Part shown: one piece after another, positions 1 through 64,000 of the stretch
Layout: the number at the start of each line of letters is the position of its first letter
How positions within the stretch are numbered: position 1 is the first letter of the stretch
Source of the DNA: Thunnus maccoyii
Taxonomy: Eukaryota > Chordata > Actinopteri > Scombriformes > Scombridae
DNA: 64,000 bases
NCBI RefSeq assembly: GCF_910596095.1
Contig: NC_056538.1
Location: forward strand, 20,012,501-20,076,500
Reading direction: 5' to 3'
The notes under the pieces: model-generated
The model's database searches: none
Seen by the model: the letters and a program-made list of their open reading frames with translations, nothing else
Told to the model about the DNA's origin: nothing
Translations under genes and position numbers: made by a program

Positions 1-284
1 CAGAACTTCTGCGAATGTTGGAAAGCAAGACGTCTGCCTTTTTGGTTGAGTTATTTACAGTAAAGAGGGAAAAAAAAAAAAAGTTTTTGTTTCCTTTTTT
101 TTTTTTTTTTTTTTTCTCTGCAACTTCAGACACTATCATCACTTTGTCCGACCAGTCGTCGTTGTGATTTGTGTGAAACTCGTCAGAGCGTAAAGAAAAA
201 GCAGCTTGGTCTGTGTCGTGACCTCCCCCTCTCCTTCCTCTTGTGTCCCTCGGTCTTCCACCGGTACCTCTCCTCTGCTCCAGC

Positions 285-318
<34 letters not shown>

Positions 319-1460
319 GTTGCCTTCAGCTCACCACTTCACTTCACACTCATCTTTGTTTCTGTTTGGCTGCTTTGAGAAATCAGTTGTTTTTTTTGTA
401 TTTATTTTATAGCTATATGAGCCTTCTCTGATTTATTTCCCCTCCCCTTCACCCCTCTCCTCATTTTATCTTTCTTTTTCCATTTTTGGGGGTTGCTTTT
501 AAAGATCCCCCCCCCCCCCCTCTTTTTTTTTTTTTTCTTTTGATGTATATTTCAGATTCAGACTAGAGCAAATATTTAGTTTTGTTTTGGTTTTTTTTGG
601 GAGGGGGGGACAGGCAATCTGTGTTGGGCGGAAAAGGTAAATATGATAGTTGACTACGGTAGCAGTCGGGGTGCAGTTATGAAAGTAAACACAAGGAAGC
701 AGCAAACATAATGGTTCTCCTGTTGTTTTTAGTGTAACACTACTCTGCTGAGTGAAAATGTGGCCACAAGGGGGCGCTGGCAGTTATGGTGTTTTTCCCT
801 ACAGGAGACAACTGAAAGATATCACATACAACACACCGTTCAAATCCAGCTCCTGTCCTGAATTTTCCAGAGCAAGGCAGCGAGACTTCACTTGAAATGT
901 CAACTTCATGTATGTTTGTGAAGAAAGCCGGTTTTCCATGCTCTGAATTTTTCCTGAAGTAGATACAGGCAGGTGTGTGTGTGTGTTTTGTTGTTTTTTT
1001 TTCTTTTCTCCTGGGAAAGAGCAGTGTTTGATGATCCTCCTGCTCTTCATTCGCTCCACCCAACAGATGGTTTTGAGAGCTGAAATCATTGTTGCTGTGC
1101 TGCCCCCACTGTTTGTAATGCTTTAATTTTTAGAAATTTTTAATAATTTGTTAACTTAATTGAAATGTGCTGGTAATCACAAAGATATGTATGGCGAAAT
1201 TTGTTCCTCTCAAATAAATGCATGTAATGACTAATGATATGTCTGAATGTTTCACTGAAATTTCTCAAGTTTGGGACTTTTTTTTTTTTTTTCTTCTTCT
1301 TTTTTTTGCGAATTTTGTATGAGAAACGGGAGAAGTCTGTGTTCAGATGGAGTTTGGTTGGGATATTTGGATACAACTGATGACTTTCAGATGTGTGTTG
1401 CAGAGAATTAAATCAATATATCACTTCTATAAGAACAGTACTGGTTAATAAATATACATG
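1..1460. other. Non-coding, no gene recognised
   Basis: This stretch is rich in homopolymer T, A and C runs (for example near 92-115, 508-535 and 1280-1310). It has only short ORFs with no recognisable protein. The T-rich, low-complexity character would fit a long 3' UTR or intergenic DNA, but nothing decides which. Confidence 0.5.
285..319. repeat. (TCA)n microsatellite
   Basis: About eleven consecutive TCA units. The apparent His, Ile or Ser runs in overlapping ORFs come from this repeat and are not protein evidence. Confidence 0.9.
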
Positions 1461-1468
1461 AAAAAGTG

Positions 1469-1569
1469 CAGTGCCTATAGGGTTTTCTTCACTTTCTGTT
1501 GATTCAGTGTTGTAAAACATAAAAATGTGAAAAAATTCAGCTAGGGTTGAATACTTGTTACAGGCGCTG
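1469..1569. mobile_element. Short Tc1-type remnant or MITE
   Basis: The left edge reads CAGTGCCTATAG and the right edge reads TTACAGGCGCTG, an imperfect inverted pair. The inside resembles the collapsed ends of a fish Tc1 family whose termini carry CAGTGCCTATAG and GAATACTT. There is no coding capacity. The family assignment is from memory of fish repeats. Confidence 0.35.
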
Positions 1570-1649
1570 TTTCTGATTTTGACACTTATAAGGGAACTAA
1601 TACAAAAAAACAAAGCCTGGTACTGTATGTGTGTGTGAACATAAAGGGA

Positions 1650-2195
1650 TAACTAAGTATATTTAGTACTATACTTCAATACAGTTTTGAGGTACTTGTT
1701 ATTTCCATTTTATGCTACTTTACACTTCCACTCCACCACATTTCAGAGGGAATTATTGTACTTTTTACTCCATTACATTTATTTCACAGCTATATTTACA
1801 AGTTACTTTTCAGATCAATATTTTACATGTAAAACAGTTTTATTTGTAATTAATCACTGCAGAGATCTGTTTTCATCCTGACATTAAAGGGTCTCTTTGT
1901 GTTCATCAGTGTCAAAAAAATCCACATTAAATCCTCTTTAGCTCACAACAAAACATGACAAAGTCCAAGAGCGGTGAATACTTTTAAAGGTACTTAATGT
2001 CTGTATGCAGCATGTATTACAAATAAAACACTGACTGGGGACATTTTGCATAATGAGTACTTTTAAGTAAATTTAGCAACTAATACTTCCATACATTTAC
2101 TGAAGTAATATTTTTAATGCAGTGTTATTTATTTTTATTCTGTGGTATTACTACTTTTACTAAAGTAAAAGATCTCAATATTTCTTCCACCACTG
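1650..2195. repeat. Dispersed teleost repeat, family B
   Basis: Recurring blocks (TACTTAAGTACAGTTTTGAGG, ACTCCACTACATTTATTT, TTCTTCCACCACTGG) also occur near 13.7, 16.4, 31.5-32.1, 36.8-37.5 and 58.5-58.9 kb. It looks like a non-autonomous element without coding capacity. Confidence 0.65.
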
Positions 2196-2484
2196 GAGAG
2201 AAAACACATCTCACATTACTAACATTTCTAAAAATGTGTCTTTGCTTTGTCATAATGGTTCATTTATTATTTTTAAAAAAAATTTAAATCCACTTTAATT
2301 GAAATCTACACAGTAAAGTGTGCGACAAGTAATACTTTCCAAAAATCACTGTATCTTGACTAGGGCTCATAAAACCAAAACTAAGTGCATAGTTAGATAG
2401 TAATAGTGAGATAATGTGTGTTTTTGTAATTTGGGTGAACTGACCTTTAAAGAAACAAAACAAAAAACCAATATGTAGACCCAC

Positions 2485-2588
2485 TGGTGTGATGTGGTGG
2501 TGAGGGGTGATCGGGTTCACGTCCCCCTGGAGTGAGGGTGTGTAGCGGTGGTAGGGGGTCGAGTACAGGCCGGGGTGGGAGCTCTGCT
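2485..2588 (-). CDS. Possible orphan exon, unrecognised
   Basis: This is a GC-rich island in AT-rich DNA. On the minus strand one frame stays open and its third codon positions are almost all C or G. It is rich in Tyr, His and Pro and contains YSTPYHRYTPSLQG and NPITPHHHI. An AG acceptor (CATACAG) lies just upstream at 2589 and a GTGGGT donor follows at 2484. I cannot name the protein and found no partner exons nearby, so it could be a lone exon of a gene extending outside the window, or chance. A second minus-strand frame is also open but has weaker codon bias. Confidence 0.25.
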
Positions 2589-2699
2589 CTGTATGTATTA
2601 CTGTAATTCTCCTCTGAAGGAATTCCAGACTGCACTAATCCACTGCCGCCCAATAATGCTCCAATATTACAGGGAGGGGAGATTGTGAGAAAGTCAGAA

Positions 2700-4600
2700 G
2701 TTATTAAAATGTGATTTCAAACCCCCCCCCCCCCCCCCCGACACTTACAGACGGTCCCAATGGGAAAATATAAAAGGGGGATCCTTTGTTATTTTGTCTT
2801 ATAACACCTCAGAATGAAGCAATGTCTACTTTAGCAACTCAGATATTACATTTATAGACTTCTAATTGATTTTGCTGATGACATTTTGTAAAAAAAACTG
2901 GTTTGTAGCTGGATTATGTTTACGGAAAATGTTTTTCTAGTGTAGCACCTTTTAACTTGAAATGTTAAAAAAAAACAAATGCTTAAAGTCACTGTTAACT
3001 TTCAGCATTAAACCAAAACCTCAATCTTTTCCTGAACTTATTTAAGTGCAGTGATGCCTAAACATAACCATAAAACCAGTTTTATCATAATTGCACTTCT
3101 GTATGCAATGTTACAAAGATGAAGACATGGGAATAAAATCAACAAGACAAAAACCAGTAAAATAGACAAAATATAAACTGAATCTAATAAAATGTCAAGT
3201 ACAACTAAGCGATACAAATGAATTTTAAAAGATCAGTGATTTTAAGGAAGATAATGATTTGATGAGCCTGACCTTCATGTTTTAGTTGCTAACAACTAAG
3301 ACATGAAGGTCACTTGAAAATAAGTGTGAGTGTTGCAGATTTGTTCAATATCAACACTTTGTAACCAGCCAGATACATTTATTAATAACTTTTCTTCATT
3401 TTGTGGTTTGATAAGTGGAATCCAGGCGGCAGATTTTATTACAAAACTTCATTGTAGGAGACGGTTGACTCCTTGTCATATGTTGCATTTGAGTTGTGAG
3501 CACTGATTTTGAGATTTTTGTTACAATTTAATAGCTTTTAGAGGTCAGACACACTCAAAGTATCTAGTTATGTCAAAGAAAAACAATGACTAAAGACACT
3601 TAAGAGTGATATCAATCTTCTCATTTAACTCTCATCAACAAAGAGAAAAAGTTTAATTCCCAAAATGTTGAAGTATTCTTTTATTAATAATTTTTAAACA
3701 TTGCACAGGATTCTCGGCTTGACTTGTCTCTATGTAAGTGTTTCATTTTTATCACAAACCAAAACATTTCCCATCACAAAAAGTGTCATTTAAAGTGATT
3801 TTCATGTTTCACTTTTTTGTTTCTGAGCCTCTCTTTTTATTGTTTGTCAAGGTTTTTCTTTTTCTTGTAAAGCAGGACTTCACACTACTGTAAAGTCAGA
3901 AAAAACTCACATCACAGTGGGTTTAATCTCTTCTGTTTTAATGCCTTTTCACACACAATCCTGCCATACGTCCAGCGATAAAGCAGCTGGATTCTTGAAA
4001 CAGTTCAAGCGAGCACCATAAGTTTTTGGTTTTATTGCGTTTTTTGGAGTTCCTGTAAGATTCCAGTTGAAATAAAACATTTGCTAATGTTCAGTCGGCC
4101 TCCTGTTTACTGTTTCTTTTGTGACTCACCATAAAGCCAGAGGAACTCCTGAGGCGCTGTCTCTGTACACCGGTATAAAACATGTGATTGTGCACCACAG
4201 GGTGAATAGTTGAGGAGTCCATGTGAGCCTCTGTTTCTGTGAAATTGTTTTCCTTATAGCTACAGACGTCAGGCAACAAGCCAGTTCAATTTCCTCAGTT
4301 GAAGGTAAAAAGAAACTGGAATTTCTTTTGCAGCTGATTAATGCTTGTTCTTAGCAGGGAGGCAACCTGGACCAGAATCAGGTATGTTGTTTCATAAATA
4401 TTGGTCTTTGCTGAGCACAGAGGGTGGACGTTTTAAAGGCTCAGAGTCAAGTAGTCAAACTGGGAGGTGGATTCTTTGGGACAAGACAAGACCGGCAACT
4501 ACAAAGAATACACAGTAAGGAAGGAGTGTAAAAGTGTAAAAGAGCAATAAGTTTAAAACTACAAACATCTATGAATATATCTATAAATCTGCAGGAAACT
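2700..4600. other. AT-rich intergenic DNA, nothing recognised
   Basis: Contains a C run near 2724-2740 and scattered short ORFs only. The short minus-strand ORF at 4091-4279 shows no known motif. Confidence 0.5.
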
Positions 4601-4843
4601 GAAACTGCACCTGACTAAAGTTTTAGTCAGTTGATTAGTTAATTCATCTGCAATAATTGTGATAATCAAGTAATTCAGTAGATCAGTTTTCAGTCAAAAA
4701 ATGCTGCACATTTGTTTAATTTAATATTCAAAGTTTGACAAGACAATAATAAGTCAGATCAAGTGTAAATAGTAAAACAATTCACAAAATTTTCAAGAAA
4801 TAAAGATGATGAAAATTTAATAAAATGAAATAGATTTAAAATC

Positions 4844-4874
<31 letters not shown>

Positions 4875-5075
4875 TAAAAAACTAGATATAATAATAATAA
4901 TCATAACAATAATAATAATAATAAAGTTACATTCCACCGCTGGTTTTGTTCAGATAAAACAAGAGACTTGAAGATGTTTTCTGACATTTCACAAACTAAA
5001 CAATCAATGAATCAAGTAAATAATGAAACAATAATGGAAATAATGTGACAGTTTACAGTTTTATGACCATTAATA
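4600..5075. repeat. Teleost repeat family A copy with (AAT)n
   Basis: This is a diverged copy of the repeat marked by GATTAATCGATTA-like edges and an interior with GACCAAACAA and GACATTT blocks. It is interrupted by an (AAT)n microsatellite at about 4843-4922. The same family recurs at least eleven more times in the window. Confidence 0.55.
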
Positions 5076-5080
5076 CAACC

Positions 5081-5217
5081 TGAGCTCACAGAAATACGTG
5101 AAATGACCACAACCTCTTAACACCACATTACGTGCTGGTGGCACGTAATGTGTTAAAATAATGTAGGTTACCGTGGAAACGACGCCAACGGAAAGTCAAT
5201 TAGGATCCTTTGTGGTG
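5081..5217 (-). repeat. Inverted arm A of composite element
   Basis: The reverse complement of this segment matches 7197-7345 over roughly 140 bases, including AAAGGATCCTA, TTGACTTTCCGTTG, GGTAACCTACAT and GTGGTCATTTCA. It therefore forms a long inverted repeat with that arm, and with the partial arm at 5606-5707. It may be the left end of an older foldback element. Confidence 0.7.
5124..5152. repeat. Perfect 12-bp hairpin
   Basis: CACATTACGTGC, a five-base loop TGGTG, then GCACGTAATGTG: a perfect inverted repeat within arm A. Confidence 0.85.
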
Positions 5218-5605
5218 GTGGACACATGAATGCCCTGATTCAACAATGTCACACAAAGGGCGGTGGTTAATGTTGTTTTCTAGTATAGAAAACTGTGTTT
5301 TATTGTTGACTGAATTTATTAGAGCACCTTAGTTACTTTTTAGTTCTCTAAAAACTTTGTGTTGTGTGTGATAAAACTGTCATTTTGATATAATGAGGAA
5401 GGTTTAAGATTGTTCCCTTATGTTATTAAGAAGGCAATTATATTCCTGTTTTATCATTTTCCCCTAATGATAATAATAATAATTAAAACTATGATAATAT
5501 GAATATTGGAGCTCCTACATCATCTGTGTTAAATAAATATTTGCAGTTGCCTGTACATCGTTGCAAGGCTGATAAATAGTTATATATTTCTCAGATGTAT
5601 TTTCT

Positions 5606-5707
5606 TTCATAACAACAATAATAACGACAAAGGATCCTAATTGACTTTCCATTGTTTCCATGGTAGCCTACATCATTTTAACACATCACCACCACGTAAT
5701 GTAGGTG
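5606..5707 (+). repeat. Direct duplicate of arm, left of pogo-like element
   Basis: About 100 bases starting TTCATAACAACAATAATAAC and ending CACCACGTAATGTA. They are repeated almost perfectly at 7197-7297 in the same orientation. The two copies bracket the pogo-like element. Confidence 0.8.
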
Positions 5708-5981
5708 ATGTGAGGTAATTTGGGACATCAGGTATAATGGGACATATAAGCTTTGAGGCACTCTGCTCTTTAAATATTAGCAGCCAATCACTGAAAAGGT
5801 CATTGAATTGTTGCTACAATACTACTTAACATAAAACAATCACCGTCCCATTTTATCAAACAGCGTTTTGTAAAATGGGACAAGAATTTCAGCTAAATTG
5901 GGACAGTTGTTTAAGTGTTAATATTTGCAATAAGATTGTGATTTAATCAATTTTATAGGCTTTTTCTTGTATTATTTTGAC

Positions 5982-6197
5982 CATGTCACACATTTTGCCT
6001 TACACATATACACAACACGCTAAGCTAATGTACATTAGTCTAGGCTAATGTGCATTAGCCTAAGCTAATGTGTGTACATTAGCCTAGGCTAATGTATGTA
6101 CATTAGTCTAAGCTAATTAGCCATGTCACACATTTTGCCTCGCACAGATACACAATATGCTAGGCTAATGTGCATTAGCCTAGGCTAATGTAGGTAA
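5982..6197. repeat. Tandem palindromic repeat inside pogo-like element
   Basis: Two related units start GCCATGTCACACATTTTGCCT (about 5982 and 6119). Each is followed by head-to-head copies of CATTAGCCTAGGCTAATG-like palindromes. The stretch could form several alternative hairpins. Confidence 0.7.
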
Positions 6198-6305
6198 AAA
6201 AAAGTTAATCAGAGTTTATTCATTCATGCTAGCTCTGTTCACTTGCTAGCTCTGAACAGTTTAGTAGCCTAAAACTAACATTTTGTAAAACTATTTATTA
6301 TAGAC

Positions 6306-6815
6306 ATGGTACAAAGGAAAGAGACAGGGAAGAAAAGACAGGGAGAGAATGTCAAGGTAAAATACAATCAGTGGAGAGAGGACAGGATGGAGGGTGCCAT
6401 TAAAGAATATAGGGAGGCAGTAGAGGCAGGGCAGAATCCCAAACTAAGATTCTTGGCAAGAGCATGGGACGTGCCAAAGTCAACTTTGGAAAGACAGGTC
6501 AATGGGAAGATCAGTGGCTCCAAACATGCCTCTGGCAGGAAACCCTACCTGTCAGAGGCAGCAGAAAAAGAACTTTCCAGCATAATAAAAATGCTATCTC
6601 ATCGTGGTTTCCCCTTGGGCAAGAAAGATATTCAAAAGCTTGCTTTTAGCTTTGCCAAAGCTAATGGCATTAAATGCTTTTCGGAAGCCAAGGGTTCAGC
6701 TGGTTACCACTGGTTCAACAATTTCATGAAACGTCACAAAGAACTGAAGATCAAAAAACCTGAAAGAAAACCTGGGATGAAATATGAAACATTTAAGAGT
6801 TATGTTAAGGTTTAA
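6306..6815 (+). CDS. Pogo/CENP-B-type DNA-binding protein, no DDE domain
   Basis: This intact 169-residue ORF starts at ATG 6306 and lies inside the inverted-repeat element 5713-7194. Residues about 18-70 fit a pipsqueak-type helix-turn-helix, including LARAWDVPKSTLERQVNGK. Residues about 80-155 fit the CENP-B/Tc5-type second helix-turn-helix, with RGFPLGKKDIQKLAFSFAK and the usual W-x-x-x-F-x-K-R-H segment (WFNNFMKRHKEL). Full pogo/Tigger transposases continue for several hundred residues with a DDE catalytic domain. Here the protein stops after KKPERKPG and a short basic tail, and no DDE-like sequence follows before the right terminus. The likely role is binding to the element's own end repeats. 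Such a protein could act as a competitor or a host-adopted factor, but that is inference. The domain call is firm; expression is unknown. Confidence 0.7.
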   Translation: MVQRKETGKKRQGENVKVKYNQWREDRMEGAIKEYREAVEAGQNPKLRFLARAWDVPKSTLERQVNGKISGSKHASGRKPYLSEAAEKELSSIIKMLSHRGFPLGKKDIQKLAFSFAKANGIKCFSEAKGSAGYHWFNNFMKRHKELKIKKPERKPGMKYETFKSYVKV

Positions 6816-7196
6816 GGTTAAATCATTTTTTAATTATTTTTGTATTCATACAACACCTGATTCCCTATTTTACTCTGTTCAGCCCTTCTATTACTATGTT
6901 CAATTGTACTATATACTATATGTTCAAATAAAAAAAAATATTTCAGCTGAACATGAATGTCCCACTTTACCTTACCAGTTGTCCCATTTTACCTGAACAT
7001 GCCAACAACGTGAGAGAAGGGATCTTGGTGTGTTTGAAGGTCTGTAGTTTCTAAACAAGTATACTTTACAACATCATTTCAAAAGAGGAATACTGCAGAG
7101 ATTCGTGATAATTTATAAAAACATTGGCGGAGTGAGTAACTAGCTTTTTTGATGGTCTCCTGGTAATTTTACCAAAAAGTGTCCCAAATTACCTGA

Positions 7197-7345
7197 TTCA
7201 TAACAACAATAATAACGACAAAGGATCCTATTTGACTTTCCGTTGTTTCCATGGTAACCTACATCATTTTAACACATCACCACCACGTAATGTAAGTGTT
7301 CAGAGGTCGTGGTCATTTCATGTATTTCTGTGTGTATCGGGTTGA
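7197..7345 (+). repeat. Arm C of composite element
   Basis: It begins TTCATAACAACAATAATAAC immediately after the pogo-like right end. The first 100 bases duplicate 5606-5707, and the whole arm is the inverted partner of 5081-5217. Confidence 0.75.
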
Positions 7346-7844
7346 TTAATTAATTACAGCAGGCTACACGTCACATGTTGTGAAGCAGAGCTGACAGGAC
7401 AGGTGAGTATTCAGGCCGATGACCAGGGGGGACAAACCGCCTTTCAACCTGCAGTTCCGTCTTCAGGGACAACAGTTTGTTTGTTTGCTGTCTTCAAATA
7501 GCCATTAACTAACAGCAGTTGCTGTCTGACGTGTTGTGTGATGATGATGATGATGATGCCAGAAGCGCTCAAAGTTTGTGAGGACAGAGGTTGAAGCTGA
7601 ACTCCGCGGATGCAGGTGAGGTCATGTAGCAGCATAAGTTTGTCTCTGACTAACTGTTAGATGAAAAAAGCTTCATATTTCTATCAGAATAGTTCATGTT
7701 GCTGATCAAATGTATTGAATTCTCTTTTCTCGTTGACTGTATGGATTCTTGCTAATTTGGTGGCAATTAATGTATGAAGTACATGTGAAGCAACAACCAG
7801 TAACTGTTGCTCATTTTTAATTGTGCATATTTGTTAATGGTGAC

Positions 7845-8145
7845 TAGAGCTGCAACAATTTGTCGATTAATCGATTTGTTGGCAGCTATTACATTACACT
7901 ATTACATTTTTAAGAGGAAAATTTCCTAATTAAATGTGAATATTTTCTGGTTTCTTCAGTCTTCTATGACAGTAAACTGAATATACTTAGGTTGTGGACA
8001 AAACAAGAGATTTGAGGTTGCGTGTTGGGCTTTTGGTTAACAGTGATCAACATTTTTCACCATTTTCTGAAATTTATAGACCAAACAAGAAAGTAATCAA
8101 CAGATTAATCAATACTGAAAATAATCCTTAGATGCAGCCTTAATG
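7845..8145. repeat. Teleost repeat family A
   Basis: It has the edge block AGAGCTGCAACAATTTGTCG, the ATTAATCGATT motif, an interior with TTCTGGTTTCTTCAGTCTTC and GACAAAACAAGAG, and a degenerate right edge. It looks like a non-autonomous DNA element. Confidence 0.7.
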
Positions 8146-8364
8146 TGAGCACCAGATATTCATGATACATCCTACATTAAATCATCTTTAGTTTGTTTTG
8201 TAGCCTAATCATTTATGTTTTATAGTCACCTACTATTAATACACTGCAGAAACACACACTTCAGCTTTAAAAAACTTTTAAAGAATGAATCTAAAAGGTA
8301 ATATTTAAGAAAATGTGAACATATATAAAGTTAGAGTCAAACTTGATATTCTGTGCAAAATACA

Positions 8365-8645
8365 TTCAACATATATCAATTAATTATTCTGAGTCATTTT
8401 TTAAGAAGAAATATTCCAAATTCTCTGATTCCACCTTCTCAAATGTGAATATTTTCAGGTTTCTTTAGTCTTCAATGATAGTAAACTAAACATCTTTGAT
8501 AATGAATGTTTGTTGGGACAAAACTAGAATCTAAAGACATTTTTCACAGTTTTCTTAAACATTATGGACCAAATAGCTAATCGATTAATCAAGAACAGAA
8601 CTGACCAATTAATCAGTAATGAAAATATTTAGTTTCAGCCCTACT
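8365..8645. repeat. Teleost repeat family A
   Basis: A second copy shortly after the previous one, with TTCTCAAATGTGAATATTTT, TTTAGTCTTCAATGATAGTA and the terminal ATTAATCAGTAATGAAAAT blocks. Confidence 0.65.
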
Positions 8646-8918
8646 GTGATTAAGCCTTAAAAGTGTATTCAGTCTGTTGACCAATCAGCTGATGCCTGAA
8701 ACCATTAGGTTTCAGGCTGATGCACATGCAAACATGAAATACAAACAAATGGAGGAAGCGCTCATAAAAACGTTGTTAGGTATGATAATTTATCAAACCA
8801 CTGAATATATTTAATCCATGCTGTCATATTTATCTTGTGGTGGAATGAAGACTACATTTATAGAGTTAAAGGGTCTCTGAGGTGATTTTTAGGTTTTTTT
8901 AGGTTTTAGTTACTTTAA

Positions 8919-9936
8919 TCCTTTCATGCATGAATTAAGATAACCTCAGTCAGGATTTTTACTCTCCTTTCGGCATGAAAAATAATATTTGAGCTTCATA
9001 TTTTTTAAACATGCATTTGTCAAGGAGTTTTTCACATGTCCACTCAGATGGACAGCATGCGTTTGAGTTTTCAATTGAAGGAATATGTATTTAACAAACC
9101 AATGAATAAAATGATATATTATTTGAAAACTGTAAAATAATATATATTTTCAAAGCTGTTAAACTAATGTTTTAGCATATTCTAATACTGTTCAATGCAA
9201 TGCAAAAATGTTGAACCTTGGTCCTAAGTCCTCAGCCTCTCCCCTCTGTCTTACTGCATTTATTAGCACATGAGCTACAGATGACTTGAAATGCAGAAGA
9301 TCCTTCTTTTCTAATCCAGACATTTTTTGAGGTGCCAGGCATTTCCTCAGCATCCTCAGGATCCTTAACCCACTTAGCCCCCTCAGCATCCTCAGCATTC
9401 TCAGTTCCCTCAGTATCCTTAGCCCCCTCAAAACTGCAAATTACATTCTCATAACATAAATCAATTGATTTACAGACAAAAAAGTTACTGCAGATGAAGT
9501 ATTTTGAAGAACAACAAAGTTGCAGTAACAGTATAATTGTAGTTGAAATATAGTCAGTGATGCATGATGTCCAATTTAGTGGACAGATGATTAATCATCA
9601 TTTTCTCCCAACATACAATCAATACTTGGAAATTTTAACAGTTTTGTTACTCCTTAGTTGTTACTTGATGTTACAAAATTTTATTCACCTGCAAGGGTCT
9701 ACTACCATGAAAGGATTGGCAAGATATTCCTGAGCTGCCGAGCGTTTCCAGCCGGCCGGCCGGCGGTCATCTTTGTTTTGAGTAATTTGTGTTGCACTCA
9801 CAAAGGCTGGCCAATTGGATGGAAGTGTATGGGATGACACACTAGTGTCCACTGTGGTGGCTGATGTGCAACTATATATATAAGAAAATGGGTATTGAAT
9901 AGCTGTCCACTGTAGTGACCACTATGCATGAAAGGG
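8919..9936. mobile_element. piggyBac-like miniature element (tentative)
   Basis: The ends are inverted: CCTTTCATGCAT at 8920-8931 and ATGCATGAAAGG at 9924-9935. TTAA (8915-8918) and TCAA (9937-9940) lie just outside, compatible with a mutated TTAA target duplication. No transposase ORF is present. TGTCCA...TGGACA palindromes repeat inside, at about 9037, 9569 and 9902. The class call rests on the CCYTT terminus plus TTAA and is uncertain. Confidence 0.45.
9330..9431. repeat. Degenerate minisatellite, CCTCAGCAT units
   Basis: Repeats of about 9 bases (CCTCAGCAT, CCTCAGGAT, CCTTAGCCC) give a Leu/Arg-rich ORF on the minus strand. I regard that ORF as an artefact. Confidence 0.75.
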
Positions 9937-9939
9937 TCA

Positions 9940-12320
9940 AATAGAACCACAAGCATCAGCAGTTTTGTTTAATTTGTTTGTTGGGGAGATGTTTTACAGG
10001 AGATGTGCTCACTTTTCACACTTTCACTCAGATTTGTTTAATGATTCACCTTTTCTGCCATTAAAGCATCCTCTGACACGTCATGACTGTCATTATGACT
10101 GGACTTATGTCCTGTATTAACTATTATGACACGGTAGATTAGGTCTTAGAACATCCTGTATTAATCATTCCCTGGATCTTCATTAAATTGAATGGCTAAA
10201 ATTAGACACAAATTTACCTTATTTGAACTTAGAGACTGTGTCAGTTGTGAGTGAGAGTTTCCACAAAGGATATTTCTGTCAACTGGTGCTTGTTATGCCG
10301 GTGTATGTTGGTTCAGGCCTCTTAAGTTTAGACCTTAATGCGGAAATGAATACTTAGATGTTCATTATAAAAAAAGAGGGGGGGGGGGCATATTAAGCTT
10401 ACATCAGCTTGTCAGCAAGGTAGAAAAACATGTTGCAAGCAAAGCGTTCAGAGCGACTGAAGCCGGACTGTTTACTTTCAGAGAGCATTTCTACATACGT
10501 TAAACTTTTGGAACTTTGACCATGTTAAACATAGATATCCGATATCATACCAGTATATAAATAACATAAAATCACTAAAAGCATGATACGTCCACTACCA
10601 AAAATAAATCATATAACTAAGTGTAATGTAAAAGGGGTCACTTGTAGAGACAAACCCACAGAGTTCCCCTCAGCACAACGCTTCATTTTAACATCTTTTA
10701 GCTCATTGTTTTAGTTTTCTGACCTGCAAATTTGTTGCGTTGGTTGCATCTCGCCCAACCTCACTGTACAGCACCAAACTGCAGACGACATCAGCGACTA
10801 GTTGGTGAACATAGAGGAGCATTTAGCAGTTACAGAGTGAGATGATTCTCTCAGGAGTTGGTGGAGACCATAACAGAGCTAAAACGAGAATGAATATTAA
10901 GTACAAGTGTTGTATTTTCAGTTTGTTCAGCTGCAACAAGTGGCTAAAATAATGCATCTTTTAAAGAAACCATAGGAGACATGTGGTGTTACAGTTGGTG
11001 CTAAAGGTGTAACTAGGCTACCAGTGGCCTCTTTCTGTTTGGGGACAGTGGCAAGTGATCAAATGCTTCCTCGCTGGGTCTTTCCTTGGGCTTAGCCGTG
11101 CCTCAGGAATGTGCTGGCATGCTGGTAGAACAGTAGGGATTTATCCGTGGTGTCAGCCCCTATCTGGCCTGTTGATTCGCAGTCCACTGGACTGCAACAA
11201 GCCCCCGCGCACTGGCACACAAGAGCAGGACCTGATGGGACTGCAGCATCACTGTGGGATCATGAGTGCTGAGAGGGGGGCAGAGACGGTGCACCACCAA
11301 TAATAAATACAAAAACAGCCTTTAAAGGAATAATTTCACATTTTGAGAAAAACGCTTGTTTGCTTTTTTTTTTTTTTCCATTTTTGTGTTCAGACAGAGC
11401 CAGGCTAACTGTTTCCATGTTTCCAGTCTTTATGTTATGTTAAAGTCCCTCTCCACTCAAAAATGTGGTTTCCTTTTGTTCCTTCACTGTGCAGAATGAT
11501 GTATGTGCAGAATTTGACACTAAAAGGCTGTTTTCACATTTAACTGCTGAAAGTGGAAATTTTCTCAGTGCTCATTGAATATCTGACTGTAAGGGGTGGG
11601 CCCATGAGCCTGATTTAGCCAATCCTGGTCCAGTATTCAGCTTCGACTAGTGTAATGTGGAAACTTGAAGCCTCCAGTGCACAGACGCTGAGAATGGACT
11701 TTACCGTGAAGTAGGAGACATCTTGTGTCCAGCAGATAAACTTCTGAAATGAAATAAATTTGCATATTCATAGATACTGCCAATTTTAATTAGGTAGAAG
11801 GAGTAGATGATGTTTTAAGGATTTTAACGTAGTAATCAAACTTTTTTGTGTGGAAAAAACATATCAGACACACATTATTGTTTCAAGCAGAGTGTTTTTA
11901 TGTCTTAATAAATGTGTGGAGGGATCTTTAAGCTAACCGTCTCCTGGCTTTAGCTTCATATTTGGCAACTTTGAGATAAAGTTCTGCTAGGTTCAGACTG
12001 AAATATCTCAACAACTATTTGATGAATTTCCATAAAGTTTTGCACAGATATTCATGATCCCCAGAGAATCAATCCTAAAAACTTTGGTGATCTCTTAACT
12101 TTTCGTCTAGTGCCGCCATCATCATGTTAAATTTTTAATGTGTCCAATACTTTTGATTTATTACCAAATACCTGCAAAACTAATAACATTCCCATCATCC
12201 GCAGCTATACTTTCTGTTTCATGCTAAATAAATAGCAAATGTTAGCATGCTAACATGCTAATCTATGAAGGTGAACATTGGAAACATGACACCTGCTAAA
12301 CATTAGCATGTTAGCATTGT
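9940..12320. other. Intergenic, repeat fragments, no gene recognised
   Basis: There are fragments of dispersed repeats around 10.6-11.0 and 11.3-12.0 kb (for example CAGACAGAGCCAGGCTAAC). The ORF at 11055-11303 has no recognisable motif. Confidence 0.45.
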
Positions 12321-12324
12321 CATT

Positions 12325-12640
12325 GGGGCTGTAACTCACAATTATTTTCATTATCGATTAATCTGTTTATTATTTCCGTGATTAATCAATTTGTCATTTG
12401 GTCTTTAAAATGTCAGAAAATGCTAAAATATGTTGATCACTTTCTCAAAGCCCAAGATGCAACTTAGAACATCTTGTTTTTAGTCCACAACCCAAAGATA
12501 TTCAGTTTACTATCATAGACGACTGAAGAAACCAGAAAATATTCCCTTTTATGAAGCTGAAACCAGAGAATTTTAGTATTTTTTCTTTTAAAAATGACTT
12601 AAAATCAAAATAGCAGGCGATTAATTTCCTATGCTTTACT
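12325..12640. repeat. Teleost repeat family A
   Basis: Starts GGGGCTGTAACTCACAATTA with TTTTCATTATCGATTAATCT, and contains CACAACCCAAAGATATTCAG and AAACCAGAAAATATTC. This is the canonical structure of the family. Confidence 0.75.
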
Positions 12641-13189
12641 CTAATTGACATTGTGAGCATGTTAGCATTTAGCTAAAAGCACTGCTGTCCTATTGTCAGA
12701 CAGATTCTGTAAATTATATAATATGAGAGTTTGTGGTAGGTCAACAGGACAAATACCCTGATGAATTATTTAGGGGGAAAAAACAATAGTGTGAAACATC
12801 AGAGATTTCCATTGTTTTGCAGCTCAACCCAGAAAATATTGAGAAAATGCTGAGAAAAAGTATTTAACTGCAGCCAAGTTGAAGGATAAAAGTCTTAAAT
12901 ATTTCTAAAATGGTGACATATTGTGTGTCTGTGGTGTTTAATAGTTTACTTGTTGTACAGCTGTGAGTTGTACAACACAATTTAAAGCTGTATTACTAAT
13001 TATTTCTACATTACTGAGGAGTGTCAAACCACCTGATGGTTTTAGTACTGATGATCACATCTATAACACTGCACTGGATGTAAATGTCCCAAAAGCTGTG
13101 AGGCCTAACTGGCCTAAGAGGGTCTCGCCTTAACATCTGATTATGTAATCCTGGCAACACAATGGGGATTTAATTAGTGCAAATTAGCT

Positions 13190-13400
13190 TCACTCGACCG
13201 GCTCAGTGTCGTGTATAAAGGGTGGGTGGGCTGTGTGATCGTCCGCTGAAGGTATTTTCTCCCACCAACTAGCTGAGGAGGGAATGCAAACAGGGATAAC
13301 TGAGGAGAGGACGATACCACCCACCCCCCTCCCCAACTCACATGACTACGATTAGAGCAGAGGAGGAGTGTGGTGGGACAGACAGAGGGAGAGATGGTGA
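13190..13400 (+). promoter_or_regulatory. Candidate promoter/5' exon for ZnT1-like gene
   Basis: A locally GC-richer island contains GTATAAAGGGTGG (TATA-like, about 13212). About 180 bases downstream the sequence GAGATG/GTGAGC could be a 5' UTR splice donor. The first coding exon of the ZnT1-like gene at 15062 is preceded by an apparent acceptor (TCAGTTGCAG), so an upstream non-coding exon is expected. The link is inference. Confidence 0.3.
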
Positions 13401-13687
13401 GCACGATGAATGACATTTTTCCGACTTCAGCGCACAGATCACATCCAAGAGCCCAACTTGCCTTTGATTGCCAGCTGAGGGTTGTCCACTTTTCTGGGGT
13501 AATTAAGATTCAAACTATGGACTGATAACACTGATATTTGATGCATTTGTCTTGAATTTTGATTACCATGTGTTACTTGTGCAAAGTTTGTTATGAGTCA
13601 CATGTGCAATCTGTTTTATTCATGAGTTACAGTATGTTGTGTGTGCAGGAGTGAATACAGTTAGTTCCATTTATAGTTAGATTTTAA

Positions 13688-13990
13688 TTTAATATTGGTG
13701 GAAAATAACTAAGAACATTTACTCAAATACTGTACTTAAGTACAGTTTTGATGTACTTGTACTTTACTTGAGTATTTCCACTTTATGCAACTTTATACTT
13801 TTCATTACATTTGAATATACATTTCAGAGGGGGAGATTGCACATTTTACTGCTGTACATCTGACAGATGTAGTTTGCAGATTAATATTTCACATACAAAA
13901 CATATGATCACAGTATGAAATATAAGCAGCAGCATATACAGCTGTTAAATTATCTCCACTTTAAGCAGCTGCAACACAATTAAAATGCTT
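13688..13990. repeat. Dispersed teleost repeat, family B
   Basis: Contains ACTGTACTTAAGTACAGTTT, GTACTTTACTTGAGTATTTC and CATTTCAGAGGG, shared with the copy at 1650-2195. Confidence 0.7.
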
Positions 13991-14038
13991 ACACATTCTT
14001 GCATCATTCATAATAATCCAATAACATAATTTATCTAA

Positions 14039-14862
14039 CCAAGGAGGGTTGAATCAAGGTTAACTGGACTTGGTTGAAGATACTTGAAGACGTTTCATCC
14101 AAGGGGCTTCTTCAGTTCTAACTGGCTGGTGGGGAGTCCCAGGTATTCAACCTACATGGGGTCATTGTCAAGGTCATTGATACCACTTGGTTCGTTGGTG
14201 CTCCTGGCTGGTTTCTCTACTTTGATGTAGATAGCCTCCTTCACTCCTCTTTCAACATCAAAGTTGAGAAACAATCCCTCAACAGAGGAGAAGGTTTACG
14301 GCACCACTTATCCCCCATCTACACTCCAACTATTGTTGTTTACACTTGGCCTCAGGTGATTCCAACAACTAACAACTGTTGTGTCAACAGTTGGGAGCAC
14401 TAACAAACCAAGTCATATCAAGTAAATGGTAAATAGACTGCACTTATATAGTGCCTTTCTAGTCTTCTGACTACTCAAAGCGCTTTTACACTACAAGCCA
14501 CATTCACCCGTTCACACACATATTCATACACTGATGGCAGGGGCTGCCATGCAAGGTATCAACTTATGCATGAGCGGGATCTAATCATTTACACACCTAT
14601 TTGAGCACTTTGGGGTTCAGTATCTTGCCCAAGGACACTCCGACACTTCGAGGAGCTGGGAATCGAAGCGCCAATCTTCCGATAAGTGGATGACCTGCAC
14701 AACCTCCTGAACCACAGTCGCCCCACAAATCAAGGACCTTGATAACGAGGTTAAATACCTGGCATTTCCCACCAGTCAGTTAGAACTGAAGAAGCCCCAT
14801 GGATGAAACATCTTCAGGTATCTACAACCAAGTCCAGTTGCCCTCGATTCAAACCCTCCTTG
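14039..14862. mobile_element. Element with ~95-bp inverted repeats
   Basis: The left arm, 14039-14139 (CCAAGGAGGGTTGAATC..., ACTGGACTTGGTTGAAGAT, GGCTTCTTCAGTTCTAACTG), is the inverted match of 14765-14862. No ORF lies between the arms. A SINE is nested inside. The motif GAAGAAGCC...GGATGAAAC is common in fish genomes, but I cannot assign the class with certainty. Confidence 0.6.
14424..14724 (-). mobile_element. tRNA-derived SINE, nested, minus strand
   Basis: Read on the minus strand it begins GGGGCGACTGTGGTTCAGGA, an A-box-like tRNA head, followed by a B-box-like GCTTCGATTCCCAGC. Its 3' part contains the fish block CAAAGCGCTT/TATATAGTGC. The left end on the + strand is AATGGTAAATAGACTGCAC. 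It sits inside the inverted-repeat element 14039-14862. Confidence 0.65.
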
Positions 14863-15061
14863 GAGAACCAGGACCTGGATGACTGAGAATCTTCATAGAT
14901 ATAATTTATCTAACACTCTCGGGGAGCTTTTGCACATTTAGGGTTTAATTATTTTCTTTTTTCTCTCTCAGATTTGACTATTATTGATTTTTTTATATTA
15001 CACCCATGTGTGTTGTTTGCATGTATGAAGTAATTTAGTGCCTATACTCTCAGTTGCAGGT

Positions 15062-18000
15062 ATGAGGGTGCTACACTGGTGCGTACTGGGACTGACCACC
15101 CTGCTGTTGGCGTGTGAGGTCACCATCAGTCAGCTGTGCAACTCCCTCATCACCCTGGTGGTCGCGTTCCAGACACTCTTCATCCTCATGTGGATGGCTC
15201 TTCCTCCTATTCAAAGTGCAAATGTAAAAAGATCTCAGCCTTCCTCTCTGGACGCAGCTGCGTCTCCTCCACATGCTCCCTCCTCATCATCAGCACTTCC
15301 TTCCATCCCGGCCACAGAGTCATCCATCGAACCTTCACGTGTCCTGCAGACAGCCACCGATGAGTCAAGCGTTCCTGTTGAACCTCCCAATCCTCAGCCT
15401 AACCACGAAACAGCATCAGTGGTCAACTCTCATGAGCTCATCTCCCCAAATATCTCTCCTCCAGCTCTCGTCTGCGGCCTGTCCTACGCTGACAGCAGGT
15501 CTGAGGCTTTCGGAGCTTTCTTTAATGTTCTCGTCCTGGCCTCTCTTAGTATGTCATACTTGCTGGAAATCATCGGCTTTTTCATGGATCCTGAACCAGT
15601 ACAGCGCCCCCTGCTGCTTGTGGTTGTCGGAGCTGTCAGTCTGCTCCATAAAATCTTGGTGCTCGGGCTGAACTGGGATCAGCTGCAGGGCGAAAGGGGC
15701 TGGGCCGCCAGGGGGCAAGAGACCGAATGTCACCTTGAAGTCAACCACAAAGGTAACATTACCAACAATATTTCATCTCATCTGAAATAGTAGACGACAT
15801 GTTCACAAGAGAGCTGACTGTCCATGCAACTTTCCAATAACACCCCGTCATGAGTATTTATAAGTCTTTATTAATGATTGATAAATATTTGCTAATGCTT
15901 TATAGCTCATCAACTTTTGGGTTGCCAGGTTGTGGCTGATGTTTATCCTCCTCCGGTAGTACACTTACTTTGTCTTTTTAGCTCTTAAGTTTGTTAGAAA
16001 GAACCCTCCACTGGATTGTTTGACATCTGACCTTCTGCAAAACTAAAGACTTGGTGTATTATTATAAGAAGCTGTTATTAATTACTTATTAACATTTCCA
16101 ACTGCAGAATTGATGGTCTGTTAGAAAGTGAAAAACTCATGACTTTTTATCAATGACTTGACTATTTCTGGCCTACCAGAGAGATTTTCTACAACATGGA
16201 AAACCCAACAATTACTTCTTATTAATGGTTTATAACTGATCTAAAACATCAGTAAATTACATATAAACCCTTTATAATGAGTGATTAGAAAGTAGTACCC
16301 AATAACTTACTTACATACTAGTTATAATCCATGGTAGAAATGAATTACTCAATTACTGTACTTTACAATTTTGAGTTACTTGTGCTTTTCTTGAGTACTT
16401 AAATTTTCAGCAACTTTGTAGTTCTATTCCACTACATTTCAGAGGGAAATTCTACTCTGCATTTATCTTAAAGCTTTAGTTAATGTCAAAGAACAGTGAA
16501 ACATGTGAAAGTCAAAACTCAACCCTAAAATTTATTTTTTTTGTTCATGACATCAACTGTCTGTTATTAGGGAAAAGAAACACAATGACTGTGTTGTATG
16601 TAACAGTGTGTAAATTATTATCTGTTACATAAAACTCATTTTATTTTATTCATCTCATCAGGATGGTTTAATTTCACTACGACACTACTGTACTCGGCTA
16701 AAAGAAACTACAACAGCCATAATTCATGTAGGCTATGGACAACAGTGCCTGTCTGTGGGCAAACCCAAAATAATATTTCACAACAATCAGTTTTTAATGT
16801 TTTATTAGTGACTAATCAAAACTCAGGTTTAGTCTAATTTTCAGGACAAACAGGACAGAATTCAGGATTTGGGAAAACTGCTCGTAATTCGGAACTGTCC
16901 TCAATTTTTCAGGATGTCTGGTCACCCTAATCTGAGTACTTCCTCCACCACTAGTTATAATGTTATACTAAGTGTCAGAAAAGGTCACATGAAAACAGCA
17001 TACTCACAGTTTTCAAACTATGGTTTTAATGAGGATTTTAGCCTTAAATTTGACTTTAAAGGAATAGTTAGACATTTTGGGAAATACAATTATTCACAGA
17101 GTGCCAGATGAGAGTCTGTAAAATATGAAGCTAAACCCAGTAGTCGGGTAGCTTAGCTTAGCACAAAGACTGGAATCAGAGGGAAAGAGCTAGCCTGACT
17201 CTGTCCAAAGAGAACAAAAGCACATTATATCTCATTTGTTCAATTCATACAAAAAGCAAAGTGTAAAAATGACACATTGTTAGCTGTTTCCCCTTGTTTC
17301 CAGGCTAAGCTAAGCTAATAGGATGCTAGTTGTAGCGTCATAGTTATCGTACAGACATGAGAGTGTTATCGAAGCTAACTCATGATTTTTCTGACTGGAA
17401 TATGGACACATGACATCCAGTTTCAGTTGGTTAACAACATAAATCTAATTGATCTAATATGAGATACAGTAGTTAGTTGTTAAATGTGTGACTATCAAAC
17501 TTTTCATTGTAGTTTAGGATTTAAGTCTAATGTCATGTTTCTGGTTTAAGACATGTTGCTGCAGTTCTAGTGAATTAATTTTGTAAAATGTGGCGTATTT
17601 AACAGCTCACCATGATGCATGAAGCATATTTGAAAATGCTTTTGCACTTTTTTCCACCATAAATATGTTCAATTACAGAATTAAGATGCTATTAAAATTG
17701 ACAAAGTTCAGCGTGAGTTTCAAGTTAAGTGTAAAGTTAAGTTAAGTGTAAATGTGCTTGTCCAGGTGATGATATTGCTCTGACATGTTTCACTTTGAAG
17801 TAGCTGCCAAGTGTATATTCAGCTGTAAGGAACATCAAACAGTGTCCATGTTTGTTTTTCATTCCTCTGTTCGACTCCCACAGCCTTGGCTGAAGAGGAA
17901 AACCAGACTGAACCACGGCAAGTCCTGGATGATGTTAGCCAAGTCCAATCTGCTGTGGACGACGTGCTCCACAATGGGGCGCTTGTCCTCTGCAACCCGG

Positions 18001-21000
18001 GAGCCTCCACTATCCCTGAAACTGACTCTCAGGCCCCAGAGCAACAGCAAGAGGTCCACCCGCACCCAGCAGCTCCACAGGACAGCCAGGACTGTGAAGT
18101 AGAGAAGGGCGTTGTGGATTTGAAGGCCTGCAAGTGTGAGAGTCATTCAAAAGACATCGCAGAGATTTCTAAAGACAGTACCTGCGTAGGACATCTCGGT
18201 AAGGCAGATGTGTCTCCCTTAGTGTCCCTTGGAGAAAGAGACATTTGAATTCAATGCACATGTGTTTTTTTTAAAGATTTGGTCTTCATATGTGACCAAA
18301 ATGAAATTGTCTGTTTGGTGTGTGTGAGATGTGTTTGTGCAGGTGAAAATATTCTTACGTGAAACAAATATTGACAAAACAATCTCACCATAAAGTCCAT
18401 TAGTTGCTATTCTGGAGCTTCTCGGCAGATTTCCCAGTTATCATTGTATTGTAGATGTTATGTCTGTATGTACATACCTGTGGGGAAATTTGAACATCTG
18501 CAGCTTCATGTCAGCTGGGTAAACTCCATGTGCTGAGGAAGATCGTGTGAAAGCTCAAAAGCTCCATTAAGGCTACTAATGGACCTTGTGTTGAGATTGT
18601 TTTTCCAGCTGCTGTTTCCATGGTGAAGAATGAACTTTCAATCAAAACATCATCAGTGTGATTATTTTACACATGATTTTGCACATAATTGCCATATTGT
18701 GAAACGTAAATTTGAAAATATATTATCAGTGTGAAAAAGATTGACTCAACTCAGCCTGTTTCCAGAAACACTGTTTGGACTTCACATCTATCTTGTAAGG
18801 GCTCTAAACATAAAATGCTTTATTCTCTAGTGGGAGATGACGTAATGAAAATGTGATGTTTTCCCATGTATTTATGTTTTATTTATAATCTGTACTGTAG
18901 CTCTGATCACATGTTTTAAAAAAAGGACTTAAAAGTCATGTGTTTTTATGTTCTTTCCCTTTCAGACAATGAAAAAGCAGTCTGCAAGTCAACGCATCAC
19001 AATGAGAGCCCTGTACCAAGCAGCCGGTGGCCAGTCTGTCTCCTTTTATTCGTCTTCGTCATTCAGGACCTGTTAACCTCCGTTCTCGGTCTGATCAACA
19101 GCCTGGTGATGCTGCTGGTCGGTCCACACTGCCTCCACAGCTCTGGGCCCTGCAGCCTACTGGTTTACCTGGATCCTTGCCTCTCCGTACTGGCTGTGAT
19201 TACATTGATGACCATAGTTACGCCACAGGTCAGGCTATGTGCGTTTATATCATTCCATTTAGTTTAAATGCTTTTAAGCACATAGCTGAAGCTCCCTGTT
19301 GCTCATATTAAACACAGCTGTATCCAAACCAGTAATGAAATTTGCTATTGTTTCACTGGTAAATCTCCTCTCCAGGGTCGCAGGTTTGGGCTGCTGCTGC
19401 TACAGGGCATACCTCCACACATTTGTGTGTCTGATCTTGGACAGAGGATTATGAGTGTGCCTGGAGTGCAGGCCGTGCATGACCTCCACATCTGGCAGCT
19501 GACTGATTCATTGATGGTGGCTTCTGTGCATGTGCACTGCCATGCTGGGTTTCCGACACACAGGTAAAGTAGCAAAATTTGACTTTCGTACTGGTAGAGG
19601 ACAATATACACACAAATATTATTAAAAAATGGTGCGAGGCTTTAGTATATTTCCTGGCAAAATACATGATAAACTACCAGCTTCCAACTGCACAGTACAC
19701 ACCTCCCACCAACATGAGTCAGCTGTAACACTAAACACCACATGCTGCAACTGAGAACACATGAAAACTAGTTAGAAAGTGAACAGATAAGACAAATAGA
19801 CTGCAAGAGTAATGGATGAGTGACGCATGCTACTCCAAATGCTAACTTGACCAACCCTACTGAAAAAAGAGAAAGAGACAATCCCAAGATGACTGTTTGT
19901 CATTGTCATACAGTTAATTGTGTTAAATAACATCCATTTTTTAAAATATCATTATCATTATCCTCTGTAGGATTAAGATTGTACTTCACAAAATAATACA
20001 TACCTGCTCTAAGGAAAGAAATCTGAGGTTTTATTGTTTAACATTCTTTAAAACTGCACTGGGCAACCTCAAATATTTGTTGCTCTAAATGGCACTGAGA
20101 GATCTGACATCAATAAACTATACGCAGCATGCTGGTGTTTGTGGGCTTTTTATAAGTTTTGTATTCCACTGATTTATCACTTCCTCTGCGGTGAAGAGTC
20201 CATGCTCGATAAAAGACTTTAATTTGGCCAGTCTGGGGAAATCGTCTAGATATGAGCTGGGAGGGATGGGATGTTCTTCTTTGTGTGGTACATGGATTAA
20301 TATATATATAGATATGTTTTCAGCCTGAGTAGAACAAAGCATTTTACAAAGCCTTTCATTCACTAAAGCACACACAAACACTCTCAAACTAATAGTGGTT
20401 TGTAAATACATATATTTTTAGAGTTAAACCTCCATTAATAGACCTTTTAAGCCACTTGGCAGCAGCACAACAAGTTGTAAACACAACATTGGCCTACAAT
20501 CGCAGTATGGAGTTGTTTTTGAATAATTACATATTCAGCAGATACGGGGTGACGTGAGCATTCATTGCAACCCAGTATTCACTCTCCTTTTATCTTTGTT
20601 TATGCTCTCTAATAACTCCTGAGGAAAACATCTGGCTCGTTAGCTGCAAATTGCTCCACTATGTTCTCCAGCTAGTCACTAACTTTATCTGTCTGCTGTT
20701 TGGTGCTGGGCAGGAAGCTTACAGGGAGTTTAACAGTGCTTTTTTGCTAAAAAAAAAAAAAAAAAATAGAGCAGTGAGAGACAAACAAAACTATGAAGTT
20801 GCAGACCAAAAAACCAAAACAATGAAAGACGCTGAAACGCTCTGTAAGGCTGAGGGAAACTACAAAGTCAGGTTATTCTATGTGGGTTTGTGATCCTTTT
20901 CACTTCGACAAAGTCATTTAAATGTATAAAAATATTGATTGGTGCAGCTTTAAGTTTAGCCTGATGTGGCTCCAAAGAGATTATCCTGCTTATCTATTGC

Positions 21001-21756
21001 TGCAACCATGACAAAAACAAGATCCTTTTCATGTTATATTTTTTTCTCATTATTAGTAGGTACCAAATTATTCAGTTTTAACAAGAAAGTTTTCCTGTTA
21101 TAACAACATGTCATTTTATCTTGTTGTATCACAAAACTTTCTTGTTATTACACAAACTCAACTGATCTCAAACAGAAGTGGCACATCAGTTAGAATAATT
21201 GGCAAATACTTGTTTATATGGTTTGATTAAGTTTTTATTTCATGTTGAGCACAGCTAAAGGTATGATCCATCTATACCTGCTTATCCTGTGCTGGGTCGC
21301 AGGGGGTTGGAGCCAGTCACACCTCACGTTGGGCAACAGGTGGGGTCGACCCTGGACCATCAGTGTCACAGAGCAGACACATACAGACAGATAATTCACA
21401 TATAGAGGTGGTTGGTGACTATTTTCATATGTTTGTTTTTGTCCAGATTAAACCTACATGTTTTATTAATGTCCAGGTGTGCTGATCTGATGTTGGGGGT
21501 CACCAAAGTGCTGCAGAGTGTAGGAGTGAGCTGCTGCACCGTACAGCCAGAGTTTGTTGCCTGCTCAGCATCCTCTGCAGGCAGCCAGGGTGGCGCTTCC
21601 CCAGTCGTCGAGGACCCCTCCCTGCCTCCTGTCCTGGCCTGCAGCCTGGCCTGTGGAGAGGCCTGTGCTGGGAGTATGTGCTGCACTCCCGTCGGGGAAA
21701 CAAAAACAAAGGAAGAGCCTGAACAGACACCGGTGATCGAAAACACCAATCAATGA
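15062..21756 (+). CDS. ZnT1 (SLC30A1)-like CDF protein, metal ligands lost
   Basis: Five exons join in frame: 15062-15752, 17884-18198, 18966-19228, 19376-19563 and 21477-21756 (578 residues). All introns are GT-AG. The layout follows ZnT1. TM1-TM2 lie at residues about 7-47, TM3 at 150-170 (RSEAFGAFFN), TM4 at 183-203, a long cytosolic loop follows, then TM5 (about 359-387) and TM6 with LLVYLDPCLSV. The cytosolic CDF domain contains VHDLHIWQLTD and VQPEF, and a ZnT1-type Cys cluster ends the protein (LACGEACAGSMCC). Known ZnT1 proteins carry HxxxD pairs in TM2 and TM5 that bind Zn. Here the aligned residues are Gln37/Ile41 and Phe366/Asp370, so only one of four ligands remains. The His-rich loop is absent and the TM2-TM3 loop is expanded with Ser/Pro. 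I infer a non-transporting or partner-dependent paralogue, as ZnT6 is for ZnT5. The start is ATG 15062; an AATAAA follows at about 21990. Confidence 0.85.
16340..16470. repeat. Family B fragment in ZnT1-like intron 1
   Basis: TACTGTACTTTACAATTTTG and ACTACATTTCAGAGGGAAAT blocks, as in the other family B copies. Confidence 0.6.
17065..17345. repeat. Dispersed teleost repeat, family C
   Basis: TTAGACATTTTGGGAAATAC, AAATATGAAGCTAAACCCAG, AGCTAGCCTGACTCTGTCC and CTAAGCTAAGCTAA blocks recur near 30.5-31.1 and 39.1 kb, with weaker copies elsewhere. Confidence 0.6.
20430..20960. mobile_element. Dispersed non-coding repeat in intron 4
   Basis: The segment ends AATATTGATTGGTGCAGCTT and contains a spurious Lys-rich ORF arising from an A run at 20750-20765. 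I recognise the arrangement from fish genomes as a non-autonomous repeat, but not its class. Confidence 0.45.
21263..21400. mobile_element. Fish retroelement tail fragment
   Basis: CTATACCTGCTTATCCTGTG, GGGTCGCAGGGGGTTGGAGC and CCTGGACC are hallmark blocks of a very common teleost interspersed repeat. The copy is short, degenerate and non-coding. Confidence 0.55.
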
Positions 21757-22699
21757 CCGTCGGTTTTAGCAAAATTACACTGGAGGAAAATAAATGAATG
21801 ATCGGATATCCAGATGTCCAGATGGTGAATGGAGAAATCAACATATTTGAAAGTGTCATTTCTATCATGACTGCTCATTTTCATTGAAATATGTCAGTCA
21901 CCAAAGATTCCTGCGTAATATCAAGTCTGTCAAAGGATTAACTGGAAAGATTTTTATGTTGCATCATTTGTATCTGGAAACTGTATTCTAATAAAAACAC
22001 AAGTGTCTCCTCTCATTTTTAATATAGGTCAACTTATTTGATCGAGGGAAACTGACAGATCAGAGCTGCAAAGTGAAGTACAAAACAGATGCAGTTTAAG
22101 TGACTTAAACTTGCAATAACAGTTTTGGCCACTTGGAGGCAGCAGGAAACATGACACACAGTCCTCACCTTGAAAGGTGAAATCAACAAACGGTTGCTTT
22201 TAATACATCCAGCAGACACGGAGCACCAATATAATTAATTTGCAGTTGTAGCTGGCGAATGTAAGTCCAATATATACTCTGTTTTAGCTGTTTTTGGTTC
22301 CGGCCCCCGAGGGAAATGTCATTTGATGCTTTAGTAGCCACAATAGAATCTACGACGACACCTTCTTTATTTAGTATTTTACACATGAGACTCATCATTC
22401 ATGTGAGGAAAAAGTCAGTTTTATTGAAACAGCATCCATTTTGTTCATTTATGTGTTTAGAAGTTATAATGTAGTTGGAGGAAATATAAATTAAAACAGT
22501 GAATTATGAATTAAACTCATTAAACATGAACATTAAAGATTCATAATTTTAAAAAAGAACATGGCCACAAATTTTTTTTTAAAAATCACAAAAAAATCTC
22601 AATTTTAGACACTGCTGCTCTTCATACTCCTCTATGGACCCTCTCATTCTGTCTTCCCTCCATATGTTGAGTTATCTTCCTTTTCTACTAATTTTCTGT

Positions 22700-23820
22700 G
22701 CTCCTTTACTTATTTTTATCGCACCTCTCTTCTCCTTTCTGTCCCTTTCAGTGTGTGTATCATTTTCCTGTAGGCTACTACGATGTAGATATGATAAGCT
22801 ACCATCTTAATTTGATTTTTTTTACATATTCAACTATCTCATTAATAAACTGTAAGGTCATAAGGACCGAGATATCTTATACAAACCACCAGATGATATA
22901 TTATAGACTTATCCACAGGGCTCATCTCTCTACCCGAAGGCTCTGCCAGATGAAAACCAGAGCAGACTCCTACTGTTCTTGTTGTACAGACGACACCATC
23001 GGCACATTTATTCACATGATCATTTATTCACTTCCTGGAGGTCAAACGTTTTTGAGAAAATGTTTCTACTGTTCTCTCCACCTCGTTGAGGAGACTGATC
23101 CCTGCATCACAAGACATATTACTCTTCAATGATACATACAGAGCAGACGTCTCCTGCTTGCTGGGCTAAAAGGAAACCTCCACATTCTTTATCAATAAAA
23201 GGCTCTTTTCATACAGAGATTGCCCAACTAGAGCTCTCCTGTGCAAGGTTAAAAGCATTAAAACCTCAAAAGATTATTTGCTGGACAGAGTTGCTGGAAA
23301 AAATCAGACACTTCCTTGAAACTGCATGATTTACTGGTAGTAATGTTATTTTATTGTTACATTTCTGGTTTTGTTTACTATATAAAAGTTGCTTGAACAT
23401 GGATAAATACATGTCAACATTACCTGTGTTATATCCATATACATATATGTACATCTGTGATACTTCATAATATTTTCCTCAAACTTTAACCTCTTACTTT
23501 TACCCCACCTTGAAATAAGATTTCATTCGAGCAGCATGAGACAACTTTAAGTAACTTTCACAAGAGTCTCAGTGATGATGGGGTGATATTGGGGAGTGGG
23601 GGCAATGTTTTTGCTGACTTAATTTCTTTCAGGTGTTTTTTTTTTTGTTTGTTTGTTTGTTTGGGTTTTTTTGTTTTTAGTTTTTTTCTTTTGTTTTGTG
23701 TAGGTGGGGCTGGACTGGGGGCGGTTTTCTGTATATTATTGTCATATATTAGTTTGCACCTATTACATCTCTGCAGATCTGTTTGATTTTGTGTTGCATT
23801 TCTTTATTTACACAATAAAT
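22700..23820 (+). mobile_element. 5'-truncated, decayed LINE-1-like fragment
   Basis: Residues translated from 22906-23130 (HRAHLSTRRLCQMKTRADSYC, CCTDDTIGTFIHMI) resemble the C-terminal part of L1 ORF2, where a Cys pair precedes GTFLHM. The following segment (AGLKGNLH, LLEKIRHFLE) fits the end of ORF2 in a shifted frame with stops. The 5' reverse transcriptase and endonuclease are missing. The right boundary is approximate. Confidence 0.5.
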
Positions 23821-23920
23821 TAATCACAAAAATCTCATTAATCATCATAATCAAAAATCTAAATGTTGCTGGATGAAAACTGCCTGCCTTATTTAAAAAA
23901 AGAGCATTTCATTTGTCACT

Positions 23921-23940
23921 AAGCTCACCGTGACATTGGC
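23921..23940 (+). promoter_or_regulatory. PSE-like sequence, isolated
   Basis: AGCTCACCGTGACATTGGC resembles a snRNA proximal sequence element. No TATA box or RNA gene was found at the expected distance, so it is probably fortuitous. Confidence 0.15.
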
Positions 23941-24323
23941 TCAGTCAGACAATTTGCAAACTAATACAAAAACTGTTTATTTTTCAGGAGACATTCAGTA
24001 ATAACAGTAGCAGTGACTTGCTTTCAAAACTCACACAATAAATGATCAAAAAGTGTCCCACTCAACCTGAAGTCCCCCTATATAAACTTTGCTTGTATCT
24101 TAGTCTCCTTATACAAAGACAGTGAGAGGAGGTGAGGGTGTTATGGTAAACCAGATTAGACAGAGTGTAACTGAACCAATGATATCTCAACATGCACAAT
24201 AAACAATACACTGATACTGAAAGAGCATGTTAAAAATCATTTATATTTGTGTTTTATTAAAATCCTGAACGTTTTAGCTGTGGTGACGTCGTCTGGCTCT
24301 GACAGCCAATCACAAAGGATCTG

Positions 24324-24331
24324 CTTTGCAT
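24324..24331 (+). promoter_or_regulatory. Octamer-like distal element of tRNA-Sec gene
   Basis: CTTTGCAT lies about 220 bases upstream of the tRNA-Sec 5' end, where vertebrate type 3 Pol III promoters carry their activator element. It differs from ATTTGCAT by one base. A CCAAT motif lies just upstream, at about 24305. Confidence 0.45.
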
Positions 24332-24477
24332 AATACAGCACAGATCAGCGATCACAGTGTCCGTTTTGCTGCGTTTATTCGACAAAAAAAGGCGCTTGAA
24401 GGCTTCTAGCACCTTGCTCCATTTTGTGCACACGTCCTCTGTTTAATAAATACAAACCAGATATGAATCATGTTAAT

Positions 24478-24495
24478 GACACCCTGACTGAGTTG
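24478..24495 (+). promoter_or_regulatory. Proximal sequence element of tRNA-Sec gene
   Basis: GACACCCTGACTGAGTTG sits 51-68 bases upstream of the tRNA start. It resembles the CACCNTNAC core of vertebrate PSEs bound by SNAPc, and the spacing matches known tRNA-Sec and U6 promoters. Confidence 0.6.
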
Positions 24496-24513
24496 TCTGT
24501 CGCTGCTATGAGC

Positions 24514-24521
24514 TATTTATA
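24514..24521 (+). promoter_or_regulatory. TATA box of tRNA-Sec gene
   Basis: TATTTATA is centred about 28 bases upstream of the mature 5' end, the position expected for an external Pol III TATA box. Confidence 0.65.
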
Positions 24522-24545
24522 CATCCTGGACGCCTTAGTGTAGAT

Positions 24546-24632
24546 GCCCGGATGAGCCTCGGTGGTCCGGGGTGCAGGCTTCAAACCTGTAGCTGCTTAG
24601 CGGCAGAGTGGTTCAATTCCACCTTTCGGGCG
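24546..24632 (+). tRNA. Selenocysteine tRNA (anticodon TCA)
   Basis: This 87-base tRNA inserts selenocysteine at UGA codons once it is charged with Ser and converted. It shows the features that set tRNA-Sec apart from other tRNAs. The acceptor starts GCCCGGATGA and ends TTTCGGGCG, giving a lengthened acceptor/T arm. The D stem has six pairs (CCTC...GGGG core). The TCA anticodon at 24581-24583 lies in the loop CTTCAAA, and the long variable arm is CTGCTTAGCGGCAG, closed by a T-G pair. Length and most bases agree with the vertebrate gene as I know it. Upstream TATA, PSE and octamer-like elements are all at expected distances. There is no oligo-T terminator directly 3'; the first TTTT is more than 150 bases downstream. 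tRNA-Sec is usually one or few copies per genome, so this is likely a functional copy. Confidence 0.97.
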
Positions 24633-25018
24633 TCTGAACGTAAGAAAAATATTACTTATTATGCACACCTCGGTAATTAAAAGTAAAAGTAGTCTCTCAC
24701 ATGAGACACCGAAGATAGTAAAATACCGTTTGTTGTGGTGATATGCCAACCACAGCGTAATGTTCAACACATTACTTAAAAATTATTATTTTTGCTATTT
24801 TTGTCCGTTTTAGGGTTTTTTTTCCACAATTGCTAAAAACTACGTCACTTCCGGTCAAACTTTGTCCTTGCACCTCACAATAAAAAGCCAAACGATTTAA
24901 AGGAATAGTGACACATTTTTTTCTTCCTTCATTGTTATTCTGCTTAAACTTTACTTTTACTTACTTTACTTTTACTTTATTTTGTTGTTGTGTTTATATA
25001 TATATATGTATATATGTA

Positions 25019-25023
25019 TACAC

Positions 25024-25056
<33 letters not shown>
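25019..25056. repeat. (CA)n microsatellite
   Basis: Mostly CA dinucleotides, following a (TA)n-like stretch. Confidence 0.9.
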
Positions 25057-25259
25057 TAAATATAAGGAGTTTGTTTTTTTTAAAAAAATACAATAATACA
25101 ATAAGCAATACAAAAAGTACACAAAAAGTACAACAGAACATATATAATCCATAAATACATTTTGAATTTGAAGTCTTATTTCTGTGGATCTACATCCGGT
25201 TTGCCCGGAAAAAAATACATTGATTGACAGCATACAAGAGCCAATCCGATCATGTTTCA

Positions 25260-25401
25260 GTGTGGGCGGGCCGGTCAATGCGGAAATTGTGTTGTGTATG
25301 AATCGGAGGTTGCATGGTGTCCTTGCCTCCCTGATTTTGAGTTAACGTGGATTTAAAACTCATTCTGTGTTTGGTGGAGATCACTGTTTTGTTGTCACCG
25401 G
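25260..25401 (+). promoter_or_regulatory. mrpl28: Probable mrpl28 promoter and 5' UTR exon
   Basis: GTGGGCGGGCCGG (Sp1-like, about 25261) begins a less AT-rich island ending at CACCGG/GTAAGA, a strong donor at 25402. The matching acceptor TCTTCCAG at 26351-26358 lies 24 bases before the mrpl28 ATG. This implies a 5' UTR intron of about 950 bases. Confidence 0.5.
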
Positions 25402-25689
25402 GTAAGACAGACTTTTGATGGTATTTACAACAGTTTATCATGTGCGTAGAAGTCCTGTTTTCATCAAATAAACCGATGTACAATTGTGTTGTTGGCCTGT
25501 TAACGAGTAACGTTATGAAAGTAATTTAGTTGTGTTTGTTAGTTTCAATAAATTAATTTTATTTATTTATTTTATTAAAAGAGATTAATCCTCCTAATCT
25601 CATAATATGTTGCAAATTAATTGAATATGTCACATCAGTGTTAGGGAACTTTAACCTGCTTCAGTTGTCCTCATCAAGTAAGATATGCA

Positions 25690-26145
25690 AGAGCTGCTGT
25701 TAACTAAGGATTGTTTTCATTATCAGTCAATCTATCAAATGTATCTTTTGTTCAAGCGGCTATTTAAATATTTAATTTGAGATTTAATGACACATCACAC
25801 AATCACAGGTTGCCACAGTCCAAAGACAACAACATCAACTTGGTCTCTATGATTGTGTTTGGCATTTTTCACAATTTTCTAACGTTTTGAAGACTAAACA
25901 TTTAATTTTGATGTTTCCATTTAACATAAATGTTCTCAATGTGGTTGTTTCATTTTTAATTTTGATTAGTGTAAATTGGTTGTTGTATGTTTTGTCCTAT
26001 GTATTCTTTTTAACTGTAAAGTGTTTTAGGACCATGCTGCATTGTGATTCTACACTTTAAATAAAATTGATTGAATTGATTGATATTAAAAAGAAATTGA
26101 CAGATTATCAGTAATTGAAAATAATCTGAATTTACAGATCTAGAA
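25690..26145. repeat. Teleost repeat family A in mrpl28 5' UTR intron
   Basis: ATTGTTTTCATTATCAGTCA, GGTTGCCACAGTCCAAAG and ATTATCAGTAATTGAAAATA blocks. The copy appears to be interrupted by other AT-rich sequence. Confidence 0.5.
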
Positions 26146-26382
26146 TAGTCTGATGAGGAGTCATATTTGGTGTGAGGACGGAATGACTATAAAGCCTGCT
26201 TGATAAATGAGTAAAACAGTTTGTTATTAAAGGATAGGTTCACAATTTTTCTATTTTGTCTTAACCTGTCTGCACCTGACTGATTGCAGGGGTCTGATTT
26301 CCTTTTTGAAGTATTAATATTTATTTCTTACCTTGTCCTTATTCTGTCTGTCTTCCAGATTTTGCTTTAAAGACAGTCCATT

Positions 26383-29300
26383 ATGCCTCTTCATAAATAC
26401 CCCCTCAAAATCTGGGATGCCCTGAAACTGAAGCAGGGCATCTACGCTCGTCTCCCTAAACATTATCTCAAGTCCCTCGAGCAGAAAGAGCCCACAGCCG
26501 TCCACTGGAGGCCTCTGGGAGTTCAGTACAGAGCAAACTCAAAGACAGGGCAGAAGGAACGGGTACAGGATGTCCCGATCCCCATCCACTACCCTCCACA
26601 GTCCCAGGACGGCCTGTGGGGAGGAGAGGGATGGATATCAGGCTTCAGATACGCCAACGGCGACAAAGTGAGTCTCCAGGAAGATGATTTGCTTTCTTTA
26701 AAATATGTATTGTTTACATTTTGTTTGAAGGAAGCAGCTGTTTATTCTTGTCTTCATTGTAAGTGTGAATGACAGGCGCTCAGTATTATATTGTGCCTTT
26801 TAAGATTGTAGATACCTTAAACTCCAGACATAAAGCCACAGTATCTCTGTCTGTTGTTTTTATTCACCTCTGAATTGTCTCTTTGCTTAGTTGTCAACTC
26901 GTCTGAGGAAGACCTGGAAACCACAATTGTTCAAGAGAGAGCTGTACAGTGAGATCCTCGATCACAAGTTCACCATCACGGTCACAGCTCGCACTCTGGA
27001 CCTCATCGACGCTGCCTTCGGATTTGACTTTTACATCCTCAAAGTAAGAGAAAACTGTCCGAGTGCTGAAAAAGACACAATTTGGGAACAAAACAACATT
27101 TATAACAAGCTCTCTAATTGTCCGACTCATATTAGACACCAAAGGAAGACCTGAACTCAAAGCTGGGGATGGACCTGAAGAGGGCCATGTTACTTCGTCT
27201 GGCACGCAAAGACACTGAGCTTTACCCCAACGACTCGGTCAAGAGAGAGAAGGTCTACCACAAATACAAGGTGGGTCACTTGTGTTTTAGTTCACTGAGT
27301 GATCTCAAATGTGTTAGTAATTAAGTGATGTCGGTTTATTTCAACCTGGAGCACAAGGTAACTGCCTGAAGCTCAGCTCATGCAGTTCCTTTTCCCTCAC
27401 AACAGCTGAGAACAAAGCAGCAGTGCTTCTTTGTTGCAGGCTTTTTATGATGCTTACTAAAGGAAGCATAGAGGGTGAACATGTCTTGTGTTTTTGATGA
27501 GAAAGACATTTTATATAAATCTTAGGGACAGTAGGCTTGTTTTTAAAAAAATCTATCACATCTCCATTTTCTTCTGCATAGATCCTCAGGAGTTCTTACA
27601 TGTCACTCTCCTAATTAGATGCAAAAAAGTCAGATTTATTGATTGTCTCTCAGAGATAATACCGTGTACAGTGTCAGATCTGTTTGTTTTGTGATGTCGG
27701 TTTATTTCAACCTGATGTATTTCCCATAAATGTGGCCATTGTGGTTTTATGTGTCATGCTAATTTTGCTCTCACAAGCTCTGTTATCAAGATTTGGGGAA
27801 ATGCACAAAAAGACGTATTATATCGCACAAAACAACAAGTTGCAGGGCAAGCTGCTGAGCCTCTTACAGCTTTCCAAATAAACACGATTTTTACATGAAT
27901 CTCTTCAAATGTGTCCGAGTCTGAACGAAAGTAAACACAGAAACTAGCCGCCTGTAGCAGCCATTATGGCTTACTGCATAGAGATCTGTATCCAGGGAAA
28001 CTTGTACGTCGGTTTGTTAATGCCTGAGGCTGTGGATAACTCAGTGTCGTAGATAAATAATATGGATCATGCCCGCAAGTTTCCAAATTACATAGATAAA
28101 ATGACATGATAGACGATGCGCAGTTTTCATGGACTATACAGCTGGACAATAGAGACTCACATACTGTAATTTCTCACACAGCTTGTTGTGTATAATCACA
28201 TTTTTCCATTTGTAGTAGTTACACAGCTGATTACTCTCATCTGTGGACATTTTTAGATTTTCTGAGTATGGAAGCAACATGTCTCACTTTTCCTCCTCAC
28301 TCAGCAGAAGAGGAGAGCTCTAACAGTCCTGTTGCCTTTCTGCCTCCATTCTTCATTTCCTTCACTTCCTCCATTTGTTTTATTTTCTCTCTGTGTACTC
28401 CAGCTCAAATAAATACAGTTGGCCATCTAAGTGAAATGACTCATGATCGTTGTCATAATAGTCAGTAGGATAATCTGTCATTCCACTTAGTGTTTTTTAT
28501 ACATGTAAACAAACCAGCATGTGCAGATGAATACACAGGGTGGTTAGGTTAGCCGGCAAGTTGCCCCGGATATAGATCTCTATGCAGTGAGCCATAATGG
28601 CTGCTACAGGCAGTTAGTTTCTGTCTACTTTAGTTCAGACTCAGAAACAAACCTTTGAAATGATTCATGTAAAGGTCATGTTTATTTAGAAAGCTGTGGG
28701 AGGCTCAGCAGCCTGCCCCAGTTTCGGTCAATTTGTGCAATAATTTTGTGAATCCCCCAAATCTTTATAATGGAGCTGGAGAGAGCAAAGTAAGCATGAC
28801 ACATGGAACCATGGCCACATTTATGGGAAATACATCAGGTTGAAATAAACCAGAATTTCCCTTTAAGACTAATATATCATGTATCAAATAACTTAAAACA
28901 ACAGTCAGGTGCAACATGAACACTGAAAGAGGTTTTCCTCGCTGTAATCATTCCTCTTGTTCACACTGGCCATTAAAAGATCTTCTTCAAAGTGCTTTCA
29001 ATGTAAGTTATGGGGGCTAAAATCCACAGTGTGTCCACACAGTCATTTTGTGCAAAAATGTATTTGAAAATTGATCTTAAGCTTAAATGAGTATTCAGCA
29101 GTCTGAGTTAGTGAAGTCAAGTGGATATCTGCCACATTTACATTTATTTTAGCATCAAATTCCCTCTTTGTGTTTCCCTGTTGAGCTGTGGTGGAAGTAT
29201 AGTAACAAAAAGAGGAACTTTGGCACTAAAAAGACTGTAACGATGAAAGATCTACTTGATATGACAAATTTGGACAGGTGAAGCTTCGTATTCGTTTCAA

Positions 29301-29975
29301 ATAAACTTAAATACATTTTTTCACAGAAGGAGGCTTGTGGATTTTGGCCCTAAGTGCATTATGAAGGGATCTTCTAATGGCCAGTGTGAACAGGAGGATT
29401 GATTATGGCAAGAAAAGCCTATTTTAATGTTTATTTGGACACCTGTCCTTAAAAAAAAAAAAACAGTGTAATGGTGTGTTTCTTTTTCTTGTTTCCTTCT
29501 GGCTGAGCAGCAGTTTGAGGTCCCAGAGGAGGAGGCAGAGTGGATGGGACTGAGTCTGGAGGAAGCTGTGGAGAAACAGAGGCAGTTGGAGCACAAGGTA
29601 ACTGCCTGAAGCTCAGCTCATGCAGTTCCTTTCCCCTCACAACAGCTGAGAACAAAGCAGCAGTGCTGATGCTTCTTTGTTGCAGGCTTTTTTATGATGC
29701 TTACTAAAGGAAGCATAGAGGGTGAACATGTCTTGTGTTTTTGATGAAAAAGACATTTTATATAAATCTTAGAGACTGATTTATTGATTGTCTCTCAGAG
29801 ATCATAATACCGTGTACAGTGTCAGATCTGTTTGTTTTGTGTGTTCTCATTATGTTTTGTTTGGATCTTTGTCTGGCAGGAGTCTGAGCCTTTGTTCAAG
29901 GCCTGCGTGGAAAATCTAGTGGAGGAGCTACACATCCAAAAACTCTCAGAGCCTCATCTCGTCGAGAATAAGTGA
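26383..29975 (+). CDS. mrpl28: Mitochondrial ribosomal protein L28 (bL28m)
   Basis: Five exons, 26383-26667, 26891-27043, 27136-27270, 29511-29597 and 29880-29975, give a 251-residue protein. It starts [20 protein letters not shown] and every exon is a multiple of three bases. Human MRPL28 is 256 residues and has the same blocks: [50 protein letters not shown] and LSEP near the C-terminus. The product is a structural component of the mitochondrial 39S ribosomal subunit, imported through an N-terminal region. The ATG at 26383 is preceded by a spliced 5' UTR. Poly(A) signals AATAAATAAATAAA lie near 30346. Intron 3 is about 2.2 kb and holds a foldback repeat plus a copy of the end of exon 4 and the start of intron 4. 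Confidence 0.97.
27347..27692 (+). repeat. Copied mrpl28 exon 4/intron 4 fragment in intron 3
   Basis: TGGAGCACAAGGTAACTGCC and the following bases match 29587-29841 at very high identity. The copy covers the last dozen bases of exon 4, its splice donor and part of intron 4. It retains about 100 bases (around 27533-27632) that are absent from the intron 4 copy. It is bracketed by GTGATGTCGGTTTATTTCAA at about 27325 and 27691, which is the end sequence of the adjacent foldback element. The copied donor site has no acceptor of its own. Confidence 0.85.
27694..28855. mobile_element. Foldback element with ~310-bp inverted arms
   Basis: The left arm (27694-28010; GGTTTATTTCAACCTGATGT, CAGCCATTATGGCTTACTGC) is the reverse complement of the right arm (28548-28855; GGAAATACATCAGGTTGAAA). 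The two arms are roughly 85 percent similar by eye. The spacer has no transposase ORF. Confidence 0.8.
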
Positions 29976-30484
29976 TGACCAGAGATGTTTGAGCGGGACA
30001 AAGGCCGAGAAGTTTCAGACTGGAAACTTAAGTAGGTTGAACTGTTGAGATTCTCCAGATGGTGGTGGGAATATGAGTCACCAAGTTTCTGTCTGAAAAA
30101 TTTTAACACCCTGGAGAACTTCCTGCAGTTTCAACTTGTATTTCCATCAAGGAACAACACACAAGGTGGAAGTGACACAAATGAATGCGGTCACCTTGGA
30201 CAATGCTTATTTATTTCAGCTTTGTTTCATTTCCCCTTTCATTTAAGACCTTTTCTGATGCCTTTTTTGGAACTAGGGCAAAGTCACCATCAGTGTAAAT
30301 ATTCCCCAGACAGCTGTGATATAAGGCCCTTGTATAGGATATCTAAAAATAAATAAATAAAAGATTCCCATTTTCTTAAAACCTTGTTTCTGTTAATCTG
30401 TTCTCCAATAACTTTGTAATATAGTCCACTAATAATGGATTTTGCTCATTCACTGAAGATTAATATAAGTCTTCTGTTTGTCCG

Positions 30485-31080
30485 TTAAATATGAAGCTAG
30501 AACTAGCAACTAATTAGCTTAGCATAAAGACTTGAAACGGGGGGGGAATGCTTGCCTGGCTCTGTCCAAATGACCAAAGATAAAAAAAATCCACCCACCA
30601 GCACCTCTAAAGCTCACTAATTCACACCTCAAATCTTATTCATTTAATTCTGACAAAAACCAAAGTGTACAAACAACAGTTTACTGTTTTGTTTTGTGCT
30701 GGACAGTTTTTTGGTTCGGTGCGGTGACTTTCTGCAGTTTTTTGTGTTTAGTACAAAAACTAGAAACAGGTGGTAACAGCAAGAATGACTCTAACCAAAG
30801 AAAAAACAATCTGCCTAGCAGCATGTTTAAAGCTCACAAATTAACATGTAATATTTTGATTGTTTAATCTGTACAAAAACAAATGGCAAATTATGGTTTT
30901 ACAGGGAGAGACTGTGCCAGACTATTTTTTGGCCTGGGCACAGCGACTTCCTGGAGTCTGTATCCAGTCTTTATGCTGCGCTAAGCTAACTGCCCGTTGG
31001 CTCTAGCTTCATATTTTACAGACAAAAACAAGTGTTTCATCTAACTAACGGTCAAATAAGTGTATTTTCCAAAATGACAA
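30485..31080. repeat. Dispersed repeat family C, tandem copies
   Basis: Two successive copies with AAATATGAAGCTAGAACTAG, GCTTGCCTGGCTCTGTCCAA and CACCTCTAAAGCTCACTAAT blocks, ending GCTAAGCTAACTGCCCGTTG and CTTCATATTTTACAGACA. Confidence 0.65.
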
Positions 31081-31479
31081 CTATAACTTAAAGCCTCTAA
31101 AGCGGCGGTTCCCAGACCTCTCGACCCCTTAAAACGGATCAACGTCGACGGTTGTAAATTAATCTTTGGTTACCAGGGAAACCAAAAGAACAATTTCCCC
31201 TTGTTTAATGTGAATATTTTTAGCAATCTGTGGTACAACATTAAACAATTCACAAGAAAAAGGAGCGATTATCTAGAAATTATTTAATGTTTAATTTTGT
31301 GCAGTTGTTTTTTTCTTTCTGATCCTGTTAATTACATTGGGTCTCCTTGAGAACAACTGCTCTAAATACAAGCTGAGTGTGAAACCAGAACATGTTAGTC
31401 TTTATTTGCCCATCAGATGGAGCTATTGCCATTAAAGAGAATTAGACATGATGACTCTAAATAACTTGTTCTAATCAGT

Positions 31480-32125
31480 GATATTTAGATCCTTTATTTA
31501 AGTAAAAGTACCAATACACTAATGTAGAAATACTCCATTACAAATAAAAGTCCTGCATGAAATATCCTACTTAAGTAAAAGTACATAAGTATTAGTGGCA
31601 AAATGTACTTAAAGTATTATTATTAAATATTTAAAGTACTTATTACATCCCTCTGACTGATATATTGTTATATATGACATCATTAGATTGATTAATACTG
31701 AAGCATCAGTGTGTAAGCAGCATGTTACTGTTGTAGCTGCTGGAGGTGGAGCTAGTTTGAACTTCTTTATATACAATTAGCTAGTTTAGTCCAGTGGTTC
31801 CCAAACTAGGTGTTGGGCCCCTCCAAAGGGTCACCAGATAAATCTGAGGGGTTGTGAGATGATTAATGGGAGAAGAAAGAAGAAAAAACAAAGTTCTAAT
31901 ACATAAATCTGTTTTCAGTTTTTGGACTTTTTCTCTAATCTTTGATTTTTGGTGAGATATTGGATCATTTGAACATTTGTTTAAATGAAACCATGTGAGA
32001 AGTTTAGAGGGAAAAATCACTATTTGGCATAAAATTAAATACTCAAGTAAAGTAAAAGTACCTCAGAGTTGTACTTAAGTACAGTAAATGAGTAAATATA
32101 CTTTGTTACTTTCCACTACTGGTTT
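31480..32125. repeat. Family B copy with nested family D insert
   Basis: This is a family B copy in reverse orientation (TTTAAGTAAAAGTACCAATA ... CACTACTGG). It is interrupted at about 31790-32010 by GTGGTTCCCAAACTAGGTG...CCATGTGAGAAGTTTAGAGG, an inverted match of 36985-37310. The same nested arrangement recurs at 36.8-37.5 kb, so the composite probably spread as one unit. Confidence 0.65.
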
Positions 32126-33210
32126 TTATTTACATCAAGTTACAACTGAAGCCCAACCATGAGACCATAAATCCATCTCCAAACAGCGGTTAAGTGAGTT
32201 ACATCTCCACTAACTACCTTATTTTACAATATTGACACCAAGATTTGTAAGAGACAGATGTAACAAACATCACGCTTAAAACCATTACAACACCCCTCAT
32301 GTGTCCTTATATGGGGTTTGAGATTACCAATGGAAAAAAAGACAAGTTGTATGAAAACACACACAAAGAGCCGTTCCTCCCCTGGTTTCGCTTTCAACAC
32401 TAATCTGTGCTACTTTCATAGCTGTTATGTTGCTTTGCGGTCGTAGCATCCTATTATGGTAAGATGGGGAGTCCCTACTCATGTGGGGACTCCCGTGGGT
32501 GTTGTAAGCAGGCAACAGGAGAAAAACATATACCTGGCACCTGTAAACAGAAAAGATTCAACCTTATATAGAAACAAGCAGTGTGGAATTACCCTCATAC
32601 GTCGCACGATTACCAAATGGTTAAATATTCATAACCACACTTTTGAAACTAGCAAAGTGCTAAATTTGGTTATTTTTCTCTGTTGGCCTCAGGGGAACAT
32701 CTGGCTGGTTGATCTTAGCTTAATGAAGCTGAAAATTTAAAAATGTTTGACCTCATTTTTTTTCCACTTTGTATTTAATCAGATTAGTTACCAGCCATAA
32801 CCATGTGTGACCTTTTTGAACTGCTCTCTCCTTTTACTGTAAGATCATTTATCCCCCCACATCTCTGTTTGTCTTGTGCAAATATTTATTATAGTCGATG
32901 CTTTTCAGTCCTGATAAATCCCCCTTCAGTCCACCTTTGGACAAATTGATTATTTTTCATAGAGTATTGTTTACAGTCAAGTGTAGAAAAAGTTGCCCCG
33001 GTTTCCTAGAAGTTACTAGTACCTGTAAAAAAGAAAAAGAAAGAAAATTTTGCTAAGAACTTGCCACTTTTCAAGCCTCCTGCACAATTTGTCTAAAAAA
33101 ATGTCTTAAATTTCTTAATTTGATCTTAAAAATGTCCTCAGACAGTATTTAAATTTTAAATCTTTATCTGCAGACACTTTGTTAACTGTCGTTATGTTTG
33201 CCTGCTGCAT
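32125..33210. other. Intergenic, no gene recognised
   Basis: AT-rich sequence between the family B composite and the Tc1-like element. Only short unconvincing ORFs are present. Confidence 0.45.
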
Positions 33211-33211
33211 A

Positions 33212-34774
33212 CAGTTGTGTTCAAAATAATAGCAGTCCCACTGTTAGAGTTTCAACTTCTACACTGAAAGTAAGTTTCTAGAACGTTTAGTAAAGGTATA
33301 GAAAACCAACAGACCCAACAGGCATGACGTGCATGCTGCTGATTCTGTGAAACTGAATCGTTTACTGAAAGGGGCGTGTTCAAAAAAAAAAGCAGTGCCG
33401 AGTTCAATTAGTGAGGTCATTGATTATGTGAAAAAAATAGGTGTTTAACAGGTGGCCCTTATTTAAGGATCAAGGCAACTGACACTGCATATGCTGGCTG
33501 TGCATTTGTGCTTGAAAAACAGAGTAATATGGGTCGTTCAAGACACTGTTCAGAAGAAGAGCGTTCTTTAATTAAGAAATTAATAAAAGAGGGGAAAACC
33601 TATAATGAAGTGCAGAAAATGATAGGCTGTTCAGCTAAAATGATATCAAACGCTTTAAAATGGCAGCCAAAACCAGAAAGGCGAGGAAGAAAAAGAAAAA
33701 CAACTATTGGAATGGATCGGAGAATAACCAAAATGGCAAAGGCTCAGCCAATGATCAGCTCCAGGAGGATCAAAGAAGATCTAAGATTGCCTGTGAGTAC
33801 TGTAACAATCAGACGACGTCTATGTGAAGCCAAGCTACCAGCAAGAAGCCCCCGCAGAGTCCCATTGTTAAAAAAAATACATGTGCTGAAGCGGTTACAA
33901 TTTGCCAAAGTACACACTGACTGGCCTAAAAAGAAATGGCGTAATATTTTGTGGACTGATGAGAGTAAGATTGTTCTTTTTGGGTCTAAGGGCCACAGAC
34001 AGTTTGTCAGACGTCCTGCAAACATTGAATTCAAGCCACAGTACACAGTGAAGACGGTGAAGCATGGTGGTGCAAGCATCATGATATGGGGATGTTTCTC
34101 GTACTATGGTGTTGGTCCTATTTATCGCATACCAGGGATCATGGATCAGTTTGTGTACATCAGAATACTGGAAGAAGTCATGTTGCCATATGCTGAAGAG
34201 GAAATGCCCTTGAAATGGATGTTTCAACAAGACAACGACCCCAAACACACCAGCAAGCGAGCAAAATCATGGTTCCAGACAAACAGAATTCAAGTAATGG
34301 AGTGGCCAGCACAATCCCCGGACCTTAATCCCATAGAAAACTTGTGGGCTGACATAAAAAATTCTGTTCATGAGGCAAAACCAAGAAATGCAGAGGAATT
34401 GTGGAACGTAGTACAATTGTCCTGGGCTGCAATACCTGTTGACCGGTGCCAGAAGTTGGTCGACTCCATGTACCACAGATGTGAAGCAGTTATCAGAAAC
34501 CGTGGTTATGCAACTAAATATTAGTTTATGATTCTCAGGAAAGTTGAATCTTCAAGCATTTCTTAGTTTATACAGTACATTTTTGAGTTTGTAAAGAAAG
34601 ATGTCAACACTGCTATTTTTTTGAACATTATATTTCTTGACTTTCTGTAAAATATTATCAAATTCAATGACTTTTTCCAATTTTCTCTAATTTTCATTAA
34701 AATACAATTTATTTGAAGCATTTTGAGGTTTACTCACCTTTTTAAACACACTACTATTATTATGAACATAACTG
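33212..34774 (+). mobile_element. Complete Tc1-like transposon with IR/DR ends
   Basis: The outer termini are CAGTTGTGTTCAAAATAATA (from 33212) and TATTATTATGAACATAACTG (to 34774), both flanked by TA (33210-33211 and 34775-34776), the Tc1/mariner target site. Inner copies of the same motif occur at about 33376-33399 (GTGTTCAAAAAAAAAAGCAG) and 34609-34628 (CACTGCTATTTTTTTGAACA). Each end thus carries two repeats, as in the IR/DR subclass. The 1.56-kb length and a single intact transposase ORF indicate a recent insertion. Confidence 0.9.
33529..34524 (+). CDS. Tc1-like DD34E transposase, intact
   Basis: This uninterrupted ORF has 331 residues from ATG 33529 ([13 protein letters not shown]). 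The N-terminal third has paired helix-turn-helix regions separated by a basic GRKRK segment (AT-hook/NLS-like; GRPR in relatives). The catalytic domain has Asp144 in WTDESK, Asp235 in [10 protein letters not shown] and Glu270 in [11 protein letters not shown]. The spacing between the second Asp and the Glu is 34 residues, the Tc1 signature. The length is within the usual range (about 340) and no stop or frameshift is seen. It would cut and paste the flanking element 33212-34774. Whether it is active or expressed cannot be told from sequence. Confidence 0.92.
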
Positions 34775-35329
34775 TATATGAGAGATCAATTGTATTTTAG
34801 AGGATGTTTAAAAAGCAGAAACAACCAGTAATTGCTGTAATACAAGTCTGCATTTAACGGCAGAGGACTGTAGGGTTTGGTGATATGACTGTATGTACTG
34901 TGAGACAACATATGGTTTGTAATATGTGTTTTTATGTTTACTTTTGAGCATTTTTGTCCTTAGTTGAACAGTGACTTTGGATCACATCATTAACTGGACC
35001 ACCAGGACCGACTGGATTTTTGTATGTTTTTTGCATAAACACAATGAAGCACTTTGACTTGTCAGAATTTATTTATTTGATTTATCAGCCAAAAAAAGCA
35101 GAATTCTTGTTAAGTTATTTTATCTATAAACAATGCGTCAACTGATTTCCCAGTCATTTCCGATATGTATTGATATTACACACACTAATATTAGCTACTC
35201 CTACAGGACTGCACAGTGCCAGCCTAACATTTACTAAAATATGTGTGATTTATCAGTAAGTTCTTGTGAAATAGCTGTGATTGCCTGACATAGTGGGTGT
35301 TACTCAAGTGAAAGCTCCTGTTCGATGGC

Positions 35330-35400
35330 AATTCATTGCAACTTTTTGTAAGCAATGCGAGTCATTGAAACTTTTTGTAAGCAACGCAACTGAAAGTCAT
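35330..35400. repeat. Short tandem duplication
   Basis: CATTGCAACTTTTTGTAAGC and CATTGAAACTTTTTGTAAGC are direct near-identical units of about 32 bases. Confidence 0.7.
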
Positions 35401-35505
35401 TCTTTCCCTTTCTGAAGACACAGAGTTGAGGTTAAAAACTATACAAACCTCCTGACGAACCCACCTTCTCTCATCATTTCTATATTTAATCATTTCTTAC
35501 CACAG

Positions 35506-38379
35506 AGGGCTCATCCAGTCAGCTCAGTATTCCCCTGAGTCTCCACAAACCGACAGACGAATTATCGTCAATCAGCAGGTACACGCCTACAGCCTGCAGT
35601 TCACACCTCATTATGTAGAGAAAAAACGTTACACAGACCAATATATTAATGCTTCATAAGATTACTATCAGAAAATAATTAACAATTAATCTGTCAGTAG
35701 AGTGATTGGTGCGACAAAGTTCAAGTACAATTTCATAAACCTGCTGGATATCATCACATTCATGGTCATAGAGTTGCTGCAGTTTTTTTTACCAGCATTC
35801 ACTTGGATGCAGCCTGGACAGAGTCAAGTATTAAAGTGACTTGTTCTCGGACAAACTGTCCTTTTTCTGCCCTTTTTCTGCACAGAATCTTCACATGAAC
35901 AGTCACATGGAAATAATCCTTTAAATAACGAAGATGTGGCTCAAGTTGTCTTTGACCACAGTTATTGATCTCATGGAAAACTCACTTGATTTCCATGGAG
36001 CTGGAATTACATGATCATAAACTCATAATAAGTATAGTTATATAACAACTATAACTAAAAAGTTAGGCATTTTAGGAGATGTGCTCATTCTTCTTCATGC
36101 TGAGAGTTGAGAACACTGATACCACACTGAGCTATGAGACTGGTATCGACCTTGTCATCTAACTCTGAGCAAGAAAGCTTATTTCCCAATATATCAAACT
36201 ATTCCTAGATATGTATGTGGACACCACTGTCCTTCAGAGGAAAGGCTAATTTTATATACAGATAAACCTGAAAGAAAATCCTGAAGTGTGCAATACTTCC
36301 TGTTGCCGTTGACAAAGGCCAGCTGCAGCTGAATCACTGAAAATAAACCCAGAGAGGATGACCCCATGTTAAAGCTTATAGTGTGGACATGTCCAGACGT
36401 GTCCTCGCAGCAGGATATCGTGGTATCATTTCACAGGAAATGATGTGTTTATCTCTTGTGTGTGCACTAGATCAAAGCCCTTGGAAAACAGCCCGGTGTG
36501 GAGTTTCCCGGTGGCTGTGAGCCATATGTGTTTAAGTACAAGTCAACGGTGACGGGCACGTCCAGAAAAGGTAACACCTGCTCCATCCTGAAACACTACC
36601 ACCATTCATGAAGTAACCAGGCGCACAGATGGACGACGGAGAATGTTAAATGCTGAAAAGACTTGTGTGTCATCATATTGTTCGATAGCTCTGCTACCAT
36701 TGTTTGTTTACTGCTCGGTAAAAACAGGTTTGTTGGTGTGATTATAGATAAAAATGCAGTGATGATGACAAGAACCAAAACATTTAATCACTTGACAGCA
36801 GCAGTGGAAATTAACTAAGTCTATTAACTCAAATACTGTACTTAAGTACAATTTTGAGGTACATTTCAGGGCGAAATATTGTACTTTCTACTCCACTACA
36901 TTTATAGTTACTTTTCAGATGAAGATCTGACAGAATGCATAGTATAACAAGCTTTTAAAATACAACAGATTGTTAAAGATGAAACCAGTGGTTTCCAACC
37001 TTTTTGGCTTTTGACGTCTTGCAGTGTTTAGTCAGGGTCACATTTCAGATGTCTATGAGTTGTTAACAGCTCCACCAAAGATTGATTTTTCCTTCTAAAC
37101 TTCTCCCATGGTTTCATTTAAGCAACTGTTCAAGTGATCCAATGTTTCACCAAAAATCAAAGATAAGGGAAAAAAATTACAAAAACTAAAAGCAGAACTT
37201 TGTTTTTTCTTCTTTCCTCTACTACTAATCATTTCACGACCCCTCATATTTATCTGGTGACCCTTTAGACGGGCCGGACCCTTAGGTTGGGAAATACTGG
37301 ACTAATCCAATAATATATCAGTCAGAGTGAAACAAGTACTTTTACTTTAATACTTTAAGCACTTTTGGCTGCTAATACTTGTGCTTTGCTTAAGTAGGAT
37401 TTTTTATGCAGGACTTTTACTTGTAATGGAGTATTTTTACATTAGTGTATTGGTACTTTTACTTAAGTAAAGGATCTGAATACTTCTTCCACCAGAGAAA
37501 TAATCAGCAACTATTTTGATAATATAGGTCATTTAGTAAGCAGAAATGTCATTCACTGGATACAGCTTCTCACATGTGAGGATTTGCTAGTTTTTGTCTG
37601 TTTTATATCATTTTAAAGTGTATATATTTGGAATTTGGACTGTTGGTCAGACAAAACAAGCACTTTGAAGATGTCCTTTTAGGGTCTTGGAACTTGTGAC
37701 GGACATTTTTCTCTACTTCCTGAAATTTTATAGACTTACTTCATGGATTGACTAAGAAATAATAGTTTAATCAAAAGTCATTAAAACAACTTTATTTGAA
37801 AGTTGGTGAGAGTAAATACACCATGAAGAGAAATGGGGCGTTGAGCGTTGGTGTTAATTTTCCCATATGTCTCAATATGTAAAATTTCCTAAAGGGGTAT
37901 TACAAGTTTCCCAATACACATTACAAAACAGTGTCTGACTCAGCAGAGGCCACACAAACTGAACTATTATGAAGAGGAAAGAAGAAATGGAGAATTTTTC
38001 TCAGCCAGGATTACTGTAAGAAATGATGGCCAAGTTTTTGAGAGGAAAAAAGGCATTGTTGCTCATGCAAGGTCAAGACACTGTGACTAAGCGAACTACA
38101 AGGTGTCCAATAACCACAAACAAGGAAGGAGCCTGGAGCGTTTCTCTCCAATTTGTTGGGCAAACAAGTCATTCAAGATTCTCTTGTGAGTTTTCAGATG
38201 TGAAAAGTACTAAACCATCTACATGCCAAGTTTCATTGTTTTTATAAGTGATAGTGCAGGTTAGGAATGTGTGTAGGCGGGTCACATTAAAAAGCGTCCC
38301 TTTAGTCACTCTGCAATCTTGCTTCTTTTGACGTCCAACAGGTCGTAACAAAAGCAGAAGTCAGTACCAGGTAAAATAA
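35506..38379 (+). CDS. Unrecognised gene, three 3' exons (partial)
   Basis: Three exons on the + strand keep one frame through consensus junctions: 35506-35578 (acceptor TTACCACAG, donor GTACAC), 36471-36570 (acceptor TGCACTAG, donor GTAACA) and 38342-38379 (acceptor CCAACAG, stop TAA). They encode at least 69 residues, including SAQYSPESPQTDRRIIVN, ALGKQPGVEFPGGCEPYVF and a basic tail SRKGRNKSRSQYQVK. The first exon needs two bases from an upstream exon that I did not find, so the gene is 5'-incomplete. The middle exon has codon-like composition, and the other frames contain stops. I do not recognise the family. It converges on relb, whose 3' end lies about 40-1000 bases further on. It could be a small host gene or the remnant of one. 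Confidence 0.5.
36055..36205. repeat. Family C fragment
   Basis: GGCATTTTAGGAGATGTGCT and CATCTAACTCTGAGCAAGAA blocks, shared with the fragment at 39285-39320. Confidence 0.45.
36805..37500. repeat. Family B copy with nested family D insert
   Basis: Starts TACTGTACTTAAGTACAATT and ends ACTTCTTCCACCAG, with AGTGGTTTCCAACCTTTTTG...TTGGGAAATACTGG nested at 36985-37310. Confidence 0.7.
37495..37795. repeat. Teleost repeat family A
   Basis: ATCAGCAACTATTTTGATAA, TTGGTCAGACAAAACAAGCA and CCTGAAATTTTATAGACTTA blocks. Confidence 0.6.
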
Positions 38380-38412
38380 TAACGTGACAAAAATAACTTG
38401 GACTGACATTGA

Positions 38413-39414
38413 CATTTTATTTTTTATTTTTGACATATTTACACCACAGTGCTACAGCGAGGGGGCAGAGCTGTGACAAGCAGCGAGACGAGATCTGCTT
38501 GCTTAGCACAAGAGTGAAACTGCAGAACAAAGGGAACTGACACACACAGCACTATGGCTACAAGAAGGACTGGTTTCTATTGCATTTAAGTTGATTAAAT
38601 ATTAAACACTAATAACACACAAGAGCAAAGGTGAAACTACTCAGATTAAAACTACTTGAGATTTTTTTTTTTGTTTTAAAAACTATAATCCATTAACTAC
38701 TGCTGACAACTTCTAGTAGGGAGTCAGGTCGTCTTCCCAGAATCACACTGAAGCAAACAAAACAAGCCTACAGTACGTTACTGCCATTTTAGTTTTACTT
38801 CACAAATGATTTACTATAATACACAGCACTTTATGGAGGGTTACAGACTGTTTCTTGGTTGAAGTTCATCAGTTCTCTTTTAAAGCTACATGATGAATGT
38901 GAGTCACCTTCTAATGATCTGTAAGCCTTAAGATTAATGCTAGCAGCATTTACGGGCAAATAGTAAGGAATGTTAACCCGCTCCTGTTTGCTAAAGCCTT
39001 GACCAGCAAGGCTGTCAGACAAAGATATTGGGGATTGACACAACTCTCATGTCTGTATGGTAAATATGACACTGGCACCAGCGTCCAAAGGCAACAAAAT
39101 CCACCTACCAGCACCTCTAAAGCTTGCTAATTAACAATATCTTGTTTGTTCCATTGTATAAAAACCCAAGTGTTTGCTTGCTGTTGTTGTTTTACAGGGA
39201 GTCATGTGCCAGACTATTTCTTGGTTGAAATCAGTGACAACAAGTCACTGCTCCAGGTTGCAGCTTCATATTTAGCATACAGACATGAGAGTGATATCAT
39301 CTAATTGTCAGCAAGAAAGTGGAAAAAAGCGCACGTCTCACACTGTCAAACTGTTCCTTTCATGTGGACAGAAAGAGTGCGTAACTGTGCTACATGATCC
39401 TGACCATCACGTCC
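38413..39414 (-). other. relb: Probable relb 3' UTR
   Basis: On the minus strand, about 1 kb after the relb stop, AATAAAAAATAAAATGT (plus-strand 38412-38428) offers AATAAA signals. The tract includes a family C fragment near 39060-39300. The exact cleavage site is not determined. Confidence 0.5.
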
Positions 39415-42400
39415 TCATAGCTCCTCTTCCGTCTTCACGTGGACCACGTTGGAGGGGCAGTCCTGTGGCTCTGACTGTGGCTGAGTCTGGTTCTCAGTGA
39501 CAAGCCTGTTGAACTGCACGTCGCTGAAATGGGAAAAGTCCGGCTGGTACACACCAAAGTTCTGGTTTAAGTTCACATCCATGTTGGCAAACGAGGAGTT
39601 GAGGTCGGCCCCCAGCTCAAAGCCGGTGGGCATCGACGAGGTGAAGTTCGGGTCGGAAAACATTTCCCATAATGCAGGCATTTCTATCAACTGATTAAGG
39701 AGGTCATCAGTGCTCATGTTAGGGTCCTGGGGCTCGTTGTAACACATTTCCCCCAAAGCGGAGGCCGTAGTCGGGGCAGCACAGAGCCTCTCGTCTGGCA
39801 TCATGGTTTGAGCCTGCGGGAAGTGGAAGGGCTGCTCTGCTGCAGGTGCTCTCTCTGCTGCACGAGAAGAAAAGGATTGTGTTACTGAGGAAATAAATAC
39901 ATGTCACATATATGATGAGAAGTCCGTTATCAGGTAATGGACTTGGATCATGACATGCAATTTTTTTGTTAAAAAAAATGATTTAAAGATTATTTCAATA
40001 CTTTTGTGCATCATAAGGGATGTGCTTTGCAATTTTGATGATGGTGTAAGAACAAAATGTATGTTTGCATGGCAAGAAAATCCATGTAACATGCAAGATA
40101 TTGACATTAATATACAGTAGAAACATCGCTGTAACTGTTCATTGTGACTGTACCTTTCTGTACAGTTTATACTTTGCTTAAAACCTGGAACATTATAACT
40201 GGTTTATAACGGCACTTCATCGCTGTCCATACAAGTTATTTATGGAAAAAGATTTTCTCCTCTTAGACCTTTTTCACGGCAGACATTTTGAAGCACAAGT
40301 ACAACTGATAATGTTAATGACGGCTCTGTTCAATTCACAGGCACAATAACTGGTGTATAATACAACCATAATTAATGTTATTATTTACACTTATGCATTT
40401 CCTGTATGACAACTCAATGTTTGTTGTAAAAAGAAGGCCTGTTAATACATGCAGTCATTGCATCAGTTTACCTCCTAACTGCCTAAACACATACCAGCAA
40501 AAGTAAAAAAAGAAGACAGTGAATGAAAGAAAGGTAAAGAGGTCCAAGCCTCACCTGTGGCACAAGGTTTGTCTCTAAAGCTGATGTCCGACTTTATCTT
40601 TCTCTTCCGCTTCACCTCATATGGATCTGAGATTGTAAAAGTTCAGAAATATTTAAATTAACTTCTTGTTATGGTTCATAGCCTTAAAATTATTAGCTGT
40701 AATTATTCTTTACATTTAATAACATGTACATTTCAGTCATTTAGCAGACACTGTCATCAAGAGTGATGACAGGCTCAGAGCTACAGTCGAGTCCTGACTC
40801 ACCTGGGTTGTGTGGCAGGTACGTGAAGGGGACCGGCTCGCTTGTCATCTGGTCTGAGAGACGACGCAGGTAGACGTTGACATCGACCTCCTCTGTGATG
40901 TCCTGGTCCTGGTAGGGAGGAGTCTTGAACACAATGGCGATCTGTCGGTGCACATCTGTCTGGGCAAACTCTCCGTTTGCTTTCCACTGCCCTCGTCGGA
41001 AAATGATCTCTATGTCATCTGTGGATCAGCAACAACACAGAAAGTCGCTGTGATCAAGACGCAATCATAAATTGCCGAAGCTGATGAGAGAATAAAGAAT
41101 TATTTTTCTATCCTAATTTCAATTTTGAATGACAAGTTCAAGTGTTGTCGAATGTACCTGCCGTTTATATCTTAATTTATTATAGCCATACCAAATATTG
41201 TGTCAACTTTCACAGAATGCAACAGCGAGGAAATCACATTTCAACATCTGAGCTTATGGATAAAACAAGATTTGCTCTTTAAATGGGTGGACAAAATAAC
41301 AGAAACACCTTTTCTACAGAAAGCCTGACGAAAATACCAAATAGCTGAAGCTCAAAATTATTTTTGTCGCACCAGACAGCAACTACTGGAAATCACAGTC
41401 ACAATTGTTGAGCAGTGGTTGCCTAAAGGTTAGAGAAGTGAGCTTGGCCCTCCCTCATTACTACCACTGAGGTGCCCCTGAGCAACTTGACTACTAGTTT
41501 TGCAAAATAACAAGTTTTACAAATGAGTTTTCAAGCGCAGCACAAAAAAAAGTTAAAGCTGTGGAAAGAGCCAAAAGAGTTGGTAATTTATTGCTCTCAA
41601 ACAGCAAGAATATAAAAAGGACATATGATGCGCAAAACACAGGAAATCAGCCTCAGCAAAGACAAACAACAAGCAGTCAATGACTAAAACTCCCTTGTGA
41701 TATCTGCACTGATAAAAATAACATTACAAACAAAAGTCAACAGAAACTAAACAAAATTTTCTGTTTCCTGAAAAAATCCAGCCCACAGTGACTCAAGAAA
41801 TCATTTGATGTTGGCTGTAAAGTAGCTGACTGACCTTCCTTCACTGAGTCTACAACATGAATCCTTCCTACACTTGACTTTGCCAGTTAACAATACACAG
41901 TAAAAATACCCCAAATCCAATAAAGCCAGTTTCTAAATACAGCTGAGATTAAAGAGAGACCATTAAAAGTTTTGTGTCTAGTTTTATATGCAAAATACCT
42001 AATTTTATTAATCCTTAAAAAGATTTGGAAGTTTAGACGTCTTGAATAATTCTCAGCCAGATGTTTCCTAGACGTAAATCCTGTAAAGATGTACTCAACT
42101 TTCTGAAGCTTCCTTTGTTCACCCTCTGTATATTTTCTACACGGGCAGCAGAACAGACACAAATAAAACTCCACCGACTGATGTTTTATCTCTCTCACCT
42201 TTCTGTACTTTGTCACATAACATGTAGATCTCTGTCTTGCCAATGCAGGAACCTCTGTTCTGGTTCAAACAGCTGATCTTCAGCTGTGATGTAGTTGTGG
42301 CCTCTGTGAAAGACATACAAGCAAACATGTGAGAATCAGGAAATACATCAACATATTTCTACTGTACTGTGGTCTACAGTCGTTAAGCGTGTGTGTGTGT

Positions 42401-44512
42401 TTGTGAGTCTTACTCTTGTCGTAGATCGGGTTGGACACCACTGGGTTGAGACAGTCTTTCCTGCCGTCCTCCCAGTCCAGCTCACACTGGAAACACAGAC
42501 GCACCACATTCATGTCCATGTCTTCAATGCCCTTTGAGTGACCAGCTGAGGGACAAAAAGACACAAAATTATGATGTCTGCCATGAGGAGTCACAACAAA
42601 CTGCATCATCCATTGTTATTAGACAGATCAATATATAGAAAAAAATTAAGCAATATAAACATTGTTGACGTGTGTGTGTCTCGTCCTACTTTGAAAAGGG
42701 TCGATATTCTGGCTTCTTCTCTTCTGAAGTGAAACGTCCAGCTCTTTCCTCCTCACACACTGGATACCGAGGTTAGAGAAGCTGTTGAAACACATTTTTG
42801 TCAGTACGATGATATGAGATGATCAGGAATACATGTTCAGTGGTGGAATAAAGAGAAAGACGAAGAGAAAAAAGAAAAGAGGAAATGTATTTTCTAAAAA
42901 AAAAAAAAAAAAAAAAAAATGTGACAAGAGATAAAAACAGTATGTGCACCTGTGACGTCGGTTGCTGTGAGGGTTCATTGTCACCATGCAGATTCCCGAA
43001 CCGTTCGGGCAGTCTTTACCCACGAGGCAGTGGGGGTGAGGCCGATGTGGAGGATCCTTGGTCACCAAGGAAACGGTGACTGTGACCTTCTTTATGTGGT
43101 CGATGGGACCCTGAATCTGAAAGAGAGAAAACAGGACAGGAGGGTTAAAGAGAAGTTTACAAGGCAACAGTGAACATATCACACGTGATGTAGGCCTAAA
43201 TTATGTTGCAGCACACTCTAAGCATGTCTTTTTTCTGATATATATTTATATACACAGAGAACAAAGAAAAAGAAATGCAAAAATGAGAACATTTGACATT
43301 CAAAATATTAAAATATGCAAAAGATTCTGCCTGAGGAAGAGCAGCAAGTTTTAAACACATTGCAAACTGTTGATCCAAGCCTTTTGTGTGTTCTTCATGT
43401 TATTAAGTGCCATTATTTGTGCATATATTTAGCATAGTAATATTTCTCACGTCTCCTTTTTACTGTGTATTATCATTGACACGTTTGGGAAGCCTTTTTC
43501 AACCATTTCCTTAATAGATAACAATCATTTCAGGAGCAGCATTTTTAAAAACTCCAGTGTCAGAGGTACCAATTTCATCAAGAGGAATAAAAAGTCGGGA
43601 AAAGGCAAACCTGTCAAAATGAATACCATTATATTAACTTGATCTTAAGCAAGAGTTCACTAAATAACTGCATTCAAATTACACAAAAAGTAGAACATCA
43701 ACATCTCTGCAACTCTCGATTGTCTTCTTCAATGTGTGAAAGTGGTTACATAAGGTGAAGATGAGTGTGTAAGAATGTTTGTTAGTGGGTGGGGCGGGGA
43801 TAAACCGCCCGTCTTTGACCACACTTGAGCTTGGATTTGTGGGGACTTTCTGATTGACTCTTTCAACCCACATCCTTCCAGCTCCACCCTTTTACACCAC
43901 TCGACATAGGGGGTTCAAGTGTGCACACCACATACGATCAAACAGTTAGTAAAAACCCCATTTCAGGTCCAAGACGAAAACTGAATTTAACTGTATAGAG
44001 TCTGACGTGATTATCTCTACCTCAATCGCAGGCTGAGTCTTGTTGGTTTCTGTGCCGGACGCCCCCAGGATGCTGCCGGCTGACCGTCCCTCACACTCAT
44101 AGCGAAATCTCATGCCTCTTTCTTTGGGCTCTTCCACCACCACCAGTTTGGGCTTCTCCAGAACCCGCTCCAGCATATCCGTCTCACCCTGGCCTTGAGA
44201 GGAGACGCCACCGGAGTTCCTGGAGGCCAGCAAACACGAGGAGCCACGACCGCGGCGAGGGGAGCTGGCATGAGAGGAGGCTCCTCGGGAAGGATGAGCC
44301 ATTTCCCTGGGAGTGCACGTCTGCTGCGGCAGCTGGGGGAAGGTGCACGTTGGCTGTGGGGGAAAAAAACATAACAAATTGACATTATTTAACCTTTATT
44401 TAACCAGGTAGAGACCTGGCCAAGACAGACGCAGAAAAAGTTGCAAACAAAACAAAACAAAAAGCTAAAATAGACGAGTTTACAATGGTCTTGAATTCTA
44501 CCAAAAATAGTT

Positions 44513-44572
<60 letters not shown>

Positions 44573-46652
44573 ATTTAGAGCTGCAATGATTAGTCAATTA
44601 ATCAATTAGTCAATCAACAGAAAATTCATCAGCAACTATTTTGATAAGTGATTCATCGTTTTGAGACATTTTCTTTAGGAAATTCTGTGATTCCAGCTTC
44701 TACAGTGTTATTTCTGGTATATTTAGTCTTCTATGATAATAAACTGACTATCGTTGGGGTTGGTTGGGACAAAACAAAACATTTGAGGACGTCATCTTGG
44801 GGTTTGAGAAACAGTTATGAACATTTTTTACCGTTTTCTGACATTTTATAGACCAAACGATTTATCGATTTATCGTGAAAATAATCATCAGATTAATTGA
44901 TAATGAATAATAATGATTAGTTGCAGCCCTGATTTATTTTGTTTTGTAGACAGAGCAGAAAACATGAAGACTTTCTTTCTCGTCTCTGCCCATATATCTT
45001 CTGATCTGGGATGAACTCTGGGAAATAAATTTGAGAATGGCTTTAGAAATAAAAACATACCAATTACTCATTTGTCGTATGGACACAGATGGTCAACCAA
45101 CTCTGGAATACAAAGTACAATGATGTGTGAGTAGTTTTAGGTTTTGATAAACAGAGTCCAAAACCACAACAAATCACCATAATCAAGAACTGGTATAAAA
45201 ATGTGGCATTAGGGCTGCAACTAAGGATTATTTTCATTATCAATTAATCACTTTGTCTATAAAATGACTGAAAATAGTGAAAATGCCTGTTATATTTTCC
45301 AAGAGTCCAAGGTGACATCTTTAAACATCTTATTTTGTCTGAGCAACAGTCCAAAACCCAAAGATATCCTGTTGACTATCATGTATGACAAAGAAAAGCA
45401 CAAAATCATCACATTTGAGAAGCTAAAAGCAACAAATATATCACCATATTTGCTTAAAAATGACTAAAACAATGATTCAATAACCAAAATAGTTGCTGAT
45501 TAATTGTCTGTCGACTGATTAATCGACTAATCATTGCAGCTCGTGATGGCAGCGACCAGCCTTCACCTCCCTTCAACAGAGAAAACAGGACTTGTGTCTG
45601 AAATTTAAAAAAAAACTAACTACATGCTGCTCAAAACAAGGACGTAAATCAAACTCGATGTTTGTAACAGGTAACAACAACCTGAGCTGTAACGTCCACA
45701 ATGTCGATAGAATTCCTCTTAACATGAGAAACCAACATCAACTTAGTTTTATCTGAGCTGAGCGTAAGTTTGAGTTGAATAAGCTGCCAAATATTAGAAG
45801 TATTTTACAGGAAGCCAGATGTCTGTCATCTACTGAAGCTGCATCATAGCTACAGCTACATACATGTGCTTTCTATCAGCAGATGGAGTTAAACTCATGC
45901 TGTCTGACTCCTCCTCTTGCATTCTGGTGTCTTATTTGTTCCGTTACACCACAGACCACCAGCTTTTCCGCTCCCACTCACACACACACACACACGGTTT
46001 GATACTTCTCTCTCTCTCTCACTCTCTGGGCGCTGCTTTTACTTTCTCTCTCTGCTACGCTGCCTGTCATCAGTATGTGTGAAGTTAGGCCTCGGATGGC
46101 CTGAATTGTGGTGTAAAAGAAAGCAGAAAATCACAAGCTACGTGTAAACATCACGAAACACACGGAAGTTTTAATGATCTATCTTTAGCATGAAGTCAGA
46201 TAAATAATCAAACCTGCAGGGGGACAAAGAAGTAAAGAAGTTGATCCCTTTTGCCACCGGTGAAGCAGTAAAAGCTGAGAGCTCAGTAAAGCGTTGCTGC
46301 AGAGATGCCTCTGAATGAGATCATGTTTCACTATATCCTGTCGAGCCACAGATGTCTGTTGTCAAAGTGATGGTGCGTGTCAGTGTGTGTGCCAGCGAGC
46401 GTGTTAGCCGGGGCATACCTGTTAGCCTTAAAAACACTGAAGCTAAACAAAAGGCTTGGCAGAGTCAGAGCCAGCGAACAGGAAATAGGAAGTCAGCTCA
46501 ACCTGATGTGGATCGACCAATCGGAGGAGCGGCGCAGGGTGAAGAATGCGACCTTTCACCCCCGGTGGGTTTGGCTAGTAAACAGAAAGGATGGCAAACT
46601 GAAAGTGGGAGTCAGATTACAGTTTCTCCAAGTCGTCCACAGCCACTCCTCC

Positions 46653-46711
<59 letters not shown>

Positions 46712-49700
46712 CATGATGATGTAGTCTGCCTCTCTCACAGGCCACAAAGACTCCTCGAACAAACTGTATTTACACACAGAAAACCTCAAATTCAGGGCGT
46801 TGTTATAACCTCACACACTGTCACACACGGTTGCACACGTTATCACCTGTGTGTGCAGGCCACGGCGTCACTGCAGCCTTATCAGATTACAACACGTCTG
46901 ATCTCCCCGCTGTCTGTAAACCACGTGGTTTATGGTAAGAGCCTGACCGGCCTGACTGCTCTGTGCAGAAACAAACATCGAACACACACTGCAGCTTCTT
47001 CCACCAGCTTTCAATCCTTTATAAACCTTTATGTGGAAGTTGCAGCCGCCTTTTTTTTTTACATCCTAACAGAAACTGTAGCTTCCTCTGCCGTCGAGTT
47101 TAACACTAACAAGCTTTCAGTTGCCACATATCACATCTATCCACAGCTTTTATCCCACTTTTATTTGTGATTTAGTGGATTGAGTTGCTATTTTTTTCCC
47201 CTCAATTATCTAAGAGGTGATAATAGCTTTGAGTCTTTGTGTTTTTTGTTGTTTTATCTCAGTGTTTGTGTTATTTACTGTTGAGTGTGGATGTAATGGA
47301 TGTGTACTTGTTGTTATTGAAGGATTGTAAACATATTTATGCTACTGTTCCATTAAAATACAAACAAACAAACATGAAGGTGATTATGTGGCCACATTTT
47401 AACATGTAAAATGTAGGAATTTCATTAATATTCAAAATGTATTCTGCATTCAGTCTTGAGATAAAAGCTAAAAAAGCAGCTAAAAGCAGCTAACACTATA
47501 TAAACAACTGTAATACAAAACCATTAAAGGGACACTAAAGTGTTGCACTTTCATACAAATGGGGGACTATGGGATTATTTTCATTATCGATTAATCTGCA
47601 GAATATTTTTTCAATTAATACAATTTTAGTTTCGTCAATAAAATGTCAGAAAATAGTGATAATTCCCTTTATATTTTCCTACAGCCCAAGTTGATGTCAG
47701 ACCAGCAGCCCAAAACCAAAAAACATTCAGTTTACAATAAAAATCTCACATTTGAGAATCTGAAGCAAGCAAAAAATAACTAAAGCGATTATTTGATTAT
47801 CAAAATAGTTGCCTGTTAATTCTCTGTCAGTCGACTAATTATTGCAGCTCTACATGCAAGAGACAGTTTCTTAAAAGAATGGTCAAACTCGGTGCAGCAG
47901 GATCTGCTCTTCCCACAATGCAACTCCACGATCTCCATGGCCAAAATGACCTCAGTGATATCACTCGAGTGTTTTTCTCAGACTTGACAAAGCTCCTCCA
48001 GAGCTACAGAAGACAATATGCAGCTGTTTTCACAAGCTGATACAAAGAAAAATTGACTCTGACATGAAAGATTTATAGGATTGAAATCTCATCCGAGTTT
48101 CTTTATCCTGTTTGCCCCCCGAAAAACGGCCACTCTCTTCACTGGAAAAACACAATCTCACTCCAGAAGCACACACAACCCACACCTGAAAGAAACAACT
48201 CCATGCACCCCCCCCTCCGGGTGTTGCCAACAGTCAGTCAGGCAAATACAGGAAACCGCTAACTGAGGTAGAAACCAGACGAGATAGACAGACAGACCAA
48301 AAAACAACACAAATGACTATGTTGATACAAATACAGTACAACCAAGAATGTTTTTGGACACACCCACCTGACACGCAGTGCCTCGTGCCACCAGCACGGG
48401 CTGGGACGATGGCGATGAGCTCTGTGTGAGCATCTCGTGGTCCTGGCGTAGGAGGTCTACAGGAGGAGGAGGAGGCCTAGGGAGGGAGGCGCCCAACCAA
48501 TCACTGTCCTCTATGATGATTTCTTGGATGAGGTCTGTGAATAAAATATTGATAGTGTGAGTCAGACGGCAAACTAAGTGAAGAAATACTGGCTGAGGAG
48601 ATTATTTCAGTTCAAATGTTGTGACTGATTCATCATCATGTTGCTAATGAAACAGTAAAAGTTAGTGAAACTGCAACTAACATCTAAATGATCGTAATAA
48701 AAAGATATAAAACTGTAAAACTACAGCTGTAAATATGATAGCAAAGGTCGAGTTTTTATGTGGTTTCTACAGGTGATAAATGGGATTTCTCTGATAACCT
48801 CTGACGTTTGTTTATTTCTGGTTTTCCAACAGCGTTTTTAGAAACAAAGGCCACTTCCACAAACATCGTTCAACATTTTTATGAATAAAAAAAAACATGA
48901 ACCCTCAGGGGGAGAAATAGCAGAGGCGCTATTGCACTCAGTAAATGCCACATATTTCATGAGTGTGACTAATGTTTAGGCCTCCACTTAATAACTACGT
49001 AGATCACGAGATCCAGTGATGAGTATTTCTGTATTTATTCTAGATCAGTTTTATGCTTAATGTCACAGTTAAGTATTGTGTAATAAGTCTTTACCTTTTT
49101 GCTTGTATACACTGGATTTAAAATTGTAATTTCCTTCACATAGTCCTTTATTTTCTTTATCAGAACACCTTGCAGTGCATTATTGTGTTGATATGATAAT
49201 GACCAAGGAAAATAAAACATATATTTTATTGTAACGTTACTTTGCAGTCAGTTGAATTCATGGTTACTGTGAAGAGTGACCTTGTAGTGGTTCACTGGTG
49301 TTGTTGCTATGGTTACCATCAGCTCACACGTGCTGATTTAGACCTGTGGTTGACATCTGCTATATGTGACACCCAAAACTATTATTTTCTGCAGCCATGA
49401 TGTAGAAAATATGAACAATAATTTTGACAATTATTTATTGACGATTAATTAATCGTTTAAGTCGTTTTCAAGCAGCCGTGGTATCGCTACTGTCGGTTGA
49501 CGCGGCTCTGAATTTTCAGGATTATGGGACACTGTGTGAACAGGTAAAATATTATTTCCTGTGTGCAGTATGTTGCGCTGGAGATCACATATTGGAAATT
49601 GTGTATACATTTGATGAACTATGTGTAATTTAGGCTTCACTTCCTGTTGCCAGTAGGTGGTGTTTCACAAGTGAGTTGTTAATGCGATATATTTACTGTA

Positions 49701-51888
49701 GGTTGCCTGACATGGATATACATTTTCATGAATACTGGACATTGCATTGAGGAGTTAAATATCACTTCCTATGCAGCTGAACACATGTGGACACAGTGGT
49801 TTTCTACTAACATTGATATCAGCTGTACACATTTTCACCTCTCTACTGTTTAAACTGATCCTGTAAAGACAAATGTGTACATTAGATGCCTTTTCAATCA
49901 GTTGTCGAGTAAACACCAGCCTGTACAAACACAAATGACCTGCAGCTTCCTCTTTCATAACAAAACATGCAAATTGTTGAGCTTGCCACAATAACAGCGT
50001 TCCATGAAAACTCAAGAGTTTCACAATAAAACAGTGTGAAGCTCTTCAGATTTCCCTGAACAAAGTTGAGATGATCTGGTTGACCTGCTTAAAAGTACAG
50101 CACCTGTAACGTCCTGTTGCCAGCAGGTCATGCTATGACTCGTTATTGACATGTAGTGTTCAGACCAAGCCTCCAGGGGCAGCACCAGGCTTTGAAGCCA
50201 ATTTGACATAATGGCCAAACCATGGAATTACAACTTCCAGGTCCGATAGGGGCCCAAAAAGAATTTTTCCTGCACACAATCATGGGAAAAGGAGCGTCTG
50301 TAAAATGGCAGATACATTTTTTTGAGTGTCACAACCCCCGTAAAATGACTCGTTCCACTATTAGAATTTGATCCTTTTGGTCCGATCACATTTTGAAAGT
50401 CTAAAAGAGCCGCATGATTGAATTGTTTTATCCCCATTCAAGTTAGCCGGAAGGATAAACTGGAAGTTAGCCATCTCAGTTGGAGTCTCTAGTGAGCATG
50501 TTCTATGGGCCGCGGTATGTTTTCATCCAGGTAATTTCTTTGCAGTGGGAAGTAGCTTTTTTGGCTTCATGCGCCACTGAGCAACTTTCCTAGGAATTTT
50601 CTATTTCATGGCCGAACATGGAAAGTGACCGGCACAAAATGTCAAGGGCATTCCATGAAAACTCAAACGCTTCGCAATTTAGCATCGCAAAGGTCTTTAG
50701 ATGACACCGACCAAATTTTAAGTCGCTATGGTTAATTCTCTAAGAGGAGTTTGTTTAAGTACAATGCCTGTAAATTTGCCTGTAAATGGCAAAACTGTGC
50801 AAAAATTCAAGTAGGTCTATCTGCAGACTCACTGTATCTACACAATACACCCACTTTACTACACGACACACCCGATCGATTAGGTTTAGGCATGAGCGGT
50901 GACATGGTTAGGGTTTGGGGTTTGGGGGGCGTGTCATGTAGTAAAGTGGGTGTGTCATGTAGGTCTGCAAGACTGCAGATAGACCCTAAAAAATATATAT
51001 TGTATTTATATCACTGGATTCAGCTTCACATATATGAATATGTACTGTTTTTTAGTCTTCAATGATTAAAGTCTTATTAATTTATCTGGATTTTGAACTG
51101 CTATTGCAATGACTGCAAGCTCTTTTATTATGTAAATTTGGGCTTCAGGAAAATGTGATGGTCATTTTATTATTTTCTGACATTTCTAGACCAGATATAC
51201 AGACTATTAATCAAGAAAATAATCGGCAGATTAATTAATAATGAAAATGCGTTTTAGTTAGCTGCAATCTTAAATGCAATTCGCTGTTCTTTGTTTTGTT
51301 TTTGAGAATGTTAAATGAGTTTTGCATCTCTGGACCACCATACTAACCTAAAGCTTTGTGTGACATACCAAAACACGAGATAAGGAAGCAGGAATACACA
51401 TGATGGTCTACTTCTGCTTCTGCACCAGGTCACACCAAGTCACACTTTGAAATAGTAGTTTTACATCCCACATAACTGCATGTTTATCTACAGCAAAAGG
51501 TAACAAAAGCAAAACAAAACTGTACACTCACCAAAGTCTGGCAGCTCCCGCTCTGCAAGGACAAACAGGAAGCAGACTGTTAGTGAGCACAGGATACAAA
51601 TAGAGCTGTGGTGGTAAAAATGTTGAACCAGTTTTCACGGTGAAGCAGTGACAGTGAGATCCGGGTGGGAGTGCTCTGAGCACGGGGATGGGTGTTGGCT
51701 CCTCCGCGCTGACAGATCACATGCTTGCAGTGATGTCAGCTCTCTCTCTCTGGCTCTCTAACACACACACACGCACGCACATACAGAAACACACACAAAT
51801 TCCTGAAAATTAACACTCAAAACCTACCAGAGGGACCCTTGGAAATGTCAACGCCTTTCATCGCATGCGAGGAGTCCTTCAAAACCAT
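39415..51888 (-). CDS. relb: NF-kappaB subunit RelB, complete
   Basis: Eleven coding exons on the minus strand: 51888-51828, 51552-51532, 48534-48368, 44353-44021, 43116-42950, 42781-42690, 42545-42414, 42303-42199, 41018-40803, 40626-40555 and 39857-39415. All are GT-AG and in phase, giving 602 residues (human RELB 579). RelB pairs with p50 or p52, binds kappaB DNA and drives the non-canonical pathway. The Rel homology domain opens with [19 protein letters not shown], the DNA-contact loop. It continues through [30 protein letters not shown] and [13 protein letters not shown], then [14 protein letters not shown] and [12 protein letters not shown], and ends in the nuclear localisation signal VKRKRKIK. 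RelB rather than RelA or c-Rel is indicated by [16 protein letters not shown] and PFTYLP, and by the acidic stretch [14 protein letters not shown] near the N-terminus. The C-terminus is an acidic activation region. The second coding exon is only 21 bases. clptm1 lies upstream in the same orientation. Confidence 0.95.
44516..44572. repeat. (GATA)n microsatellite in relb intron
   Basis: About fourteen uninterrupted GATA units. Confidence 0.95.
44575..44935. repeat. Teleost repeat family A in relb intron 3
   Basis: Starts AGAGCTGCAATGATTAGTCA and ends GATTAGTTGCAGCCCTGAT, an inverted pair of about 15 bases. This is the clearest full-length copy in the window. Confidence 0.75.
45205..45545. repeat. 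Teleost repeat family A in relb intron 3
   Basis: Starts TTAGGGCTGCAACTAAGGAT and ends GACTAATCATTGCAGCTCGT, giving terminal inverted repeats around GCTGCAA. Confidence 0.75.
46656..46709. repeat. (CT)n microsatellite in relb intron
   Basis: About 26 CT units. They inflate overlapping ORFs (46352-47170 on +, 46556-46789 on -) that I consider non-coding. Confidence 0.95.
47555..47855. repeat. Teleost repeat family A in relb intron 3
   Basis: TTTTCATTATCGATTAATCT, CAGCAGCCCAAAACC and AATTATTGCAGCTCTA blocks. Confidence 0.7.
49400..50760. repeat. Mosaic of dispersed repeats in relb intron 2
   Basis: CACTTCCTGTTGCCAGTAGG (about 49638) and CCTGTTGCCAGCAGGTCATG (about 50112) are related. CATTCCATGAAAACTCAAAC (about 50650) and CGTTCCATGAAAACTCAAGA (about 49998) are also related, so the region is made of repeated modules. 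Its part at 50225-50460 matches 55829-55990 in inverse orientation. No gene is recognised. Confidence 0.55.
50225..50460 (-). repeat. Repeat shared with clptm1 intron (55829-55990)
   Basis: Minus-strand translation gives [12 protein letters not shown] and GTSHFTGVV. The copy at 55829 gives AALLEFPNVIRS and EMSHFFGVV. The similarity continues at DNA level, so this is an interspersed repeat and not a conserved host gene. Confidence 0.6.
50814..50986. mobile_element. Compact foldback MITE
   Basis: Ends GGTCTATCTGCAGACT and ACTGCAGATAGACC are inverted. Further in, CACCCACTTTACTACACGAC pairs with CATGTAGTAAAGTGGGTGTG. The 173-base element is nearly all stem, around a short centre. Confidence 0.75.
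51075..51275. repeat. Teleost repeat family A fragment
   Basis: GGCTTCAGGAAAATGTGATG, GACATTTCTAGACCAG and ATTAATTAATAATGAAAATG blocks. Confidence 0.45.
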
Positions 51889-52117
51889 TAATTTCGCCGT
51901 CGAACCGTAAAAATCCCGGTATTCTCCTTACTTTCTCGGTTAAAACGTCTTTCTCTCTTCAGCCCAAACTTCTGTAAAAAGTCTTCAGAGTGGACAGCAG
52001 CTCTGCGTGTGTGCGCTGACCCTTGTGGAGGCGTTACACTGAGATGAAGCCATGTGTTAAATGGTGTCTGAACCGTAGTTTGCCTTAGTTTTGTGTTTCC
52101 GCAAGCAGCCTCGCGCT

Positions 52118-52125
52118 GATTGGCT
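52118..52125 (-). promoter_or_regulatory. relb: CCAAT box upstream of relb
   Basis: GATTGGCT on the + strand reads AGCCAATC in the direction of relb, about 230 bases upstream of its ATG. Confidence 0.4.
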
Positions 52126-52137
52126 GGCTGGGTGTGT

Positions 52138-52147
52138 GGAAATCCCC
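52138..52147 (-). promoter_or_regulatory. relb: kappaB site in relb promoter (proximal)
   Basis: GGAAATCCCC on the + strand is GGGGATTTCC in relb orientation, a full match to GGGRNWYYCC, about 250 bases upstream of the ATG. Autoregulation of RELB by NF-kappaB is established in mammals. Confidence 0.7.
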
Positions 52148-52150
52148 TCA

Positions 52151-52161
52151 ACGTCACGTCA
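52151..52161 (-). promoter_or_regulatory. relb: CRE-like element in relb promoter
   Basis: ACGTCACGTCA, two overlapping TGACGT-like halves on the relb strand, lies between the two kappaB sites. Confidence 0.4.
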
Positions 52162-52171
52162 CCTCCATAAC

Positions 52172-52181
52172 GGGAAACCCC
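52172..52181 (-). promoter_or_regulatory. relb: kappaB site in relb promoter (distal)
   Basis: GGGAAACCCC matches GGGRNWYYCC. It starts 34 bases from the first kappaB site. Confidence 0.6.
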
Positions 52182-52199
52182 CACCGAGGCGGCAGGTAC

Positions 52200-52925
52200 A
52201 CGGCGGCCGCCTGATTACCTTTATGTCATGTTTCACTCATTTGAATATTCATCATCTTCATCCCAGAAAAAGAAAAATCGTGACCCAAGAAGGAGATTTT
52301 TTCCATTACATAATCTAACCGAAGAGTTTTGCTTTTAGTCTCGTGTGAAAAACTATTTCCAACTATTCAAATCTGGCTCCTTCCCTACATATACCACTTA
52401 TTTATAAAATAATTAAGCCTAAACCAGCTTTTCCCAAATGGCCACATTAATGGCGTCTTTAATATTTCTCCTGGTTGCATCATACGCCTCCCCTGCTTCT
52501 AGCTGACTGAGGGAAAAGTGGAAATTCCTCATTTTTATCATGAATACTTGAAGCTGTCAAACTGCCAATAACCTCACTGAATGTTTAATACTTGCCCCCA
52601 GTCAAAAAGTGACGTATTTGATATATCTTCACCATCAACCTTTGGGGAATTTACTCAAGTCATGAGGCGCAGCGGCGACACCTGCTGGCTAGTAAGAAAA
52701 CAGGCGACTTTTAAAGGAAATGGAAAGTGAAAATTCGGGCGTTTAGAGGAAGAATGACTCAGCCGGCTCAGAGAGAAAACAACTAAACAAATAGACGTCA
52801 ACTGCAGACCTGAAAACTAGAGCCGAGTTTCAACTATCCACTAAAACACGAGAGCAGAAAGTAATCTGTAAATCTCACAATAATCTTTCACAAGGTTCAG
52901 TTACACACAGGTGTCACCTGCTAGA
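52200..52925. other. relb-clptm1 intergenic, no gene recognised
   Basis: Sequence upstream of the relb promoter. I saw no ORF of note and no named repeat. Confidence 0.45.
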
Positions 52926-52929
52926 TGCA

Positions 52930-53402
52930 TCCCTAGAGGGTCGATTAATCGATTAGTTATCAACTATTAAATTAAACACCAACTATTTTGATAATTGATT
53001 AATCGGAGTCTTTTTTTTTTAAGAGAAAAATGTCCAAATTCTTTGATTCCATCTTCTCAAATGTGAATATTTCCTGGTTTCTTTAGTCTTTTATGGCAGT
53101 AAACTGAATATCTTATAAATATTTTAAAACTCAGCAGCTCTTTTCTCTTAGAACATATTTTTACTATGTTTACTGTATCTCACTTTTAATTATAAATGTT
53201 AGTTATCATATACCTGTCTTTTGTGGTAGTTGTATTTTCCCTTCTGATTCTGATCTTTGGGTTGTTGACAAAACAAGACATTTGAAGACATCTTGAGCTT
53301 TGTGAAACAGTGATCGACATTTTTTCACCATTTTCTGACATTTTAAGGACCAAACAACTAATCCATTGATCAAGAAAATAATCATTAGTTGCAGCCTTAG
53401 TG
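52930..53402. repeat. Teleost repeat family A, interrupted
   Basis: GGGTCGATTAATCGATTAGT starts the copy and AATAATCATTAGTTGCAGCC ends it. About 100 unrelated bases interrupt it near 53105-53245. Confidence 0.65.
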
Positions 53403-53764
53403 TGAATGGTACCCAATTCTGCATTTTGGTCTCATGTCTCAGCCTCCAGACCGATAACCAGACAAAACTGCCACTATTGTTTTGACAATAACAAAGAGTT
53501 GATGACAGACTCTGAGATGAGCGCACAGGGACGAGGTGACTCAGCCACAGTCTGAGATCACATCAGATTATATATTCTAACTTCCAAAGAGGGTGATTTC
53601 CACGTTTAAAAAACTGATTTGTGTATAATTCTCACTGTTACATATTACATAAACATTACTGTATCAACTTTGTGCGTTAATACAACTTGCTTTTCTGTCC
53701 ACCTGTCAAAAGGTGTTAACCTTCCTCCTGTCAATTTCCAAACAGTGACTTATGATCAAACTCA

Positions 53765-54095
53765 AGTAAAGCTGAAACAATCAGCTGTTCACTCAGTTGA
53801 CAAGACCATCATCTGCAACTATTTCCATAAACCTTTGTCATTTTTTTTCTCAATAAAATGTTAGACATTTGTTGGCTCCAGCTTCTTGATTATGAGTATT
53901 TTCTGGTTTTCGTAGTTTTCTGTGATAGTAAACTTAATATATTTGGGTTTTGGACTGTTGGTCAGACAAATATGAAGAGATCAACTTGGGCTCGGGGAAA
54001 CTTAGGGGCATTTTTCACAATTTTTTGACATTTCACAAACAAAACAATTGAGAAAATAATTGGTAGAATAATCAAAATAATCGTCAGTTGCCTGA
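53765..54095. repeat. Teleost repeat family A
   Basis: AAAGCTGAAACAATCAGCTG, TTTGGACTGTTGGTCAGACA and AATAATCGTCAGTTGC blocks. Confidence 0.6.
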
Positions 54096-54462
54096 ACTCA
54101 AGCACTCAGGGTGAAAGCATGAAGGCCTGCACACATTATAACATGCATGCTGCACAAGCACACATTAAACTGCATTTACTGCAATTCGCACAAAGTGAAA
54201 CATTTAAGCTTTCATGCAAAAATATTATTCTTGAACTCAGTGCACTAAGTAAAAGTTGAGGTTAAAATCAAATTTAAAAAAAGCTTTGCATAGACATTTT
54301 AAATCACACTTAAGTTTTACTATAAACATGAATGCTCAAAATTTAATATGTACCAACATGGAACCCTCTTAGTTTCAGGATTTACAGCACTCAAAATAAA
54401 AACAAGAGACACTGTAATTCTCCCAGCACACACCTGACTGTCTCCACTGCATATGTATGTTT

Positions 54463-54517
54463 GTGTATGTTTGTGTGTGTGTGTATGTGTGTATGTGTGT
54501 ATGTGTGTATGTGTGTC
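54463..54517. repeat. (TG)n/(TATG)n microsatellite
   Basis: TG and TATGTG units. Confidence 0.9.
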
Positions 54518-55414
54518 ATGGTGATCTGGTTTGGAGTGTGAACGTGAAACACTTTGAAAATCAGAGATCCAGTTGAGGGGAGGAGGGGGGGATAAAATTA
54601 GACTTGCAAATTAGCTATTGCTAGACAGTTTTGACATCGGTATTATTAACATGACAAGCTGAGATTCTGTACAGTTTGAAGACATACAAAATAATTCTTC
54701 GGTGACTGAAAAACAAAAATTAAGTCATTGACAATATTAATATATTTATATTAATACCAACAAGGCTGTTATTTTTTCTGTTCAACTTCAGAACATTAAC
54801 CATTTGTTTAAAATTGAGGGTAGTAGTCACTGTCCTTGTGGGTAGTGTCCTGCAGGGTTCATCCATCTCGTCTCCCCTTCTCAACGCCCCCCCTATGTCG
54901 TGGCTCAGGACCTTTCCAGTTTCCTCCAGCACTACTCACCATTTTACAGGCAATCCGAGACACGGTGCTCACATGGAATGAAAAGAAAAATTCACAAGGA
55001 ATCTACACAAAGAACAAAAGTTGCACTTGGCCTCTTTCTTCCCTGTATATATATATATAAAAAAAAAATGTTGTATAACTGCAACCCGTTCCCCTCCCGA
55101 CCTCTACGCCAAGACATTGTTACTCTCTGGAAATCATACAGAATACAGTACATCACGTTTTGTTTTACTTCACTTGAACTTCAAAACGAGAGGGCAGGGA
55201 TGGGCGGGGAACAGAAATAAGAATTTACCAAGTCTACACTGAATATGATTCTCTGTGGATCCACACAGAAATCAGAGGGAACAGTTGAACTGCATTTTTT
55301 TTTGTAGCGGCGTCCATGACGGCTAAACGACGACTACCCTCCCTGCCTAATTTCCACAAGTCCTCTTCGCCCCAGCAGTGAAAGCCAGGGAGGCAGATCA
55401 GGGCGTGGTCTCGC

Positions 55415-58400
55415 TTAATCGTTCTTCTTCTCCCCCTCTGGTTTGTCTGTGACGGCTGCGGCCGCGGCAGGAGCAGCGTCGGCTGCGTTTGTGTTGTCCG
55501 GGATGTGGTCTACTCCGCTGGTGCCAAACTCGTTGACCCTGTTGGGGTCGACCCGATAGATCCAGCGCTGGTAAAGGTAGATGAAGAACACGACATCTGC
55601 AGGAAAAGACACAGATGTTACTCCAATGAGAAACAAGATCAATTCAAATGCATTTTTCCCTAAATGGCTGTGAGTAACCAAACCTGCAGAACATTTACAT
55701 ATAAACAAACGTCTGTTACATTCAAGTTCACACAAGGCTGATTAAGCCAATCACCGCCAGATAAATCTCTCTGTACTTCACCCTATACAGAGTTTTTATA
55801 TCTCATCATGACTGGGCGACATTCCCACGCTGGCTATGTGGCCATTAATCGTGCGGCTCTTCTAGAGTTTCCAAATGTTATCAGATCGAATGAATCAAAT
55901 TCTGATCGTGAAATGAGTCATTTCTTTGGGGTGGTGTGTTGCTCAAAACAATTTAACCACCGTTTTACAGCCGCAACAGCAGGTTACAGCCAATGGTGTA
56001 CTGGCTATCAAGCATACTGTTTTGGAACGTCCTCTCTGTGTGCCTGTCATTTGGGGCGCCCATGAGAGCATGCTTCATGCCCGTGTCAGGCAATCACAGC
56101 CAAGCTTCCCCCCTTTACTCTCACTGCCAGAAGGAGGAGAAAAAAGTACCAGCCTACTTTGTAGTGATCAAATCTAAGTCAAAACGGACAAGCAAGACTT
56201 AAATCGCTGGATGTAAAGACATTAGTGTGTCAACATGCGCTTCAGCGAGTTACTGTCAATAATTATCACATATTTATTTAACATAATGTACATGAGAAAC
56301 CTCAACTAGATATCTCCTAGAGTAACACTATTACTTGGCCATGAATACATGTAACCAGATTTGGGGTTTTTTTGGCTTTACATGTGCAAAAATGTCAGAC
56401 ACTTAAGTACAGACAGAAGGGCAGCAGGATCAAAGGAAAGATCATTACATGTAGTAGTGCTGTTGGGACAAATCACTTCAAACAAGTCAAACAAAAAAAA
56501 CAATACTGGTCTAAGTGCAGATTTTACAGTAGCCAGATGACACATTATCAATTTACCGGCATGACCTAATTTCTCCCAGTAAGCTGGGGTTTTTTTTGTG
56601 TGTGTGCATGTAAACATACCGGCACGCTATGGTAATGATATCACCAACCTACGAATGAATTTCAGAACTGTTCCCACAAAGAAATAAAAATGTCATTTAC
56701 CTGTTGTGAATACTTGTCTTTGTGAGTTAAACTGTCACTTATCAGCAACATAACAGCAAGAGTGAAGGTCTGTGTGAGCTTCACTGACCAGTGAGGAAAA
56801 GTGCACATTTATAACTGCCTTTAAGTCTGTGTGAGCTTTAAACTGTAACTGCTGTTGATCCATAGACATAAAGGAGAAGTAAAGCAGTAATTATGTGACT
56901 TCTGTAGGTTGTCTAAATATGACATGATGGACATTATGACTATTATACTGAAACAGTAACTCATTAATAAACTGGTGGGAGCATTAGTAAAATGGGTAAG
57001 ATGTAGTGAGCTGACACTAGGTGGAGTCAGAGGACTAAATATAATGAGAAGAGTAGCGACAGACATAAACGCTGATGGTGATCAGTCAGTTGCTCTGTGG
57101 TTACAGGGAGTCACACACTCGGCTGTGACTGATCCACATTTCCATTAGTGCGAGTGTGTTAAAGTCAAAACACAAAGGCCAGAGAGAGAAGGAGAGCCTT
57201 TTTTTGAAACAAACAACAAATCTGTCTGGTTTAACTGCCCACCTACTTTAAGCCGCTGAGGGATGAGTGGAATCTGAAACCACCTCCAGCAATCTTCATC
57301 TAGCTACACACTCAAAATGGCTCCTCTTGAATGATGGCAGAGGAAGTGAACATATTTAATTTCCACTGGTTGTTTCAGGTGATTCATTTACTCCCCCTGA
57401 TCCAGGTAAAGTCATTTAAAAAAAAATGTAAAATATCAACATCTACATCGGGGAAGACGTACCATCTCTGAGGCATCCTATCCTGTACATCATGGGCATC
57501 TTGATGACAAAGGCAAACAGGTCATCAATAAAGGTATTGAGAGCCTTGTAGGTGAGCATCCTCCATGGGAGGTGGGCCACAGACTTCATTTTGTAGTTGA
57601 TGAATAGCTGCGGCGTCATTGTAATGAAACCTAAAAAAAAAAAAAAAAAAAGAGAGAGAGAAAAGAAGTTAGATCAGTTCAATCCTATAAACAATTTTAC
57701 ACCACAGGCATTAAATTCGACAGTAGGTGACATAGCTGAGTGTGCTCTTATGAAAAGTCTATTTATACAACGCACATTAGCAGAGACTATTGGGAATTGG
57801 ATACGTAACCATGATGCAAGTATGAAAACATTAGCTGTGTGTGTGTCCACTTAGAGACGGAGTAATTAAGAGAGACGATAATATCTCTGGCCTTTAAAAA
57901 AAATAGACCTGCATAAACACGATGTGTCAACAGAGACGACAGTAAGATTAATAAAAACAGGAACAGAATAAAGGTGAAGAATGAGTAGAGCGATTATCTT
58001 GATGAAGAAACGTCTCTTCGTGCTGCCTCATCTGTAATTATTATCCATGTTAACAAAATCTGTTATATCATTCATCTGAGTATTTAACAAGTCTTCAGTC
58101 ACATTGTTTATATTTACTTTTTGACATTGTTATCTACTCGTCTCTTGAAAAAGATATACAATAATACATTTTCACCGATTCTCAATGAGACCGACAGCTG
58201 TCAGTGGTAATTGTTGATAATCTTTTTGAGATTTACTGAATTTATATGATGCTACATGTTTCTGGATCCATGTAAAGTAGCTTCGAAAGTGCTGATTTTA
58301 ATTCCTGTCCAGTACATTTGTTTTTTAATTTTGTGGCCTATTCAAAGATCAATCATGATTTGTAGGTAATTAACAAGATTATTTCCAGTAGGTTAACAAC

Positions 58401-61022
58401 TCTTCTTCTATTGTTTGCCATTTTCTTTATAGTTGTATCCTTTTTTTCTTTTATAAGTAAAATATAAGTAAAAATACATGAAGTCCTGTTTGTAGTGGTG
58501 GAAACATTTACTCAAGCACTTAAGTACAACACTGAGATACTTGTACTATACTTAACTATTTCCATTTCATGCTACTGTATATTTCTACTCCATAACATTT
58601 CAGAGGGAAATATTATTGTGCTTTCTACTCCACTACATTTATTTGACAGCTTCAGTTACTTAGTAGTTCAAACTAGCTCCACCTCCAGCAGCTACAACAG
58701 TAACATGCTGCTCTAACACTGATGCTTTAGTATTAATAATCTAATGATGTCATATATAATAATATGTCAGTCAGAGGGACAAAATGAGTACTTTAACTTT
58801 ATTACTTAATCTACATTTTGCTGCTAATACTCAAGTGGGATTTTTCATGCATGCATTACTTGTAATCGAGTATTTTTACATTGCTGTATCAATACTTCTT
58901 CCACCTGTTTGTGTGACATCAGCCTTCGAGTTTTCAACAACTGACACAAAATACTGCTCTGTTTAACAGAAAACAAAAAAAGGACACGGGAGTACTAGAG
59001 TAAATAAACACTTCAGACAAACTTACCAAAGGTTAACAAGAAGCCATAGAGCATGCTGAGTACCCATGAGTACCAGCCTTTGTGCTCTACATACAATAAA
59101 CTGTAGACCGCATAGCAGCCAAACAGAGGGTAGAGCAGCCACGACAAGTACTTGAAGGCCATCTGTGCACAGAGTAAAGGAAGCAACAGTTAACTTGTTA
59201 TCAGAAACTACAAGAATACATTTTCAATATTCCTTTTTCGTCCACTTGTATAAAACATGTCTATAATATTCTATTCATTTCGATGGAGTAATGTGTATTT
59301 TCTCCACAGGGAAACATATGGCCAGCTCAGCTGTGGTTTGACTTACATCGTCATAGACTTTGGTTGAAGACTCGACATATGTTGACTTGTCTTTGAATAC
59401 CAATCTTGGGATTACTCCTGCGATTTTGTTCTCTCTGTCCAGCTAGAGAAAGATATAAATTGATGGTTGCTTGAATACAGTGGAAACAGGGTAACAAGAT
59501 GCACACATGCAAAACGTGATGCACAAGGGACAAAAGAAACATTGCTAAGAGGATATTCAAATATACTACAGAAAATTAAATACTGTTAAATATTGTTATA
59601 CATGAAAAAAGAAAGTTGTTTTGACTTACTCTGACGTCCATGACCTTGGTGATTTTCCACAGGTCAATAAGAAGGCCGATGAAGACGCTGACCTGCACCA
59701 CAAAGTTGGTCTCATTGTCGAGTATGTACAGCAGCACCACCAGTGACTGAAACACTCCAAAAATGATGGAGCGTACGGAGAGGCCTTCCAAAGACTGCCG
59801 GCTGTTCCAAAACTGGATATCTGAGGAGGAGAGGCAGGTGAGGAGTAGCTGTGGGCATTAAAAGATACCAGAGGAACAATTTTAGTCCTGAACACGGACC
59901 AGCTGTTGTGAACTTACCATTCTTGAAGGCAAGAAACTCAAAGATGCTGTGCACAATGGAGACGACAATGGTGAGTCCCAGGAGGTAGGGGTTGGTTTCC
60001 AGAAGGGCCACCTATACAAAGAAAAGTTTTTAACTTCAGTACAGAGGTAACACCGACAGGTTCTTTAAGTTTGATCAGAGAGTCCACAGGAGACACCAGC
60101 TGTTTATATACATATATCTATACATTACTATTGTGATACAGTGGCGAACACAAAGAATGGGGCCCCTATATAGGCTATTCTGCAATGTGTAATATACTGT
60201 AAGAAAAACACATCACACAACACATCTGTGTAACCAAATGGCAGAAATAAACCTTATGCTACATGTTTTTTCACTGCATTATGAAGTGCTTTAAGTTTTA
60301 TAGAAGTTCATGGACAGCTGAGATGTAATAACATTCAAAATTTAAAAAATTATTTTAAAAAGAATAAATTCAGAACAGGATTAGAATTTAATTTATATTT
60401 AAAATATAACTAAATATTTCTAGAGAAGCAACAGTAATGTTTACAACAGCAAAGTCACTATATAAACTCAATAACATCTCACTGTAAATAAATTTAAAAT
60501 GTAGATAAAACAAATAATATTCCTGACATCAAAATATTGAGAGAAGTTTAGACAGAATGAAGAACACAGACATCAGTCAGTATCAGTCATTCATCCTGTC
60601 CTCTGTCCTCCTCCCTCTGATGCTGATGATTCACTGGGAGGAGCTGGTCTAGAGGGGAGCTGGTTTGTCTCAGCCAGCGGCTGAGTTTACAAGAGTTTGC
60701 CAAATTTTAAGATATGTGACAAATTCATCTAAACAGTTAAGAATACATACAGACAGCTTTTGTTTTAGCTTGTTCGTAACAATTCACTATTAGCTGAGCT
60801 TGCGTGCTGTGGTTGTGTAAAACATAGCAGTGGTGGATGAGAGACTGCGGTCAAAGCAGATTCAAATTTCACTTTTTTTACATGTTCATGCTTGTTGAAC
60901 AGGTGTATTGATAAAGTACTGGATTTTTACTCTAAGGTTTTATTGCACTTACAGTAATGAAGGTAGTTGTCACCAACAAATTATTTTCACTTCACCTGTG
61001 CTCTGCTGTTCACTGACTTCAC

Positions 61023-61057
<35 letters not shown>

Positions 61058-63526
61058 GAGCTCAGCCCGACACAAAGAGCAGAGGAGAGGCTGTAGCGTG
61101 ACAATAAATTACACCAAAACATTAAAAAATACCAATAAAAGAACCGGTAACGGTGGAGCTTATCAATACTAGGTCTTTAATAATTTAGCCCCAGGGCCTG
61201 TTTAATACCGGTACCCATCCCTACAGAGAAATAAGTGCACATTAAATAAAACAGCCATACCTTTGATAATTTTGGAGAAAATAAGACATATAAATCAATG
61301 CATATACAACCACGGGAAGCTGGAACAAGCGTTGATGTCTGGAACAACAAGCATCTCTTTCCCTTGCCGTTTAATCATATACAAAGCAAAAAGCAGAGGT
61401 GCGGTGGCAGAGAGCTAGCAGTAAAAATAAATGGACTTTGACGGAACAAATAATTCACTTTTGACAGAAATCCACCTGGAGACAGAGCTTTTGCACTGAT
61501 GTAGTTGCCAATTAATCATCTGTCAATCAACTAGTCGATTAATTAGCTCCACTTAAAGGGGGCACAGGGAGAAAACCTGGGTCTACACCTGAATATACTC
61601 CCATTTCATCACATCTACTTAAATTCTCTGTGACCCTTGAACTCTTACCTTAACCGAATCTTGATCTTCATCAGACTGTTCGTACGTGTCCTCCGGCAGG
61701 AAGTTCCACGGTGAGCGAGCGTTCTGCGCAGCGTACAGCTGCCAGCGCCACAGGGACAGCGGGCAGTAAGTGAGGCGCAGCGGCAGCTTCGTCAGAGTCT
61801 CGTTGATTGGATAGTAGTCCTTCTGAAGGTTCCAGTAGTCATTGAAGTACACAATGGGGTAGTAGTCTCCACTTACTGCATCAAACTTCACATCTAGTGG
61901 TAGACAAATGTCAAAGATGGTTTGACACATGAACAACTTCAAAGAAAACAAGACTCATGATCTGAAACTTAACATTTGTTGTAGTTTTAAAATTAACAGC
62001 ATTATAAACAAACAGTGATGAGGTGGGTGGAGGAACTTACGCTGATCTAGTGGTGGAGGGACGGAGCCTTTGACCCAGGCGGTGTGGTCGTCTACCATGT
62101 TGATGGTGAGGTTGGGGTGCCAATGAGAGATGATCTCCACTGGACCGTGGCTCTCTGCCCGCTGCGACATTTGAGAGACATTTGATTATAGGTGTCGGAG
62201 ATGAGCCGCAAAACAACCTCTGCAAAGTCAGAATTAATGAAACTAACTGATGTTTTAGCTGCTGTAACAACTTTAGTTTCTATTGAAGTCAAACCGAACC
62301 ATTATTAAACGTAACTAACTACATTAAATGGTTTTAAATGGGTTTTTGATTCTTTGATCATGGCTCCTCTCCAGAATTACCACATTATCTATGTCATCAT
62401 ATATTCAAGGTCATTATTTGAAATGCTCACTGTAATCAAATATATGAAGACAAAACTGGCAGGCTAAGTGGAAAATCTTTCTTATGCAAATCATTGATTA
62501 ACTTAATGCCAAATAATGAAAAAATAAAATAAAAATATCAACCTTGATCATTTCAGGATCTGCTTCTGTCTCTCCTGTGAGCAGATTCTTGGTCTTCAGA
62601 AACTTTCTGCGCTTGAATTTATTCAGCACTATAAGAGTAAACAAGTCAAGTTTAACATTTTGGAAGGATCACAGAAATTATGACATTGTTATTCTTCTGT
62701 TGTGAGTTGACAATTCAAACCACATGTGCTTACTTCGTGTTGCATGAACTGTTGCCAGTCTGCGATACTGCCCCTTGCGTTTGGGGTCTGGGTGGAATCC
62801 ACTTTTAGTGAAGTAGACGTGTATGTAAAGGGAACCGTTCTGCTGCACGTTCTACAGACACACACCAAACAGGAGGGAGTGTTTCAGATAAATACACGTT
62901 TACATCAAGTTCATTAACTTTGTCCCCAACATCTGTTCACCAACAATTGATCCTTCTCACCCCCCCCCCCCCCCCCCCCCCACCCCCCCCCCCACCCCCA
63001 CCCATCCTCAGTCATCCTCACCTCTGGGATGTCCATCTCCGTATACTGCTGGTAGCAGCCATCGCCGCTCTCCCCCGTGTTCCAGTCTCCATAGACCAGG
63101 TCCCTATGGAACCAGAACAGGGCATCTGTGTTGTTGAAGTCTGAGAACACCTCGTCCTGGGAGATATACACGTACAGGTCCTGCAGGCATGGTGAGAAAA
63201 TAAAGGTGTTTATGACATTACAGACGCAGGGGAGAGCGAGCGAGCTGGTGTGACGGGGGGAGATAACTTTGGCTTTCTGCTCAAATACATCAGGGGCTTC
63301 ATGTATGAGACGTGTTGAAGAATGAACAGCTTCAATTCAATTAAAAATCTGGCCATGCAGATAAAAGGACTGAGTGTTTATAAAGAGGGACAGGTGTAAT
63401 ACCATGAGGGTGTCCTTGGGGAAGAGGTTCCTGCTGGGTACTCTGGGTGCCCCGGCTGGCGTGTTGGGGTCAGGAGTGGACGGCCCTCGACGGAACCAGC
63501 TACTGATCGCCCAGATTATGAAGATT
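55415..63526 (-). CDS. clptm1: CLPTM1 transmembrane protein, 5' part outside window
   Basis: Twelve in-frame minus-strand exons: 63526-63403, 63180-63022, 62851-62734, 62628-62543, 62161-62041, 61893-61649, 60011-59918, 59820-59630, 59442-59347, 59162-59027, 57630-57463 and 55596-55415. They encode the last 573 residues; human CLPTM1 is 669. Diagnostic blocks run in order: IIWAISSWFRRG, PSRNLFPKDTLM, YIHVYFTKSGFHPDP, TKNLLTGETEADPEMIK, WVKGSVPPPLDQ, CPLSLWRWQLYAAQ and EQSDEDQDSV. Then come the membrane segments (TNPYLLGLTIVVSIVHSIFE, SLVVLLYILDNETNFVVQVS, ITMTPQLFINYKMKSVAHL) and FFIYLYQRWIYRVDP. The N-terminal half is lumenal and the C-terminal half has several membrane spans. CLPTM1 is an ER protein known to retain GABA-A receptor subunits. 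The C-terminal tail is Ala- and Lys-rich and acidic. The first coding exon or exons must lie beyond 63600. Confidence 0.97.
55829..55990 (+). repeat. Interspersed repeat copy in clptm1 last intron
   Basis: Related to 50225-50460 in the opposite orientation, with shared blocks GTGCGGCTCTTCTAGAGTTT and CATTTCTTTGGGGTGGTG. Confidence 0.55.
58495..58915. repeat. Dispersed teleost repeat, family B
   Basis: Starts AGTGGTGGAAACATTTACTC, contains CACTTAAGTACAACACTGAG and CACTACATTTATTTGACAGC, and ends TACTTCTTCCACC. It is nearly full length and lies in a clptm1 intron. Confidence 0.75.
60070..61600. other. Large clptm1 intron, no exon seen
   Basis: AT-rich, with a (TG)n tract at 61027-61056 and a family A edge (CTAGTCGATTAATTAGCTCC) near 61530. 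No exon is needed here, because the flanking clptm1 exons join in phase. Confidence 0.6.
62961..63002. repeat. Poly-C tract in clptm1 intron
   Basis: About 40 bases, nearly all C, about 20 bases from the splice donor of the exon at 63022-63180. The Pro- and Gly-rich ORFs over it are artefacts. Confidence 0.9.
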
Positions 63527-64000
63527 CTGGAGAAACACGTGCGAGAAGGTGAAAAGATTTAGTATATTAGGAATTAAAGTCAAAGATAAGTGCGGAAAAA
63601 CAAATAAAGAGAACAAAAAGAGAGGGAAGCACTTGGGGGGAAGAATTGGATTAATATTTAAACGTGTTTGTACATGAATGAACAAATGTTGGGTAAATTT
63701 GCATAAAAAGGTTCAAAAAGTGTTTTGCATTTTCTCTTGAGATCTGAGGAGCTGCCACAAGAGAGTGAAACCGCAAGAAGGCTAATCTGATTAAACTGTA
63801 TCCAGTCAGGCTGCATTACAGTCTGACTTTAGGCGCCTTTCTTGCATCATAAATCAGTCATAGGTCAAGGCAGACAAACATGAAGTGAAAGAACAATGCA
63901 GAGTACTGTGTAGCAACAAATGAAAATATTGTGAAATATTCAGAAAAATATCAAGAACCGATACTGACTTTTTATCCATTATTATTCTAATCTGCATTTG

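Follow-up and report, generated by a model that had tools for sequence, protein, structure and literature searches.

In the window, by which we mean the whole 64-kb stretch of Thunnus maccoyii DNA that was analysed, we found a gene of five exons encoding a relative of the zinc transporter ZnT1, with mrpl28, relb and clptm1 as its neighbours. All of its exon junctions are of the GT-AG type, and the joined exons come to 1737 nt, or 578 codons followed by TGA; the splice sites and the joined frame thus confirm the stop-free, five-exon model that had been put forward in an earlier note on this DNA. The ZnT1 markers listed in that note (the four motifs quoted without numbers in Table 1, together with the terminal cysteine cluster) were likewise all found in the translation. 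AATAAA hexamers lie downstream at 21789 and 21990, and a splice-acceptor-like ttgcag at 15054-15059, 2 bases 5' of the ATG, suggests that there may be an upstream non-coding exon.

Table 1 Exons of the ZnT1-related gene and a nearby element, in window coordinates.
Feature	Position	Strand	Content
Exon 1	15062..15752	+	TM1, TM2 (Q37/I41 at ZnT1 H43/D47), long Pro/Ser-rich loop (~residues 49-140), TM3 (RSEAFGAFFN), TM4
Exon 2	17884..18198	+	Cytosolic TM4-TM5 loop with scattered His, without clustered-His run; GT-AG, phase 1 introns on both sides; in-frame coding score positive
Exon 3	18966..19228	+	TM5 (F366/D370 at ZnT1 H251/D255), short extracellular loop without ZnT1 cysteine lasso, TM6 (YLDP)
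Exon 4	19376..19563	+	Start of cytosolic dimerisation domain, VHDLHIWQL with D459 and H461; Pfam ZT_dimer match
Exon 5	21477..21756 (stop included)	+	Remaining dimerisation domain (VQPEF), Cys cluster C541, C545, C549, C554, C555
Inverted-repeat element	14046..14855	.	108-nt arms, 88% complementary, ~200 bp upstream of the ATG

The chance of 578 open codons was estimated at ~4e-10 from the exon composition and 6e-19 from the intron composition, and the spliced sequence contains 14-28 stops when read in any of the remaining five frames. The codon score is +126 in frame and ranges from -134 to +26 when the reading frame is wrong (five frames), and GC3 is 0.58, compared with a GC content of 0.34-0.37 in the introns. 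Both the open frame and the codon usage speak against prolonged neutral decay, and from these two features of a single genome we infer that the gene has probably been under constraint. The CpG value is 0.43 here (no CpG island) and 1.21 at the slc30a1 gene of the same fish. Counts of the metal-response element TGCRCNC in the upstream 3 kb (one here and four at slc30a1, with ~3 expected) were uninformative.

The ~90-residue loop between TM2 and TM3 shows by itself no preference for one frame (0.027 per codon in frame; 0.06 and -0.062 in the other frames), so that its coding status rests on its openness inside exon 1. A reading of the loop as a retained intron was rejected because its 0.027 per codon exceeds the score of every one of 162 overlapping pieces of intron (-0.246 at most), although introns, being also the background of the score, are low by construction. 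A DNA search of the genome with the loop, in which simple repeats and very common words were skipped, returned the loop itself only, and a scan of viral contigs with exon 1 yielded four stretches that fit a pattern, with no relative among them.

The protein matches Pfam ZT_dimer over residues 436-509 (29.5 bits against a cut-off of 26.7). Its scores for Pfam Cation_efflux (22.7 against 26.6, with residues 145-207 only matched) and for the NCBIfam CDF superfamily TIGR01297 (54.7 against 82.35) fall below their cut-offs. Hydropathy analysis marked segments at residues 2-51 (TM1 and TM2 unseparated), 149-176, 180-205, 350-393 and 395-424, and two more (490-508, 538-556) that lie in the cytosolic part; the count of six TMs rests on alignment to ZnT1. 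A single-sequence AF2 model of exon 1 alone, of low confidence (mean pLDDT 53.9, pTM 0.26), has helices at 2-46, 133-141, 146-174 and 181-217, the loop being otherwise coiled.

The best PDB matches are SLC30A1 (87 bits) and SLC30A10 (70 bits). In a phylogenetic analysis, support for the ZnT1/ZnT10 group against ZnT3/ZnT8 was 100 (ZnT5, 6, 7 and 9 being outside the tree), and placement with ZnT3, the sole outside placement tested, was rejected under all three models (AU <0.01). Within the group, a position as sister to slc30a1 of the same genome gave AU values of 0.19, 0.17 and 0.69 and, under LG+C20, ranked first among the six trees with a lead of 0.15 log units; a position as sister to ZnT10 gave 0.095, 0.091 and 0.54. 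The branch leading to the protein is ~10 times as long as that of Slc30a1 (1.28 versus 0.12). The true slc30a1 of this genome, with two coding exons and both HxxxD motifs intact, lies on another contig (C17), where it adjoins a NEK2-like kinase, recognised by eye; human SLC30A1 is likewise linked to NEK2, and the neighbourhood thus points to the C17 gene as the orthologue. The gene in the window is therefore a member of the ZnT1/ZnT10 group distinct from the SLC30A1 orthologue. That it is the sister of slc30a1 from the teleost duplication is in our judgement less likely, given its five coding exons against two.

With two human ZnT10 probes, slc30a10 was not found in this genome, the best match being slc30a1. 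Since zebrafish Slc30a10 is reported as only 42% identical to the human protein (PMC5524415), a strongly diverged slc30a10 copy could escape such probes; the gene in the window was itself detected by them despite 29-31% identity. A reading of this gene as a diverged slc30a10 was set aside as less likely, since the probes hit slc30a1 best; the placement as sister to ZnT10 is not favoured by the trees, though not rejected by them either.

We then aligned the protein with Slc30a1 of the same genome, human ZnT1 and human ZnT10. TM2 and TM5 align free of gaps around the motif positions, and neither [HN]xxxD in TM2 nor HxxxD in TM5 is present at the aligned sites: Q37, I41, F366 and D370 occupy the positions of human ZnT1 H43, D47, H251 and D255, so that three of the four ligands are lost, in agreement with the replacements read earlier from the sequence. 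Residues invariant in the group are kept at 4 of 13 positions in TM2, 5 of 14 in TM5, 8 of 14 in TM6 and all 6 in the Cys tail, and of the other conserved acidic residues in the transmembrane domain E19, E148, E169 and D405 are kept and D34 is lost. With three membrane zinc ligands gone, the protein probably no longer carries zinc. It is probably a pseudo-transporter, as the earlier note proposed: the intact frame and the destroyed transport site stand, in a protein of the ZnT1/ZnT10 group.

The same note had named missing exons carrying HxxxD as a ground for refutation, and none was found across the 64-kb window. Human ZnT1 probes for TM1-2 and TM5 had their best matches within the window in exons 1 and 3 of this gene; with the slc30a1 TM1-2 probe, exon 1 tied with a stop-containing stretch in the clptm1 region, and the slc30a1 TM5 probe and both ZnT10 probes gave only weak matches elsewhere in the 64 kb (best E 0.48 to 1.0). 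On the plus strand between 11 and 22 kb, no hydrophobic [HN]xxxD (21-mer, mean hydropathy >1.0) was found; the six genuine motifs of slc30a1 and of human ZnT1 and ZnT10, run as a positive control, all passed this test. The whole-window probes and the controlled motif scan largely refute a missing exon.

The ligands of the third cytosolic zinc site of ZnT1 (E371/H373/C446/C447) correspond to D459/H461/C554/C555, with one conservative change. Cytosolic Cys and His residues are kept at 8 of 10 positions, versus 14 of 31 for the other invariant residues there, a difference that is only suggestive (Fisher p 0.058); the two lost His are 499 (now Q) and 504 (now S). Between TM5 and TM6, the sequence GPHCLHSSGPC stands in place of a cysteine-rich extracellular lasso, which is described in PMC11549101 as conserved among ZnT1 orthologues and absent from other ZnTs. 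The TM4-TM5 loop, 152 residues long, contains 9 His and 1 HxH, versus 10 His in 89 residues with 5 HxH in slc30a1, 10 in 109 with 5 HxH in human ZnT1 and 0 in 102 in human ZnT10: the clustered-His run is gone and scattered His remain. The earlier description 'ZnT1-like' consequently holds for membership of the group and not for these two ZnT1-specific features, the SLC30A1 orthologue being on another contig.

Taken together, the explanation we prefer, with belief and doubt about evenly balanced, is that this is a coding SLC30A1/SLC30A10-group paralogue without transport activity, that it forms dimers by way of its cytosolic domain and acts as a regulator or partner of Slc30a1, and that it is perhaps the percomorph slc30a1b. 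The protein would no longer transport zinc by the CDF mechanism; its cytosolic domain would pair with the fish's own intact Slc30a1, or two copies of the protein would pair with each other; and the activity, location or stability of the partner might be altered, by analogy with ZnT6 and ZnT5. The retained ligands of the putative cytosolic zinc site would fit a heterodimer role or a role as a possible sensor. The gene may then represent the percomorph form of a five-exon teleost gene, the SLC30A1b of the carp literature. Several observations count against this explanation: the long branch, also compatible with relaxed selection; the lack of a CpG island, with an inverted-repeat element just upstream; the Cation_efflux and CDF scores below their cut-offs; and the loss of two cytosolic His. 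The identity with slc30a1b is weakened by a table in PMC4281218, which gives a single SLC30A1 for each of six fish (percomorphs or cod).

An unlikely alternative is that the gene was released from constraint too recently to have gathered stops and is becoming a pseudogene. The long branch, the loop without frame preference, the missing CpG island and the nearby inverted repeat would all suit such a history, and in a neutral simulation (substitutions alone, 1000 runs a point) the frame stayed stop-free with a probability of 0.36 at 2% divergence, falling to 7% at 5% and 0.8% at 10%. Once frameshifts were included at an assumed indel rate, however, only 0.6% of frames survived at 2%, and three ligands and most invariant residues of TM2 have already changed while the frame is still open; four GT-AG introns, start, stop and AATAAA are also intact, codon usage is in frame and the Cys tail is complete. 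Less likely again is a non-transporting homodimeric scaffold or zinc sensor that would act through ZnT1-type contacts (with the L-type calcium channel beta subunit and Raf-1) and not as partner of a transporter. The retained ligands of the third cytosolic site (as defined in PMC11549101) are consistent with this, as are the Raf-1 and channel contacts of ZnT1 reviewed in PMC7949119 and a cited paper whose title presents zinc transport and calcium-channel inhibition by ZnT-1 as separable functions; the two lost cytosolic His speak against it. We regard as improbable a protein still transporting another ion through a site rebuilt from Q37, D370 and perhaps E19. E19, E148, E169, D370 and D405 do remain in the membrane part, nine scattered His lie in the TM4-TM5 loop, ZnT10, whose TM2 has N in place of H, is reported to move Mn rather than Zn (PMC10932157), and H43N and H43D forms of ZnT1 are described as still functional (PMC11549101); but Ile stands at the D47 position and Phe at that of H251, the loop has a single HxH against 5 each in slc30a1 and human ZnT1 (human ZnT10 has none), and H43A alone is said there to cost ZnT1 70% of its activity. 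A mis-modelled gene with overlooked HxxxD exons, hinted at by the acceptor-like ttgcag, is very improbable in view of the gap-free alignment of TM2 and TM5, the human ZnT1 probes and the motif scan.

As a tentative and rather doubtful extension, percomorphs, which have apparently lost SLC30A10, may have kept a second ZnT1-group gene and given its product a dedicated role without transport, as a subunit or cytosolic zinc sensor in dimers with plasma-membrane Slc30a1; the ZnT6 principle would then have been invented a second time, independently and outside the Golgi. Were the losses shared and constrained across percomorphs, this would be a further ZnT6-like paralogue retained without a substrate site, and a natural case in which the dimer, sensing and scaffolding functions of ZnT1 are separated from transport. 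An annotation as fish 'slc30a1b' or 'ZnT1-like' should not be equated with a zinc exporter unless the HxxxD motifs have been checked.

No ligand-less ZnT1 paralogue from fish was found in the literature searched, which includes few subscription papers. In exon number the gene matches carp SLC30A1b-1, for which table 1 of PMC4281218 gives 5 exons and a length of 482 aa, a similar size if the long loop is left aside; the partial carp SLC30A1a models have 2 exons. Zebrafish slc30a1b is reportedly redundant with slc30a1a (PMC8706747), which would fit an active transporter in that species. With SLC30A1/ZnT1, the protein shares the order of six TMs (as read from the alignment) and cytosolic dimerisation domain, YLDP in TM6, the cytosolic H-D/E-x-H-x-W, the third-site ligands, the C-x3-C-x3-C-x4-CC tail and, in the human protein, 116 of 405 aligned residues; it differs in the three lost ligands, the missing lasso and clustered-His run and the ~90-residue loop, and from slc30a1 of its own genome in exon number and neighbours. 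With SLC30A10/ZnT10 (109 of 401 residues identical to the human protein) it shares the subgroup, a short TM5-TM6 loop ending in PC, the lack of a clustered-His run and the Cys tail, whereas ZnT10 has kept NxxxD/HxxxD and transports Mn. ZnT homologues are described as heterodimerising when co-expressed, and ZnT1 as having non-transport partners (PMC7949119). A functional parallel may be ZnT6 (SLC30A6), which has also lost its transport site and is known as an auxiliary protomer of ZnT5 (PMC7949119, PMC10932157); ZnT6 belongs to another subgroup and works with its partner in the early secretory pathway, so any likeness between the two proteins would be one of convergence.

The five-exon model of the window gene, which the earlier note had described as running 578 codons without a stop, was borne out: exons with GT-AG borders (intron phases 1, 1, 0 and 2) join into a well-formed coding frame, with two AATAAA motifs (21789 and 21990) located 3′ of the stop. 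Two bases 5′ of the ATG lies a sequence resembling a 3′ splice site (ttgcag, 15054-15059), which suggests a non-coding first exon upstream. An inverted-repeat element also ends about 200 bp 5′ of the ATG.

Features of the window, C6:20012501-20076500, and of the slc30a1 locus on contig C17
Feature	Position	Strand	Remarks
Window gene, five exons	window 15062-15752, 17884-18198, 18966-19228, 19376-19563, 21477-21756		GT-AG borders
slc30a1	C17:20.18 Mb		two exons, with SDSFHMLSD and HVLGDALGS
mrpl28-like exons	window 26371-27151	+	26371-26769 without Pfam match, assigned by eye
relB-like exons	window 39418-42615	-	39418-39903 without Pfam match, assigned by eye
clptm1-like exons	window 59579-63336	-	Pfam
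Inverted-repeat element	window 14046-14855		arms 108 nt, 88% complementary
Tc5-type transposase DNA-binding domain	window 6279-6812		open frame of 178 codons
Tc1-type transposase	window 33424-34521		open frame of 366 codons; Pfam HTH_Tnp_Tc3_2, DDE_3

The residues previously read at the transport site also stood: when the protein is aligned with the genome's own Slc30a1 and with human ZnT1 and ZnT10, Q37, I41, F366 and D370 fall at H43, D47, H251 and D255 of human ZnT1. Three of the four transport ligands are gone, and the loss of the site is real. Missing too is the lasso, the extracellular cysteine-rich TM5-TM6 loop that, according to the cryo-EM paper (PMC11549101), is conserved among orthologues of ZnT1 but does not occur in the other ZnTs. 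The clustered-His run has likewise been lost (one HxH, versus five each in Slc30a1 and human ZnT1), leaving nine scattered His. Elsewhere, at L022:7421-9640, an open frame of 740 codons, repetitive over the 320 residues inspected (CRTSLQL and CLSVFT types), adjoins a His-rich SLC30-like open frame. Between TM2 and TM3 the window protein carries an extra Pro/Ser-rich loop of about 90 residues, no second copy of which was found in a search of the genome (782 Mb, 54 contigs).

Residues invariant in the ZnT1/ZnT10 group are retained unevenly: 4/7 in TM1, 4/13 in TM2, 8/19 in TM3, 6/11 in TM4, 5/14 in TM5, 8/14 in TM6, 16/35 in the cytosolic domain and all six in the Cys tail. The residues that PMC11549101 gives for ZnT1's third cytosolic zinc site (E371, H373, C446 and C447) have their counterparts in D459, H461, C554 and C555 of the window protein; the cytosolic His at 499 and 504 are lost. 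Preferential retention of cytosolic Cys/His (8/10, versus 14/31 other invariant residues; p 0.058) is suggestive only.

The nearest sequences in the PDB were SLC30A1 (87 bits) and then SLC30A10 (70 bits); Pfam ZT_dimer scored above its cut-off, and Pfam Cation_efflux and NCBIfam CDF below theirs. In a small tree (seven sequences, five of them PDB chains, with ZnT5, 6, 7 and 9 left out; 190 columns), the window protein and the ZnT1 and ZnT10 sequences were separated from ZnT3 and ZnT8, with a support of 100. Placement with ZnT3, the sole outside position tested, was rejected under three models (AU 0.0004, 0.0008 and 0.0075). Under LG+C20, the five placements inside the group lay within <0.2 log units, the nominal best being sister to slc30a1. 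The branch of the window protein measures 1.28, versus 0.12 for slc30a1 and human ZnT1. The description ZnT1-like holds for group membership but not for orthology with SLC30A1: the true slc30a1 lies on C17 and is far closer to human ZnT1 (291/437 identities, versus 116/405 for the window protein).

A kinase that we took by eye to be NEK2, a neighbour of SLC30A1 in human as well, adjoins slc30a1. The window gene lies instead near a ribosomal L28-family gene (mrpl28), relB and clptm1 (Pfam; relB by PDB too), a RELB-CLPTM1 neighbourhood like that on human 19q13. Two human ZnT10 probes found no slc30a10, the manganese exporter gene, in the genome, the best matches being slc30a1; this agrees with the table in PMC4281218, which records no SLC30A10 in medaka, fugu, stickleback, Tetraodon, tilapia or cod. 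Together with the gene content, the missing slc30a10 suggests a percomorph-like fish.

The window gene has five coding exons and encodes, once the long loop is removed, about 480 residues. It thus resembles carp SLC30A1b-1 (five exons, 482 aa; the partial SLC30A1a copies have two; PMC4281218), and we infer that it is the percomorph slc30a1b. Counting against this identity, the same table records just a single SLC30A1 for each of the six species; the gene could have diverged too far to be recognised there, or those fishes may lack it. Zebrafish slc30a1b is described in PMC8706747 as redundant with slc30a1a in jaw development, which argues against lineage-wide loss of transport and suggests that, if orthologous, the zebrafish protein is an active transporter and the loss came later.

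The chance of the frame staying open is about 4e-10 given exon composition; GC3 is 0.58 versus an intron GC of 0.34-0.37. Scored for codon usage, with 798 codons as training set (this genome's slc30a1 and neighbour exons), the gene gave +126 in frame, versus -134 to +26 across the five other frames. In neutral simulations starting from this frame (1000 runs per divergence point), substitutions alone left 36%, 7% and 0.8% of copies stop-free at 2%, 5% and 10% divergence; adding frameshifts, for which an indel rate was assumed, lowered the 2% figure to 0.6%. Low neutral survival and in-frame codon usage, both from one genome, therefore indicate constraint until at least recently. A gene in decay is our second choice and fairly unlikely.

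Readings of the mechanism are testable candidates only. Our first choice, given about an even chance, is that the window protein would act as a regulatory partner of Slc30a1. That it works as a homodimeric sensor or scaffold is rather doubtful. Altered transport would be favoured by the finding in PMC11549101 that H43N and H43D of ZnT1 still work (H43A alone lowers activity by 70%), but is improbable, because a CDF site with Ile for D47 and Phe for H251 would not be expected to bind zinc in the manner of ZnT1. Mis-modelling is hardly credible, since a scan around the gene, run with a positive control, found no hidden exon carrying the missing motif. Partnership with Slc30a1 is favoured by known ZnT systems: ZnT6, its site lost, is an auxiliary protomer of ZnT5, probably via the cytosolic domain (PMC7949119, PMC10932157), and ZnT homologues, ZnT1 among them, reportedly heterodimerise when co-expressed (PMC7949119). 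According to the same review, the binding partners of ZnT1 also include Raf-1 and the beta subunit of the L-type channel.
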